Assembly: GCA_949752745.1 (NCBI GenBank)
Contig: OX457031.1
Span: 38,847,502 to 38,911,501 of the forward strand
Origin: Protula sp. h YS-2021
Lineage: Eukaryota; Annelida; Polychaeta; Sabellida; Serpulidae
DNA length: 64,000 bases
Reading direction: 5' to 3'
Shown: piece by piece, positions 1 through 64,000 of the stretch
Layout of the letters: the number at the start of each line of letters is the position of its first letter
Numbering within the stretch: the stretch's first letter is position 1
Position numbers and translations under genes: made by a program
The notes under the pieces: model-generated
Told to the model about the DNA's origin: nothing
The model's input: the letters and a program-made list of their open reading frames with translations, nothing else
The model's database searches: none

Positions 1-1360
1 CATAAAAAACTCTCACACCAGATATAGGTCCTTATTGTCTTCATATTTTAGATAAAGATAGCGATCATCCTTACTTAGCTGGCTATTACTGTTTTTCTTA
101 ATTCGGAAAAATTGGCGGAAATAATAGCGAAAAAAAAACAATTTCTTACTAAACTCTTAACTAACACTAGTTATATGATCTTACTGCCTTAAAATTTTGA
201 ACTAGGGAAGCGGATATTTCTACCTTCTGGGCTATTGTTTCTATCTCTCTGGTTTTATGATTCGATATAAAATTGGCAGAATTATTAGCGAAAAGGATTT
301 TTCCGAAAAATCTTTATTTATCGCTAGGAAAACAACCTTATTGCCTTGTAATGTTATGTAATAGTAGCCCACATTGCTATCTACCTGGCTGTTATTGTTT
401 TTTTGCAATTCGCCAAAAAAATGGCGGAAATATTGGTCAAAATGCAATTTTCTTTAACGCGTATATGCTCCTGTTGTTTTAATAGAAACTTGCACGTAAG
501 TGTCCATCTTTTTATTACTTTTTTGGCCATTTGCCAAAAAAAGGTCGAAATATTGGCGATAAAACTTTTTTTTGCAAAATCTTAACTCGCTTCAAGAAAA
601 TAGCCTTACTGTCTTGAAACTTTAAGTATAGGTAGCAGGTATTACTATGTACCCAGCCATTACTTTTTTGCTGATTGGCGTGACATCGTTCGTGAAATAT
701 TGACGTAAGAACAAAAAAGTTAGTAAAATCTGAACTCACATCAGAGAAATGGTCTTACTGAAATTTTGGTTAAGTTATTGATACTTGCCTGTTTATTGCT
801 GTTTTTTCGTAATTAAAAAAACAAATGGTGGAAATATTGGCGAAAAACCAATTGTTTCTAAAATCGTTTGCTAACGCTAAGAATATAATTTTTCCTTCTT
901 AACATTTAAATTGTGGAAGCAGGAATTAGTGCCTGTCTGGCTGTAATTTTTTGGTGATTCACCAGAAACATTATTGAAAACTTAACTGGCTCTAGATATT
1001 TGGCCTTAATATCTTGGAGTTCTGATTAAAAGTGGCAGGCTTTGGTACCCACCTGGCTATTACGTGTTTTTGGGATTCGTCTAAAACTGGTGGAAATATT
1101 AACAAAAACAAATGTCATGAAAACGTATGTCCTGTTAACATTTAAATGGAAACGTCTTAAAATTTTGATTGATGGTAGCGCTTTATATGTCCAGCTGACT
1201 GTTACTTTGTTTTGTTTGGCGATTCAAAAAATGGCCGAAACAGTGGCTGTTACTTTTATCTGGCAATTCGCCAAAAATTGTAGGATATATTGGCGATAAA
1301 TCGTTTTTGTATTAAAATATTGACTGAGGGCAAGTATATAGCCCTACTGGTTTAAAATTT
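1..1360. repeat. Degenerate ~145-bp tandem repeat array (family Z)
   Basis: Units recur about every 140-160 bp (for example near 111, 271, 417, 538, 825 and 1087). Each contains a phrase like 'lose of locus, aggcat, tacctggctatta', then a core close to GCCAAAAATTGGCGGAAATA followed by TTGGCGAAAA. No coding potential is seen. The same family returns at 3,305-4,445 and 24,990-26,960. Confidence 0.75.
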
Positions 1361-2039
1361 TGGTTACAGGGTATACTTATATGTCATAGCATCAACATTC
1401 GTGAACTGGGGCATTGTCCATGGGCAATCTTATTGGTCTAATAAATGAGTATTTTTCCCTTATGATTTTAATGTATGCCTCAAGCCCTTAATGCACAAGG
1501 AAACGCCTTAAGGTCTTAAGGAAAACGCTAAGTGCGAGAAAGGTTTCTTATCAAATGACGATCACTTATTCCAATGGTTTAATATATCTAAAAGGACAGC
1601 ACTGTTTTTGCATTATGCTAAAAATTGCAGTTGATAAAGTATTACGAAGTAGGGAGCAGAATAAAAAAATAGACCACTTGTCTGCGTAGTTGCAAACATA
1701 TTGACGTAAGATATGCACTTACTTCGAAGAAGGTGCTCGTCTTTTTGGGGATTTTAAGGACGACGCCATCATCCCTTGACAACAACTTACTAAGCAAAAT
1801 TTATCTTGAAGTGTTTTTGCCTGACGGCTTTCATTACTTTTGACTTGAGCATTTTGGGGCTATGGTTGGGGGATTCCTTATTCGGCGGACCATTTCGAGT
1901 TACTGATTGTTTATGTACGTTTTTCTTAAAAAAAAATAAATCAATATTATACACCGGTGTAAAATTGCAGGAAATTGTAAATTCAGTATTGTCATGTTGA
2001 TCATTGCTTTTCTTAAATAACTAGTCAGAGAAGGTCCTA
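1361..2039. other. Non-repetitive AT-rich stretch, no gene seen
   Basis: Nothing recognisable is visible here. Open frames are short and of AT-rich composition. Confidence 0.5.
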
Positions 2040-2660
2040 TAAATTTTTTGGTTTGTTCCAGGCAAAGAACTATTTTACCATTTATTTTGTGTAATTACGT
2101 AGCAATTAATATAAACGTGAATAAAGCAAACTAAATGTACTTCTCATTTATTTTTGTGGTTTATTTACACATTTGTTCTTTCTTTCTATGTTTTAACTTC
2201 ATTGCAATTTTTTACCGTAATCTTGCCTCACGTTTTGAATGACTTCTGCGACGTTTCGGTCTCGCCGTATTTTCTGTATACGTTCACGCTGTTTCCCAGA
2301 CTGTGCTCGCATAAAACTCTTCCCTCGAGTTCTCGTCAAGTGCTTTGATTTTGATTTCAAAGTTATATAAAAAAATAAATTTTAAAAACCACTAAATGAA
2401 ATTAAGAAAAACCACATATTCAGTTTCACCAACCAATGTGTTATTTACATATAAATTAACTATTAAACACATATTATCTATCATAAGAGAAATGTTTAAG
2501 ATACTTTTAAAACCTTTTTAGTCTCAGCTTCTACAGAAGCGGGAGCTATAGCTGTCATTGAAATTATGTGCTTACATACCTTTTTAAGTTAAAAAATCGT
2601 ATGTCCTCCTAGGTTTTAGCCTGAACATCTTGAAATTTTGGTTGAAGGTGGGAGGCATAA
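2040..2660. repeat. Segment duplicated at 24,440-24,990
   Basis: The stretch around 2,095-2,350 (elements such as AATAAAGCAAACTAAAT and TTTGTTCTTTCTTTC) is matched in order by 24,480-24,790. It forms part of a larger duplication that also includes the flanking Z arrays. Confidence 0.7.
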
Positions 2661-2663
2661 GTA

Positions 2664-3301
2664 CAGTAAAACCTGTGCTAAGGACACCTGTCTATTAAGG
2701 ACACCTGTACATTAGGGACACTTTCTGTCAGTTCCTTTTAAGATCCCATTGACTTGTACGTTAAGCGACCCTGTCAATTAGTGACACCTGTGTATAGGGA
2801 CAAAGGACACTTTTATTTGTCCTAACTCCGTAAATGCATTGAAATTAACATATCTGCTGGGGACAACAGTCTTTCACCACAAACAAACAAAACCCCAATG
2901 TGAGACTCGTTGCTGCATGCTCGCGTAATCCCTACTTATTGATCTTAAGCAAAACCTGAGTACGTCGTTTTACGTATTGTTTGGACAGGAATTGACTGTG
3001 GTAAGACAATGACATTACGGAGTTATCGTTTTGCTATAAATTATTGGGGGTACTTAAGGGTAATTCATACTGAATTGCAATTGAAATGCAGAGATATTGC
3101 TTCGAAAAAATCTAAAAGGGAGGTTTTAAGCGGAAGAGAAATGAACTTTCACTGGCGGAAAAGGTGTCATGGCTAATAAATTTCAAAACTGTTTCGTGTC
3201 ATTTTTCTTGTTAAAATGTCCAAACTGCCCATTAGGAACCCATGTCTACTAAGGACAGAAACGCTCAATCCCTCGCTGTGCTTAATACACAGGTTTTACT
3301 G
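2664..3301. mobile_element. MITE of the Tc1/mariner-pogo (TA) type
   Basis: A 638-bp element starts CAGTAAAACCTGTG and ends CACAGGTTTTACTG, a perfect terminal inverted repeat. It is flanked by TA on both sides (2662-2663, 3302-3303), the expected target duplication for the superfamily. Near both ends are copies of a CTAAGGACA motif. There is no transposase ORF, so it is non-autonomous. It interrupts the Z repeats. Confidence 0.75.
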
Positions 3302-3304
3302 TAC

Positions 3305-4445
3305 CTACCTGATTGCTCCTATTCTTTTCTGTCAATTCGCCAAGAATTGGCGGAAATATTGGTGAAAAGCCTATTTTAAAACGTAGCTCCTCCTGGGGTT
3401 TTAATGGGAACGTATTAACATTTTGATGTAAGGTAGGAAATATATATATCCACCTGGCTTTTACGTTTTTAATGATTTGCCAAAAATTGGGGGAAATATT
3501 GGCTGAAAGAATTGGCTGAAAAAAGTTTTTTTCAGTAAAATCTTAGCTGACGCCAGGGATATATTCGTACTGTCTTGGAATTTGGTTGATGGCGACAGAC
3601 ATTAGTACCTACCTGGCTATCACGCTTGTTTGACATCCATATAAAACGCCAAAACCAATTGTCATAAAATCATAACTTATTCAAAGATCTTAATTGAAAT
3701 TTTGCAATTTTTTATCGAAGGTGGGGTGATTATAAATGTCCTAACCCGACTTTTGACTATTATCTATTTGGCGATTTGCCTGAAAATGGCAGAAATTTTA
3801 ACTGACGCCAGAAATATATCCTTACTATCATCAAATATAAGCTAAATGTAGCATAAGTACCAATTTAGCTGTTAGTTTTTGATGATTCTCCAAAAAATAG
3901 TGACGATATTGAGCAAAATCCAAATTTCATAAAAACGTATCTCGTAGGACTGTATTGAAAGCGTCTTAAAACTTAAGTGTTCCTCTTTTTTTTTCTTTTT
4001 TTATACGCCGAAAATTAGCGGAAATTACGACTGAAAAACGGTTTTAAACGTAAAAACATGCTAGGCTGTCCTAAGGTTTGATTGAATGTATTGGCCACAA
4101 GTTTTGTTTGGCGTTTTACCAAAAACTTGGCGAAATATTGGCGAAAATGGTTCTTATTCTTATCTTAACTGACACAAGGGATATGGTCTTACTGCCTTGG
4201 CATTTTTTCTAAAAGTAGCGGACATTAGTACCTATATGGCTAATACTTTTTTAGGAAAATCTCCCAACGGGATGGCAGTTAAAACACCTTAAAATTTTAA
4301 TTGAAGATCAGAGGCTTCAGTGTCACCTGACCATTATGTTTAGGCTATTCGCCGAGAATTTTCAAAAATATTGGTAAAGAACCAGTTTTTGTGATAAAAC
4401 CTTTACCTATATAGGGATATAGGAAATATAAAGGATATAACCTTG
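3305..4445. repeat. Z-family ~145-bp tandem repeats, continued
   Basis: Units carrying CCAAAAATTGG and AATATTGG continue after the MITE. The block ends at a unique phrase (GCGAGCCGGGGCATTGTCCC near 4,505) that is also found near 27,020, which shows this arm is duplicated. Confidence 0.7.
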
Positions 4446-4594
4446 GTGTCTTAATGTTTGCGTAGCAGTCAGCATTATCTCATAAATCCTGACATCAGTA
4501 TTTGCGAGCCGGGGCATTGTCCCTGGATAATCTTGTATTATATGAGTTATATAAAGCTCTGAACCTTCATTCTGACTTCTGGTGCACGTCTTCA

Positions 4595-5085
4595 TGTGCA
4601 CTACTGAAGAGTGTGAAATATGAAACGCGAACCACTGGATAGTGTGAAATGAAACACGAACTACTGAATGGTGTGAAATGTGAAACACGAACTACTGAAT
4701 AGTGTGACATATGAAAAGCGAAGCAATGGGCTGTTTGAAACATGAAACATGAATTGCTTAATACTGTGAAATATGAAATGCGAACTACTGAATAGTGTGA
4801 AATATGAAAAGCGAACAATGGGTTGTGTGAAATATGCACCACGAACTACTGAATGAGATCAAGTATGAAACGCGAACAACTGAATGGTGTCGAAATTGCA
4901 AACGGGAACTAGTGAACAGTGTCAAACGAGAACTATTGAATAGTCTCCAAACTGCTTAAAAGTGTGAAGCTTGAAAGTGAACTTGAAGCACTTAATAGTA
5001 AGAAATAAGAAACGCAATAAATTGACTGTTAAACATTTAATGCGAACTACTGAATATTGCAAGATGCGTATTACGAGCAAAAAAT
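4595..5085. repeat. ~31-bp tandem repeat array
   Basis: About 15 degenerate copies of a unit close to GAACTACTGAATAGTGTGAA plus ATATGAAACGC. Open frames on the minus strand here are low-complexity repeat translations. A sister array lies at 27,120-27,445, and both end with a motif like TATTACGAGCAAAAAATGTC. Confidence 0.8.
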
Positions 5086-5759
5086 GTCTCTTGGTGCAGC
5101 AACAGGACACACCAGTGACGTCATTTGGGATCAGTTTTTAAATTTGAACAAGTGCTGTTAATTCCACCCTTGAACTATTCATTTTGTAGTTAACAAAATA
5201 CTTACTGTAGTAAATCAACTGCAAAACTGAAAGTGCCGCGGTAGTTTTGTAACGCTGTTTTATTTCTTTCGATCTTCAAAATCAACACGAGCAGATCTTA
5301 AACAGCTTTAAACAGGTCTAAACAGATTTAAACAGGTACAAATTATTGGAATCCCGCGACACAATGCAAAATGCCGCGAAAACCATGTTTATGCAGAAGG
5401 ATTACTGTCAAACACGATTGAACTAAACATAATTGGCATCCTAATCATTTAAAATATCAATTGTGGGAAAGGAAGGGGTGAAGCAGTTCACAGACCGCTA
5501 GTCAAATAGCATGTAAAATAACTGAATGCTGTTTGACAAAACCCTTGAAATAATGACAAACAATTTGGTCGCACGCCTGAACTTCAATCAAATAATAAAT
5601 AAATTCTATGCGCTACTCAGAACGCTCTTTTATTTTTTAATTTTTAAAACTTGTTCTAAATGTCAAAAACATTAAAATTATACCCAGCCTCCAATCCGAT
5701 CATCATATTGTTAACATAAAAATTTCCAAAGAAACACGAGGCCCCGTTTTTTGGAAGGT
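5086..5759. other. No gene seen
   Basis: AT-rich sequence separates the 31-bp array from the LINE. It includes a run of AAACAG(A/G)T(T/C)TAAACAG-like short repeats near 5,296-5,335. Confidence 0.4.
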
Positions 5760-8700
5760 GAATAATAGTAAGAGAAGAAAAATATCAAACTGAAATTAAA
5801 GTTCTAATTGATTAAATTTGGAGTGAAAATTCTAACATGGAAGACCTAAGTCTAAGATATGATTTTCTGAAATACCACATTAGATTATACTCACGTAACT
5901 ATTCTATAGAAAGAGCCAAGCGCTTTAAAGAGACAGAGTTTGAAACGCTCGAAAATCTAGCAGTCATTGACGAAAACATATCTAACTCCGCGTCAAATGA
6001 TGACAACGATCAATATCAAAACCTAAAAATCCTGCTAGACGAGATTGAAGGAATAAAGTGCAAAGGGGCTTGGATCAGGTCTCGGATAGATAAGATGGAA
6101 CTTAGCGAAAAAAACACTAAATACTTCCTTAACCAAGAGAAAGAAAGCTTTGATAAAAAACTATCCACAGGCTGAGATTTGAAACCGACGACTTTATCAC
6201 TGACAAAAAAGCATCTTAAAGAACTGCAAAATTTTTATCAACAACTATTTACGTGTAGACATAAAAATAATAAAACGCATCCGACCGAACTACAGTCAAA
6301 TGTACCCGGACTAAACCATTTATCTGATGTCCAAAGAAAACTTTGCGAAGGAGACTTGACGTTAGCTGAATTTCATAACACCCTTAAATACTTTAAACAT
6401 AACACATCCCCTGGTTGTGACTGTCCATGGAATTTTATCAACAGTTTTGGAACGTTATAGGACCAAAATTGGTCGAAACATTGAACCACTGTAAAAATAA
6501 GGACAGCCTTGCCATTTTACAATGGAGTATAATTACGTTATTACATAAAAGGGGAAAAGACAAAGAAAATTGGCGCCCCATTTCTCTTCTAAATACGGAT
6601 TATAAGATTATGACCAAATGCCTAACCCTCAGACTCGAGAAAGCGATAGATCAATTAATACACGAGGATCAATCAGGTTTTTTAAAAGGAAGATTCATTG
6701 GGGAGGGCATAAGATTTATCGAGGATATTATTGAATATGCAGTCGTTAAATGGTTAATTAACTAGTACAACTTGACTTCGAAAAGGCTTTTGATTCAGTA
6801 GAATGGGACTTTTTGTTTTATGTGTTAGAGCATTTTGGCTTTGGTGTTGATTTCATAGCATGGATAAAATTAGCATACACAGACATTTTTAGTTGCATTA
6901 TAAACGGGGGCTTTGGTACACATTGGTTTCAATTGACACGAGGCTTGCGTCAAGGCTCTCCTTTGCCAACACTCCTTTTTTTTCTTAGTAGCCGAAGTCT
7001 TAGCGCAACTCGTCCGGACAAATCACGAACTAGAAAGAATCTCTGTTGGGTCATGTGAACACAAAATTTTTCAATTGCAGACGATATAACATGTTGCTTG
7101 TAAAACGAACGATCACTCGATTTTCTCTTCAAAATTACTACTCTCTTTGAAAATAATCCGGTTTGAGACTTACTCTTGATAAAACTCCCATGATATGGTT
7201 AGGACCATGGAAAACAAAATCAGACAACCTATTTAACCTTAAAGAGGGATTGTTTTGATATGCGTGGCACACGAGTTGGTAATGACATATGCAATAAACT
7301 AGATGTGAACTTCCACAGTAGACTTAAAAAGATAGAAAAAATTAAATTCAATATCTGTAGAGCCATCCATATGTCTACACAAGGGAGAATATTAATCAGT
7401 AAAATGCACGGCATTTCAAATTTGGTGTATCAATTGACTATGTCTGTGCCAAGCCCAAGCGTTCTCTCTACTGCCCAAAAACTTATATCAAACATTATTT
7501 GGAAGGGAAAACCACCGAAAGCGAAACACTCCTCTCTTATTAATGACCATAAATTTGGGGGCAGCTCTAAGCAGTAGATATTTTTACGATGAAAGAATCC
7601 TTGAGTGCTGCATGGGTAGGAAGATTATGGCAAAAGAAACAATGGAATAATGTTATTGGCCAATATTTTAATAAATATGGCGGGTTCAGATTTCTTATGA
7701 ACTGTAACTATGATATTAAATATTTAAATATACCAGAATTTTATAAAGCAATATTAGAAGTAGCTTCAAAAAATATTCATAAAACCAGTATATAAATAAA
7801 TAATTTGGACTAATAAAGATATTATTATTGAAGTGCACCGGTTTTTTTATGAAACATGGAAGACGAAATGTGTTGTACTTGTACAGAATCTGAGATGCCA
7901 GGATGGTAACCTCCTTACATATGAACAATTCTGTACAAAATACGAACTGAAATTTTTTTTTGAATTTAACGGTATTTTGGGTGCCATCAAACATACTACC
8001 CATGGTAAAGCTACTCTTGCTGACGAGAATTTTGAATCTGGGCCTATTTTAAATATTGATAGCCCATTGTTTACTACTATTTACAACAAAATAATAAATA
8101 TAACAAGTATTAAATCAAACTACTATTATAACCTGCTCTTGAAATTCCGTTGTGAAAATCCCTCCGTTTGGATTAAATGGCAAGAAGAAAGTAGCATACC
8201 TAATGAAACAATTTCAAATTCATTTATTTACGCTAAATCCTCAGCGAGAGACGCAGAGCCTCTTTCCTTTCACTTCAAAAGGATAAACCGTTTATTAAGC
8301 ACAAATAAAAATCTTTACCTGTGGAATTTAAGTGATACTCCTTATTGCGATCTTTGTTGCGATAATAAGATCGGTGATACTACAGATGCACTTGTAGACT
8401 GCAGCTGGACTTGCGATAAGGTGCAACTAGCATTAAGCCGACTTGACCCACAAAAAATTCACTTTGGTACTTTGGACTCAAATTGTTGGTTGTTTGGCGT
8501 TGCAAATGCGGGACTTAACTTAATTATTCTCATTTTAAAGCAATATCTCTGCTCGGTGAGATTTCGAAAAGACGTATTTTCAATGTCACGTCTGATGATT
8601 GAAATTTTTATTGCGATCTTGGCTGATATAAATACAATGTCACCGACTAGGTTCAATACTAAATGGACTAAGTTTCCAAACTTAATCGCTGAAAGCTTGC

Positions 8701-8853
8701 AATTTGGAGGTCAGTATTTAGTCTGAATATAACCGTGATTAAGCTTTAAAATTTAATGTTACCACGCTCTTCTTTTTCCTTTTTGCCAACCAAATATCTG
8801 TGGGTTTATTCGGGGGTGGGGGGAATCGGGGCAAAAGCAAAAAAAAAAAAAAC
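5760..8853 (+). mobile_element. 5'-truncated L1/Tx1-like non-LTR retrotransposon
   Basis: The element lacks the endonuclease. It begins in the linker before the reverse transcriptase and runs through the C-terminal Cys-rich region to a run of A residues (8,840-8,852), consistent with a 3' tail. It sits inside the duplicated block: the flanks near 5,100 and 8,950 correspond to ~27,480 and ~27,510 in the other copy. The insertion therefore postdates the duplication, or was absent from that copy. Confidence 0.8.
5837..8726 (+). pseudogene. LINE reverse transcriptase ORF2 remnant
   Basis: Open pieces in shifting frames at 5837-6175, 6179-6460, 6427-6765, ~6766-7058, 7260-7577, 7589-7795 and 7833-8726 follow the order of an L1-type ORF2. 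The linker contains EKNTKYFLNQEK. RT block NWRPISLLNTDYKI is followed by DQSGFLKGRFI, then LDFEKAFDSVEWDF and RGLRQGSPL. The catalytic box reads IADD at 7077-7085. The connector has STQGRILISK, a CNYD motif follows, and the last piece has CDLCCDN...C...W, the usual C-terminal zinc-knuckle region. Frameshifts and stops make it inactive. The clade assignment rests on motif resemblance only. Confidence 0.85.
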
Positions 8854-8949
8854 ACTCTGGGCATGTTTTGCGTTCATTTCTGATCCAATAAATAATAAAA
8901 ACTACAATAGTGCTATTTAACTTGTTTGTAGCATAGGTAGTTGTACTTA

Positions 8950-9310
8950 TAATGGTGCTACAATCTCCTGTCACCATAATCTAACGGGGACAGCTTCACT
9001 GCTGTGTTTTGGGGGTTGGTGGGGAGGAGGCAGAGTGGAGTTTTGCCTTGTTCGTTATGTCACTGTGGCCCCTTTTGTTGCAAAAATGTCGAGAATGACT
9101 TACTACTCTTGTTTATAACTTTTTTGTTATAATAGTATAATACTGTTCAGTTTGCCTTTTTCGGCTTAATTTTACTTTAATAATTCCTTTCTCACCTTGA
9201 GGCTTCTTGGGAACATATAAACCTTCTGGTCTGTCACTTATGGACACAAACTGTATTGTTATGAAAAATATATGAACGGGATTCTTATTAACTATAAAAG
9301 GTAAAAACTA
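8950..9310. repeat. Segment duplicated at 27,510-27,800
   Basis: Shared phrases include ACGGGGACAGCTT, TCTGTCACTTATG-ACACAAACTGTA and ATTCTTATTA, in the same order at both sites. It continues the block duplication interrupted by the LINE. Confidence 0.7.
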
Positions 9311-9716
9311 AACTAGAACCGATTTTGCGAACAAGTAGCGAAATATACACTTCTCAACTATAAAGTCTATTTACTGTTGAATAATTTCAATTCACACACG
9401 GCCGTATGTAGTCAACCATCACCCCACTCTCCCCAGGACCCATCCACCCACCACCGACCAAAGCCAAGGCAAACAGCCCCTTCTTCGATGTAGATCAGAC
9501 CCAGATCCAGGAGAATAGATTCGATCAGGGGGCCTCAGTCCTAGAGGGAGTTTGGCTAGTCTGCAAAAAAATCCGTTCGGTGAAACGTTCTATCTGTGTA
9601 TCATAAATTTTCTCAATGGCCCCTTTTAATTACATTTAAATACTAGCAGTCGTAGCGTCATGCAGTATGAAGAATGCAGATAGCAGATGACGTACGCATT
9701 GGCTTTGCTTACTTCC

Positions 9717-9966
9717 TTTGCTTCTCGTGTAAAACGCAGTGCTAATGCTAGCAGTGTGAGCCAATTGGTTTTATTAAAAGAAGTACTAAAAAATCATCTG
9801 CCTTTGCTCATCGATTTGACGAGGAAGATCACTACCAATCTTCTTAGAAAAACCGGGAGGATAAAGTTCGAATCAAGTACTATATACTTGCGTCTCGTGT
9901 AAAACGCAGTGCTAATGCCAGTAGTGTGAGCCAATTGGTTTTATGAACAGAAGTACTTTTATCATC
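9717..9966. repeat. Direct repeat pair, ~75 bp
   Basis: Copies at about 9,717-9,790 and 9,889-9,962 share CTCGTGTAAAACGCAGTGCT and GTGTGAGCCAATTGG with few differences. The spacing is ~172 bp. Function is unknown. Confidence 0.7.
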
Positions 9967-9969
9967 TAT

Positions 9970-11095
9970 TCTTTCAAAGGCGACTTACATTGGTTTGGTC
10001 GTTCTATGTGTGAAAAATGGTAAATAAGACTATCTTTTTATATAATCATACAACTAATTTATATTTTTTGTAACTATTTTTAGGCAGTAGGCTGGTACAT
10101 CTTCCCCAAAATGCGTTTTTAATTAGTCAAGTCAGCATAAGCAAGACATGTGCACTATGCTAAAGCTATCTACGGACACGTAGGATTGATTGGTCCGACT
10201 TAGCTGGCGCACCTTGTGATGTCACGGACCACCTTTGATTCTTCTTCGTCTTCCGGGTCAATATTTCTAGTGGTGCTTTCGAGCTTGAACCGGATTCAAC
10301 GTTTTCAGGCGATAATAAAAACTGCTGGTATTTGCTTTGCTGTGAACGGTTTTCTTTATGGATGTAGCTGTAACTTGATACCAGAGGTGCTCTCTGGTCG
10401 ACCAGATGGTTCACTCTCATTTTTCTAGGACAGTTCTGGCAGTCTGTACTCTCATTCGGCTGCAAAGAACGTCGTCTTTTAGATGCGATCCTGACCGATC
10501 CTGATTCTGGCTATCATCAGAGTGGATAAAAAGCAACTGGTTTTCAACTAAAGTGTGTGGGATCGGAGGGAAGTTTTACTATTTGGTCTCGAAGGATTAG
10601 CTACAATTGATTCAGATGAGTTCTATGAGTGATACATTTTGTTGAAAATGTTGGTCATTATGATCATAGATCCAGGAGTCTTAAAACATGTAATAAACGA
10701 CATTCCTGTTGAATTTCATGTCTTCTGAAAAGCCAGACAACCTTCAAACAATCTGCGTAGCTACGGGGTAACAGAGGGAGCGTTTTGCATACGCTAATAT
10801 TATAGTGGATGGGTGACGTTACAAATTCTGAATTTAAGGCAGATAAAGGCGTACTTTACAGTCGCATTTATAAAATAATAGGCTTTAACACACTATATTT
10901 TATTTGGTATTTCACAGTTTTACCATCAAGAATTTTACTGTGTCTCTTAAATACGTGATAAAAATACTTCGAATGGCATCGTTTGCCTTTGCTTTTGTGT
11001 ATATTTCTAAATAATCAGTTTTTAGCATAGCCGACTTTCGTTGGTTCGCGGTTTCCATCACTTATGGGCTATCCGCCGTCTTATGGGCTATGTGT
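9970..11095. other. No gene recognised
   Basis: A 300-bp open stretch at 10,166-10,465 (minus) lacks recognisable domains and has an opposing open frame, so it is not called as a gene. A short tandem of CTTATGGGCTAT lies near 11,060-11,095. Confidence 0.4.
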
Positions 11096-12135
11096 ATGTT
11101 TGTGTGTATATATATGTAGGTTAATACTTTTTCAAAATGCTACTCCTCCGACATTTCTAATGTTCCGATCATTTTGAAATTTATCAGGAATGTTCCCAGG
11201 TAGTTCCCCATATATTCGCATTTTTGGCAATTTAGCCCAAACTGACCAAAGGACCGGCCCAATTGCAGAAAACACAAAATGGTAATCTTTCTAAAAGTCT
11301 TATGAGAGCGCTTTGAAATTTTGCAGGAATGTTTCCAAGAAGTTTCTCTATAAGGCCTGTATTTTGGGCGATTTCACCTGAACTGGTCAGCACACTGGCA
11401 AACAGATAAATAAATATTAATATAATGTAAAAATAGCAAATAAAAAAGATGAGGCTCGGTGGTAACTATAAGTAAATATACGTAGCAACATAAAAACGAA
11501 ATTGACAAAAATACAGCAAAAAACATAATATCTTTAATACGTTTAAAATGAATAAATTTGAGGAAGACACAAAAATGCTGATCTGTCTAGAAATTTGGTC
11601 GGATGGTTTGAAATTTGACATGACTGTTCATCAGTAGCCTAACCACACAGCCTGTATGTAGTATTTGCGAACTGATCAAAATTTGCAAGGACATCATCCA
11701 AATATAGCAAAATTTATAAAAACACAAAAAGCTATTCATATAGCAGTTATTGTTTAATCGTTTTCAAATTTAACAGGACTGATTCGGGATAGTTATTTAG
11801 TGTGACTGTAGCATTTTTATCATTGGATCGCAATACTAGCCAAATGTTGGCAAAAAGGTTGAAGAGGGTTGGATAGGTTTAAGAAAACACAACGAGTGCT
11901 GTTAGTGCCACGTATTCGGCCCGATTGCTTTTAAATTTGGAAGCAATGTTCTTCAGGAGACCTTCTACAAAATCTATATTTTGTCAAAATTGATAGCTTT
12001 CTCCTTTCACCTTTGTAATGTCTCGGCTTTCATGGCCAGCCACAATGTCCACGGACATTCTTGTGTGTGTTTTTATCGAAATTAGTATGAAAAATTTTCA
12101 AATGTCTGTATAAGATTAATATCATTCTTACTGAA
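11096..12135. repeat. ~130-160-bp degenerate tandem repeats (family W)
   Basis: Units carry AAAATGCTACT, a GGCCCGATTGCTTTGAAATT-like phrase and CAGGAATGTTCC. The same family recurs at 36,956-37,260, 38,290-39,110 and 46,820-47,540. Confidence 0.65.
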
Positions 12136-13084
12136 GAAAGACAACCTGGATCCTTGTGAGTCCTTGCTTTACTCGGTTGCTATCACCGCGATATGGCAAG
12201 GGCATTTTTAGACTGACAATCCAGCTGTCATTCAAGTTTTTCTCTTTAACAATATCTCTTATTCACCGTTTTTCACGGTTCCGTTCAATTAATGAAGAGC
12301 ATATGCGGTCGAAATCAGTTAATTTAATATCCAATTTTCCAAAGAATATTATGCGAGTATCCAGTTTATGCAATTATCCGGTATATTTTACATCAAAAAG
12401 AATTGAAATGGATTTTACTACAGCATGAAATTAACCGGCTTTAGCAGTTAACGGGTGTCGTCTCTACAACAATCAGGTCGGTAAGGAAGAGTAGGAGGGA
12501 CACTTCAGTTTTATACTTAAGTGCCACATATGCAGTATGAAAGAAGTACATATGAAGTACCTAAGAACTGCATATGGAGTACGCTAGAAGTACATATATA
12601 CTGAGTAAGAAGTAACAGGGGCACTGCGTATGAAGTACATAGAATATTCATATTACTGTTTACTTTAAATTTCACAGGTAGTTCATATATTCACCTGTAA
12701 TTCACATGAAACCGAACGGTACGGCTTATGCACTACATACGCAGTATAAAATAGTAAGCATGAAATTGAAGTATCCTAGTCTTCCGCAGATGGGCATCTG
12801 TTACTTAAAGTGATCCTGATCAAGCTTTCTCAGAAACGCACTATAATGTGCAGGAAAATATTGTTGTTGCGTTGCAACAAGGGTTAGGTCAGGAAGAAAA
12901 ATACTCTTGTTTCTCATTTCTCATTTCTCTTTTTTAATTGGACGCTATCTTTTTTTGAGGGGGGAAATTAGACACAACCGGTGTAACAGGCTATCTTGCC
13001 CCCCTCCCCTGTACAGCTTGCCCACCGGGGGGGGGGGGAGCTAGACTAGGCTATCTCCCTTTCTCTCTCCCGTTCTGTTGAAAG
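12136..13084. other. No gene; palindromic AGTACATATG repeats and a poly-G tract
   Basis: 12,520-12,790 is rich in short motifs such as AGTACATATGAAGTAC and GCAGTATGAA, some in inverted orientation. A run of ten or more G lies near 13,027-13,038. The BEL remnant starts right after. Confidence 0.4.
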
Positions 13085-15420
13085 GAAAGCAGATACTACA
13101 GGAGATCTGCAAAGACCAATGCGATTGGGACGATCCCCTCTCCGACTAGATTGTTAAAAGATGCGTAATTGGTGTTGCGAACTGAAGTCTTTGGAAAACC
13201 TCAGAATACCACGATGTATTAAGCCTGATGACTTCAAAGTGAAACACGTTGAGCTACACCATTTCTCAGATGCCTGCAAAGAGGGTACAGAGAGTGTTCC
13301 TACGTAAGATTCAGTGACGAAACCGATAGAACCCACTGTTCTCTGCTATTTGCAAAAGCTAGAGTGACCCACCCTCCTGAGACTAATATCCATTCTCCGT
13401 CTGGAACTCACTGCAGCGTTGCTTTCCGTGAAGATCGGTGGCATGCGAAAACAAGAGCTGAAGTACAATGACGTAGCTGAATATTTCTGGTCAGATAGTA
13501 AGGTAGTCTTAGGATACATAGCGAACAACGCCAGGAGATTTCACATATACGTCGCAAACAGAGTGCAACAGATTCGAGATCAAACCGAAGTGAAACAATG
13601 GCACTACGTCAAAACCAGCGATAATCCAGCAGATTATGCTTCAAGAGAATCAACAACACAGAACCTTCTGAAGAACTCGACTTGGTTTCTGTGGACACTC
13701 GACTGGCAGTCATACATGAAAGAAAATCCGATGCAGAGAACTTTCAGTCCTGATGATCCCGAAATAAAGAAAGCAACTACACTTACGACACAATCACAAG
13801 GATAGGACATCAAATTCGACCTGGAACAACGTCTAAGTAATTTCTCCAGCTGGGAACGCGCGCGAAAAGCCGTGGCGTTCTGCATAAAATACATTCACAT
13901 ATTGAAATCTCGAGTACATGGAGACAAATCAAGAACAAAGACAACCGTAACAGCAGCAGATTTGTATGAAGTAGAGATAAAATCATCAGATCAATCCAAC
14001 AGAAAGCATTCAAAGAAGAAATTAAGATACTGAAATAAATTAACGAAACCCCAACAGTCGACAGAGCAATTGAGAAAGAGCGCAAGACTAAAATAAAGAA
14101 AACCAGTCTTGACCCGTTTATTGATCCAACTGGGTTGTTGAGAGTTGGTGGAAGGATGAAAGCGGCCTCGATAGATGGAAGTGTAAAGCATCCACTTTTA
14201 CTTCCAAAGAAAGGACACATCAGTCTACTTATTATTAGATATTGTCATGAAAGAACCCACCATCAAGGACGCGGCATGACAATGAATGAACTTAGGTTGT
14301 CCGGTTACTGGGTGATAGGGATGACCTCACCCGTCGCATACTGCATACGAAAATGTGTTATATGTCGGAAGTGGCGAGGATCCGTAACTGAACAAAAGAT
14401 GGGCGATCTACCTGTAGATAGGACTGAAGCAACAGCAACTTTTACCTATTGTGCTGTCGAACTGTTCGGTCCTTTCGTGATTAGACAGGGTCGCAAAGAA
14501 CTCAAGAGTTCATACGGTGCTCTCTTCACCTGTATTTCCTGCCGTGCGATTCATATCGAAACTACGGTTGATCTGACAACCGACTCGTTTCTGAACGCTT
14601 TAAGACGATTCATCTCCATACGAGGACCAATTCGGCAACTTCGTTGCGACCAAGGAAGCAATTTTGTAGGTGCGCGGCGTGAATTACTACAAGAGGCTCC
14701 GAACATCGACCAGCTAAAGATACATGACTTCCTCGCCAGGCAAGGATGCGACTTGTTTGAGTTTAAGATGAATGTACCTGCATCAAGCCATATGGGTGGA
14801 GTCAGATCAGAACTGTCAGGAGCGTTCTCGTCTCTTTGTTAGAGCGGTTTGGTACACAACTAGATGATGAAGCGCTTAGAACACCACTTTGTGAATTTAC
14901 TGCAGATGTGAACAGCAGACCATTGACTACAGGCAACATAAACGATCCCACGAGCCTAGAACCATTGACGCCGAATCATCTTCTGACGATGAAATCTAAG
15001 GTAGTACTCTCACCTCCAGGAAACTTTCAGCAAACTGATCTGTACTCCAGAAAACGATGGAGAAGAGTGCAGTATCAGACCAACGCTTTCTGGAATCGAT
15101 GGCGTAGCGAGTATCTATTATCGCTGCAAACACGTCAAAAATGATTACATCCGAGACGCGAAAAGCAAAAGGGGAGATATCGTACTCTTGAAAGATGACA
15201 ACCTACCACGCAACCGTTGGTCTTTGGGTCGCGTTGAAGACACATACTTGTCATAAAGCGATAACAAAGTACGCAAGGTGAAACTGCGCATTGGCGACCC
15301 AACACTGGACAAACGAGGCAGACCAGTTTAGAGTGCTACTTTTCTTGATAGGCCAGTACAAAAGCTAGTCCTTCTTTTAGAAAACGAGACCGGAGCATCC
15401 CCTCCAGAAGAGCCTTAAAA
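13085..15420 (+). pseudogene. BEL/Pao retrotransposon pol remnant (RNase H, integrase)
   Basis: Broken reading frames follow the pol order of BEL/Pao elements. The post-RT linker (IPRC near 13,205) leads to the RNase H region 13,419-13,805, with SDSKVVLGYI and the tail NPADYASRE. The integrase H2C2 zinc-binding region has H-x3-H near 14,255 (HERTHH) and C-x2-C (CVIC) in 14,135-14,842. The catalytic core shows CRAIHIETTVDLTTDSF and RCDQGSNFVG. After a frameshift comes the C-terminal region 14,836-15,144, with RKRWRRVQYQTNAFWNRWR and then a degenerate LDRPVQKLVLLLE ending. The gag, protease and RT parts and the 5' LTR are missing, and no 3' LTR pair was found. It is inactive. Confidence 0.85.
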
Positions 15421-15630
15421 ATCCCGATTGTGATAAATTATGTCGAAAAGACTCGGTGAATACATGAACTGAATTCGTAGATTAGTGCCAGTCGTGTTAG
15501 TGCCGTTCCCCTTCCCGACCTCATCCGTCCTTCCGCATTAAAAAGTTGAATTGTGAATGTATGAGACGTGACAGGTCATAGACGTGACAAGTTAAGACTA
15601 CGTTATAATGCTGAAGCTATTGTGACTTTT
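15421..15630. other. Sequence after the BEL remnant, possibly LTR-derived
   Basis: No gene is seen. This is the position of the 3' LTR in an intact element, but no 5' partner is available for comparison. Confidence 0.3.
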
Positions 15631-15712
15631 TTTAGGCCCAAACCCTACAGGGTTGGGGGCCTATAGACTTGGGGTGTCTGTCTGTCCGTCTGTCCGTCTG
15701 TCCGTGCCCACA
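15631..15712. repeat. Hairpin plus (GTCTGTCC)n interspersed repeat, left piece
   Basis: A hairpin-like GGCCCAAACCCTACAGGGTT...GGGGGCC head is followed by CCTATAGACTTGGGGTGTC and GTCTGTCC repeats. The matching downstream part appears at 18,422, so a later insertion seems to split this copy. Relatives lie at 18,960 and 47,816. Confidence 0.6.
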
Positions 15713-18421
15713 ATGATTATGCTATGTGGTGGATTTTCGGTACATCCGTCACTTATGTGGTTTTTCTTCCTTATGTGGTGGTTCTTATGAGGTAGCCACA
15801 TAAGCACCCATTGAGCACAAAACAAACCACATAAGGGAGTCCGTCAAAGTCCGTTGATCAACTGTCCTGTACACCATCTGTTGGAAAATAATGCAACTAT
15901 AAAGCTAATTTCTAAAGCAAATAAGGAGAGCAGCATTTGTTTAAATCCCGCTGTGGGGTGGGGAGAATCTTAAGAATACACCCACTGCGAACAATGTTTG
16001 TATTTTGGGGGATTTTTTGAAGAATAAACTTCAAAGTGTGTTTCCTCCTACAGTTTTTATCCGATTTCATTTATTTTTGGTATCTAGTACGAGGCAGCCC
16101 TAGATGGGTCGGGCATACGACTTGTGCTTTTTGACTCGATCTTGAATTTTGATTTTAGGGGAAATTTTTTAAGAAAATACCTCAAAATGAATCTTATCCT
16201 ACAGTTTTATCCGTTTATTTAACTTGTGCTAATGTGTGGTTATTACTTAAACATGCACACTGGTCCGAAATGTGAACCACGCACCAACGGAAGTTGAATA
16301 AACATGTGCACTGGCTCGAAATGCGCAACCGGACATGGACGCAAGGTAAATAAACATGCGCACTGGTTCGAAATGCGAACCGCGCATCGACGCAAGTTAA
16401 ATAAATATGTGCACTGGTCCAAACAAAGAACCACGCATCGATGCAAGTTAAGTAATCATGCGCACTGGTCCGAAATGTTAACCGCGCATCAACGCAAGTT
16501 AAACAAACATGCGCACTGGTTCCAAGTGCGAACCGCCCATTAACGCAAGTGAAATAAACATGCGCACTGGTCCGAAATGCGAACCGGGCATCAACGCAAG
16601 TTAAATAAACATGTGCACTGGTCTAAAATAAGAAACGCACATCAACGCAAGCTAAATGAACATGCGCACTAGTCCGAAATGCGAACCGCTCATCAACGGA
16701 AGTTGAATAAACATGCGCACTGGTTCGAAATGCACAACCGGACATGGACGCAAGGTAAATAAACATGCGCACTGGTTCGGAATGCAAACCGCGAATCGAC
16801 GCAAGTTAAATAAATATGTGCACTGGTCCGAACAAAGAACCACGCATCGATGCAAGTTAAGTAATCATGCGCACTAGTCCGAAATGCGAACCGGGCATCA
16901 ACTGAAGTTAAATAAACAAGCGCAGTTGTCCGAAATGTGAACCGGGCATCAACGCAAGTTAAATAAACATGCGCACTGGTCTAAAATAAGAAACGCGCAT
17001 CAACGCAAGCTAAATGAACATGCGCACTAGTCCGAAATGCGAACCGCTCATCAACGGAAGTTGAATAAACATGCGCACTGGTTCGAAATGCGCAACCGGA
17101 CATGGACGCAAGGTAAATAAACATGCGCACTGGTTCGAAATGCGAACCGCGCATCGACGCAAGTTTGATAAATATGCGCACTGGTCCGAAATTTGAACCG
17201 CGCATCAGTGCACATTAACCAAACATGCGCACTTGTTCAAAATGTGAACCGCGCATCGATGCAAGTTAAATAAACATGCGCATTTGTCTAAAACAAGAAC
17301 CGTGCATCAACGCAAATAAAAAAACATGCGCACTGGTCCGAAATGTGAACCGCGCATCAACGCAAGTTAAATAAACATGCGCATTTGTCTAAAATAAGAA
17401 CCGTGCATCAACGCAAATAAAAGAAACATGCGCACTTTTCCAAAATGTGAATCTCGCATCAACACAAGCTAAACAAACCTGCGCACTAGTCCGAAATGCG
17501 AACCGCGCATCGACGCCAGATAAATAAACATGCGCACTGGTCCGACAAAAGAACCATGCCTCGACGCAAGTTGAATAGACATGCGCAGTTTCCGAAATAA
17601 GCACCACACATTAACGCACGTTAAATATATCCACTGCTCAAAAAAAAAACCACGCATCGACGCAAGTTATCTAATCATGCGCACTGGTCCGAATTGTGAA
17701 CCGCGCATCAACGTAAGTTGCATCAACATACGCAGTGGTCCGAAATGCGAACCGGGCATCGACGCAAGCTAAATGGACATGCGCACTGGTTCGAAATGCG
17801 AACCACGCTTTGACGCAAGTTAAATAGATATGCGCAGTTGTCCGAAATACAAACCGCGCATCAGTGCACGTTAACCAAGCATGCGCGCTGGACCGAAATG
17901 TGAGCCGCACATCGACGCAAGTTAAGTTGACATGCGCCGTGATTCGAAATGTGAACCGCGCATCAACGCAAATTGAAAAAAATATGCGCAGTTTTTCCAA
18001 AGGCGAACCACGCATTAACGCAAGTTAAATAAACATGCGCACTGGTCTAAAATAAGCACCATGCATTAACGCAAGTTAAATAAACATGCGCACTGGTCTA
18101 AAATAAGCACCACGCATCAACACAAGTTAAATAAATATGCGCAGTTGTGATAGATAAGTTGTAAAATATCTTTATACAGTAAAGTGCCACATATATAATT
18201 CCGTTTATTTACAAATGACTCACACAAAGCATAAACATTATTGACATTGACATGACGCCTGCTGGGAACCACACAAGGGCACGGGCAAATATAAACCACC
18301 ACATAAGTATTTTTTATTCTCAAATAATCTTGTCCGTGACCTGCCACTTAAATGCATTTCAGGCATATCAATTGCTACCACATAATGCAACCACCACATA
18401 AGATACCTCTCGTTGGCCCGT
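15713..18421. mobile_element. Composite Foldback-like element enclosing a satellite
   Basis: The left end (15,713-15,840) has repeated CTTATGTGGT(GG) motifs. The right end (18,290-18,421) has the same motifs inverted (ACCACCACATAAG several times). The outermost bases are similar when inverted (GCCCACAATGA-type against GGCCAACGAGA-type). It lies within a GTCTGTCC-rich repeat, so the target duplication cannot be read. The interior is the 51-bp satellite. No transposase is present. Confidence 0.5.
16232..18150. repeat. 51-bp satellite, ~37 copies
   Basis: The unit is close to AACATGCGCACTGGTCCGAA then ATGCGAACCGCGCATCAACG then CAAGTTAAATA. Because 51 is 3 x 17, several frames stay open on both strands. 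The resulting 17-residue repeats are artefacts of the period, not proteins. Many units contain GGTTCG-AAATG-CGAACC, a perfect 6-bp hairpin. Higher-order similarity is visible (16,240-16,460 resembles 16,650-16,870). Confidence 0.9.
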
Positions 18422-18780
18422 CCGTCCGCCCGTCCGTCTGTCTGTCTGTCCGTCATCGCTTTTTTTGTACAAGCGATATCTCGAGAACGCAGAGGCCTAG
18501 AGACTTGATGTTGGGCTCATTTGAAAGGTCTCGACTTGTAGATGTGTCTTTTGGCCATTTTAGCTAAATGCGGTCACGTGATCTTGGCCAAATTGGCCAA
18601 AACCGCAAAAATCGACTTGTGTTTGTACAGGTGATATCTCGAGAACGCAGAGGCCTAGAGACTTGATGTTGGGCTCATTTGAAAGGTCTCGACTTGTAGA
18701 TGTATCTTTTAGCCATTTTGGCTAAATTCGGTCACGTGATCTTGGCCAAATCGGCCAAAAATCCACTTGTTCTTTAAAAG
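18422..18780. repeat. Two ~160-bp direct repeats after a (GTCC)n tract
   Basis: Copies at ~18,473-18,610 and ~18,633-18,765 share GATATCTCGAGAACGCAGAG, GACTTGATGTTGGGCTCATT and CGGTCACGTGATCTTGGCCA. They form the continuation of the GTCTGTCC repeat begun at 15,631. Confidence 0.75.
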
Positions 18781-18939
18781 TACACTGAGAAGTACCCTGA
18801 CGCATTATTTTCGACCTCAGCGAAACTCCCAAACCAGAGTAAAGCGTGATTTTGCAACTGTGGATTTGTTTTTGTTGTCGGCGATAATGAGGGATTCGGT
18901 ATCTTGATCTCAAGAACACACATATTTTTCTCAGTAAAA

Positions 18940-19080
18940 AATTGTTATCTGACCATAAAACCTGTGCGCCATAATTAGGCCCCAACCCTTCGGACTGGGG
19001 CCTATAGGTTTGGGATGTCTGTCCGTCCGTCTGTCAGTCATCGCTTTATACCCCTATGAATTTGGGGGGCGGTTGGGGCC
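18940..19080. repeat. Second hairpin/(GTCC)n repeat head
   Basis: GGCCCCAACC-CTTCGGACT-GGGGCC forms a hairpin, followed by TATAGGTTTGGGATGTC and GTCCGTCC repeats. The same architecture is seen at 15,631 and 47,816. Confidence 0.65.
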
Positions 19081-19975
19081 TGCTTGTGTTTCACAAATAC
19101 TTACTTGTTGAAAATGGGTCGAGAACTGCTCTGCTCTATTAAAGCGGGAACTCTTTAAAATCAACAAATGATATAAGTTCTATGTTGACATGGCTACTCA
19201 CAAACTACATACATGTTACGAATTGCACTTCCTGTACTTTAAGGCGTAAAATTAATATTGCGTTTCGGGGGGTTTTTTTGATAGCCTATTGCAGTATGAT
19301 AATTTATAAAACGTCAGATCATCGAAATTGAGTTGAAAGTACAATTTTGTTTTACTCATGCTCTGAAGCATCTTGAATAAATATTGTGCTGATATCAAAG
19401 TAATATTGGATTGTAAAGTAAAATTTTAAGTTTTAAATTTTGAGGAGCCATGTAACGGCTGATCCGTTGACGAGCAGCTGCTCACCGGAAGCAAATGAAC
19501 CAGTCAGATTTAAGTAGGTCAAGGCAGCCATTTGGATAGATGTATTAAACTACGCAGTTGGTAAAATTCGGATTTTTGTGGATACTTTCTTAGAATTAGA
19601 GGGCGAAAAGGTTGAAATTATATGTCATTAAATTTATCAGTATATATAGATCATCCAGGTGTAATTTTTATCAGAATTCACTCCCAGTTGTGCCACTAAT
19701 CTGCGATGATTTCTCGGATCACATAACGTATCGCCGGTTCGGTTTGTTTTCGGGGATTTTCGAGTAAATTGAACAGATTTCTGTGAAATATTAGTTTTAA
19801 AAGTATTCTTGTCGAAGCCCGAATTAGGTACCGAAAATGGTTACCGAGTTTTGTATTGTTCTTTTCAGTTTTTCACGATGTTTTGGCATTGAACAAAGAA
19901 CATTCATAGACCAGAGTCTTGCCAATAAACATCCGTTTACAACTTTAGCCTTTTATTGAAACGAACCAGTAGTTA
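19081..19975. other. No gene seen
   Basis: AT-rich, apparently unique sequence with only short open frames. Confidence 0.4.
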
Positions 19976-20282
19976 CAGTGAAAACGTAGGAGTTAACATT
20001 TTTGTCATATAATTTAGATTCATTGGTAAAAAGGAACTTAAAATTCGTTTTCTCATAATTGATCTGTGTATCAAGATTAAGGTTGAAAATCGGGTATTTA
20101 AATGTAGATAGTGACAATATGTTGGGGCAAATATAGTGTGGGAAAGCTATATCGACATAGTGACAGTTAGGACAAGTAACTCACGTTTGTCACATTCTAC
20201 GTTTGTTCTTCCTTTTAAAACGACCCTTTTATTCTTCTTCTTTTTCTTCTTCTTCTTCTTCTTCTTCTTATTATTATTATTA

Positions 20283-20326
<44 letters not shown>

Positions 20327-21112
20327 GTTACCATTATTATTATTTGCAAAATAGGTTTTATTAAATGTTCTTATAACGTAATAACTACGTAATCAGTTTT
20401 TCTGCGCCACCCAGAACGAATTAACTTACCTTAATACACATACTCCAAATGGAAATTGATGTACGTAAGAGCACGAAAACACGCACACACTTTGAAATTT
20501 TGTGCCATTCGTTAATATGTATATATTGTTATACTTTGGTTAATTAAAATATCCTTTTCACTTCACCTCTCGGGAAATTATGTGTTAAACACGTCCCAAG
20601 ATGATAAGTCCTGCTTTTTCACGGCTTTTTGTAGCCGTTGTATTGCGTCATATTTGCCCTTTTTATATTGCCTATTTATATGTTTGCAAGTTAGAAAACA
20701 GGTATTCGTAGGAAATGCGCAGTCTAAAGCTTGTCTTTCTTTCGTAAAATAAGGCGTGGATTTAAAACAGGTATGTTTAAGTTCTGTTAATAAAAGTTCA
20801 CAAGAAAACATTTACCGCATGCTGGAATTTAGCTGAAATAGAGTAAAATGGAAAGCAAAAATTAAACAGTTGCCGTTCTTTCTTATTTTCGATATGTATG
20901 CGAGAAAGCAACAGTTAGCAGATACAAATTTATTTTGAGTATTATTGACCAGAGGTTTTATCTTGGGGTATATTTGACCAGAAGGCAAATGTTGACCTTT
21001 AGGTTAACATTTTCCTAACTGCTCAATTTTATATTCATGTTGACTTAAAGTAAGTCATTGTGTGCTTTGTTATATGGTTTGCAAATGGCTGCATAATTTA
21101 ACGACATCTGCG
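19976..21112. repeat. Duplicated block with internal microsatellite (paralogue of 29,285-30,140)
   Basis: A ~270-bp module (19,980-20,240) is present again at 22,228-22,520 and 30,448-30,735, with common phrases GTCATATAATTTAGA, AATTGATCTGTGT and GACAATATGTT. A (TTC)n(TTA)n microsatellite covers 20,224-20,346. The rest aligns with 29,390-30,140 (for example AATCAGTTTTTCTGCGC and CTTCACCTCTCGGGAAATTA). Confidence 0.7.
20578..20811 (-). other. Possible decayed terminal exon conserved in a paralogous block
   Basis: A 77-residue open frame ends in KGKYDAIQRLQKAV...DLSS-DVFNT. A near-identical ending is readable at ~29,625-29,720 (minus), where a short deletion breaks the frame. A plausible splice acceptor (ACTTTTATTAACAG) lies upstream of both. 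No domain is recognised. Conservation may reflect only recent duplication, so coding status is uncertain. Confidence 0.2.
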
Positions 21113-21121
21113 TTCCAGTCA

Positions 21122-21946
21122 GGTAACAGGACAGAAGCCCCCGGGACAAAAGCCATCGGACAAAAACCACCGGGTCAAAACCCACCCTAGGACAAAAACC
21201 ACTGAGACAAAATCCACCCAAATGATTTTTTTTAATTTAAGAAATAAATCGAACTTGCGCAATTACATTAACTGCATTTGGCGTCCAGTAAATCTTATTG
21301 ACTCAGGGGTTCCTTTGGATTATTCAAGGTTGTGCAGTGTTGGGTGGGCAAACTAAAGACCAACGACTCCGGAGATATGTTCTCATTGGCTCAACCTTAA
21401 TTGCACCGACTCCGGAAAATACAAAACCTATTTTATTTGGTGAGACTACCACAGCCTCATACAAAGCCGACATACTCGGGATGGCATAGTAGGGATTAAA
21501 AAGTACTTATTTTTAATTTTTAATATCGTTGTTAAAACATGGAGTACATTGAATCAAACAAAGGAAAGCCAAAACTTCTGTACGAAGGGTACATTTATGT
21601 AAAGAACAAGAACCTAGCCAATGGCTATGTGTCATACGAATGCGAAAAAAGGCGATGCGGGCAATGTAGGGCAATTTGTTGTGTGTTACAAAGTCTGTAA
21701 TTGAGAGTTCAAAGCTTGTACTTTTACATTTGAGAAGTAAATAAAGATGTGAGCAACACCGAGGTGCTTTGAATACTTATTTTACTTATTTTACTTTGGA
21801 AGAGAAGCAAAAAAAAAACACAAAAACAAAAAAGAAAAAAATCATTTGGGTGGATTTTGTCTCTGGTGGTTTTTGTCCTAGGGCGGGTTTTGACCCGGTG
21901 GTTTTTGCCAGGTGGCTTTTGTCCCGGGGTCTTTTGTCCTAGACCC
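21122..21946. mobile_element. Foldback/MULE-like element with subrepeated TIRs
   Basis: The 825-bp element has ~110-bp terminal inverted repeats made of tandem motifs such as GGACAAAAGCCA and ACCACCGGG. The left TIR is 21,122-~21,235 and the right TIR ~21,836-21,946. It is flanked by a perfect 9-bp target duplication TTCCAGTCA (21,113-21,121 and 21,947-21,955). The unoccupied site is preserved in the paralogous block near 30,123-30,140 (GCGTTCCAGTCAACATTG). A 9-bp duplication and subrepeated TIRs fit the Foldback/MULE group. Inside is a short FLYWCH finger but no transposase. Confidence 0.85.
21539..21700 (+). CDS. Short FLYWCH-type zinc-finger ORF inside the Foldback-like element
   Basis: A 53-residue ORF starts at ATG 21,539 and reads GKPKLLYEGYIYVKNKNLAN, then GYVSYECEKRRCGQCRA. 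This follows the FLYWCH pattern (G-x-P-K-L-x-x-x-G-Y-x-Y...W/Y-x-C...C-x-A), a DNA-binding finger found in animal MULE-type transposons and some host proteins. The His pair that should complete the finger is absent: the frame ends with CCVLQSL and a stop. It is either a first exon whose partner was deleted, or a fragment from an autonomous relative. The ORF sits between the two TIRs, so it moved with the element. Expression is not indicated. Confidence 0.5.
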   Translation: MEYIESNKGKPKLLYEGYIYVKNKNLANGYVSYECEKRRCGQCRAICCVLQSL

Positions 21947-21955
21947 TTCCAGTCA

Positions 21956-22849
21956 ACACTGAAAAATTGGTGACTTGGGCATAGACCAATCAGGTTACAG
22001 ATTTATTCATGTCATGTAACAATGCCAATTGTTGAATGCTACACTTTTCAGTCCAATTTCCAAGCACATTCATCTGGGTTTCCAAAAAGATCTTACCATA
22101 GTTTGCAAACCGAAACAAAATAGAAAACAACACAACATGGGGCCCAATTTTGAGCGTACTTTTCCTTTACATCTGCACACTTTAAAAAGTTTCATTTTTC
22201 ACTGTCGACATATCCTATATTTAAAGTGAAAAACATAGCAGTTAACACTTTTGTCATATAATTTAGAGTCATTGGCAAAAAGAGCAATGGCATCGTGTTG
22301 GCATAATTGATCTGTGTCTTAATTTTATGTATATATCACCTTTTTCGTTTAAAAAATCAGGTATTTAAAGGTAGATAGTGACAATATGTTAAGGAAAATA
22401 TAATCTGATGTAATATAATATGATATTTTGTGGAAAAACGATATCGACACAGTAACAGCTAGAACACATAACACACGGTCGTCACATTCTAGTTTGTTCT
22501 TCTTTTTTAAAAGGTCCCTCTTATATTGCTTATATTGTACAGATTTAAAAAGAATATCGCTTGTAGCAATTTATATTTAATACCCCTGGTTAAAGATGTC
22601 CAAAAAAATAAATAAATAAAAAACTGATTATCCGCATGCCTTCTTGGTATATCGTAAATTACAGATAGTCACTTTGGCAACATCAGGAGAGAAACACAAC
22701 AAATTTTTAATTTTTCAAACGCTTTAGATGCCATTCTGCTAGAAATGGCGCTGTGCACTTTTCTTGATTTTTAAAAGGTTCTCGTTTGGTTTTGCAAATT
22801 ACATTAAGGCATCCATAAACTGAAATTCTCGAAACGAACCGAAATGGGA
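21956..22849. repeat. Block paralogous to 30,137-31,100
   Basis: Order and wording match the second copy (AAAGATCTTACCATAGTTTG, TTGGTATATCGTAAATTACA against TGGTATATCGTAAATCACAA). The 22,228-22,520 part is the internal module also seen at 19,980. No gene is recognised. Confidence 0.65.
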
Positions 22850-24300
22850 ACAATTGTTACTCTCCAATATATACCATGAAGTGAGAACGTTCCACTTAAT
22901 ACTTTCTGTTAGCTCGTGTGAACTTATGCGGGCTACACCCATTATAACGGTTCTGTGCTCTCTATGGGAGCCTCTCTTGTTTTTGGTAGGCAATTTTCAA
23001 AATGCTTCTTCTCCCATAATTTGGATCGGATTCCTTTCAAATTTTGCTTGAATGTTTACTCGATAGGCCTCTTTTGAAATATTGGCGGTCCCTCCAGATA
23101 GGTTTTTTGTAGCTAATTTTTTAAAAATTGTTTCTTCCACAATTATAATCTGAATGTGTCCGAATTTTGCACAGATATTCACTGCGATCTCCTGTCTTGA
23201 AAACCTGCTGAATTGTTGTTTTCTAAAAATGATAGGCAATTTCAAAAATGCTATATCTCCTACAAATTCGATGAGATTACCTTCACATTCTGTACGAATG
23301 CGTACTACGTGGGTCTCTTTTAAAATATTTTGTTGATCTGCCAAAATTGACCAAAAAAGAGCATTATTAAATTTGTTGGTAACCAGTTTTTCAAAGGGTT
23401 ACTTTGTTTCCATAATTTCCATCGGGTTGACTTCGAATTATGCATAAATGTTCACTAGGCTTTCCTGTATTGAAAAGTTACTTTTCTGCTGATTCACCAA
23501 AAATTGGCTAAATGGAGGCATTAAAAAATTAGTAGCCAAGTTTCAAAATGCTTCTTGTCCCATACTTTTGATTGCATTTCTTTCCACGTGTAAACGATTG
23601 CTCCCCATATGATTCTCTGTGGAAAATCAGTCTGTCATAAATTGGCTAAGTGGAGCCATTTATGATGTTTTGGTAAGCAATATGCAAATTGCTTCTACTC
23701 CCACAATTTGGATAAGATTGCCTTTAAATTTTGTACGAATGTTTACTTGGCGAGGCACCAAAAAGTGGCCAAATGGTGGGGATCGAGTTATAATTGTTTG
23801 GTAGCCAACCGTTCAAAGGTTTATCTTCCATAACTTTTTTTGGATTACCTTCAAACTTTGCATAAATGTTTACTTGGCAGTCAAGTCTTCAAAAGTTATT
23901 TTGTGGGCATCCGTCAGAGACTGGCTAAATAAGAGCATTTAAAAACATTCAGTAGCCAATTTTCAAAATGCTTCTTTTTTTCCCACAATTTTGACGGAAT
24001 CTGTTTAAAATTGGACTGTTTCCTAGATGTTTCTCTTTTCAGAACTTTTTTGGCGATTCTCGACAATCGGCTAATTGGTGGCGTTTAAATCTTTTTGTTT
24101 TCCAAAATGCATTGCCTGCTGCAGTTTGATTGGATTTATTCAAAGTTTTCAGAATATTACCCTTTACGTGATATTTTTTAATTGTTTTTGTTTTTCGAGA
24201 GCTCCAAAAATTGGCCTCATTTCGCCTTTTGAATGTTTTTGGGGATCAAGTTTTTGAAAACGTCTTCTACAAGTAATTCTAGTGAGACTGCTTTCATTTT
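22850..24300. repeat. ~130-bp degenerate tandem repeats (family Y)
   Basis: Units contain CAATTTTCAAAATGCTTCT, ACTCCCACAATTT, TTCAAATTTTG(T/C)A and AAAAATTGGCTAAATGG. The same family occupies 33,150-34,200. The CCAAAAATTGGC core links it to families Z and W. Several short open frames inside are repeat translations. Confidence 0.7.
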
Positions 24301-24439
24301 TAGACGCAGTCCAGCGCTTTAAAATTTACTTTTCTAAAATTCCCGAGAGATTAAGCAAATGCCGACCTTCGAAAAATTTTCAGTTTAACCGATTTTTTAA
24401 ATATACATGCAAGTCTATTGATCCTAGATTCACTCGATC

Positions 24440-24990
24440 TCGGCTGGTCACATTCTCCTTGAACATTCTTGTTGACTTCTTCCAGGTAAACAAATACTTT
24501 ATCATTTATTTTGGGCAATAACGTAACAATTAATGTAAACATGAATAAAGCAAAATAAATATACTTCTCATGTATTATTATGGTTTGTTTCCAAATTTGT
24601 TCTTTCTTTCTTTCACTGCTTTTACTGCATTGCAATGTTTTACCGTAATTTTGAAAAATGTTCTGAATGAGTTCGCGGCGTTGCGAGCTGCATGCGTTCA
24701 CGCTGGTTGCCAGGCCATGCTCACATACAAGTCTTTCCCCGAATTCTCTTCAAGTGGTTTGATTTAGATCTTGAAATGACATAAAAATAAATTTTGACAA
24801 CTAGACAAGGAAGTTAAGAAAAACAATATATTCAGTTTTCACCAAACAAAGTGTTATTTATAGATAAATAAACTTATTACTATACCCATGTTATCTTTCA
24901 TAAAAACATTATTTCAGGTTTTTAAAGCCTTTTAGCTCCTGCGTATGTGCACTATTAAATCATATATCCTCTAAGATTTTAGCCTGAATG
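24440..24990. repeat. Second copy of the 2,040-2,640 segment
   Basis: It matches in order with 2,060-2,600. In this copy the TA-type MITE and the sequence around it are absent, and Z repeats follow at once. Confidence 0.7.
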
Positions 24991-26960
24991 TGTTGAAATT
25001 GTGATTGGAGGAAAAAGGCTATTTTCATTAAAACGTATCTCCTCTAACTGGGGTTTTAATGAAATCGTCCTACAATTTGATGTAAGGCACATGTCCACCT
25101 GGCTTTTACATTTTTTATGATTTGCCAAAAATTGGCGGAGATATTAGCGAAAAGCCAATTTTGTTTTTGTAAAATCTAAATTTAGCCAGTAAAATAGCCT
25201 TACTGTCTTGAAAAGTTGTGTAAAGGTAGCAGGCATACTATCTATCTGGCTATTGCTTCTGTTGGTGATTCGCCCAGAAATGGCGGAAATATTGACGAAA
25301 AAAGCAATTTTTAGTCAAATCTTAACTGAGGAGAAATGGATTTAGTGGCTTGAAATGCCAGTTAAAGATAGCGGTGGTTCTACTTACATGGTCGTTACTG
25401 TTTCTCTAGCTTAGGAAAAAAATGGCGGAAAAATATTTTAGTAATCGTTTTGGTGATTCGTCAGAAATTATCGGAAATACTGGTGAAACCCAATTTCTTG
25501 CTGACGCGAGTTATATGGCCTTACTCTAGTCAAATTTTGGTTTAAAATAGCAGGCTATGGTACCTTACCTGATAGCTATTTTGTTACGTACTGGGACGAA
25601 ATTGGAAACACTGGCGAAAAGTTTATATTAAATGTTGATTTTTATAGCAAAATCCAAACTGATGCCAGGCAGTGAGCCGTGCTGTCTTAAAATTTTGATG
25701 GACGGAAGAGGATATCAACCCCTACCTGGAAATAACTGTTGGAAAAAAGCAATTTTTTATTTTGACATCTTAACTGATGCCGGCGTATGGCTTTCTCTCT
25801 TCAAGTTTTGATTAAAGATAGCGGATATTGTACCTACTTCGATAATACTTGTTTGTTAGCCACCAGAAAATAGTGGAAATTTGCCGAAAAATAGAAAAAT
25901 CTTAACTGGCGCTACCGAAATAGTCTCACTGTCTTGAAACTGTGATTATATGCATCAGTCTTTAGTTCTTACTCAGCTGTTACTTTTTCAAAATTTCTCA
26001 AAAATTGACAGAAATATTGGCGAAAAACAAATTTCTTATCAAATCTTAACCAACCTCAAGGATGTAGTCGTAATGTCTTTCCGAATTCTCTAAAAATTCC
26101 CAGCAATAATGGCGAAAAAATAATGTTGATTGAAATCTTGACCAGTGCTAGGTATATAAACCAATTTCTTCTTATTCTCTAAAAATTTAAATTTGTAAAC
26201 GAAGCTGGCATTAGTACCTGCCTGGCTATTCTCATTTCTAGTACTTCTGTAGAAAAGCTAAAAACCAGTTCTCATAAAATCATAGCTCTTTCTAGGATCT
26301 TAGTGAAAACGTTGTGCTGTCGAAGGTGGGAGAGGGAATATAAGTGCCGCATCTGACGTTTTGACCATTACGTATGTGGCAATAAGGTAGCGCGCATAAC
26401 TACATATCTGGCTATTACTTTTTTATGATTCGCCAAAAACTAAGGAAAGTATTCACCAAAATCCACTTTTCTGAAAATCACCAGGGAATGTATTTGAAGC
26501 GTCTTAAAACTTATGTATTCAATTGCTTTTTTTTGTTGATAAGTAAAAAATTAGCGGCAATTTTGACTGAAAAGCATGCAAGTACATATATGTAAATACA
26601 TAATAGGACGTTCTGAAGTTTTATAGAATGTATGAACACAAGTGTGTCTACCTGGCTATTATTTTTTGGCGATTTACCAAATCCTAATGGAAATATTGAA
26701 AAAAAGTTCTTATTCTAATCCTCACTGACGCCAGGGTTTATCGTCTTACCGTCTTGACACTTTTATGTGGCTATTACTTTTTTGTGAAAATCTCCTAACA
26801 GGATATTACTCAAAACATCTTAAACTTTGATTGAAAGTAAGGAAATGAAGCGTCCCCTGGGCATTAAGTTTTAGCAATTCCATAAAAATTGGTAAAAATG
26901 TTGGTGATAAACTATTTTTGAACTAAAATCTTTACTTACGGCAGGGATATAACCTTTGCT
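24991..26960. repeat. Z-family ~145-bp tandem repeats, second block
   Basis: Repeated GCCAAAAATTGGCGGA(G/A)ATA cores, 'CTTAACTGA-GCCAG' and 'TACCTACCTGG' phrases continue to the CTGACATTAGTATTTGCGAG marker at ~27,000, paralogous to ~4,490. Confidence 0.7.
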
Positions 26961-27119
26961 GTCTTGAAATTTTGGCTAGCGGTCAGCATTATGTCATACA
27001 TTCTGACATTAGTATTTGCGAGCTGGGCCATTGCCCCTGGCCAATCCTGTATTGTGGGGCGACTTGTTACTCTGCATTAATTATCTATAGCTCTGGACGT
27101 TCAGTCTGACTTCTGGTGC

Positions 27120-27445
27120 ACGTATTCATGTGCACCACTGAAGAGTGTGAAATATGAAGGACGAACCACTGAACAGTGTGAAACATAAAACGCGAAATAC
27201 TGAATAGTGTCAAATTGGAATCGAAAACTACTTAACAGTGTGAACTATGTAAGTAACGAAAACTGTTGAATAGCGTCAAACATGAAACGCAAACTGCTGA
27301 ATAGGGAAGAAATGAAACTTGAACGGCTGAACTGTGTGAAATTGGAGAGTGAACTAATTAGTAGTGAGAAATATGAAACGCAAATAACTTGACTGTTAAA
27401 TGTCAACCAAACTACTGAATATTGCGAAATCATAAATATGTATTA
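27120..27445. repeat. 31-bp tandem repeat array, second copy
   Basis: About ten degenerate units resembling GAACTACTGAATAGTGTGAA. It is shorter than the first array (4,595-5,085), so the copies differ in repeat number. Confidence 0.75.
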
Positions 27446-27479
27446 CGAGCCAAAAATGTCTCTTGGTGCAAAGATGTGT

Positions 27480-27800
27480 CAATTCATGTGTCAGCTCCCT
27501 CCTTGTTTGGTGCTACCAATATCCTGTCAACAAAATGTGACGGGGACAGCTTAGCTGCTGTTGTCTATTTTACTGCACAACTCTTGATAATGGCTTAATC
27601 CTCTTCTTATAAAAATGTTTTGTTGAAACAGTACAACAGTATTTTTATTTTGTTTTTATGGCTTTAATTCAGTTTAATAATTCGTGTATAACACATCTTC
27701 AGGCTTGTTGAGGGCAACTAAACCTTTCAGTCTGTCACTTATGAACACAAACTGTAATTTCATGACAAATATATAAATAAGATTCTTATTATTTAAAAAG
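27480..27800. repeat. Second copy of the 8,950-9,310 segment
   Basis: Shares ACGGGGACAGCTT and CTGTCACTTATGAACACAAA with the first copy. No gene is seen. Confidence 0.65.
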
Positions 27801-28059
27801 GTAAACACAAGAAAATTCAATTGCTTGATTATTAAACCTGTACAAAGCAATGTTAGTGCGTGGATTATATTCTATTCCCTTAAAATATTTGTCGATATTA
27901 TTTCCATTCCTGTTAAAAGAATTGCAGTTGTTATACCTACCAAATAGATAACACAATAAATAAATAAATTAATAAATTAAATAAAAATAAACAGGTATAA
28001 ATATAGCGGCTGCTGTTACTGCCTCTGGTTGGCCACATTGCGGCATGAAATTTTGGTAT

Positions 28060-28419
28060 AAGTGTTCCGAGTTCTGTTATCAATACCTCCACCTCCAGCC
28101 TCGTCTTCCTTCGTCTGAATGGGCTCTATGTCCACCTTTGCTTCGGGTTCCCACAGCCGTTTGGTGTCTCTGTCTTTTGACACTGCTGTTCTTTGTACTG
28201 TTCTTCCACTTTTGTATCGACCTCACCTGAGCGTCCTTTGTCAGTGTTTATTGTGGACTTCAGATCAGAGATTTGTTGCTGTAGTTGCGATCTCTCGGCA
28301 TTGGGACGGTCTTGGATTTAGTCATGGGATCACGAGCAAATTTGCTGTATTAGCTGTGTGGCATCAAGGCCCAGTATTTTCTGAAGCGCCTCATCAAAAT
28401 TATTTCGTTTAAATTCCAT
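28060..28419 (-). pseudogene. Decayed coiled-coil ORF, family unknown
   Basis: From ATG at 28,419 the minus strand reads MEFKRNNFDEALQKILGLD and on to ...LIQQICS. Two in-frame stops follow, then a Gln/Glu-rich stretch with SQLQQQISDLKSTI and KVEEQYKEQQ that looks like a coiled coil. A later frame continues for ~25 residues. Loss of the frame by isolated stops suggests an old coding exon or element ORF. No family is recognised. The opposite-strand open frames here are shadows of this sequence. Confidence 0.35.
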
Positions 28420-29284
28420 TCTACGGCCAATAAAACTTTTAAAACTGAATAAACAAAATATTTACAATATGGATGTCGCTAGTTCTGACCTGTCATGACT
28501 GTACGATTCATGTTCACACAAAAATTGCCTAATATTTGTTAAATTACAATATTTAAATTATAATAGATGAATTACCTGATTAACGTTCTCTGTAGATAGT
28601 ATCCAGACAGTTTGTCGAAAGGCAGTTAGTTGGAATTTAGTTTGTGAAAAGATTGCTGTTTTGAATAGCTATTTGGTTATTAAAAGAAGGGTATTTTTGT
28701 TTTTCTTCAATTTGTTTAGGTAATCAAGTCTGAGGCGTTTTCTCTTATTTAGGAAGCCATTTTCTTGATTTCGACATTTGCTTTTAGTGACGATGTTTCA
28801 TTGTGATAAATCCCATCGTCTGACTCTGGACTGTATTATTTTTACACGGTATTGCAATCAGCAATTGTAGTTTCAAACATAGATGTAAAAATTACTTTGT
28901 TTGTGAGATCAAGTCTAATTTTTAAAAAATGTATTGCAATTAGCATCTGCAATTTTGTCACACTTGTAAGAATTTTTCTGATCTGTTATGGGATTAAACC
29001 TAAACTCACTAAAATATTTATTGCAATTAAGAATGCAAATTCGAGTATAGCTGTAAAAATTACTCTGGGTTGCGATGGTATTATGGGCCAACGCTTCATC
29101 TAATTCCAATTTGCAACAGCTATTAAGAGATGAAAAATTTCGACAGAGCATTTTCATTTTCGACGAAAAGTCCCTCGACAAAGTGTCTCTCGACAGAATG
29201 TCTTTCGACAAAATGTCTTTCAACAATTCTCTGTAAGGAGGTGTTTCTCAAATGAAGGCATGAAATGGTTGCTATCGTTCGTGC
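28420..29284. other. No gene seen
   Basis: AT-rich sequence. Around 29,150-29,225 there is a short tandem of TTCGACA(A/G)AATGTC(T/C)-like 16-bp units that produces LSKDILSKD-like translations. Confidence 0.4.
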
Positions 29285-31185
29285 TTAAGGGAAGACCAAA
29301 AAATTGATTATTATTATTGTTATTATTATTATCATTTTATATTATTATTATTAGTATTATTGCTACCAGTATTATTACTTGCAAAATAAATTTTTATTAA
29401 ATGTTTTTATAACATAATAATCACATAATCAGTTTTTCTGCGCGACCCAGAAGGAATAAACTTACCCTAATACACATGCTCCCAATGGAAATTTATGCAC
29501 GTAAGAACATAAAAGTACGTGAATTCCAATGCCAATACAATTATATTATTACACTTTGGTTAATTAAAATATCCTTTTGACTTCACCTCTCGGGAAATTA
29601 ATTATGTGTTAAACACGTCACTAGATGATAAGTCCTGTTTTTCTACGGCTTTTTGTAGCCGTTGTATTGCGTCATATTTGCCCTTTTTACATTGTGTATA
29701 TATATGCTTGCAACTTGAAAAACAGGTATTCGTATGAAATGCGCAGTCTCCAGCTTGTCAGCGTAAAATAAGGCGTGGATATAAAACAGGTATGTTTGAA
29801 TTCTGTTAATAAAAGTTCATCAAGAAAACATTCACCGCATGCTGGAATTTAGCTGAAATGGGTAAAATGGAAAACAAAAATTAAACAGTTGCCGTTCTTT
29901 CTTATTTTCGATATTTATGTGAGAAAGCAATAGTTAGCAGATATGGCAGATATTTTGAGTATTATTGACCAGAGGTATTATCTTGGGGTATTATTGACCA
30001 GAAGGCACTTAGGTTAACATTTTCCGAACTGCTCAATAATATCTTCATGTTGACTCAAGGTAAGTCAGTATATGCTTCGCTATCTTCTTTGCAAATAACT
30101 GCATCTAATTTAACGACATCTGCGTTCCAGTCAACATTGAAAAATTAGTGACTTGGGCATAGGCCAAACAGGTTACAGCATTTACTCAAGTCATGTAACA
30201 ATGCATGTTTTGCATGCTGCATTCTTCAGTCCAATTTCCGAGCACATTCATCTGGGTTTCCGAAAAGATCTTACCATAGTTTGCAAACCGAAACGAAATA
30301 AAAAGCAACACATCATGGGGTCCCATTTGGGGTTCTTTTTTATAAACTTGAGAAAAGTGTAATTTTATTTCATTATACATATGTATTTTTTCCTTGCATC
30401 TGTCATTTTAAAAGTTTCATTTTTTTAATGTCCACATATCCCCTATTTAAAGTAAAAACAGAATTTAACACTTTTGTCGTATGATTTCGATTCATTGGTA
30501 AAAGAACAACGGCATCGTTTTGACATAACTGATCTGTGTGTCAATTTAATGTGGATATTGTCTTTTTAGTTTTAAAATTCAGGTATTTAAAGACAATATG
30601 TTAGAGAAAATATAATATGGGAAATTCTTTTTGGACAACGATATCTGCATAGCAACCGTTAAGGCGAGTAACACACGGCTGTCACATTCTCCGTTTGCTC
30701 TTCTTTTTAAGACGACCCCCTGATATTGCCTTTCTTGTACAGCCTTTGTAACAATTTGTGTTTAATAATCTTTGTAAAAAATGCAAAAGTAATAGAAATA
30801 AATAATAAAACTATCAAAAAGTGATTACTTGCATGCATTCGTGGTATATCGTAAATCACAAATAGTCGCTATGACAATATCCGAAAAGAAACTAAACCAA
30901 ATTTTTCAAACGAACTTGGCTTTCTGAGATGCAAATTTATTGAAAATTTAAAATATAAGTAGCTGTGGTAAGCTACTTTACATGCTGTTCTGGTAGAAAT
31001 ACGTAGAACTGAGCACTTTTTTATTTTTAAAATTCTAATTTGTATCGCAATCTTCAGTAAGCCCACCAAAACTGAAATTGACAAAACGAAACAAGATCTT
31101 ATCGGACTACAGTAGTATGCTTGGCAACAAAAGAAACGTCGGCTTCTTTGAGTCTCAGTAATTTTATTTCTGATTTGTAAATTTG
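29285..31185. repeat. Third block copy, paralogous to 20,224-22,850
   Basis: It begins with a (TTA)n tract matching 20,270-20,346 and proceeds in the same order. It lacks the Foldback-like insertion, giving the empty site at 30,123-30,140. It ends where the Tc1-like element is inserted. Confidence 0.7.
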
Positions 31186-31315
31186 AATAAAACATCTACC
31201 AAGTAAACTTCTATTGTTCTTTAATAAACTTGCTAACATTTAAGGACAAACGAACAGTTTGTCACAGCTCAGTGAACACATGAAAATGGAGACTTGAAAT
31301 TGCGAGTTACAAAAC

Positions 31316-32290
31316 CTAATAACGCGTGTGTTCGCCATGGCCATTGATGAATGCAGCACATCTGCGCCTCATTGAAGTCACAAGGCGCTGTATGTGACCT
31401 CTCGGTATACGATGCCACTCTTCCACGACAGCCTGGCGTAGTTCTCGTAAGGTAGACGGAGGGCGGGGTCTCTGGCGGATGGTTCGACCCAGGGCGTCCC
31501 AGATATGCTTTATCGGTGAAAGATCTGGTGAAAACGCCGGCCAAGGCCAAATATGAATTTTATTGGCTTCAAGATAGCCTATGCACTCTCTAGTAACGTG
31601 CGGATGAGCATTATCCTGTTGAAAGATAAGGTTGTTCTGGCGCACAACCGGGACCACACATGGCATTAAGATGTGTTCACGGTATTGCTGTGCCGCGAGT
31701 GTTCCATCCACATAACACAACTCGGTCCTCAGTCCGAAAGCCATTTCACCCCAAACCATGACACTTCCTCCACCATAGCGATCGCGATCGCGCACGCATG
31801 CACTAGTGAATCGCTTTCCAGTTCGACGCCAGCTTCGACAAAAGCGCGACTCATCCGTGAACAAAACCCGATTCCAGCATTGCAGTCTCCATCGAACATG
31901 CACAGGGGGCCACTGGCGCCTTGCGCGACTTCGCGCGGCCGTTAAAGGCATTCCGCGATATGCCAAGCGCCTCCGTAGCCCTTACGAATGGAGCCGTCCC
32001 CGGACTGTTTGACGCCCCGGAAGTGTAGCGGCAGTTGAAGTAGCCAGCTGAAACCTTCGTCGAAAATTTAACAGGAGAACAAACCGATCCTCTTGGCAAC
32101 TCGAGGTCTGCCCCTACGCGGTCGATCAAGTGTAGATCCAGTTTCAGGCAATCGAGCAACCAGCCTATGAATTGTTCTTTCCCACACCAAAATGTCATGC
32201 CACGCCATTTGGGCTGCTTCCACCACTCAACATGCCCATTGCTCGTACGCGATCTATTCTGGATAGGCGTAGCATCGTTAATCGCTTGAA
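31316..32290 (-). pseudogene. Tc1/mariner-like transposase, frameshifted and catalytically dead
   Basis: The minus strand encodes most of a ~330-residue Tc1-type transposase in shifting frames. The first helix-turn-helix (RVRAMGML) is near 32,240. The second has RTIHRLVARLPETGS followed by the RRGRPRV linker near 32,110-32,170. The catalytic domain starts at 31,966, with TDESRF (first Asp), QQDNAHPH (second Asp) and SPDLSPIKHIWD. The Glu of the DD34E triad is Lys here (codon 31,508-31,510), explained by one G-to-A change. Frameshifts separate the N-terminal half. TIRs could not be delimited. The element interrupts the block copy ending near 31,185. Confidence 0.85.
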
Positions 32291-32439
32291 AAGAATTGCT
32301 TTTAAAACGTCTTTTACTTTTCAGAACTTTGCCCGTATTAACGCATACACCGCTTTTTTAATTATGTACGACGCATATTGTTTTTTAAAATGTTTTCTGA
32401 TCAAATTGACAGACAAATTAACTTCGAAGTGATATAATA

Positions 32440-33149
32440 GTTAGCAGCCTTGAATAATCAATAAAGGTATCAACTAATATTTTCTAAATGTCCCCACTAT
32501 CTAGAAATCCAGCAAATACCTCCTGGAGATTTGTGAACGTTTCTTTTGTTGCTACGTATATTTTGTGGAAATCTGGTCCACTCGGATGGGTATGGAGGGA
32601 TGGATAATATTTTGCATTCTGTCATTGTATTGTCGATTAAATTTTTTCTTGAGCAATGGCAGTTTTACATATTTATTTGACAGAAGGAATGTGATTGGAT
32701 GGTAATAGTCACATGTTACGCTACATGCTTGCCAGAACACCAAGCATGCAATGCATATCGTTTTTAGCAAATGTTTCGGAGTACTGAAGAAACTCATCCT
32801 CCCTCATGTTTATATATCTCAAAACGTATTGTAGATATATTACATATATAACGGTTCTCGTTTAAAATAATCACAAAGTTTTAGGCTGTTTTTTTAATTA
32901 ATGACGACTATTGCATCTATTACAAGGTCATCATTGCACATGTCTCGATTCCAAATCAGTATTTGATTGGCAGATAGCACAAAAAACAGGTACTGGTACT
33001 ACTATATGATTGTTTGTTAGGGTGATGTTCTGTTCTCTGCCGTACAGGTCCTACCGTCTCATAGATGGAGGGAGTGCCGGGATATAGCTATCACTTAAGA
33101 CCCTAGCCCCACCTCCAAAAATAAGAAAAAAAACAACCCGCTTTCTGTT
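32440..33149. other. No gene seen
   Basis: AT-rich sequence with only short open frames. Confidence 0.4.
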
Positions 33150-34200
33150 CAATTATTTTTCAGTTAAGAGGCTTGTTCGGAATGCGGAAGCTCGGGCAAA
33201 TGTTGTTGCTACTTGAAAGTTTTTATGTGCAGATAGGGGTGTGTGGGAGAGATCGTCTATCATATCGCTTGGGAACCACCAACAATTGGCTAAATAGGCA
33301 CATTTAAAAAATTTAATAGCCACTTTTGTTTCTTCTTCTCCCACAATTTTCATCTGATTTCTTTCCAGTTTTGAATTTTTGTTCCTCAGATTGTTCGCTG
33401 TTTGTTTGTTGATCTGCCCAAAAGTTGGCATCTGCCCAAATGGGGGCATTTATAACTTTTTGGTAGCCAATTTTTAAAATGCTTCTGCTACCACAATTTG
33501 GATCGGATTCCTTTCAAATTTTGTACGAATGTTTACTGAGTAGGCTTCTCTGGAAATATTTTGGCGGTCCTCGAAAATTGATCAAATAGGGGTCATTTTT
33601 TTGTAGACAATTTTCCGAAAAAAATTCGTCCACAATGCCTTCAAATTTTGCATAATGTTCACTAGTCAGTCCTCTCTCGAAAACCTTTTTTTTGGCGACC
33701 CACCAAACATTGGCTAAATGGGAGAATTTGAAAAAATATGTCGCAGGTAATTTTTAAAATGCTTCTTTCACAATTTTGATTGGTTTTCTGTCAAATTTTG
33801 AACTAGGAGCTTCTCTTTTTACAAATTATTTTTTATCGACCCGCCAAAAATTGGCTAAATGGGGGGGGGGGGGCATGTATAAGTGTCTGGCTTGCAAATT
33901 TTCAAAGTGCTTCTACTCCACAGTTTTGATCAGATTACCCTTAAATTTTGATCGCCTTCAAATTCTGTGTGTTTACCGGGTGGTACTCTCTTGAAAAATT
34001 GCTTCATTGGCTATTCCCAAAAAGTGGCTAAATTGGGGTATCTGGAAAATGGTAAAGAATTTTCAAAATACTTCTTATCCCACAATTTTGATGATTTACA
34101 TTTTACGACTGTGTACGATATAGATAATTTAACAAATATTAGCCAAATGGGGGCATTTATAATTTTTGGCGATAGATTATCTATCCTACTGATGGGTTTT
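33150..34200. repeat. Y-family ~130-bp repeats, second block
   Basis: Units contain CGCCAAAAATTGGCTAAATG, AATTTTCAAAGTGCTTCTAC and TTCAAATTTTG. A G-run near 33,860 interrupts one unit. The order matches 22,850-24,300, consistent with block duplication. Confidence 0.7.
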
Positions 34201-34729
34201 CTATGCCCAGACAAGTATGTTATTTTATAGTTTTCTTAAAAATGTAATTCAAATGGGGATTCATTACTTCGATTTTAGTTTTCTAGTAAGCTTACACTTG
34301 GAAACTGGATGGATGTAAAAGTGCTACTGTGAAAAACATAATTCAGATATGTAATCTGATGAACCGTAATTTTTTTATTGAAAAGGAAGACATTGTACGT
34401 CACATCAATTACTCACACGTTTACACCAAAAACCTTTCAATAACCTTTTGCAGACACACAGTTTACACATCGCTAGGTGTCGCACACAATACTGCAATTA
34501 TTTTAACAAATGTTTATAAATTCACTCGCATCTATGATGTAGTAAACATTTCAAAAAAAAAGCAGACAAGAAACACAACAAGTGTGCAGAAGTGTCATAG
34601 GGTTTTTGGGACGTACGCATGGTTTGACTAATGTAGGTATACATTAACGAGATAAGAATAAAAAAAGAAAAGAAAGCAGGATCGTTTTTCAATTGTCCTG
34701 GATGGACCACGATCCCCATTTCCTATGGC
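34201..34729. other. No gene seen
   Basis: Two overlapping open frames of opposite strand (34,329-34,631 and 34,522-34,719) lack recognisable features and are not called. Confidence 0.35.
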
Positions 34730-35426
34730 ACCGGGGGTTTCCGAAAAAAGCCCAGGGCTTCTATTTGAAACTTGGCCAATTTCAGGCGCTCGTTTAGAAA
34801 CCAAATAGAAACCCCGGGGCTTCTGTTAGGAAACAGTTTCCTAATTAGAGCCCCGGGGCCTCCATTTTTTTAGATGGGGGTGTTGTCGATAAGTTTTTAT
34901 TGGGAAAAAAGAAAAATTACCATCAATCTCTTATTAAAGCGCATATCCGCACAAAAAAATAACAAAACACACAAAAAAAAACAACCGTAACTCAAAAAGT
35001 CTGGTAAAGTAGGGGGGTTGCCTTGTGTGAAGCACAGGATTAAGCAACAACGCAGAACGTGTCTAGAAGGTTTTCCTCACATCAAAGGATTAAGTTCACC
35101 TTGTCTGCATTGCAAGTAAACACGAGTTCTAAAAAGACTTGCAGGGAAGGAGAGGCAACATCACACCGCCCGTTATATTTCCAGTAATACTCCGAAATAA
35201 AGGTGGCAGTGGGGAGGGGGGTGTCTGTTCACCGTGTCTGCATTGCGAGTAAACACGAGTTCTAAAAAGACTTGCAGGGAAGGAGTTGGGCTTTTATTAG
35301 GAAACAATTTTTCAGGTGTTTATTTTAACTCCAAATAGAAGCCCCGGGTCTTCTATTGGGATACCGTTTCCTAATAAGAGCCCCGGGGCTTTTATATGGG
35401 GGAGCTTCTTTTCGGAAACTCCCGGT
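34730..35426. mobile_element. Palindrome-rich MITE
   Basis: The ends are ACCGGGGGTTTCCGAAAA and its near-perfect inverse TTTTCGGAAACTCCCGGT. Near each end, inner palindromes pair GCCCCGGGGCTTCT and TTAGGAAAC with GTTTCCTAAT and AGAGCCCCGGGGC. A ~57-bp direct repeat (TCTGCATTGC-AGTAAACACG and AGTTCTAAAAAGACTTGCAG) occurs at ~35,100 and ~35,230. There is no transposase and no clear target duplication. It abuts a LINE remnant. Confidence 0.65.
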
Positions 35427-36530
35427 ATTTATCATCGTCTAAGATAATCTTATCTACTTGCATGTACATGCTTACTTCATGCATGAAGGTCGAATGATTA
35501 AAAGCTAAATTGCGGAATCGGGTATTCCATATTCGATATTTTAAAATAAGAAAAATAAGGTTTTCAGCTTTGTTGCAAGATCCTAACAGAAACTCCATAG
35601 CATAAAAGCCTTTAAGACCAAAAAGTTGCCATGCTTTTCGTATTATCGCCACTGTTTTAGGACAGTTTATGAACAGGTGGAAATTATCTTCTACTACAAT
35701 TATCTTCTAATTTTTGTCTAATTTAATTCCAGATTTTTCCAGATTTTTCTTGTTGGCTACTATGTCGTTTAATATCTTGAACTGGAAGGAAAGTAGTTTG
35801 TTATCGCGACATGAATCTCTTGACATTTTGATACTTTTGCTTACTAGGGTAAGATCTTTCCCCTTGTTATTCTACATTTTTAAGCTAGTCGGGGGTTGAC
35901 TTATTTGTTTCACTAGTTCTTTATAAAAATCCCTTAACTTACAACTTGTAACATTTAAACGCTGACCACTTCTAGTTCTAAATATGTAACTTCCTAAAGA
36001 CCAGGGTTGATTAGGTACAATTTGTTTTTTTAATTGCTTGTTGAATGCTAATTAATGTTAGGTAATTAACTTTGATGTTATATTTCCTCATTAGTTCATC
36101 GCATGTCAGCCATCTATTATTTTTATTCACTAGATCTTGTATAAAAACAATTCCATTTTGGAACCAGCTCTTAAAGAATATGGGTTTGTTATCTATAAGT
36201 ATACAGCAGTTACCATACTAGATATACCATATGCGTTCCTTTTGAATTCACACTTCCACGTGATAATCTGGAATGTGTCTGTTAAAACTTTTAAAAATGG
36301 TACTCCACGGTGGTCATATCAGATCAGTATCATGTCTTGACATTTATAATCAAAATTTGCGAAATGGAGAAACGATGATTTCTAAATTGGTATCTAGATG
36401 TTCTAAGTCGCAAGAACCTTGGCCGAATCATTTCGTTAATATGCATAACTCCAAACTTTCCGCAAACTATTATGTGTTTAATTGGAAGTCTTTGAACGCG
36501 AACTAGACTGAATTCTTTTTTATGGTAACA
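35427..36530 (-). pseudogene. LINE C-terminal remnant (L1/Tx1-like)
   Basis: Reading the minus strand from ~36,500 to 35,430 gives the C-terminal part of an ORF2-type protein in broken frames. FRTRSGQRLNV-type and FYKELVKQ phrases come first, then DNKLLSFQFKILNDIVANKK. Next come EDNFHLFINCPKTV (the His-Cys tail motif), AWQLFGLKGFYAMEFLLGS and FLILKYRIW. Several stops are present. The 5' part and the RT core are absent. The last residues run into the palindromic MITE at 35,426. Confidence 0.75.
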
Positions 36531-36955
36531 AACACCCTTATTAAACTACTCAAATACCTTATTGGACGTATTTGCCGGTGTCTTAGGAATAAACCAACGT
36601 TGTTTGTGAAAAACTGACCTTAATTCATTTAACAAAACATAATGATTTGATCCAAAATAAATATTTTTTCCCCTTGTGATATGTTTCTTATTTCGAACCG
36701 CATCTGTAGGGTCTTTTCAGCCTTCTGTTTCCCCACAGACATGTGTTCATTTTATTTTTATGTACAATAGTCGTACAATTTGTCTTCATGTGTTAAAATT
36801 GTAATGAAAAGTAAACTTTAATTAGAGATACATAAAATTATTCAAAAGCCACTGCTTTTTTGTTATGAACATAGAACGGACGACTGAAATCATAAATACA
36901 TTTAGAATGAACAACCTGTCTCCAAAGTCTTTTATTCCACTACGCCAGTAAAATT
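36531..36955. other. No gene seen
   Basis: AT-rich sequence beyond the LINE remnant, possibly more of its decayed 5' part. Confidence 0.3.
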
Positions 36956-37260
36956 AAAGTGACTAAGGCCAGATATCAGGAAATCATCAAAATGCTACTC
37001 TTCCTACACAACCGGCCCGATTGCTTTGAAATTTGACAGGAATATATTCCAGATGTTTCTCCATCAGGCTTGTAGTTCGCTTGGTGATTTTATAACAATA
37101 TTAACCAGAAAAAGTCATATTATGAAAATTACAAAACTGCTACTATTCCTACAAAAAGTTCAATCGCTTTGAAATGTGAGAAAAATGTGCATCAAAAGAT
37201 ACTGCGTCATAAAGCGATTTGGCAAAAATACACCAGAATCCCATAAAACGACCACTCTGC
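36956..37260. repeat. W-family repeats
   Basis: Two to three units with AAAATGCTACTCTTCCTACA, CCGATTGCTTTGAAATTTGA and CAGGAATATATTCCAGA. 37,260-37,660 that follows has CAAATACGACCA repeats but no gene. Confidence 0.65.
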
Positions 37261-37667
37261 AAATAAAACCACCCCGCAAATACGACCACTTTTCGCCAGA
37301 ACCGAATTTCATCCATTAATTTATATTATAACGGGAGCCCGCAAATACGACCAAATACCACTTTTCTCAGTCTCAAACGCACTTTTTACCCCACAGATTA
37401 GACAACTGTTTACTTTAATATTTGGATTGACTTGCGTTGTGTGCAAGACACATCCATGCCAATTAGGGGGATTAGACAATTCTCAAAGCAAACAATGCCG
37501 TGTACAGAATAGGGCACATATTAACAAGAAACAAAAAGACGTTTGCGCCTTCTGCACATGAATCGATTTTGATTTGCGCTTTGAATCTCATCTTTGGATT
37601 TCAACTCTGGCTTTGGATCATAACTATAATTGCAATGGGCTCAATTCCGGTTCTCAAGTGGCCCCTG

Positions 37668-38289
<622 letters not shown>

Positions 38290-39110
38290 ACTTAAGAAAA
38301 CAGACAAAAAAATGATAGTCCACTTACAAATCCGGCTGAACCGTTTTGGAATTGTACAGGAATGATCCAATGGAGATTTAACAATTTGGCTAAAATTGGC
38401 CTAAATATTGGCAAAAACGGACAAAAATTAAAAAACGTAGAAATGCTTCTCCTACTATCGTTATAATTCTGTATTTTCCAAATTTGACAGGAGAGTTCCC
38501 AGATTGATCATTAGTATGATTGCGAATTGACCAACAAATTTGTCAAAACGCCGCATTTCAGAAATACACAAGAGTGTTACTCTTCTTATAAATTTGGTTC
38601 GATCGCTTTAAAATTTGACACAAATTGTACACCAGAATCTCCTCCACCCATCTGGTATGTGGATTTTGCAATTTCACCCAAATTTGCTGGCATACTGTTC
38701 AAAAAGGTAAAATTTAATGAAAACACAAAATGCCATTTGAGCATTAGTTATGTTTAATTGTAGTGGTTTGGTGTTGGTTCGACCAAAACTGACCCAAATG
38801 TTGGTACAAAAGGATAAATGTAAGAAAAAAATAAAATGCTGTTGGTATCACAAATCGGCCCAATTGCTTTCAAATTTTATAGCAATATTCCACAGGAGGC
38901 CATCTACTTAATTTATATTTTGTCAAAATCTATAATTGCCTCCTTTCAACTTTGTAATGTCTTCGCTTTTATGGCTTGGTACAGTGTCCATGGACATTCT
39001 TACTCAAGTGTGCAGAGGTGAAGAAAATATAAATAGATATCACAACATTAAAATATTCCGAAATGAAGTCCGATTTTGTGTCCCCTTTCACAAACTGCAA
39101 GGTGCTACCA
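38290..39110. repeat. W-family ~150-bp tandem repeats
   Basis: Units contain GGCTGAACCGTTTTGGAATT-type or TCGCTTTAAAATTTGACA phrases and ATTGGC(C)AAATATTGG. It ends ~200 bp before the GPCR start codon. Confidence 0.65.
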
Positions 39111-39316
39111 AAAAGTAACTGATCAAACGAAATGATAAAGTGATTGTTGGGAGTCCGAAATTTCTGTATTTGACAAGAATAAATAAATATAAGACTCGCG
39201 AACTCAAAAGTACTCGTAGCTGAATTATTGCAAGTTTCACATGAGAGGATTTATTCAATTTCAGGAAGAAATATATCCTCCGTTTCACGGGGGATAAAGA
39301 TTTCGAAGATCGTAAG

Positions 39317-40771
39317 ATGGGGCCCACTTCTCATGAACCATTAATAGTCTCTGACGGAAATTTGACCGTGGCAGCTGATGCATATCCCCTTGGAGCCGAT
39401 CAGGTGACCACCTTGGAAGTAAATAGCTGGGGCTATTCACAATCGTCAGGGGATGTGAACGCCGCCACTTCTGCAGACGTACTGACGACAGAATCATTTT
39501 TCATGTCCATGGATGATGTGGCGTGCTACTCCCAAGATCTTCACAAGGACGCTCATACAGTTTACATGTATATGACGTTTGCTGTTATTTTTTGTGGTAT
39601 TATTGGCAATTCAATCAACATAGCTGTTTTTGCTTCAAAAGAGTTAGCCACAAATAGCTCAGATGTGTACCTGTTAGTTTTAGCGATCACTGACGCTGTC
39701 TACCTGTTTGTGGTCCTCGTCTCACGTGGCTTCGGAAACATACGCTGTTTCTACTTTCGTGGTGAGACATTTGATATCTTCAACCGAAGCACAATGGCTT
39801 GCAAGTGCCTGCAGTTTCTGCTTGACTCCCTGTCGAATTTCTCCAGGTGCATCGTACTGAGCTTCACGTGCGAGCGCCTCGTGGCCTGCTATAAGCCGTT
39901 ATATTTCAAGTTCATGTGTACTTCGCGCCGTGCCTCGCTGGTGTGCGCTGCAACTTGCGCTCTCGTTTTCGTCACTTCAGCACCGCATCACTTCTTGTAC
40001 ATCGGGCGACCGTTTGATTATGATGTATGCACGGTGCTGCCTGAATATGAGCAGCGATTTTCCACCATTTATTTAGTTGAGGTTTTGGCATTCAAAATTA
40101 TCCCTGTCATTGCTATAGCAGTGTGCAATGCTTTTATTATTGTGAAATGTGCAAGCAAATCCGATGCATTTTCTAATGCCACTCGTACAACCCTCAGCGA
40201 TGCTGACAGACGCAACAGCGCGAGCCCAAGTCAGACCTCGACATTTGTCCACAGCTTAGGGAACCGAATCAGAAATTTTCCCTCATTATTCCGTCGTGGT
40301 GGCGCCCACTCCGCGATGGAGAAGCGCACGACACAAATGACCCTGGTCTTGGTATGCGTCTCGTTTTGCTACATCTTCTCTTTTCTCCCGGTACTCATTC
40401 ACTTCCTGGTGTGGAAACTTGAGCGTGCTCACGTCATCAACGTATCCGCAAGCACCTTAGACATCAGCCTCAACTGTAGCCGAATTTTGTATTTGACGGG
40501 ATTTTCGTTGAATTTGTTTCTGTATACTCTTGCCGGTCCTACATTCAAGGCGAGGCTGAAAGCTAGGTTCTGTTGCAGTCAACCTGTCGCCCTCACCATT
40601 GGAACTGTTATGTCACCATTGTTGAGGAAAGGCCCTGCCCTACCAAAAGTGATTATTGATGGGAGCCGTGATCCGATTGAGCTTCGACCTTTGAAGGAAG
40701 TGTTGTCCACAGATGTGTCCTCGCTGAACGTGTCTAGCACCAGTGGCGCAGCGGAAGTCCCCAAAGTTTAG
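39317..40771 (+). CDS. Class A (rhodopsin-like) G-protein-coupled receptor, peptide-receptor type
   Basis: The gene encodes a 484-residue seven-helix receptor from one uninterrupted frame. The ~78-residue N-terminus has an N-glycosylation site (NLT, 15-17). Helices lie near 80-106 (GN at 97-98), 117-137 (LAITD), 163-188, 205-229, 252-277, 340-366 and 386-405. The DRY box is ERL (186-188). C163 and C238 could form the usual disulphide. NPxxY is NLFLY (399-403). The third loop is long (278-339), with a basic stretch before helix 6. FCC at 418-420 after helix 8 is a possible palmitoylation site. The pattern resembles FMRFamide/myosuppressin-like receptors expanded in invertebrates. The ligand cannot be named. 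The start ATG fits the hydrophilic N-terminus. It is the only clearly host-type intact gene in the window. Confidence 0.9.
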   Translation: MGPTSHEPLIVSDGNLTVAADAYPLGADQVTTLEVNSWGYSQSSGDVNAATSADVLTTESFFMSMDDVACYSQDLHKDAHTVYMYMTFAVIFCGIIGNSINIAVFASKELATNSSDVYLLVLAITDAVYLFVVLVSRGFGNIRCFYFRGETFDIFNRSTMACKCLQFLLDSLSNFSRCIVLSFTCERLVACYKPLYFKFMCTSRRASLVCAATCALVFVTSAPHHFLYIGRPFDYDVCTVLPEYEQRFSTIYLVEVLAFKIIPVIAIAVCNAFIIVKCASKSDAFSNATRTTLSDADRRNSASPSQTSTFVHSLGNRIRNFPSLFRRGGAHSAMEKRTTQMTLVLVCVSFCYIFSFLPVLIHFLVWKLERAHVINVSASTLDISLNCSRILYLTGFSLNLFLYTLAGPTFKARLKARFCCSQPVALTIGTVMSPLLRKGPALPKVIIDGSRDPIELRPLKEVLSTDVSSLNVSSTSGAAEVPKV

Positions 40772-41339
40772 TGGTACCCGAGAACTAAATGACTCAGAAT
40801 TTAGGTCTGGCTAAGTCACTTGTATCTGAACAGTTTTGAAAAAATTTGAATATCAGTTAAAACTTAGAGTTATATGTCCGGACTTAAATCCGGCTATATT
40901 AAACTTTCTTTCATTATCAATTTCCTATCTTGTTTCCATCTTCTGGTCAAGTGAATATTTAAAATTTATCATTTTAGATTTCTGTTTGTGAAAGCGATCT
41001 CACAGAGCAGATTTGGCCTCTTCGCGGATTTTTTTTTGAAAATGTCAAATTACTGATGTTCATATTTACTGTGATTACGCAACATTAAATAGTCTTTAAA
41101 AATGTGATATTAAAACTGAGTAGACAAATGAACGAGTTGGACGTCAATGTTTACCTGATTAATTTCAGATCTGATTTACATTCAGCCGTGTATGTAGCTG
41201 CATAACAATGGCGGTTTTAATAATCTTGTTCCTGTGTGAACTGGTCTAACCATCTGTTTTTGTCGGCTTCAGGGTTGCTCTTGGTTTTAGAGAGAGAGAC
41301 AGAAAAACTGGAAAAAAGGGGAACCCTAAAAGAGAATCA
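40772..41339. other. GPCR 3' flank, no further gene seen
   Basis: AT-rich sequence with no clear AATAAA close to the stop codon. Confidence 0.35.
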
Positions 41340-42034
41340 GAGTCTAGGACAATTGCCTACTGGACAACTGTCTACCGGGCAATTGCCTACTTGACAACTG
41401 CCTACTAGGACAATTGCCTACCGGCACTATTGCCTACTTTTCAAATGATTTTTTTATTTCTAGCATGTTTCTAACATGTTAAAAATCTTTCTCAATTCAT
41501 AAAATTTTATTTACAATAGCCACATCTTGACAGATATATCGCGTGTCAAAAACTTGCCACATGTAATATTTCACTAATTTTGAATATGGCCTATTCATTA
41601 TGGTAATCCATCCCAAACCTGTAAATCGCAATTCACTCTACATCGTAGAAAACGAACAATTGCAATAAACGGTTTACTGATGTCACTCCAGAAAACTTGA
41701 AAGAAGCAAATAACAAATTGATATTGATTGATTCAACATGGACCTCAATGTATACTTGATGCCTCTATAAACAACTTAAAATGGGATTGTATTTTAGCAC
41801 ACATCACAGCAAACAGCTAATTGCAATTGATTAATTCATCACCGACAAGAAAAGACTATTGATGTTACCACATAGAACACAAAAGGGGATTGATTAATTC
41901 AACATTGACCTGAATTAGACAACTGATGTCTCGAAAAATTATTTGAAAAGTCCTGGCAATAGTCCTGGTAGGCACTTGTCCTAAGTAGGCAGTTGTCCAG
42001 CAGGCAATTGCCCGGTAGGCAATTGTCCTCTTCC
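41340..42034. mobile_element. Foldback-like element, subrepeated TIRs
   Basis: Left ~100 bp: tandem motifs GGACAATTGCCTAC, GGACAACTGTCTACC, GGGCAATTGCCTAC. Right ~100 bp: the same motifs inverted (GTAGGCACTTGTCC, GTAGGCAGTTGTCC, GTAGGCAATTGTCC). GTCTAGGACAA near the left tip is shared with the inverted right tip of the 21,122 element. The interior has no recognised ORF. A 9-bp target duplication was not evident. Confidence 0.7.
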
Positions 42035-43962
42035 CTTAGAAAAGTTCTGTTTCTTTTTAGTTTCTTTGAACTAAAAAGGTTCGTTGTTGCTTTTTTTTTG
42101 CGTTGGTCGAATTATAAAATAGTTAGATAAATAGAAAAGCTTTATTCAAAGAAATTTGAAAACATGGCGTAGTTTTTGAGCACAGAACCGTGAAAGGAAG
42201 ATCCCAGCTGGTGGATTTGCGGGGTATATATCGATCCCGGTACCTCTGGAGAAAAGTAAATGCCGAAACAAACGGACCATGTGTTGAAGCGAAAATGTAC
42301 AAAAAATTTTCCTTAATATGTAATGGATATGTGATGGTTACTTTGTATATTTGATTGAAAATACTTCGTGTATTTCGTGTATTTAAATGTATTTATATGT
42401 ATTTTAATGCAATTGAATTTCGCTTAAAATGTAATAGTTAAAAAATTGTCCATGTGTATTAGCTATTTTATTTTGATAATCTTGATTTTACTTTTCAGGC
42501 ATACTGGTTTCTTTGATTGTATATAAAATTATGTTTGTATTTAATCTAAAAGAAGAGAAACAAAATGAAAATCAAGTAGGTAGGCTGGGTAGATGGTAGT
42601 TAGGTAACTTTACATCATGATTCACACCTGTTTGTCTCTATGGAAATTGTTACAATACTGGTCTCAAAATCTAATTATCACAACCAACGCAAAGCGCGCT
42701 CCTGCCACAGGAAACTCTGGACGCCTGCACCCGTACAACGGGTAAGGTTTCATTAGCATTCCTGCAGGACGAATTGTATTAACGCGGATGTTACAGAAAT
42801 AATGTATTATTTCCGGTCGGAAGGACTACGTTTAAAAAGGACTACACTACAAAAGCATTACACTTCAGAATGGCTGCACAGACACCTGCTGCCGGCGGAC
42901 GGCTCTTCTTAATGTCTGCGCAGAGAAAGAACTTTGACAATTAGCCTGCAGAAAGACTACGCCTCATTCTGCCAAAATGAGGACATCCCCTCCCCTCCCC
43001 CACCACCTTAACGTCCGTCCCTGTATTCACGTTTTTCTCTTTATTTTTTTTTCTATAAAAAATTTTCATTAACAGGAATTATCTTTAATCATGAATGAAC
43101 TACGGATTATGTGATTTGGATTATGTGCCTTTGATTTCGCTTTTAATTCTGGTGAAGAAAAGGAGAGTTAAAATCGAGTTGCGTTTACTTTCCAGACATT
43201 TTCTGATGCTAACGTTTTTGACGATAAGCAAACGTGTAGCTACAATATTGTACATAACAATGCAAAATGCAAGTGTGGAATTAACACTTTGTGGCCGTAT
43301 TCACGAAAGATAACTGTTCAGTTAACAAATTTCGTTAGCTTCTCCTGTAGATAACAGAACTTTTGAAATTTAATTAATGCATTTATTCTTGTAAAAATTA
43401 TTTGCGTAATTGAACTAACCCGACTGGTTTCCCTTCTGTGGTGTACAGTTAACTGCACAGTTAGCTTCTGTGAATACTGCGGCTGTTATTTAAAATAACA
43501 GTACGTCAAACAAATAAGAATTAAGTTATGTTTTGTTATTTGTGAAACAAGGTAGTGCAGTGGAAGTTAGTCTGTTACGGAACAGACTAACGTAAATTAA
43601 AGGCAATTCATCTTTTATGATTCTACATATATTTTCGTTGTACTGAGCCGCATAATATATATGGATAAATGTTGATATATATGGGTATCATTGTAATTAT
43701 TATTCTACGCAAAAGCAGACGCATAAAAGAGATTTGTTTGACAAAAGATAACTATGTTGGAAATTGTGAAAGCGAAGAAGATGGGCTGCTCTTGTAGATA
43801 TTGTTGTAAATAAACGTTGATGGTAATTATTCGTGGTTAATTTCTGGATTTGAATATTTGCCATCTATATGTACAGGATAAGCCATGACAACCTATTTTG
43901 TGCTTGTCAGTCCACAGTCCACTAGATGTCGTGCGGCTAAATGTGCATTCGTAGCACCATAA
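42035..43962. other. No gene recognised
   Basis: AT-rich sequence. A short ORF of 72 residues (43,095-43,313) has no recognisable domain. Near 43,300-43,480 the phrases TTCACGAAAGATAACTGTTCAG and CTTCTGTGAATAC are roughly inverted to each other, hinting at a small hairpin element. Confidence 0.35.
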
Positions 43963-44540
43963 TTTATTTTTTTATTTATTTAGCACCATTTATACCCCGC
44001 TTAACAGAACTAAGCGGACAACAATGACATTTAAATAAATTATAATCCAAGTTATTTTATCTGATACTGAGAACTGCAATAAAATGAATATAGACTGGAT
44101 TGAAACGCTAATACTGATAGAAATACTAACATTTATAGGCACTTTTAAAAAGATATGTTTTGAGTGAGCGTTTAAAGGTGCTCAAACAAGATTGATTTCT
44201 TATATAAAAAGGCAAAGAATTCCAAAGCCTAGGACACCTAGCACTAAAACCGCGTTCACCATACTTATTTTTGAACCTAGGCTCAATGAGCTTAAGACTG
44301 TCATAACTGCGCAAAGATACAGAGGGTTCGGGTTGCCGTATAAGCATATCAGAAATGTACTTTGGGGCTGCTCCATTTAAACCTTTATACGCAAGCGTGA
44401 GAATCTTAAAGTTCGACCTCTCAGACACTGGTAACCAATGCAAATCCATAAGAATACTAGAAATACTTATATCCGGATGACGGCGCACTCCCTTCACGAC
44501 CCTTGCCGCATCGTTCATAATCATCTGAAGGTCATGTAAC
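43963..44540 (-). pseudogene. CR1/jockey-type LINE 3' end
   Basis: Minus-strand frame 44,126-44,524 carries the C-terminal signature of CR1/L2-type reverse transcriptases: LHWLPVSERSNFKILTLAYK, GAAPKYISDML, LWNSLPFYIRNQ and FKRSLKTYLF. It is open for 132 residues but lacks the RT and endonuclease, which is typical 5' truncation. The 3' end reads as a TAAATAAATAAA-like tail at 43,963-43,985 (minus). Confidence 0.85.
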
Positions 44541-45059
44541 AGGTAACAGGTACACTAAAACTGGAGGAGTGAACCCCGCGGTAGAGTACTCACTCACCGG
44601 TACATAAATGATCAAGGTATTTGTTAGTGTTAATCTACCACCAACGAAGAAGTGAACACTGGCCACAGCATTTGGGCCAGTTTTAATGAAACTAATCAAC
44701 CAATTCTTTTCTAACCGGTTAATCGCCTAGCCATCATCAAAAGAAAATTGTATCCTTAACCGAGCTATATCTTATCTCGTGTATTTTACACACGAAAGAA
44801 CAATTAGAGATTTCCACATACATCTAGCGTGTGATTAACATGCAGTTAAACGATTTATCTGTTCGATAATTTCCTCAGCTTAAAAACTCAATTTATTTTT
44901 GATTGTAAGAAGCATAGCTTAAATGAAAATAATTAAAACGAATATCAAAAGATGTACAACTACTTTTAGGAAATTGAAATCGACATGCCCAGTGCTAAAC
45001 AGCAGACTGACTTTCGCCCTGGTGGCTTATCACACATACCACGGAATTCAAAATAAATT
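44541..45059. other. No gene seen
   Basis: Apparently unique sequence between the LINE tail and the next inverted-repeat element. Confidence 0.35.
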
Positions 45060-46178
45060 CCCGGTGTGACAGTGAACACGGTCCCCCAGTGATTACGCCC
45101 CCCCCCCCCGGGACCATGATCACCAGGGATAAGGGTCCCCCTCTAGTGATTACGATCCCCCCTTGATATCATGGCTGTGTGTTATTTATGGTGCCTGAAC
45201 TCAAATTATAGCTTTTAAATAAAGTAGAGGTAAATAAGAGTTACTTTCGTAAATTTTATTGCAAATTCCAATCACATTTATTTACATACAACAAATATTA
45301 GTAGTTTTAACAAACACTGTACAGATGCTTACATTCTATATATTATGTTGCATAGACTGGAGTATAATGATCTTCTAGGTTACTGCTATAAATATTCTGA
45401 GTAGATTTTTTTAACTTGCCAAATGCCTTAAGTTTCAACGAAGCAGCTTTGTATGTGAGCCACTTGTATGTTTCAAGAATTCGCTTTTTACTTTGATTTT
45501 CTTCACTTTCTCCATCGCTAATGTTTTCTTAATAATGATAATTAGAAAAATTGACACCTTACAAAGGGCAAATTTGGGTATGGATTCCTTAGGTGTTAAA
45601 TAGATTTACTCAAGATTTACTCATGCGCAATAATCCCTATATTATTGATCTCAAACATCACATATAAGTTGTGTTACAGAGTCTTACATGTGGATTCATG
45701 GAGTAACGAAAAGGATTAAATCAGGAATTTACCAGTTATAAATTTTGGCCATGGTGTTGCAGTGATCTCTTCAGATGAAAGCATATGCATTTGACGTAAT
45801 TAATAATCTATTCATCCTAAATCTGCTGTGAGATTTGGGAGTGATAGTGTCACTTTTAATTACAGTTATTTAATTTCATGCATCGCTAATTGGTATGATA
45901 TAAGCGTTTGAAAATAATTTTGGTTAGTAAATTATGCCAGATGAAGAGTTCATGCAAACAAAGAGAAGCATAATTTTTTTCGTAAGATTTCTGAATTCAG
46001 TTGCATGTTCCTACATATTTTTTAGTTTGGGGGGACCCTTTTTCCTAAGGAATTATGGTCTCCCGGGGGACCGTGTTCACTAGAGGGGGACCACATTCAC
46101 TAGTGATTGTGGTCCGTAGGGGGGACCGTGATTCCTAGGAATGAGGGTCCGGCCGGACCATAATCACTGGGACACCGG
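45060..46178. mobile_element. Foldback-like element with G/C-run subrepeat TIRs
   Basis: Left ~115 bp: CCGGTGTGACAGTGAACACG, GTCCCCCAGTGATTACG, GGGTCCCCCTCTAGTGATTA. Right ~150 bp: the same motifs inverted, ending ATAATCACTGGGACACCGG. The ~850-bp interior has one candidate exon on the minus strand. No clear target duplication was found. Same design as the 21,122 and 41,340 elements, with unrelated motif sequence. Confidence 0.65.
45343..45527 (-). CDS. Candidate terminal exon inside the Foldback-like element
   Basis: The minus strand is open for ~61 codons: ...SDGESEENQSKKRILETYKW, then LTYKAASLKLKAFGKLKK and an end at HYTPVYAT with a stop (45,343-45,345). There is no in-frame ATG. A possible acceptor (ATCATTATTAAG) immediately precedes it, so it would be a last exon. 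The Lys/Ser-rich protein is not recognised. It could be the C-terminal end of the transposase of an autonomous relative. Only the frame and its position between TIRs support it. Confidence 0.3.
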
Positions 46179-46819
46179 CGTTTTCCCGGTCATCGTATTT
46201 TATTTACAAGGAAATAGACAATTGAAATTGGACTGTTTTTGTCAAATAGGTGATCGATGTTAGCACGCATGGGCGGAGCCCCCTGGTGGCGTGGACTAAA
46301 TAGCACATGTGTCGGCTTGCGAGTAAAAAAGCGCAGAGAACGGCTGTGGGCTGGAAGGGTGAGGGGGGAGGGGGTGCTGACCTGGTCCACACGGTATGCG
46401 AGTCATACAACTGTTGGGTGAATGCCGTCCAGCGAGCGATGTTGTACTTGACTAATTGCTCCTTAGGTGGTATTTTGCACCCATAATGATTCAACCAGGG
46501 AATTTTATAGAAATAATGACGCGTTGTTACTTTGAATACTAATTACTGAACTCAAACAACCTCGATTTTTTTTTCAGGAGACTCTTGCTGCAAAACAAAC
46601 TGCCATGTCCACTTGAGGCCAAACTTTTTTAAAATTAGTTATCCACTGTCGGTACGCCGCCAGTGATGTGTAGAAATGTGTAGAAACGCAACAACCGCCC
46701 CCGGTTTGTTTTGTTTTGGCCATATCTCCTTAATCACATCCATGACGGACCAAATCTGACTTAATACACATAACACCCACCATGTGTAGATGTTCCTTTG
46801 GGGGAAGGGGGTTTCAATT
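46179..46819. other. No gene seen
   Basis: Overlapping minus-strand open frames at 46,190-46,494 share the same bases in different phases and have no recognisable domain. Confidence 0.35.
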
Positions 46820-47540
46820 GTCTGGACGTTTGTTCTTATGTTGGCGAATGCCATGAAATTTGGTACAAATAGGTCAATTCACGGTACTTCAGACTTAACA
46901 GATGTAAAATACTATCCTTCTACACTTTTATTTGGTTACTTTCGAATGTGGCAGGAATGTTCCCCGGGTAGTTGGCTGCAAGGCTTGTTCTTACTTTTGA
47001 GAATGGGCCTAGACCAGCCAAAAAATTTGAAAAAATGAGTCAGGATTTGGTACTTTGAACTTAACATTTATAAAATGATTGTCTGATTACTTTCAAGTTC
47101 GGCAAGAATATTCGATTGACAGTTCCTACCAGGTTTGTCCTTATTTTTGGAAGGAATCAGAATTGGCCAAAGTATAAGTCAATGTTTGGTGCCTTCCCCT
47201 TAGAACACATAAAATGCTACAGCTCCTATTATTCTGGTCAAACAGTTGTCAGATTTATCGGGAATATTCCCCTGATGGTCCTGTACCAGCGTGTTCTTAT
47301 TTGGCGAATGGGCCAAAATTGGCCAACATTTTGTAAAAAAATAGGTTAATTTTTATACTTTGGACTTAAAATATATCAGACGCTATTCCACCAACAAGTC
47401 CTGATCTCTTTCCTGATTCCACCTACAAGTTTGATCTCTTTCAAAATTGGTGGAGTTGCGCACTTGGCGATTCTTCACCAAGATTTTGGCAATGTAATTA
47501 ACTTGGCCAGATTAGGGCCGGTAATTACCCATTTTTTAAA
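46820..47540. repeat. W-family repeats
   Basis: Units of ~155-180 bp have GGCAGGAATGTTCCCCGGGT, AATGGGCCAAAATTGGCCAA and ACATAAAATGCTACAGCTCC. Confidence 0.65.
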
Positions 47541-47815
47541 TACGAATTGCTTAATACACATTTTCGAAATACCGCCTTGCTTATAACATCGTCTAGGCCA
47601 GTGGAGGACCTGAATGCTGATCTCTTGTTACGTGAAGGTGTAATTGATTATTTGGAATAACGTCAAGAATTATTATATTGCCGTTGGTATGCCAACGGGA
47701 TTTCGTTGGGATAAATAATTAATGTAAGTACACAGCAAATGAAAGTGAAAACAAGTGCGGCAAGTACATTGAAGTTACTGGCATTAGTAGTCAAGCGATT
47801 ATAATGCTAATTATC

Positions 47816-48430
47816 GGCCACCGGAGGAATCTTCCTCGGAGGGGGACTATAGGTTTGGGTACTGTCCGTCTCTATGTCCGTCTATCGCCGGCTGTTACTT
47901 CTACACTGATAATCTGTTTCCTGTGATATCGGGTATGTAGTTGACCTATCACAGTGGTAGGTGCACGCCATTTTAACTTTAATCTTGACCCAATTTCAAG
48001 GTCACCTTGCACTATCTTGGATTTTCATCAGCAAATTTCTTGGTGACACGATAACACAAACATTACTTGACCAATAATTACCAAATTTTAGACAAAGGTT
48101 AACATTTCAAATCCGGGATAGAGGTTTTAAGAGATCCATCAGTGAACTGAAAATGGCAGCCGCCTTGTATTTTCCAAAAAATTCTTTAAAAAGTGAGAAC
48201 TCATAAACAACTTCGCCAAATTTTAGACATTGGCTAAGAACCTGAAAACCAGGCTCAGGACCGGTTTTGACATGGAAATGAAATTTAAAAAAAGGACGCC
48301 AGCCGCCATCTTCGATTTTTATCCGTAGTTTCTTGTAGACACGATAACACATAAACTCCTTGACTGGCGGTCACCAAATTTTAAATATGGCTCAACCATT
48401 AAAAAAAGTACGCCTGATTTTAAATTCGAT
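47816..48430. repeat. Third (GTCC)n-type interspersed repeat
   Basis: The head has CCACCGGAGGAATCTTCCTC, then GGGACTATAGGTTTGGG and GTCCGTCTCTATGTCCGTC. The body has two ~300-bp related units: 'GACACGATAACACA-A', 'TTGAC', 'ACCAAATTTTA' at ~48,045 and ~48,335. Confidence 0.55.
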
Positions 48431-48489
48431 AGGAATATTCAAAATGGTCACCATTTTGCATTTCATCCGCAGTAGTATGATAATGGGGG

Positions 48490-48740
48490 TTCTGGCTCAC
48501 TTGATGACGTCATCATGTCTGGAAGTGACGTCATAGCGTCTGGACCGGAAGTGCTGTCTAGACCGGAAGTGCTGTCTGGAGTGGAAGTGACGTCATCATG
48601 TCTGGACCGGAAGTGACGTCATCATGTCTGGACCGGAAGTGACGTCATCATGTCTGGACCGGAAGTCATGATAAGCGTTAGGATAGGCGCGACCATCTGT
48701 GACGTCATCATGACGTCATACTGAGATGATGCTGTCTGGA
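48490..48740. repeat. ~26-bp tandem repeat with CRE-like palindromes
   Basis: Three near-perfect copies of GTGACGTCATCATGTCTGGA plus CCGGAA (48,585-48,665) with degenerate copies on both sides. Each unit carries TGACGTCA, the perfect CRE/ATF palindrome; whether it is bound is unknown. Confidence 0.8.
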
Positions 48741-48842
48741 GCGAAAGTGGTTTGGCCGAGTCAATCAACATGAAGCCAATGAACTCGACCTGTCAATCAG
48801 TGTAACCATGGCAACAGACCCTAAAAAGCCACGACCCCCCCC

Positions 48843-49350
48843 CAGGACATACTATGTACCGACCCCCCCCCCTAGGACATACTATGTACCGACCCCCCCC
48901 CTAGGACATACTATGTACCGACCCCCCCCCCTAGGACATACTATGTACCGACCCCCCCCTAGGACATACTATGTACCGACCCCCCCCTAGGACATACTAT
49001 GTACCGACCCCCCCCCCTAGGACATACTATGTACCGACCCCCCCCCTAGGACATACTATGTACCGACCCCCCCCCTAGGACATACTATGTACCGACCCCC
49101 CCCCTAGGACATACTATGTACCGACCCCCCCCCTAGGACATACTATGTACCGACCCCCCCCCCCTAGGACATACTATGTACCGACCCCCCCCCCCTAGGA
49201 CATACTATGTACCGACCCCCCCCCCTAGGACATACTATGTACCGACCCCCCCCCCCCTAGGACATACTATGTACCGACCCCCCCCCTAGGACATACTATG
49301 TACCGACCCCCCCCCAGGACATACTATGTACCGACCCCCCCCCCCCCCAG
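48843..49350. repeat. ~30-bp C-run minisatellite, ~17 copies
   Basis: The unit is AGGACATACTATGTACCGAC followed by 7-16 C and T. Unit length varies by C-run. The opposite strand carries ~17 G-runs, so G-quadruplex formation is possible. Every unit also has a C-tract before (T)AG, resembling a splice acceptor. Confidence 0.95.
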
Positions 49351-49715
49351 GAGAGCAACAAAAATTTTTGCCGAATCAGCATGATAAAATCCTATATAAG
49401 TGTGGTGTCTCAAGGCTTAGAGACATTGTCAGACACATCATGGATAACACACCAGCTATCATCATTGATGACTTAACAGCGTTTCAAGCGAATGAATCTG
49501 TTTGCATCTGGGTAAATATGCGTGATGAAGCTGAAGCAGCTGATATTACATATGCTTTGGAGGAGGTGCTACAATTTCCAACTCAGATCACTGCAGTGAA
49601 GCCTGACGTAGTAATTACATTTATGTGGAACAACCGCATAGTAACACTGACTCAACGATACTGCAAGTGTCAAGTGTGGTTGGAATATGAGGGACAACCC
49701 CATAACTGCTGCTGA
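49351..49715 (+). CDS. Unrecognised ORF truncated by the minisatellite, followed by a histone-type stem-loop
   Basis: About 121 codons are open from the end of the minisatellite to TGA at 49,713. The first in-frame ATG outside the repeat is 49,440 (MDNTPAIIIDDLTAF), giving 91 residues. Otherwise the frame is a 3' exon entered at CCCCAG|GAGAGC. The middle part, GVSRLRDIVRHI to AADITYALEEV, has a spacing and end (D-I-x-Y-A-L) faintly like histone H4 (GVKRI...MDVVYAL). This similarity is weak and may be chance. The C-terminus is Cys-containing (YCKCQ, HNCC), unlike histones. It lies ~500 bp left of the polymerase gene; membership in the Polinton is undecided. Confidence 0.4.
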
Positions 49716-49734
49716 TATATACTAAAATATTTCG

Positions 49735-49750
49735 GGCCCTTTTAAGGGCC
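49735..49750 (+). terminator. Histone-type mRNA 3' stem-loop
   Basis: GGCCCTTTTAAGGGCC is a 6-bp stem with a TTTA loop. It fits the metazoan replication-dependent histone 3'-end consensus (GGYYYUUYUNARRRCC) at every base. It starts 19 nt after the stop of the preceding ORF, on the same strand. The 3' flank is ATCC; a weak purine stretch (GAAATGAAG) follows ~15 nt later, in the position of the U7 element. Confidence 0.6.
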
Positions 49751-49780
49751 ATCCTATATTATGAAATGAAGCAAAACATG

Positions 49781-49783
<3 letters not shown>

Positions 49784-49819
<36 letters not shown>

Positions 49820-49889
49820 ATACATTTTATCACATTTCAGGTCTAGTTGGCGGATGAATACCATTTGGCGGATGAATACCATTTGGCAG
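49784..49889. repeat. (TG)n(AG)n microsatellite and an 18-bp triplet repeat
   Basis: Pure TG then AG dinucleotides span 49,784-49,820. TTGGCGGATGAATACCAT is repeated twice, with a partial third copy, at 49,847-49,889. Confidence 0.9.
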
Positions 49890-50003
49890 ACCAATTAACT
49901 TCACCGTCAGTTAACTTCACCGCTAGATGTCTCTGCTGTGCAGCAGTGCAGCTGTACAACTTCACAACTGTAAGTAAGACATTCATATACACAAGTAAAA
50001 TTC

Positions 50004-50197
50004 TGCTGAGTCAGCAATTTTAACTTTTTGGAACAAGTTTGAAAAGTTACACACCATATTTTGATTACATGGAAGTAGCATAAAAGCATGAGTGAAACAT
50101 GTCAACTAGTCAACTAGTGATACATTCTGCTGAGTCAACACACCATTGAAGTGGTATAAAAGGAAGAGTGAAACGTATATTTTACTTCATTTCAGTT
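50004..50197 (+). promoter_or_regulatory. Duplicated promoter of the polymerase gene (Maf/AP-1-type sites, TATA, initiator)
   Basis: TGCTGAGTCAGCA (50,004-50,016) is a perfect T-MARE palindrome containing an AP-1 site. A one-mismatch copy, TGCTGAGTCAACA, is at 50,128-50,140. Each is followed by a similar segment with ACACCAT, then CATAAAAG (50,079) or TATAAAAG (50,155-50,162), and then GAGTGAAAC. An initiator-like TCATTTCAGTT lies ~33 nt after the second TATA box. This places transcription start near 50,189-50,194 and rules out translation from the GTG at 50,168. Confidence 0.65.
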
Positions 50198-50221
50198 CCA
50201 GCAGTTGAAGAAGCAACAACG

Positions 50222-53200
50222 ATGGCACCAGTCTACTGTCATGATTGTGATGTGACATTTCCATCTCTGGAATTGTTCGTGACACACACATGCAAACCAG
50301 CTAGGATGAAACGTGCTCATGAAGAGCTTGTTGAGCAGATTGAAGCCAAGAGACGAAAAACCGTACAAGATGGTGTTGACAGACCTGATCCAGTCCTCTG
50401 CTGTAAATGCGCCAAGATATTTTCATCTTTGGATGCATTTGAGACACATGCATGTGCTGAGATGGAAAATGTGTCTCATGAAGAACAAAGAAAGAAAGAG
50501 ACAGGACAAATAGGCAGAGGCAGAAGAGTGAGTCTTGGTGAAAACGCGCAGGAAAGGCGGTTTGAGCCTGAAGATGGATCGGATTTGCTACTCGAAATGC
50601 GACAACAAGAGAATAGAATCAAGAGACATTTGCTAGAGACGTTAAACCGTGGCATGAAATGGTACATTGTGGTACATGCACGCTTCAAGAAAATGACACC
50701 AAATGTTGAAGGCGTGATGGTAGAACAAGTGGATAATGCCTTCATCAGTAGTCCAACGTATGCAGCATACAATCCAACAGATATTGAGAAGGACTTGCCA
50801 GAAGCCTATAAAGAATTGTTTACCAGGTTTGATGAACATGAGCGACAAGGCTCTGGCTGGGTGTTGGATAACATATTATTCATTGAAGTGCATACAGCTA
50901 CGTCAGCGCCACTGGAAGCAAGCAGTTTTATCCCACTACCGAAGAAAGTAAAGAGTACAAAGGCGGTGTTAAACATTCAGAATAAAGACAACAAGTGCTT
51001 CTTATGGTCTGTACTGGCTCACCTTCACCCTTCAACAAATGTAAACCCATACCGTGTGAATCAATACAAGTCATTTGAGAACGAATTGAAGGTGGAAGGC
51101 ATGACATTTCCAACACCGATTACAGACATTCCAAAGTTTGAAAAGGAGAATGATGTGTCCATTAACGTGTTTGGATATGAACATGATGTCGTTGTTCCCA
51201 TACAACTCAGTCGAAACACCAGCGCCAACAGCGCCAACAGCGCCAGAGAAATCAAATTGCTTTTGATTAGCAATGACAAGACAAGACATTATTGCCTCAT
51301 CAAGAATTTCAGCAGACTGATGGCTTATCGATCAAAGCATAAGGCTGCAGCATTTTATTGTTTCAACTGTCTTCACGGGTTTATACGACAAGATCTGTTA
51401 GACAAGCATCGTGAAGTGTGTGGCAAGCATGGCGCACAACGTTTATCATTTCCCAAGGAACCCTTCATCAAGTTCAAGAATGTAGCCAAACAACAGCGAG
51501 CGCCGTTTGTCATTTATGCAGACTTTGAATGTTTCACGAAAAAGCATGAAGGAGACAAGTATCAACATCATCGTCCAAACAGCTTTGCCTACGTGGTTGT
51601 CAGCCAGTATGAAACACGTGCTCCAGTCGTATATCGAGGCGATAATGCCGTGAAAGTCTTTTTAGACCATATGGTATATGAACGTGATCGTATTGTGCAT
51701 GGTCTACAGCAGAAAAAGAAAATAGTCATGACTTGTGAAGATGAAGAGCATTATAAGAACGCCACAGATTGCTACATTTGTCATGAGCCTCTAGGAGCAG
51801 ATCGTGTGAGAGATCATGATCATATCAATGGCAAATACCGCGGAGCTGCACATAATGAATGCAATTTACAATTTCGATTTCGAAAGGATAAGCAGGATGT
51901 TGAAGATTCTTTCATCATTCCTGTCTTTTTCCACAATTTACGAGGCTATGACAGTCATTTGATCATGGAAGAAATTGGAAAGTTCAAAAATGAAACCATT
52001 ACAGTCATTCCCAACACCGTTGAGAAATATATTGCATTCACCATGAGCAATCTGAAATTTACAGACAGCTTTCAGTTCATGAGTACTTCTCTACAGAAGT
52101 TGGTCTCCAACCTGGCAGCAGAAGGGAAAGACAACTTTTATCACATGACGTCACACATTCACGATAGTGACCAACAAGAGTTACTGTTGAGAAAGGGAGT
52201 ATACCCTTATGATTACGTGGATGAGCCATCCAAGTTTGCTGAAACACAACTGCCGTCCAAGGACAAGTTTTACAGTCTGCTCAGTGAAGAAGACATTAGC
52301 GATGAGGATTATGCGCATGCGCAGAAGGTGTGGGAGACATTCCACTGTACTACATTTGGCGAATACCATGACTTGTACCTGAAATCAGATGTGTTGCTGC
52401 TGGCTGACGTGTTTGAAAACTTTCGTCACGTATGTCTCAACACGTATGAATTAGATCCTGCTCACTACTATACAGCGCCAGGACTGTCGTGGGATGCCAT
52501 GTTGAAAGCGACAAAGGTGAAATTGGAATTGATTAACGACATTGACATGTACCAAATGGTTGAACAAGGTCTACGTGGAGGAATATCTGTCATCACACAC
52601 AAGTATGCGAAAGCAAATAACCCCTACGTACCAGATTACGATCCCACGAAACCAACCAACTACTTGACGTACCTGGATGCAAACAACTTGTATGGCTGGG
52701 CTATGTCGCAAAGCATGCCGGAAAGTGGATTTATGTGGGTGAGCGAGCCAGAATCCATTGACTTTATGGATGTGGATGAAGATGACGAGATTGGATACAT
52801 TTTAGAAGTGGATTTGGAATACCCATATTCAATTCATGATCATCATAATCACTACCCAGTGGCTCCAGAACGGAAATGTGTGAAAGTGGGAGAATTGTCA
52901 AAACATAGTCAGAAGCTACGGAAAGATCTAGACATGAAAAGCAAGCCTAGTGAAAAGCTCATTCCCAACTTGTGTGACAAGAAGAAATATGTGCTTCATT
53001 ATAGAAATTTACAGCAATATGTCTCACTGGGATTGAAAGTCACGAAGGTGAACCGTGCCATCATGTTTGCACAGAGCAAATGGTTGGCAAAATACATCTC
53101 CTTGAACACGGAAAAGAGAAAGTTGGCTAAGAACCCGTTTGAGAAAGACTTCTTCAAATTGATGAACAACTCGGTGTTTGGCAAAACCATGGAAAATGTA

Positions 53201-53917
53201 AGAAAACGCATCAATGTGGAACTTGTTCACCAGGAAAAGCGGTTCAAGAAACTTGTAGCCAAACCTTCCTTCCACAAATTTAGAATTTTCAACGAAGATT
53301 TGACCGCGGTACATTTACGCAAAGTGGATCTGCTTCTGGATAAACCCATTCAAGTTGGGTTCACCATTCTCGACCTCAGCAAAGTGCTCATGTTCCACTT
53401 TCATTACAACTACATCATGACCAAGTATCCCGACGCCAAACTCTTGTTCAGCGACACCGACAGTCTATGTTATGACATAGAAACGGACGATATCTACAAA
53501 GACATGCAGGAAGATGCCGACTTGTTCGACACAAGTGACTATCCCCCAGATCATTTCCTGCATTCCAACGTGAACAAGAAAGTGCTTGGGAAAATGAAAG
53601 ATGAGACGGCGGGCATTCCCATTGAAGAGTTTGTTGGACTTCGGCCGAAAATGTATAGTATGATATATGGTGGGAAAGAAAAACGTACGGCTAAAGGCAT
53701 CACTCGCGCGTGTCAAAGACGGATGAAACATCAGCAGTATAGAGACAGTTTGTTCAACCAAACGCAAACGATGACTACAGGGCACATCATTCGAAGTCAT
53801 GACCACCAGATTTTCTCGGAGAAGTTGAGGAAAGTGGCTCTCTCTCCCCTTGATGATAAGCGATATGTGATGAGTGATGGCTATTCCACTTTGGCGCATG
53901 GGCATTACAGTATATAA
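50222..53917 (+). CDS. POLB: Polinton protein-primed family B DNA polymerase
   Basis: This enzyme replicates the element. ATG 50,222 is chosen because the longer frame begins only 6 nt after the TATA box; the product is 1231 residues. Positions below count from 50,168. Two N-terminal CxxC...HxC fingers (24-42, 78-96) precede a long N-terminal region. A third finger (CFNC...H...C) lies near 399-418. Exonuclease motif I is YADFECF (D452, E454). An HNH/endonuclease VII-like insert (CYIC...RDHDHINGKYRGAAH..CN) lies near 537-573. Polymerase motif A is LDANNLYGWAM (D837), motif B KLMNNSVFGK (K997) and motif C FSDTDSL (D1096, D1098). All key residues are intact. The stop codon lies inside the TATA box of the next gene. 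Confidence 0.95.
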   Translation: MAPVYCHDCDVTFPSLELFVTHTCKPARMKRAHEELVEQIEAKRRKTVQDGVDRPDPVLCCKCAKIFSSLDAFETHACAEMENVSHEEQRKKETGQIGRGRRVSLGENAQERRFEPEDGSDLLLEMRQQENRIKRHLLETLNRGMKWYIVVHARFKKMTPNVEGVMVEQVDNAFISSPTYAAYNPTDIEKDLPEAYKELFTRFDEHERQGSGWVLDNILFIEVHTATSAPLEASSFIPLPKKVKSTKAVLNIQNKDNKCFLWSVLAHLHPSTNVNPYRVNQYKSFENELKVEGMTFPTPITDIPKFEKENDVSINVFGYEHDVVVPIQLSRNTSANSANSAREIKLLLISNDKTRHYCLIKNFSRLMAYRSKHKAAAFYCFNCLHGFIRQDLLDKHREVCGKHGAQRLSFPKEPFIKFKNVAKQQRAPFVIYADFECFTKKHEGDKYQHHRPNSFAYVVVSQYETRAPVVYRGDNAVKVFLDHMVYERDRIVHGLQQKKKIVMTCEDEEHYKNATDCYICHEPLGADRVRDHDHINGKYRGAAHNECNLQFRFRKDKQDVEDSFIIPVFFHNLRGYDSHLIMEEIGKFKNETITVIPNTVEKYIAFTMSNLKFTDSFQFMSTSLQKLVSNLAAEGKDNFYHMTSHIHDSDQQELLLRKGVYPYDYVDEPSKFAETQLPSKDKFYSLLSEEDISDEDYAHAQKVWETFHCTTFGEYHDLYLKSDVLLLADVFENFRHVCLNTYELDPAHYYTAPGLSWDAMLKATKVKLELINDIDMYQMVEQGLRGGISVITHKYAKANNPYVPDYDPTKPTNYLTYLDANNLYGWAMSQSMPESGFMWVSEPESIDFMDVDEDDEIGYILEVDLEYPYSIHDHHNHYPVAPERKCVKVGELSKHSQKLRKDLDMKSKPSEKLIPNLCDKKKYVLHYRNLQQYVSLGLKVTKVNRAIMFAQSKWLAKYISLNTEKRKLAKNPFEKDFFKLMNNSVFGKTMENVRKRINVELVHQEKRFKKLVAKPSFHKFRIFNEDLTAVHLRKVDLLLDKPIQVGFTILDLSKVLMFHFHYNYIMTKYPDAKLLFSDTDSLCYDIETDDIYKDMQEDADLFDTSDYPPDHFLHSNVNKKVLGKMKDETAGIPIEEFVGLRPKMYSMIYGGKEKRTAKGITRACQRRMKHQQYRDSLFNQTQTMTTGHIIRSHDHQIFSEKLRKVALSPLDDKRYVMSDGYSTLAHGHYSI

Positions 53918-53948
53918 GGGGGAGACACTTCAACTTGAGAGTCAGTTG
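53911..53948 (+). promoter_or_regulatory. TATA promoter overlapping the polymerase stop codon
   Basis: TATATAAG (53,911-53,918) includes the TAA stop of the polymerase gene. GTCAGTT, an initiator-like match, lies ~33 nt downstream (A at 53,944). TATA and the GGGGGAGA that follows resemble the start region of the other two Polinton promoters. Confidence 0.5.
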
Positions 53949-53972
53949 AGGTGTGAACACTGAAGCGTCAAC

Positions 53973-54317
53973 ATGAAAAGATCTGCACCAACGGATATGG
54001 ATACTCTTGCTGATACGGTGAAAGACATGAAAGTGAAACATCCTGATACTACCATTAAGAAATTAAAAGTGGAGATAGCACCAACACCACAGTTGTGGGA
54101 TGGAATGCTTTCTCTAGGCAATGGAAAGTATATCAAGATTATGAAACAAAGTAATGAAGGTGTGGTGAACATTCGCAAATACCTCAGAGATGAGGGGACT
54201 GGAAAAAACCGTCCAACGAAAAAGGGAATTTTGCTGACAATACCTGAATGGAAAATGCTGAAGAAGCAGGTGAAAGAAGTGGATAAAAGGCTTCGCAGAC
54301 AAGACGACAAGTCATAA
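53973..54317 (+). CDS. PC4/p15-like single-stranded DNA-binding protein
   Basis: A 114-residue basic protein. Residues ~45-106 match the C-terminal ssDNA-binding domain of the transcription coactivator PC4 (SUB1): L-G-x-G-K-Y-I-K-I, then V-V-N-I-R-K-Y-L-R-D, PTKKGILLTIPEW and LKKQV-x-x-VD. This is the expected beta-beta-beta-beta-alpha order, and EW opens the helix. The N-terminus (1-40) is Lys/Asp/Thr-rich, comparable to the SEAC region. In PC4 proteins this fold binds melted DNA. A role in element replication or transcription is inferred from its place after the polymerase gene under its own TATA promoter. The start is the first ATG after the initiator. Confidence 0.75.
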   Translation: MKRSAPTDMDTLADTVKDMKVKHPDTTIKKLKVEIAPTPQLWDGMLSLGNGKYIKIMKQSNEGVVNIRKYLRDEGTGKNRPTKKGILLTIPEWKMLKKQVKEVDKRLRRQDDKS

Positions 54318-54330
54318 CAAGGTAACAATC

Positions 54331-54702
54331 ATGAATGCACTCATGCTGAACGGTGGTGTTTACCTTACTGTCAATGAGAGGAATGAAGTGATACTAGATT
54401 CTAAGACAAGTTATCATCGGTTTAAACCTGAAGTGTGGAAAGACTTTAAAAACATACCGCTTGAAGCTGGGTTTAAACGCAGACTTGAAAATAAAGTGGA
54501 AGTGACGGTAGCTGAATATGATTCTAACATACGTGTAGAAATCTGTAGAAATCTTTTACAGGATTATCCAAAGGATTATAAGGGAGTTGTGCCAGATACA
54601 CCATATACAGATTTGATCATCTTTGATATCAAGAATTGGCGCGCAGTCTTACGATTCCTAGAAGTGATACAACATCCACTCTTCGCCATCTTGCGAGCAT
54701 AA
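54331..54702 (+). CDS. Small PC4-fold-like paralogue 1
   Basis: A 123-residue protein starting 13 nt after the PC4-like gene. No database-type motif is obvious. The C-terminal half follows the same layout as its neighbours: a strand (KVEVTVAEYDSNIRVEI), a loop, then a strand and helix (DLIIFDIKNWRAVLRFLEVI). This resembles the PC4 end, with Trp at the start of the helix. The N-terminal half (GGVYLTVNERNEVILDS) may repeat the strand pattern. It is probably a diverged ssDNA-binding-type domain; this is inference from pattern, not recognised homology. Confidence 0.55.
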   Translation: MNALMLNGGVYLTVNERNEVILDSKTSYHRFKPEVWKDFKNIPLEAGFKRRLENKVEVTVAEYDSNIRVEICRNLLQDYPKDYKGVVPDTPYTDLIIFDIKNWRAVLRFLEVIQHPLFAILRA

Positions 54703-54757
54703 AAAACGTCTTTGCAGACAAGGAGACAGCTCATAGTTCATCTGACTGCTGGACGAG

Positions 54758-55099
54758 ATGGAAGACTTTTTAACGGAATATAAACCAATTACGCATGGGT
54801 TCTCATATCTGAGAAACGAATATGATGACATTGTGCTAAGACATTTTGGACAGTATCTCGTCCTATCACTTGATGACCAATCCGTGTTGAAAGACCATCT
54901 AGAGAAGTTCAGGATACCTGGCTTTCTCCTGACAGTCTCAAATGAATTAGAAGTGCGTGTGACTGAGAACTGCTTAGACGTGTTTATACAATTTCGCCAA
55001 TATGACGAGCTTACAGAAAACTATGATTACATCACCCTCAACACAGTGGAATGGAACGCGTTGTTACAAGCATTGGATTGGAAAGAACCTAACGCTTGA
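54758..55099 (+). CDS. Small PC4-fold-like paralogue 2
   Basis: A 113-residue acidic protein from ATG 54,758, 55 nt after the previous stop. The C-terminal half, ELEVRVTENCLDVFIQF to YDYITLNTVEWNALLQALDW, matches the neighbours' strand-strand-EW-helix layout closely. The 3' part overlaps the next ORF by 98 nt in another frame. Function is unknown; probably the same family as 54,331 and 55,002. Confidence 0.6.
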   Translation: MEDFLTEYKPITHGFSYLRNEYDDIVLRHFGQYLVLSLDDQSVLKDHLEKFRIPGFLLTVSNELEVRVTENCLDVFIQFRQYDELTENYDYITLNTVEWNALLQALDWKEPNA

Positions 55100-55379
55100 A
55101 TTCAAAGAAACAGAAATATGGCTTACACGAGGCACCAAATCCATTGAGCTGACACAACCTATGCGTGTGATGGACATTGACTTAGAAGAAGAAGGATATG
55201 AACTGAAACTGTCTGAACATGTAACTGTTAAAGTGATAAAGTTTGGTGATGTGTGTTATGTGAGCTTTCATAGCATTTACAAACATGGATGTAGTGTCTA
55301 TGATACCTATATCAATTTAGATTCTAATGAATGGTATTCATTGATGAATGTATTGAAAAATGAATGTGTTTGTAAATAA
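55002..55379 (+). CDS. Small PC4-fold-like paralogue 3, overlapping start
   Basis: The frame is open from ATG 55,002. Its first ~32 residues only translate paralogue 2 out of frame, and family-like sequence starts near 55,103 (EIWLTRGTKSIELTQ). A later in-frame ATG at 55,159 would remove the first strands, so expression may use the overlap (reinitiation or frameshift). The C-terminal half, KLSEHVTVKVIKFGDVCYVS to DTYINLDSNEWYSLMNVL, carries the common layout. AATAAA overlaps the stop region (55,378). Confidence 0.55.
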   Translation: MTSLQKTMITSPSTQWNGTRCYKHWIGKNLTLEFKETEIWLTRGTKSIELTQPMRVMDIDLEEEGYELKLSEHVTVKVIKFGDVCYVSFHSIYKHGCSVYDTYINLDSNEWYSLMNVLKNECVCK

Positions 55380-55756
55380 AAAGTTTGTAAATAGTGTAAA
55401 TAGACTTTGTAGTTAAGAGTTTGTAGTTAAGAATTTTGTAAATAGTGTAAATAGTGTAAATAAAAGTTTGTAAATAGTGTAAATAAAAGTTTGTAGTTAA
55501 GAATTTGTAAATAGTGTAAATAGCGTTTGTAAATAAAAGTTTGTAAATAGTGTTTGTAAACTTTGTAAATAGTGTTTATAGTTAAGAATTTGTAAATAGA
55601 ACACAATAAACAAGACTGTTTGAAAACTTGGTTTGTTTTATTTAACAACAACAACTTAACTAATATAACAACAACTTAACTAATATAACAACAACAACTT
55701 AACTACTACAATAACAACATTAATAAAACAACTTAACTAATATAACAACAACAACA
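55380..55756. terminator. Convergent 3' ends: AT-rich repeats with opposed poly(A) signals
   Basis: GTAAATAGTGTAAATAAAAG-type tandem repeats fill 55,380-55,600. AACAACAACTTAACTAATAT repeats fill 55,645-55,756. AATAAA on the plus strand (55,605-55,610) and on the minus strand (55,637-55,642) face each other, separating the two transcription sets. Frames through this strip are repeat translations. Confidence 0.7.
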
Positions 55757-56158
55757 TTAATAAAACAATGGTTTATGATGTCTATATACAAACTCCTTTA
55801 CAATAAAATCACCATCCTTTCTTTTTAATATATTCACAATATGAAACATACTCTGACCTCGAGCTCTATGCAATATATAATATACACAATAAAAACCACA
55901 TGACGATGATATTGGCGTTTGTAATGATATAGAATTATACATATAGTCATTTCTTAAAAACATGTCAAAATATTCCACAGGGTCTTTATCATAATACACT
56001 GCCACCCAATGTTCTCCTGGTTCATCTTGATCGTCTGTGTTGATCACATAGGCGCCGCGTTGTAAAGACGGTAACTGGTCCATGGCAAACACGCCTTGAA
56101 ACAAGTCTTTGGTCATGACATCATGACTCAATATGGCATCAATCTGCTTCGTGTTCAT
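55757..56158 (-). CDS. PRO: Polinton adenain/Ulp1-like cysteine protease (maturation protease)
   Basis: A 133-residue protein with the catalytic pattern of adenovirus-type proteases: EHWVAVYY (H50), VEYFDMF (D65), Q80 and SSSCGFYCVYYI (C87). In the adenain family the enzyme cleaves capsid precursor proteins during virion maturation. The order His-Asp-Gln-Cys is preserved, but the segment between Asp and Gln is short (~14 residues). Polinton proteases are usually longer there and in total, so this copy may carry an internal deletion and its activity is uncertain. The ATG overlaps the capsid-gene stop by 4 nt (ATGA). Confidence 0.85.
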   Translation of the reverse strand: MNTKQIDAILSHDVMTKDLFQGVFAMDQLPSLQRGAYVINTDDQDEPGEHWVAVYYDKDPVEYFDMFLRNDYMYNSISLQTPISSSCGFYCVYYILHRARGQSMFHIVNILKRKDGDFIVKEFVYRHHKPLFY

Positions 56159-57528
56159 GACTGGTAGTCGAATTGGATGCTGCGATTGGCACTGATCTCA
56201 ATAATGTTGTCAAATTCAGCATAGACAATGACATTGATTGTAGGTTGCAAAGCCCTAGCAAAGTTCATTTCTAGCCGCAAATTCCCATGCTTGATCAGGG
56301 GGAAATGATCATCACCATCATAATCCGGTGTTAAGTCAAACGAAAATAAAGCATAACCTCTAGGCCAATCTTCCCGTTTTATAATGGAACTTTTCTCACC
56401 ATTCAACCGATCAAACGATTTGTAAAGCGTTTCAAAAGCGTTCAGGTATTTGTTCTGTGTAATGTCAAGCTTGAGAGGTTTGGATAGAACTGGTTCACCA
56501 TCCGTGTACAGTTGCATATAGTCCAGATTAAAATGATCAAAATTGTATGGATTCCTCAATACTGATCCACCAAAAGCTTCATTATGAACCAGACCAATGA
56601 CAATACGATTTGGTAATTGACCCAAAAAGATGTTATCTTTCACAAAAGACTGAAATCCTGCTGGAATGGCCAAGACTTTACATTCTTTTCTAGTGATGAT
56701 GATCTTGGCAGGACTTTTCATCAATGCATCTGCATGTCCTAACTGAATACCTGGACTCACCCTCACTTTGCGAATGGTTAAAAATGCCTCTTTCACTTCT
56801 ACCTTATAGGTATTATTTACAGCCATCAATACATAGTCATCTTTTTGTCTATGGAAACGTAATTTCAAACTGATGCCATTCGGAAGATACCGATCCTGCT
56901 CAAACAAATCTATCCTTAAACCACCTGCGAGCATAACATCACGGCTAAGACGAGTATGCAAATAACGATGATGTAAGCCATTATTGCCTTGCTCAGCCAA
57001 GTCACCACCGTCGGCATTGACATGAAACCCGGATACATATTGTTCATGATTAGGTCTTTTCACCTCATGACTATTCATTGACCCAGCAGTATCCTTGTAC
57101 ATGAGACGCATAGAGCGCTCAGAATGCAGACTTTCTTCCGAATCATGGATGAGATGAGAGATAATGCTGGTATAACCATGAGTATTGTTGCTATGCGAAA
57201 CCAAACGATCATTCAGAAACAATTCAATATTAGACCATAACCCATTAAACACATCATTGATGCAAGAGACATTATCATCTGCGCCACACGCTGTTCCATC
57301 AGCCTTTAGAATGCGACATACAATATGAAGTTTGCTGTTCTTTAAATCCAGATATTCTTCTGTACTCGCAGGAATGTAGAATTCTATTGGAGCGCCTTCT
57401 CTAATGCTTGTAAGTGGTTGATAGTCAACATTATAACTTTTCTCTACAGCAGTTTGCGTTGGTGGTACGTGAAACCATTCCAATGGAGAAAGACTACATT
57501 CACACGAATGATTATGAATGAGAGACAT
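56155..57528 (-). CDS. PC1: Polinton major capsid protein (double jelly-roll, hexon-like)
   Basis: A 457-residue protein of the class annotated in nematodes as transposon-derived F54H12.2, established as the Polinton major capsid protein with two jelly-roll folds. Visible hallmarks are PIEFYIPASTEEYLDL near residue 46, HGYTSIISHLI in the first roll, the strand-rich LRIDLFEQDRYLPNGISLKL, FLGQLPNRIVIGLV near 300, and the C-terminal HGNLRLEMNFARAL and INVIVYAEFDNIIEI. Length fits the family. No internal stop is present. The ATG is preceded by an A-rich leader. It lies in the late-type block between the small basic protein and the protease. Confidence 0.9.
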   Translation of the reverse strand: MSLIHNHSCECSLSPLEWFHVPPTQTAVEKSYNVDYQPLTSIREGAPIEFYIPASTEEYLDLKNSKLHIVCRILKADGTACGADDNVSCINDVFNGLWSNIELFLNDRLVSHSNNTHGYTSIISHLIHDSEESLHSERSMRLMYKDTAGSMNSHEVKRPNHEQYVSGFHVNADGGDLAEQGNNGLHHRYLHTRLSRDVMLAGGLRIDLFEQDRYLPNGISLKLRFHRQKDDYVLMAVNNTYKVEVKEAFLTIRKVRVSPGIQLGHADALMKSPAKIIITRKECKVLAIPAGFQSFVKDNIFLGQLPNRIVIGLVHNEAFGGSVLRNPYNFDHFNLDYMQLYTDGEPVLSKPLKLDITQNKYLNAFETLYKSFDRLNGEKSSIIKREDWPRGYALFSFDLTPDYDGDDHFPLIKHGNLRLEMNFARALQPTINVIVYAEFDNIIEISANRSIQFDYQS

Positions 57529-57539
57529 TTTTTTTTTCT

Positions 57540-57881
57540 TTAAAAAATATCTTTGCGATATTTTGATGTTATCCGTCTGGCTGTTTTTCGTCTTCTGGCA
57601 CGTTTCGTTGGTTGCATACGCTTTTGTTCACCAAACACACGTTCTGCTACTCGGCCCGTCACATCTTTCGCGACATTCTTTGCAGCCTTCTTAAGATGTG
57701 GCGCAACGATCTTAGCCCCAGCCTTAAGTAGTGGAATAGCTTTGCGAGCCAATGATCCCAGTATGGAACCAATACCATCGCCATATTGGATTCGCGCTCC
57801 TTTGAATCCTGGTAATTCCCCGCCCACTTGACGAAGAAAATGGTTGCGATATGCAGACGGATCGTGTGTATAAGCTTTCAT
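57540..57881 (-). CDS. Small basic virion protein with Gly-rich amphipathic segment (pVI-like)
   Basis: A 113-residue protein. The N-terminus, AYRNHFLRQVGGELPGFKGA, leads to a Gly-rich stretch (YGDGIGSILGSLARKAIPLL) and a Lys/Ala-rich helix (GAKIVAPHLKKAAKNVAKDV). A strongly basic tail follows (KRARRRKTARR). This arrangement is recurrent in Polinton and adintovirus gene sets beside the capsid genes, and is compared there with adenovirus pVI or core proteins. Membrane disruption or DNA condensation are possible roles, not shown. The ATG overlaps the penton gene stop by ATGA; 11 nt separate it from the major capsid ATG. Confidence 0.7.
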   Translation of the reverse strand: MKAYTHDPSAYRNHFLRQVGGELPGFKGARIQYGDGIGSILGSLARKAIPLLKAGAKIVAPHLKKAAKNVAKDVTGRVAERVFGEQKRMQPTKRARRRKTARRITSKYRKDIF

Positions 57882-58636
57882 ATTGCTTTTGGTCGAAAAT
57901 GAAGTTTACAGATCACCTTTCCAGTTTGAAATGGAACATTATGGCCTGTGTCGTCCTTAATATTCATTTCTATCACGTCAAATTTGGACGTGTTTACAGG
58001 AACATAATGCGGTTCGCCGTACGTTTTCATGATAATGTCACCATCATGGCCTTGTATGCCAACAGAACGTAGTAACGGCACATAATAATCACCAACAACT
58101 TGTGGTTCACAAATGCTACAATACACATACAGTGTATAAAACCCCTGTTTCACATCCGCTTTATGTTCAGCTGTACATGTTTCAGTATACCATTGATCTG
58201 GGATAAATCCTAAAATCTCAGCCAATCCAGTGGAAAAAGACACTTCATAGCCATAATCGAGAAATAGAAACACACGTCGTCTAATCTTATCATACTTTAG
58301 CCGAATAGCTTCTGTAAGTTTCAGAGCATTAGTCGCTTCTTCATTGACTGCCTCACATAGTTCTTGTATGGTTCTATAGTACCCATAAGGAATATTGAGA
58401 GTGCTAAGAATAGGATCATCGAATAGTTCTTGTCGATACTGAATAGAATAGTCCATGCCCTGTCTCATCGTTGTCCATGTATGTGGATATTGAATTTCAG
58501 CTAAAGCCACTTCATATTTTCCATTCAGATAGATGGTTCGAGGCATACGAATTTGATAATTTGAAGCCTTGTTGTTGGGATAATAGGTCATACTCGCATT
58601 GCTAGGCAAAGTAATGTAAAAGCTTGTCGACTCCAT
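57878..58636 (-). CDS. PC2: Polinton minor capsid (penton-like) protein
   Basis: A 252-residue protein. It begins STSFYITLPSNASMTYYPNN and continues with SNYQIRMPRTIYLNGKYEVA and LAEIQYPHTW. This is the usual opening of the Polinton single-jelly-roll minor capsid protein, predicted to form the five-fold vertices. The C-terminal half has VVGDYYVPLLRSVGIQG and the terminal strand VPFQTGKVICKLHFR. The frame is intact and length is normal. It sits directly upstream of the pVI-like gene, with a 4-nt ATGA overlap. Confidence 0.88.
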   Translation of the reverse strand: MESTSFYITLPSNASMTYYPNNKASNYQIRMPRTIYLNGKYEVALAEIQYPHTWTTMRQGMDYSIQYRQELFDDPILSTLNIPYGYYRTIQELCEAVNEEATNALKLTEAIRLKYDKIRRRVFLFLDYGYEVSFSTGLAEILGFIPDQWYTETCTAEHKADVKQGFYTLYVYCSICEPQVVGDYYVPLLRSVGIQGHDGDIIMKTYGEPHYVPVNTSKFDVIEMNIKDDTGHNVPFQTGKVICKLHFRPKAI

Positions 58637-58648
58637 GATGGATGGGAA

Positions 58649-58858
58649 CTAAATGGTATAGGTGCGTTGACGTTGTCTATATACTTCACGATAGCGCGCG
58701 CCATTCGACCAAGTATGCCAAATCTCATCCTCATTCACATGGTCTTTTATTTCTCCTTCACAACACGCGCTTGTACATCTTATTTTTACAGGAATAGTTG
58801 GTTTATCTTCTTGGCAACAACAACATAGCTCTTTCAGCCATGTTAAAAATTTTCCCAT
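58649..58858 (-). CDS. Small predicted lipid-anchored protein (myristoyl/palmitoyl motif)
   Basis: A 69-residue protein beginning MGKFLTWLKELCCCCQ. Gly2 with a short amphipathic stretch and four consecutive Cys is the classical layout for N-myristoylation plus palmitoylation. A second Cys cluster (RCTSACCEG) follows, and the C-terminus is hydrophilic (YREVYRQRQRTY). It overlaps the previous gene by 16 nt and lies 12 nt before the penton gene. A membrane-associated role in entry, assembly or exit is inference from the anchor motif and the capsid-gene context. No family is recognised. Confidence 0.6.
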   Translation of the reverse strand: MGKFLTWLKELCCCCQEDKPTIPVKIRCTSACCEGEIKDHVNEDEIWHTWSNGARYREVYRQRQRTYTI

Positions 58859-59424
58859 CCTTCAGGAAACTGTCTTTGTTGACGTTGTTTCATTTCTGTT
58901 GTAATGTCGTCACGAGTGGTCTTTTTACTAAACATTGTTTTTGGAATATTCGCATCTACAATTTCCTGGATAAATGGATGCCAGCCATATGGTGGTATGG
59001 CTCGTTCTTTTCTTCTTGTCGCCACCAATGCTTCTTTCATCAAATCAACCATGTTGGAATTTGCTATAATATCGCCCGTTTTCAACACAAGTTCATTCTT
59101 CTCTGACCATGTTGTACCATATTTCTTCAGTTCGGCTGAAAGTTGTGTTATTTTTCCATGATAGATAGGTTGAAAATGACTTAAAAATAACTTTTCTGGC
59201 TTTTCAGGTGGTGATGATGATGATGAGGGCTTTTGCTGTCTAGACTGACTTGTTCGTAAATGACGACCAAGAAGTTGAGACATTTCTATAGCCTTTTCAC
59301 GTGTTCGTTTCCCACGTAAAAGTTTATTCACTTTCGTTTTGATTTCACCATGTTTTCCCTTCTTTTCTAGCAACATTTTATATTCATATTCAGGAATGAG
59401 GACCATTTTCATCGTATGTTTCAT
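58843..59424 (-). CDS. Conserved-type Polinton protein of unknown function
   Basis: A 193-residue basic protein. The N-terminal ~75 residues are Lys/Arg-rich with YEYKMLLEKK; a Ser/Pro linker (KPSSSSSPPEKPEKL) follows. The second half has GTTWSEKNELVLKTGDIIAN, DLMKEALVATRRKERAIPPY and GWHPFIQEIVDANIPKTMF. The GW-x-PFI-x-EI segment is a pattern I associate with a small protein next to the packaging ATPase in other Polintons; that is from memory, not a search. The ATG overlaps the upstream stop by ATGA. Confidence 0.65.
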   Translation of the reverse strand: MKHTMKMVLIPEYEYKMLLEKKGKHGEIKTKVNKLLRGKRTREKAIEMSQLLGRHLRTSQSRQQKPSSSSSPPEKPEKLFLSHFQPIYHGKITQLSAELKKYGTTWSEKNELVLKTGDIIANSNMVDLMKEALVATRRKERAIPPYGWHPFIQEIVDANIPKTMFSKKTTRDDITTEMKQRQQRQFPEGWENF

Positions 59425-59747
59425 TTTAACAGCAGTTTGGCTAACAAGGGCAATGCCAATCTAGCAATAACTCCAATGAATCCTCCTTTCTGATTAATCA
59501 ACTTCTTTTTTCGTCGAAGGGATATCTTCTTATCTGCTAGAGTACGAAGCGTATGACGTTCACGTTTAAATTCCTTAAACCGTTTTGAGCTTAAGGGTAA
59601 ATGTCCTTGCAATATATTCAAACAAATTTCAAACAAGCTTGTTAATTCCTCCTTTGTAGCTTGCTGTAGCAAGGATTTACGTCGTTTAGGCCCACTGCGT
59701 GCAAGCAAATGAAGAAACGGCTGGTTCGCTCGAATACGTTTAGACAT
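59421..59747 (-). CDS. Small basic Polinton protein with C-terminal hydrophobic tail
   Basis: A 108-residue protein. The helical region contains RRKSLLQQATKEELTSLFEI and CLNILQGHLPLSS, followed by basic FKRERHTLRTLADKKISLRR. The end, KGGFIGVIARLALPLLAKLL, is Gly-started and hydrophobic. This layout recurs in Polinton-like elements and some retroviral-like host ORFs as a tiny gene near the ATPase. A membrane-active or DNA-binding role is possible but unproven. Start ATG 59,747 overlaps the ATPase end by 8 nt. Confidence 0.65.
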   Translation of the reverse strand: MSKRIRANQPFLHLLARSGPKRRKSLLQQATKEELTSLFEICLNILQGHLPLSSKRFKEFKRERHTLRTLADKKISLRRKKKLINQKGGFIGVIARLALPLLAKLLLK

Positions 59748-60399
59748 CTTGACTGCGAATGGTCAAATGAGTTGGTTCTTGTTCATACACTGCTTTATCA
59801 ATATAGACATAATGTGTATCTTTTGGTAAAATGCCTGTACGAATACGTAGTTGATCATTTGTCTTTGGTTTTAAATCAATGAATAAATAACCATGAGGTT
59901 TGCTAGTAGCATCTTGATAGGCTTCTATGAGAAATTGAGATCTTCCAGGATACATTTGCCGCGCCAATGTACTAATTTGTTGACTGTCTCTCGGATTTTT
60001 AAACAGAATGATATAATGTGTATTCAAACTAATATTTCGCATCTCTTTCCCATGATGAAATAAATTATGTACAATAAAGATAATGCTTAGATTTTGATGA
60101 CTGCTGCTAACACTAAAGAGACGTGTCATACGCTCATCACTATGACATTTCGTCATTAAGTCATCAATGATAAGTAAGTTTGGTTTCTTCGGGTTAAAAC
60201 GCTCTTCAATGTCATCTGGAATGCCTTGGTAAAATTCCACGCCTTTCATTCCCTTGTACAAAGGCTGATCTGCTGCATAAAGCCATAAAATGCTTTTTGG
60301 AGAGGGTTGAATCAACTTTTGTTCTAGAATTTCCTTCACCAGAGACGTTTTGCCACTGCCTGTAGGTCCAGAGACCAAACATGTAAATGGATGCTTCAT
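59740..60399 (-). CDS. ATP: Polinton genome-packaging ATPase (FtsK/HerA type)
   Basis: A 219-residue P-loop ATPase, with Walker A GPTGSGKT at 11-18 and Walker B LLIIDD at 75-80. A downstream helix SVSSSHQNLSIIFIVHNLF carries the sensor-like region (IFIVHN). In double-jelly-roll viruses this family pumps genomic DNA into the capsid. Start ATG 60,399 is chosen: it overlaps the integrase stop as ATGA, and the nine residues upstream depend on a non-ATG start. Length is normal for Polintons. Confidence 0.9.
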   Translation of the reverse strand: MKHPFTCLVSGPTGSGKTSLVKEILEQKLIQPSPKSILWLYAADQPLYKGMKGVEFYQGIPDDIEERFNPKKPNLLIIDDLMTKCHSDERMTRLFSVSSSHQNLSIIFIVHNLFHHGKEMRNISLNTHYIILFKNPRDSQQISTLARQMYPGRSQFLIEAYQDATSKPHGYLFIDLKPKTNDQLRIRTGILPKDTHYVYIDKAVYEQEPTHLTIRSQDV

Positions 60400-61502
60400 T
60401 GTTGAATGTCTGTTTCTTTCACCCAACTGTTAAACTTGTTTGGCCAACCTAACCACTTGACAAATAATTCTTTCACACCTCCTCCTCGTCTTTTACGTGT
60501 TTTCAAGACTTTTTCAATTCTATAAATAGATTCAATATCTTTGGTCACTTTCTGCAGTTCTTCTTCATAGAAATGGCCATCAATATCTTCGTCTAAAAAG
60601 TCTTTCACACGATACAAATGTATTCCTTGCTTCTTACAACGATGTGTGACAATGAAGACTTCTTGCGTCCATTTGATGTGATAATCGCGTTGAAACACAT
60701 ATTTAATGTGGGAAATACGAACATGATCGCCAATGTTAAATTTATACTTCTTCTTCTTCTTCGGTTTCAATTTCAGTTTGTCAACATACATATACTTCCA
60801 CACTTTTGATTCGTTGTCTTTACGAATCTCGGCTGGAGCATATTTATTAGGAAGAGAACCATGAGGTCTATGGTTGTAATTGTACACCAAGTCTGGAAGA
60901 ATGTCTAAGTAACGGTAAGTTTGATTATGTAGAAAATACCGATACATCATTCCCTTCAGAGTACGAATGACTCTTTCAGCAAAGTTGGCTTTGGTTTCAT
61001 TCTTTGTGGTATAAGCATGAATGCCTTCTTTCTTCAAAAATGCTTTTACCCATCTGTTTTTAAATTCTGTTCCTTTATCAGACCTTAGAGTTCGCGGTCT
61101 TCGTCGTGTGTCATGAAAAATCTTTTGGAAAGCTTGTATGACGCTGGTATGTGATTTATTAGGTATTGGCTGTACCCAGACATATTTGGAAAACACATCA
61201 ATGACAATGAGTAAAAAGCGTATGTCATCATTATAGGGAGCTATGTTTCCCATGTCTGCCAAATCAATATCCCACATATCATCAATGCCACGTGTAATGA
61301 CACGTTGTCTTTTGAACCTGTATTTGACAGGTTGGAGTAAACTGAAAGCATCTTGATCCTGTAGCCATTTCTTCACTTGTGAATGTGTGACTGGTTGATT
61401 ATGTTTTCGTAAGATGTGATACAGTTTGTAAGGACCAGCAAATGCTCCAGGCTGTCCAGGTTTGAAGTAAATATTGGTCAAGTAGTCTTTCCACGTCGAC
61501 AT
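60396..61502 (-). CDS. INT: Polinton retroviral-type integrase with chromodomain
   Basis: A 368-residue integrase that inserts the element into host DNA. The catalytic triad is D80 (WDIDLADM), D142 (RSDKGTEF) and E176 (NFAERVIRTLK), with 33 residues between the last two. The N-terminal part resembles the zinc-less linker of Polinton integrases (HSQVKKWLQDQD). The core also has LLIVIDVFSKYVWVQPI and YNHRPHGSLPNKYAP. The C-terminus (~residues 323-368) is a chromodomain: IYRIEKVLKTRKRRGG then KELFVKWLGWPNKFNSWV, suggesting chromatin targeting. ATG 61,502 is chosen, because the upstream extension needs a TTG. It is intact. Confidence 0.93.
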   Translation of the reverse strand: MSTWKDYLTNIYFKPGQPGAFAGPYKLYHILRKHNQPVTHSQVKKWLQDQDAFSLLQPVKYRFKRQRVITRGIDDMWDIDLADMGNIAPYNDDIRFLLIVIDVFSKYVWVQPIPNKSHTSVIQAFQKIFHDTRRRPRTLRSDKGTEFKNRWVKAFLKKEGIHAYTTKNETKANFAERVIRTLKGMMYRYFLHNQTYRYLDILPDLVYNYNHRPHGSLPNKYAPAEIRKDNESKVWKYMYVDKLKLKPKKKKKYKFNIGDHVRISHIKYVFQRDYHIKWTQEVFIVTHRCKKQGIHLYRVKDFLDEDIDGHFYEEELQKVTKDIESIYRIEKVLKTRKRRGGGVKELFVKWLGWPNKFNSWVKETDIQQ

Positions 61503-61540
61503 GGTCACACCGAATGAAAACCACCTTCTCAACAGAACAG

Positions 61541-61555
61541 CTTTTATTTTATAAC
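61541..61555 (-). promoter_or_regulatory. TATA-like box upstream of the integrase
   Basis: The minus strand reads TTATAAAATAAAAG, ~40 nt before the integrase ATG. It may drive the nine-gene block. No initiator match comparable to the other promoters was seen. Confidence 0.4.
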
Positions 61556-61607
61556 TCAACCAACATCACTTAACTAACATGCATTTATAACTTAACTAAC
61601 AAGTTTT

Positions 61608-61940
61608 TTACAAATCAAGTATAGATACAATGGTATGAATCACTGGAGACCATTGGTCTTCAATGAACACTAACCAATGACTGAGTTCATCCAATGTAAT
61701 AGCATCTACACCATATTTCTCACAACGTTGATTTGCATTCTCTAACACTTTATCTAAATGCATGTAATATTTAGCTTCATTCCAATATGTATAAACAGAT
61801 GCAGCATGACAAGTATGTTCTTGACACTCTTCATGTTGACAAGCAGGACAGACTAAATATGCAAACTTTTTTACAGCTGATAACATTTCTTCACAATAAG
61901 CTTTTTGCACAATATATTGTCTCAGTGTCTTGTCCGCCAT
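61608..61940 (-). CDS. Unrecognised 110-residue protein with Cys motif
   Basis: From ATG 61,940 (MADKTLRQYIVQKAYCEEML) the protein has a Cys/His cluster, LVCPACQHEECQEHTCH, that could bind zinc. The remainder is helical and acidic (ITLDELSHWLVFIEDQW). It lies 105 nt before the integrase ATG in the leftward set. No family is recognised. Confidence 0.6.
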   Translation of the reverse strand: MADKTLRQYIVQKAYCEEMLSAVKKFAYLVCPACQHEECQEHTCHAASVYTYWNEAKYYMHLDKVLENANQRCEKYGVDAITLDELSHWLVFIEDQWSPVIHTIVSILDL

Positions 61941-62041
61941 TGTGCAGTCTTGAATCAATGCAACACAAGTTAAACATACTTCAAATTTACATGTTCACAC
62001 GTCTGCACACCATAACGGTTGGCAAGCAAATGAAAAAGTCT

Positions 62042-62479
62042 CTAACCCTCACACAACAGTTCTAACAACTTTCCCATGATATTCTGACCAGGATATCCAG
62101 ATGACACTTGTTTCACACCAGCTCCCCACCAATGATCATACGTTGCTTCAACTAAAGTTTTATCTTTACATTCTTTCAACTTGTTGCGAAACAATACACA
62201 CTGATCCAGTTTGACTTGTAAAACATCTTGCATTTTGCTTCTCTTCACTGTATGCCATAAAGGACATGGCTTTATCACTTTAGCAATACGTTTTGCTTCA
62301 TATCCATTTCTACATGAAGCAATGGCTGAAGCAATATCTTGACGGTGATGAAACACTGCTTTCTCATATTGATACAACGCTTCACTTGAGTTGAACACAT
62401 GTCCATACTTTTCAAGTCGTGTTGGAAACATATTTGAAAGAACGTCCTTATGACCGCTGAATAGTACAAGATTCTCCAT
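62042..62479 (-). CDS. NADAR/YbiA-like domain protein
   Basis: A 145-residue protein consisting of one NADAR (DUF1768) domain. Matching blocks are FSGHKDVLSNMFP (7-19), like the F-x(n)-SNFYP opening; FNSSEALYQYEKA (29-41), like the T-SEHYYQ-x-K-A helix; MQDVLQVKLDQ (83-93); LVEATYDHWWGAG (109-121); and the final G-x-N-x-x-G-K-LL (131-139). NADAR proteins act on ADP-ribose-linked or riboflavin-pathway substrates; YbiA is an N-glycosidase. Some family members reverse DNA ADP-ribosylation. Here it lies in the leftward Polinton gene set, ATG intact. A role in countering host ADP-ribosylation is inference. Confidence 0.8.
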   Translation of the reverse strand: MENLVLFSGHKDVLSNMFPTRLEKYGHVFNSSEALYQYEKAVFHHRQDIASAIASCRNGYEAKRIAKVIKPCPLWHTVKRSKMQDVLQVKLDQCVLFRNKLKECKDKTLVEATYDHWWGAGVKQVSSGYPGQNIMGKLLELLCEG

Positions 62480-62500
62480 GTTGACTTTGCTTCTGCTGTT

Positions 62501-62632
62501 TTATTCTGACATGTCGGTTTCTTCCTGTAATAAAATATCTTTTAATATATTTGCTGCCTCTTCTATCATATTCTTTCTTTGTTTACGTTGAAACCACTCA
62601 CATAAAACTAAATTTGCTAGTAAGAAAAACAT
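62501..62632 (-). CDS. Tiny ORF or 3' exon of the 62,678 gene
   Basis: A 43-residue frame from ATG 62,632: hydrophobic start (MFFLLANLVLCEW), basic middle (QRKQRKN), acidic end. It may be a separate small membrane protein, or part of it may be the second exon of the preceding gene, whose frame contains a consensus splice donor. A phase-compatible acceptor (TATGTGAG|TGG) lies at 62,597/62,596. Confidence 0.35.
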   Translation of the reverse strand: MFFLLANLVLCEWFQRKQRKNMIEEAANILKDILLQEETDMSE

Positions 62633-62677
62633 GGTTATGTCTTTGAGAAACAATTCACTATGTTATCATAAACATGT

Positions 62678-63010
62678 TTAAAAAAGGTTTTTATAACTTA
62701 CCTGATAAAGCTGCTCGGTTTCCTCTTCTTCTTTACAACAATCTCTCAAATGATCAACCACGGTGAAATATACTTCCACATCAGTGCGAGCAGAATAAAG
62801 TGCAGAATCAAAGTCAAAGTCAGGATCTTCTTCTATTCCAGTTTTATGACATTCTCCAAGAAATCTTGAATGCAGTTCAATCACATCAAGACTATGATGT
62901 ACAACATCCCAAAAAGCATCCAAATGATAAAGTTGATAGTCTGGAGTGCCACAGCAAGCAAGTTTAGCAATCATCAAGTCAATATAAGCATTTTTAAAAC
63001 ATGCGTCCAT
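62678..63010 (-). CDS. Unrecognised acidic 110-residue protein, probable spliced 3' end
   Basis: The ORF runs from ATG 63,010 with MDACFKNAYIDLMIAKLACC, then YHLDAFWDVVHHSLDVIELH, and an acidic middle (GIEEDPDFDFDSALY). The last seven codons run through CAG|GTAAGT (boundary 62,702/62,701), a perfect splice donor, so the genomic stop may not be the real end. The family is unknown. It starts 24 nt beyond the stop of the 63,035 gene on the same strand. Confidence 0.55.
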   Translation of the reverse strand: MDACFKNAYIDLMIAKLACCGTPDYQLYHLDAFWDVVHHSLDVIELHSRFLGECHKTGIEEDPDFDFDSALYSARTDVEVYFTVVDHLRDCCKEEEETEQLYQVSYKNLF

Positions 63011-63034
63011 CTTGTTTCAGTGTCTTGTGGGCTT

Positions 63035-63673
63035 TTACTTTGCTTCACTGACTTTAAGTACTCCACACTTGCCGCAGAAGTTGCTTGGTTCACACAACTT
63101 GCAATTATACTTGTGGCAGTGGCAATGATAATCCTCCACATATCCACAAGCACCGCAATAGTCACAGGTAAGTCCAAGTTGATTTTGTACGTTCATGTTC
63201 TCCAACTGAACTTCAGCCAGCCTTTTCTTGGATAGCTTTGACAACTTCATCCGACCATCCTTTTGCAGCTTGATGATCGTTTTCTTGTCATGACATTCCT
63301 CACATGGTGATAGGGCTGAGTTGATGTTGTCCATCTCCTGAAGCAGTGTCTCCCATTCACCATCATTCATGTTGATGTGATGTGTGTATTCTTTCCCTTC
63401 AAACCGTGACGTGCGCACAAAACTCACATAGCGCATATCCAAGTATGAAATGACTTCAAGCCACTTCGTTTGCGTTAAGTACAGTTTGAAGCCAATGTCG
63501 CGTAAATTTTTCAAGCTTTGGCATACAATCTTCCACAAAGATGGTGAATAAGCACACCATCTCTCTCCACGTGTGATGCGTAGAAATGGCCCATATTCTC
63601 CATGCTCCACAGTAATGGTTAAGTTAGCACTAATTTTAAAGCTGCTGCTGCTGCTGCTTGTCTTGTTCTCCAT
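63035..63673 (-). CDS. Cys-rich protein with PC4-fold-like segment
   Basis: A 212-residue protein from ATG 63,673, the first ATG after the TATA box (the longer frame would start inside the promoter). It opens with a Ser run (KTSSSSSSFKI). The middle has WLEVISYLDMRYVSFVRTS and YTHHINMNDGEWETLLQEMD, the same strand-strand-EW-helix layout as the small rightward genes. Two Cys pairs follow (SPCEECHDK), then a C-terminal Cys/His cluster (CDYCGAC, HCHCHKYNCKLC, CGKC) suited to bind two or more zinc ions. It is probably a nucleic-acid-binding protein and the first gene of the leftward set. Confidence 0.6.
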   Translation of the reverse strand: MENKTSSSSSSFKISANLTITVEHGEYGPFLRITRGERWCAYSPSLWKIVCQSLKNLRDIGFKLYLTQTKWLEVISYLDMRYVSFVRTSRFEGKEYTHHINMNDGEWETLLQEMDNINSALSPCEECHDKKTIIKLQKDGRMKLSKLSKKRLAEVQLENMNVQNQLGLTCDYCGACGYVEDYHCHCHKYNCKLCEPSNFCGKCGVLKVSEAK

Positions 63674-63721
63674 GGCTGCTACAATGTACTGATGATGCAC
63701 TCCCTCCAACTGTCTGCTGAG

Positions 63722-63781
63722 AAATGACTTCACTCTGCTGAGTTCACTCCCTTTTATACCCAACTATCTGCTGAGTCAGCA
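63722..63781 (-). promoter_or_regulatory. Promoter of the leftward set: T-MARE, TATA, initiator
   Basis: On the minus strand: T-MARE TGCTGACTCAGCA (63,781-63,769), TATAAAAG (63,758-63,751), GGGAGTGAA, then TCATTT at ~33 nt (63,727-63,722). Extra TCTGCTGAG half-sites lie near 63,735 and 63,713 on the plus strand. It mirrors the polymerase promoter at 50,128-50,197 in order and spacing. Confidence 0.65.
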
Positions 63782-64000
63782 AAGAACTTGCAAAGTTTTG
63801 AATTCACTTCAACTCGTCCATGGTTGAATCGGACAAGCTCTGATACATTATTTGGAACATCATCATCATAATGTAAAATGATTCTTGCAGCTACAACTAA
63901 CATGAGCTCAACTGCCCAAATTCACGTTGATAAACGCTGAATCAATGTCGTAAGTTAACGGTAAATGTAGATCTTCACATTCACGTAGAAACGAGCGGAC
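63782..64000 (-). other. Right edge; possible 3' end of another leftward coding region
   Basis: Two minus-strand open stretches in different frames (64,000-~63,910 and ~63,930-63,755) have protein-like composition (YDIDSAFINV; VRFNHGRVEVNSKLCKFF). They are joined only by a frame change. No family or TIR was recognised. Confidence 0.2.

Follow-up and report, generated by a model that had tools for sequence, protein, structure and literature searches.

The genome of the serpulid annelid Protula sp. h YS-2021 contains a small open reading frame that resembles NADAR enzymes and lies among the genes of a Polinton. Its location raises two questions: whether the element carries an intact NADAR, and what the element may gain from it. 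Both were addressed starting from a stretch of 64,000 nucleotides on contig OX457031.1, hereafter the window.

Identity of the NADAR frame and its predicted active site

The ORF list of the window gives a complete frame of 145 aa on the minus strand, and the plus-strand reading of the same interval (62042-62479) is riddled with stops. In profile searches, the predicted protein matched Pfam PF08719 over residues 13-140 (66.2 bits, cut-off 35.1), which places it in the superfamily. The top-scoring family was the phage family phrog_1017 (104.6 bits, E 1e-29), and PADLOC PDC-M42C was matched at E 1.3e-10. Among NCBIfam models, the frame scored below the cut-off of the riboflavin N-glycosidase equivalog TIGR02464 (63.3 against 73.7 bits) and below that of NF053876 (56.2 against 240). 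A PDB search with the single sequence placed YbiA at E 0.055 only, after two unrelated hydrolases, and a 10-sequence profile recovered 2b3w (3.8e-32) and 8bau (6.9e-31). The structure prediction (pLDDT 86.4, poor in loop 115-130) suggests a YbiA-like fold, with 8bau and 2b3w as its only clear structural matches. A chance open reading frame is ruled out by the profile matches and the predicted fold.

The ADP-ribose contacts of the Phytophthora nicotianae NADAR (PDB 8bau), a guanine-ADPr hydrolase that is encoded by a cellular gene and is 24% identical to the mobile-element protein studied here, are tabulated in section 12 of PMC11543638. Nine side-chain contacts were compared: E43, K50, K75, R79, W89, R93, E125, D130 and W133 correspond to E33, K40, K63, K67, W75, K79, E111, D115 and W118, respectively, with seven of the nine identical and two carrying Lys for Arg, and with the D115 and W118 correspondences falling within the low-confidence model loop. 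Four further contacts are changed: G78 and V81, which make contact via the backbone in the P. nicotianae protein, are replaced by A66 and I69, D86 is replaced by C72, and Y84, which stacks on adenine, has no counterpart (PMC11543638). E33, K40 and E111 are the counterparts of residues required for guanine-ADPr hydrolysis in other NADARs. The catalytic Glu and Lys (E33 and K40) are kept in all 68 copies fetched from the genome (see below), and all 15 key residues are kept in 66 of them, the exceptions being one S15P and one stop at K67. K63 is the counterpart of a lysine of E. coli C7 NADAR that is required for cell protection against DarT1 and dispensable for catalysis (PMC11543638); E. coli YbiA has Ala at this position. 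The last-strand residue is Glu in the YbiA type, Asp in the BC4488 type and His in the phage type (PMC11543638). Judged from these residues, the Polinton protein is an intact NADAR with most ADP-ribose-contacting residues retained, and E111 assigns it to the glutamate (YbiA-type) class, although last-strand Glu alone separates no groups because phage rows of our alignment carry Glu too.

The host Polinton and its gene map

Terminal inverted repeats, a 6-bp target-site duplication, a retroviral-type integrase and a packaging ATPase identify the element as a Polinton, of 17,466 bp (Table 1). Its terminal inverted repeats are 100% identical when the left end is compared with the fetched right end (L045). 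The right end corresponds to position 65936, 1,936 bases past the window, and NADAR lies inside the element. Integrase, packaging ATPase, protease and putative capsid genes are found downstream of NADAR on the same strand, with ORF110 and ORF242 upstream. The longest of the listed frames, which we take from its motifs to be the protein-primed DNA polymerase, matched no Pfam family above cut-off (Endonuclease_7, 19.8 against 23.6). The major capsid protein is presumed from position and resemblance, and the penton protein from position. Pfam and PADLOC profiles revealed no ADP-ribosyltransferase family in the three neighbours of NADAR (ORF116, ORF110 and ORF242), and the predicted model of ORF242 was uninformative (pLDDT 33.7). 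These results bear out the sequence-only reading both in its NADAR/YbiA-like assignment and in its claim that an animal Polinton carries the gene on the same strand among its own: the integrase and ATPase genes follow NADAR, and the terminal inverted repeats enclose it.

Table 1 Features of the NADAR-bearing Polinton (window coordinates unless stated).
Feature	Position	Strand	Remarks
Target-site duplication ATCCGC, left copy	48465-48470		6 bp; read from sequence
Left terminal inverted repeat	48471-48843		373 bp; end-to-end comparison
Putative protein-primed DNA polymerase frame	50168-53917	+	1249 aa; start uncertain
PC4-like protein	53973-54317	+	Pfam PF02229 37 bits, cut-off 25; after polymerase
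Adenovirus-type protease	55757-56158	-	Peptidase_C5 20.4 bits, just under cut-off 21.3
Putative major capsid protein	56155-57528	-	827 relatives, best 79%; no Pfam family
Putative penton protein	57878-58636	-	no Pfam family
Packaging ATPase	59740-60426	-	Adeno_IVa2 28.7 bits (cut-off 21), Pox_A32 28 (cut-off 22.8)
Integrase with chromodomain	60396-61559	-	rve 42.5 bits, Chromo 32.7 bits, both over cut-off
ORF116	61608-61958	-	between integrase and NADAR; no Pfam or PADLOC family
NADAR	62042-62479	-	145 aa, complete frame
ORF110	62678-63010	-	upstream of NADAR; no Pfam or PADLOC family
ORF242	63035-63763	-	upstream of NADAR; likely start 63673 (alignment)
Right terminal inverted repeat	L045:1764-2136 (window-equivalent 65564-65936)		outside window
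Target-site duplication ATCCGC, right copy	L045:2137-2142		read from sequence

Other features were observed within the element and elsewhere in the window. Each terminal inverted repeat is bordered on its inner side by a tandem array containing long runs of C or G (~48830-49350, and ~1350-1775 of L045), and by reading the units differ between the two ends. By reading, small ORFs near the PC4-like gene (perhaps 54331-55379 on the plus strand and 63035-63763 on the minus strand) resemble one another in their C-terminal pattern, with no profile match. At 39245-40771 (plus strand), a long open frame, probably a host gene, encodes a receptor domain of the rhodopsin type (7tm_1, 54.8 bits). Integrase-bearing retroelement pieces, a DDE_3 transposase and a LINE-like reverse transcriptase (LINE by reading) are found at 13368-15144 (plus), 31316-31981 (minus) and 5816-8726 (plus), respectively.

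Copies across the genome and probable selection on NADAR

A search of the 863-Mb assembly (218 contigs) with the NADAR protein yielded at least 150 scored genomic matches from 2,817 first-look candidates. The 150 listed copies are 97-100% identical, 37 of them at 100% (the window's own counted), and 148 have no stop. Sixty-eight of the 150, ranked by NADAR similarity, were fetched with ~1.5 kb on either side. All 68 retain Polinton sequence on both sides, ruling out a host gene that adjoins the element. In 53 of these copies at least 3,300 bp align in a single piece, the other 15 aligning in two or three pieces, and the median best-piece identity is 97.8%. Over ~1.5 kb, pairwise distances among the 69 sequences (the 68 plus the window) have a median of 1.2% and a maximum of 8.6%. 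With ORF110 as the probe, 1,954 candidates included 40 scored matches, each identical to the query; by coordinate comparison, 30 of the 40 adjoin a NADAR copy among the 150 listed. Four of the other ten loci were fetched, and in all four the NADAR frame is open and 96-98% identical. NADAR has spread with the Polinton to at least 150 loci.

Variation was compared in 62 of the 69 NADAR sequences, two with a premature stop, after exclusion of seven that matched incompletely or carried an indel. In this sample, whose pN/pS is lowered by the ranking of copies on NADAR similarity, variants seen more than once comprise nine replacement, one stop and 12 silent changes (pN/pS 0.21), and single variants comprise seven replacement, two stop and seven silent changes (pN/pS 0.33). 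If mutation bias is left aside, 12 or more silent changes among the 22 shared variants have a binomial probability of 0.0004. The four copies chosen via ORF110, which are few, show six replacement and nine silent distinct variants (pN/pS 0.17). For comparison, the shared-variant pN/pS is 0.09 for part of the integrase (58 of 69 sequences), 0.24 for both ORF116 (53 of 69) and ORF110 (48 of 69), and 0.61 for ORF242 (17 of 69). Purifying selection on NADAR is likely, and its variation looks constrained.

Two of the points named by the sequence-only reading bear on these copies. Its refuting case, in which related Polinton copies lack the gene and the locus holds it as a host gene, can be excluded for this genome, in which the gene is repeated with Polinton flanks. 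As for dN/dS among copies, the shared variants and the four ORF110-chosen copies both point to constraint, but the main sample is similarity-ranked and falls short of proving purifying selection.

Relatives and NADAR in other mobile elements

Among 5.8 billion proteins, 21 word-sharing candidates were found for NADAR and none matched at E 0.001; in the same set, the putative capsid protein has 827 relatives. In viral_contigs, no capsid protein relatives were found with a single query or a 20-sequence profile. The lack of a NADAR match does not imply that other Polintons are without NADAR, because ORF242 also found only two relatives, 45-46% identical, in the protein search; the NADAR end of the Polinton therefore changes fast. 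In the phage collection, 332 records match NADAR at E 0.01, each less than 60% identical, and the listed phage proteins are at most ~35% identical. BFVD contributes 47 matching models at E 0.001; they belong to phages, giant viruses and invertebrate RNA viruses, and the best of them is unnamed in the tables. Identity of the Polinton protein to its relatives is ~30%, and in blastp within the collected sequences a Gypsy-type NADAR (32%, 71 bits), a Staphylococcus phage (31%, 70.5) and a LINE NADAR (32.5%, 68) are about level. A 26-row tree joined the Polinton and Gypsy-type NADARs (93/88), both on long branches. Without the Gypsy row, the Polinton NADAR is not fixed in place within its half of the tree, and without the Polinton row the Gypsy-type NADAR shifts to the other half, so the origin of the Polinton NADAR is left unsettled by the trees.

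When the genome was searched with the Pfam NADAR model, at least 150 places scored 77.9-114.2 bits, all above the 66 of the Polinton protein. Thirteen of the 150 listed places were read (ten loci, L110-L119, and three fetched later, L120-L122) and are of two kinds; the remaining places may include host genes or elements of other types. The first kind (L110-L119, L121 and L122) has a coiled-coil-like N-terminal part and a C-terminal NADAR, and from reading we take it to resemble LINE ORF1. For L121, 559 residues were read in an open frame of 599, and for L122, 447. An endonuclease and reverse-transcriptase frame, intact or broken, lies downstream by reading in all three families fetched (L123-L125). 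The second kind, L120, joins NADAR (85.2 bits) to TatD DNase (73.6 bits) in a single frame that by reading adjoins and follows a Gypsy-type pol frame (L126; C8 near 42.155 Mb). At least 16 listed places, with frames of ~820-1,120 residues and near-equal scores, look like the same repeated NADAR-TatD family. Two of the ORF1-NADAR copies lie beside coding sequence of this Polinton family, a polymerase-frame stretch at L119 and a 193-aa ORF at L116, as if LINEs had been inserted into Polintons.

According to PMC9503650, NADAR occurs in phages, in several clades of giant viruses, in iridoviruses of insects, in ascoviruses and in RNA viruses of invertebrates; these viral NADARs are likewise accessory and, in DNA viruses, usually stand-alone. 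Polinton, adintovirus and maverick go unmentioned in the main text of this survey. In searches of the open-access literature, none of the papers listed joins NADAR or YbiA to a polinton, maverick or adintovirus, and the only report found of a NADAR domain with a retrotransposon is PMC12477816, which describes it in the Gypsy Pol of Ectocarpus and in ORF1 of a Tx1 LINE of the Pacific oyster. Those NADARs are likewise in mobile elements, and LINE ORF1-like NADARs are present in the Protula genome too. However, they are fused domains, whereas the Polinton NADAR is a free enzyme in a DNA element with capsid-like genes; the Gypsy-type NADAR-TatD frame lies downstream of pol, whereas the NADAR of Ectocarpus Gypsy Pol is N-terminal. 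NADAR in mobile elements is already known, and within the open-access literature a Polinton carrier and three element classes in one genome appear to be new. With the bacterial DarT1-NADAR and YarT-YbiA pairs, the Polinton protein has in common the predicted NADAR fold and the catalytic Glu and Lys, and it keeps the anti-DarT1 lysine. Unlike in DarT1-NADAR pairs, no partner ADP-ribosyltransferase is found in the neighbouring ORFs, and the last strand carries Glu rather than the Asp of the DarT1-linked class.

Possible roles of the Polinton NADAR

We tentatively favour the view that NADAR is an accessory enzyme that erases ADP-ribosylation and would serve as counter-defence on the element's own nucleic acid. 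On an ADP-ribosylated base, guanine being the likeliest, the enzyme would bind the ADP-ribose and cut the ADP-ribose-base bond, and this erasure may lift a block set by a host ADP-ribosyltransferase on the element's DNA (or RNA) during replication. Here, we infer the substrate, the host writer and the benefit to the element alike. Undoing host ADP-ribosylation would be compatible with the conserved site predicted for the protein, and the presence of NADAR in mobile elements of unrelated types within one genome would agree with a host pressure on mobile nucleic acid that all of them face. According to PMC11125620, all NADARs tested reversed guanine, not thymidine, ADP-ribosylation in vitro, whereas protection of cells varies with the partner: despite their activity in vitro, YbiA and a tested phage NADAR gave none against DarT1. 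The substrate is therefore not given by family membership. Guanine-N2 DNA ADP-ribosylating activity is described for six edible clams in PMC11209040, so animals with matching chemistry exist.

NADAR may instead break down a soluble immune signal or a toxic metabolite derived from ADP-ribose or NAD, blunting host signalling rather than repairing nucleic acid. This role, for which the small, stand-alone form of the protein and the action of YbiA on riboflavin intermediates (PMC11543638) would speak, is possible but somewhat unlikely, since the riboflavin N-glycosidase cut-off is missed and the lysine linked to DarT1 protection is kept, unlike in YbiA. PMC9503650 proposes such a role for phage NADARs, but macromolecular targets for those of animal RNA viruses. 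It is also conceivable, and in our view improbable, that NADAR was captured and spreads with the Polinton without benefit to it. The copies are young, given their identical terminal inverted repeats and short distances, so frames could stay open without selection, and no relative was found in the large protein set; the low pN/pS in both samples, the retention of key residues despite only ~30% identity to relatives, and the recurrence of NADAR in other element types argue against a passenger.

A further reading, that NADAR strips ADP-ribose from element transcripts or otherwise processes them, has a similarly small chance of being correct. Polintons are thought to replicate as DNA, which would make an RNA role less specific for them. 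The NADAR-bearing retroelements of this genome do have RNA intermediates, and RNA processing is suggested for retroelement NADARs in PMC12477816. Finally, an element-encoded ADP-ribosyltransferase might make the host dependent on NADAR, or make competitors suffer without it. Bacterial NADARs are antitoxins beside DarT1 and YarT (PMC11543638 and PMC11125620), but no ADP-ribosyltransferase profile was found in the three neighbouring ORFs, and we consider such an arrangement very improbable.

In bacteria, ADP-ribosylation of bases is an established chemistry of toxins and of defence against phages. The Polinton described here is young, has multiplied strongly and carries what looks like an intact eraser, which adds an enzyme to the known Polinton cargo; two kinds of retroelement in the same genome also carry the domain. 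Together they offer a concrete system for asking whether animals mark the nucleic acid of mobile elements with ADP-ribose and whether the elements answer with NADAR. The presence of NADAR in Polinton, LINE and Gypsy-type elements of one genome hints at a shared way around host defence. More speculatively, and with considerable doubt, NADAR may be a general counter-defence module acquired separately by unrelated elements, as a free enzyme in the Polinton, a domain of LINE ORF1 and a NADAR-TatD nuclease fusion in a Gypsy-type element. If so, the host would police mobile nucleic acid by base ADP-ribosylation, which would represent a so far undescribed layer of animal immunity.
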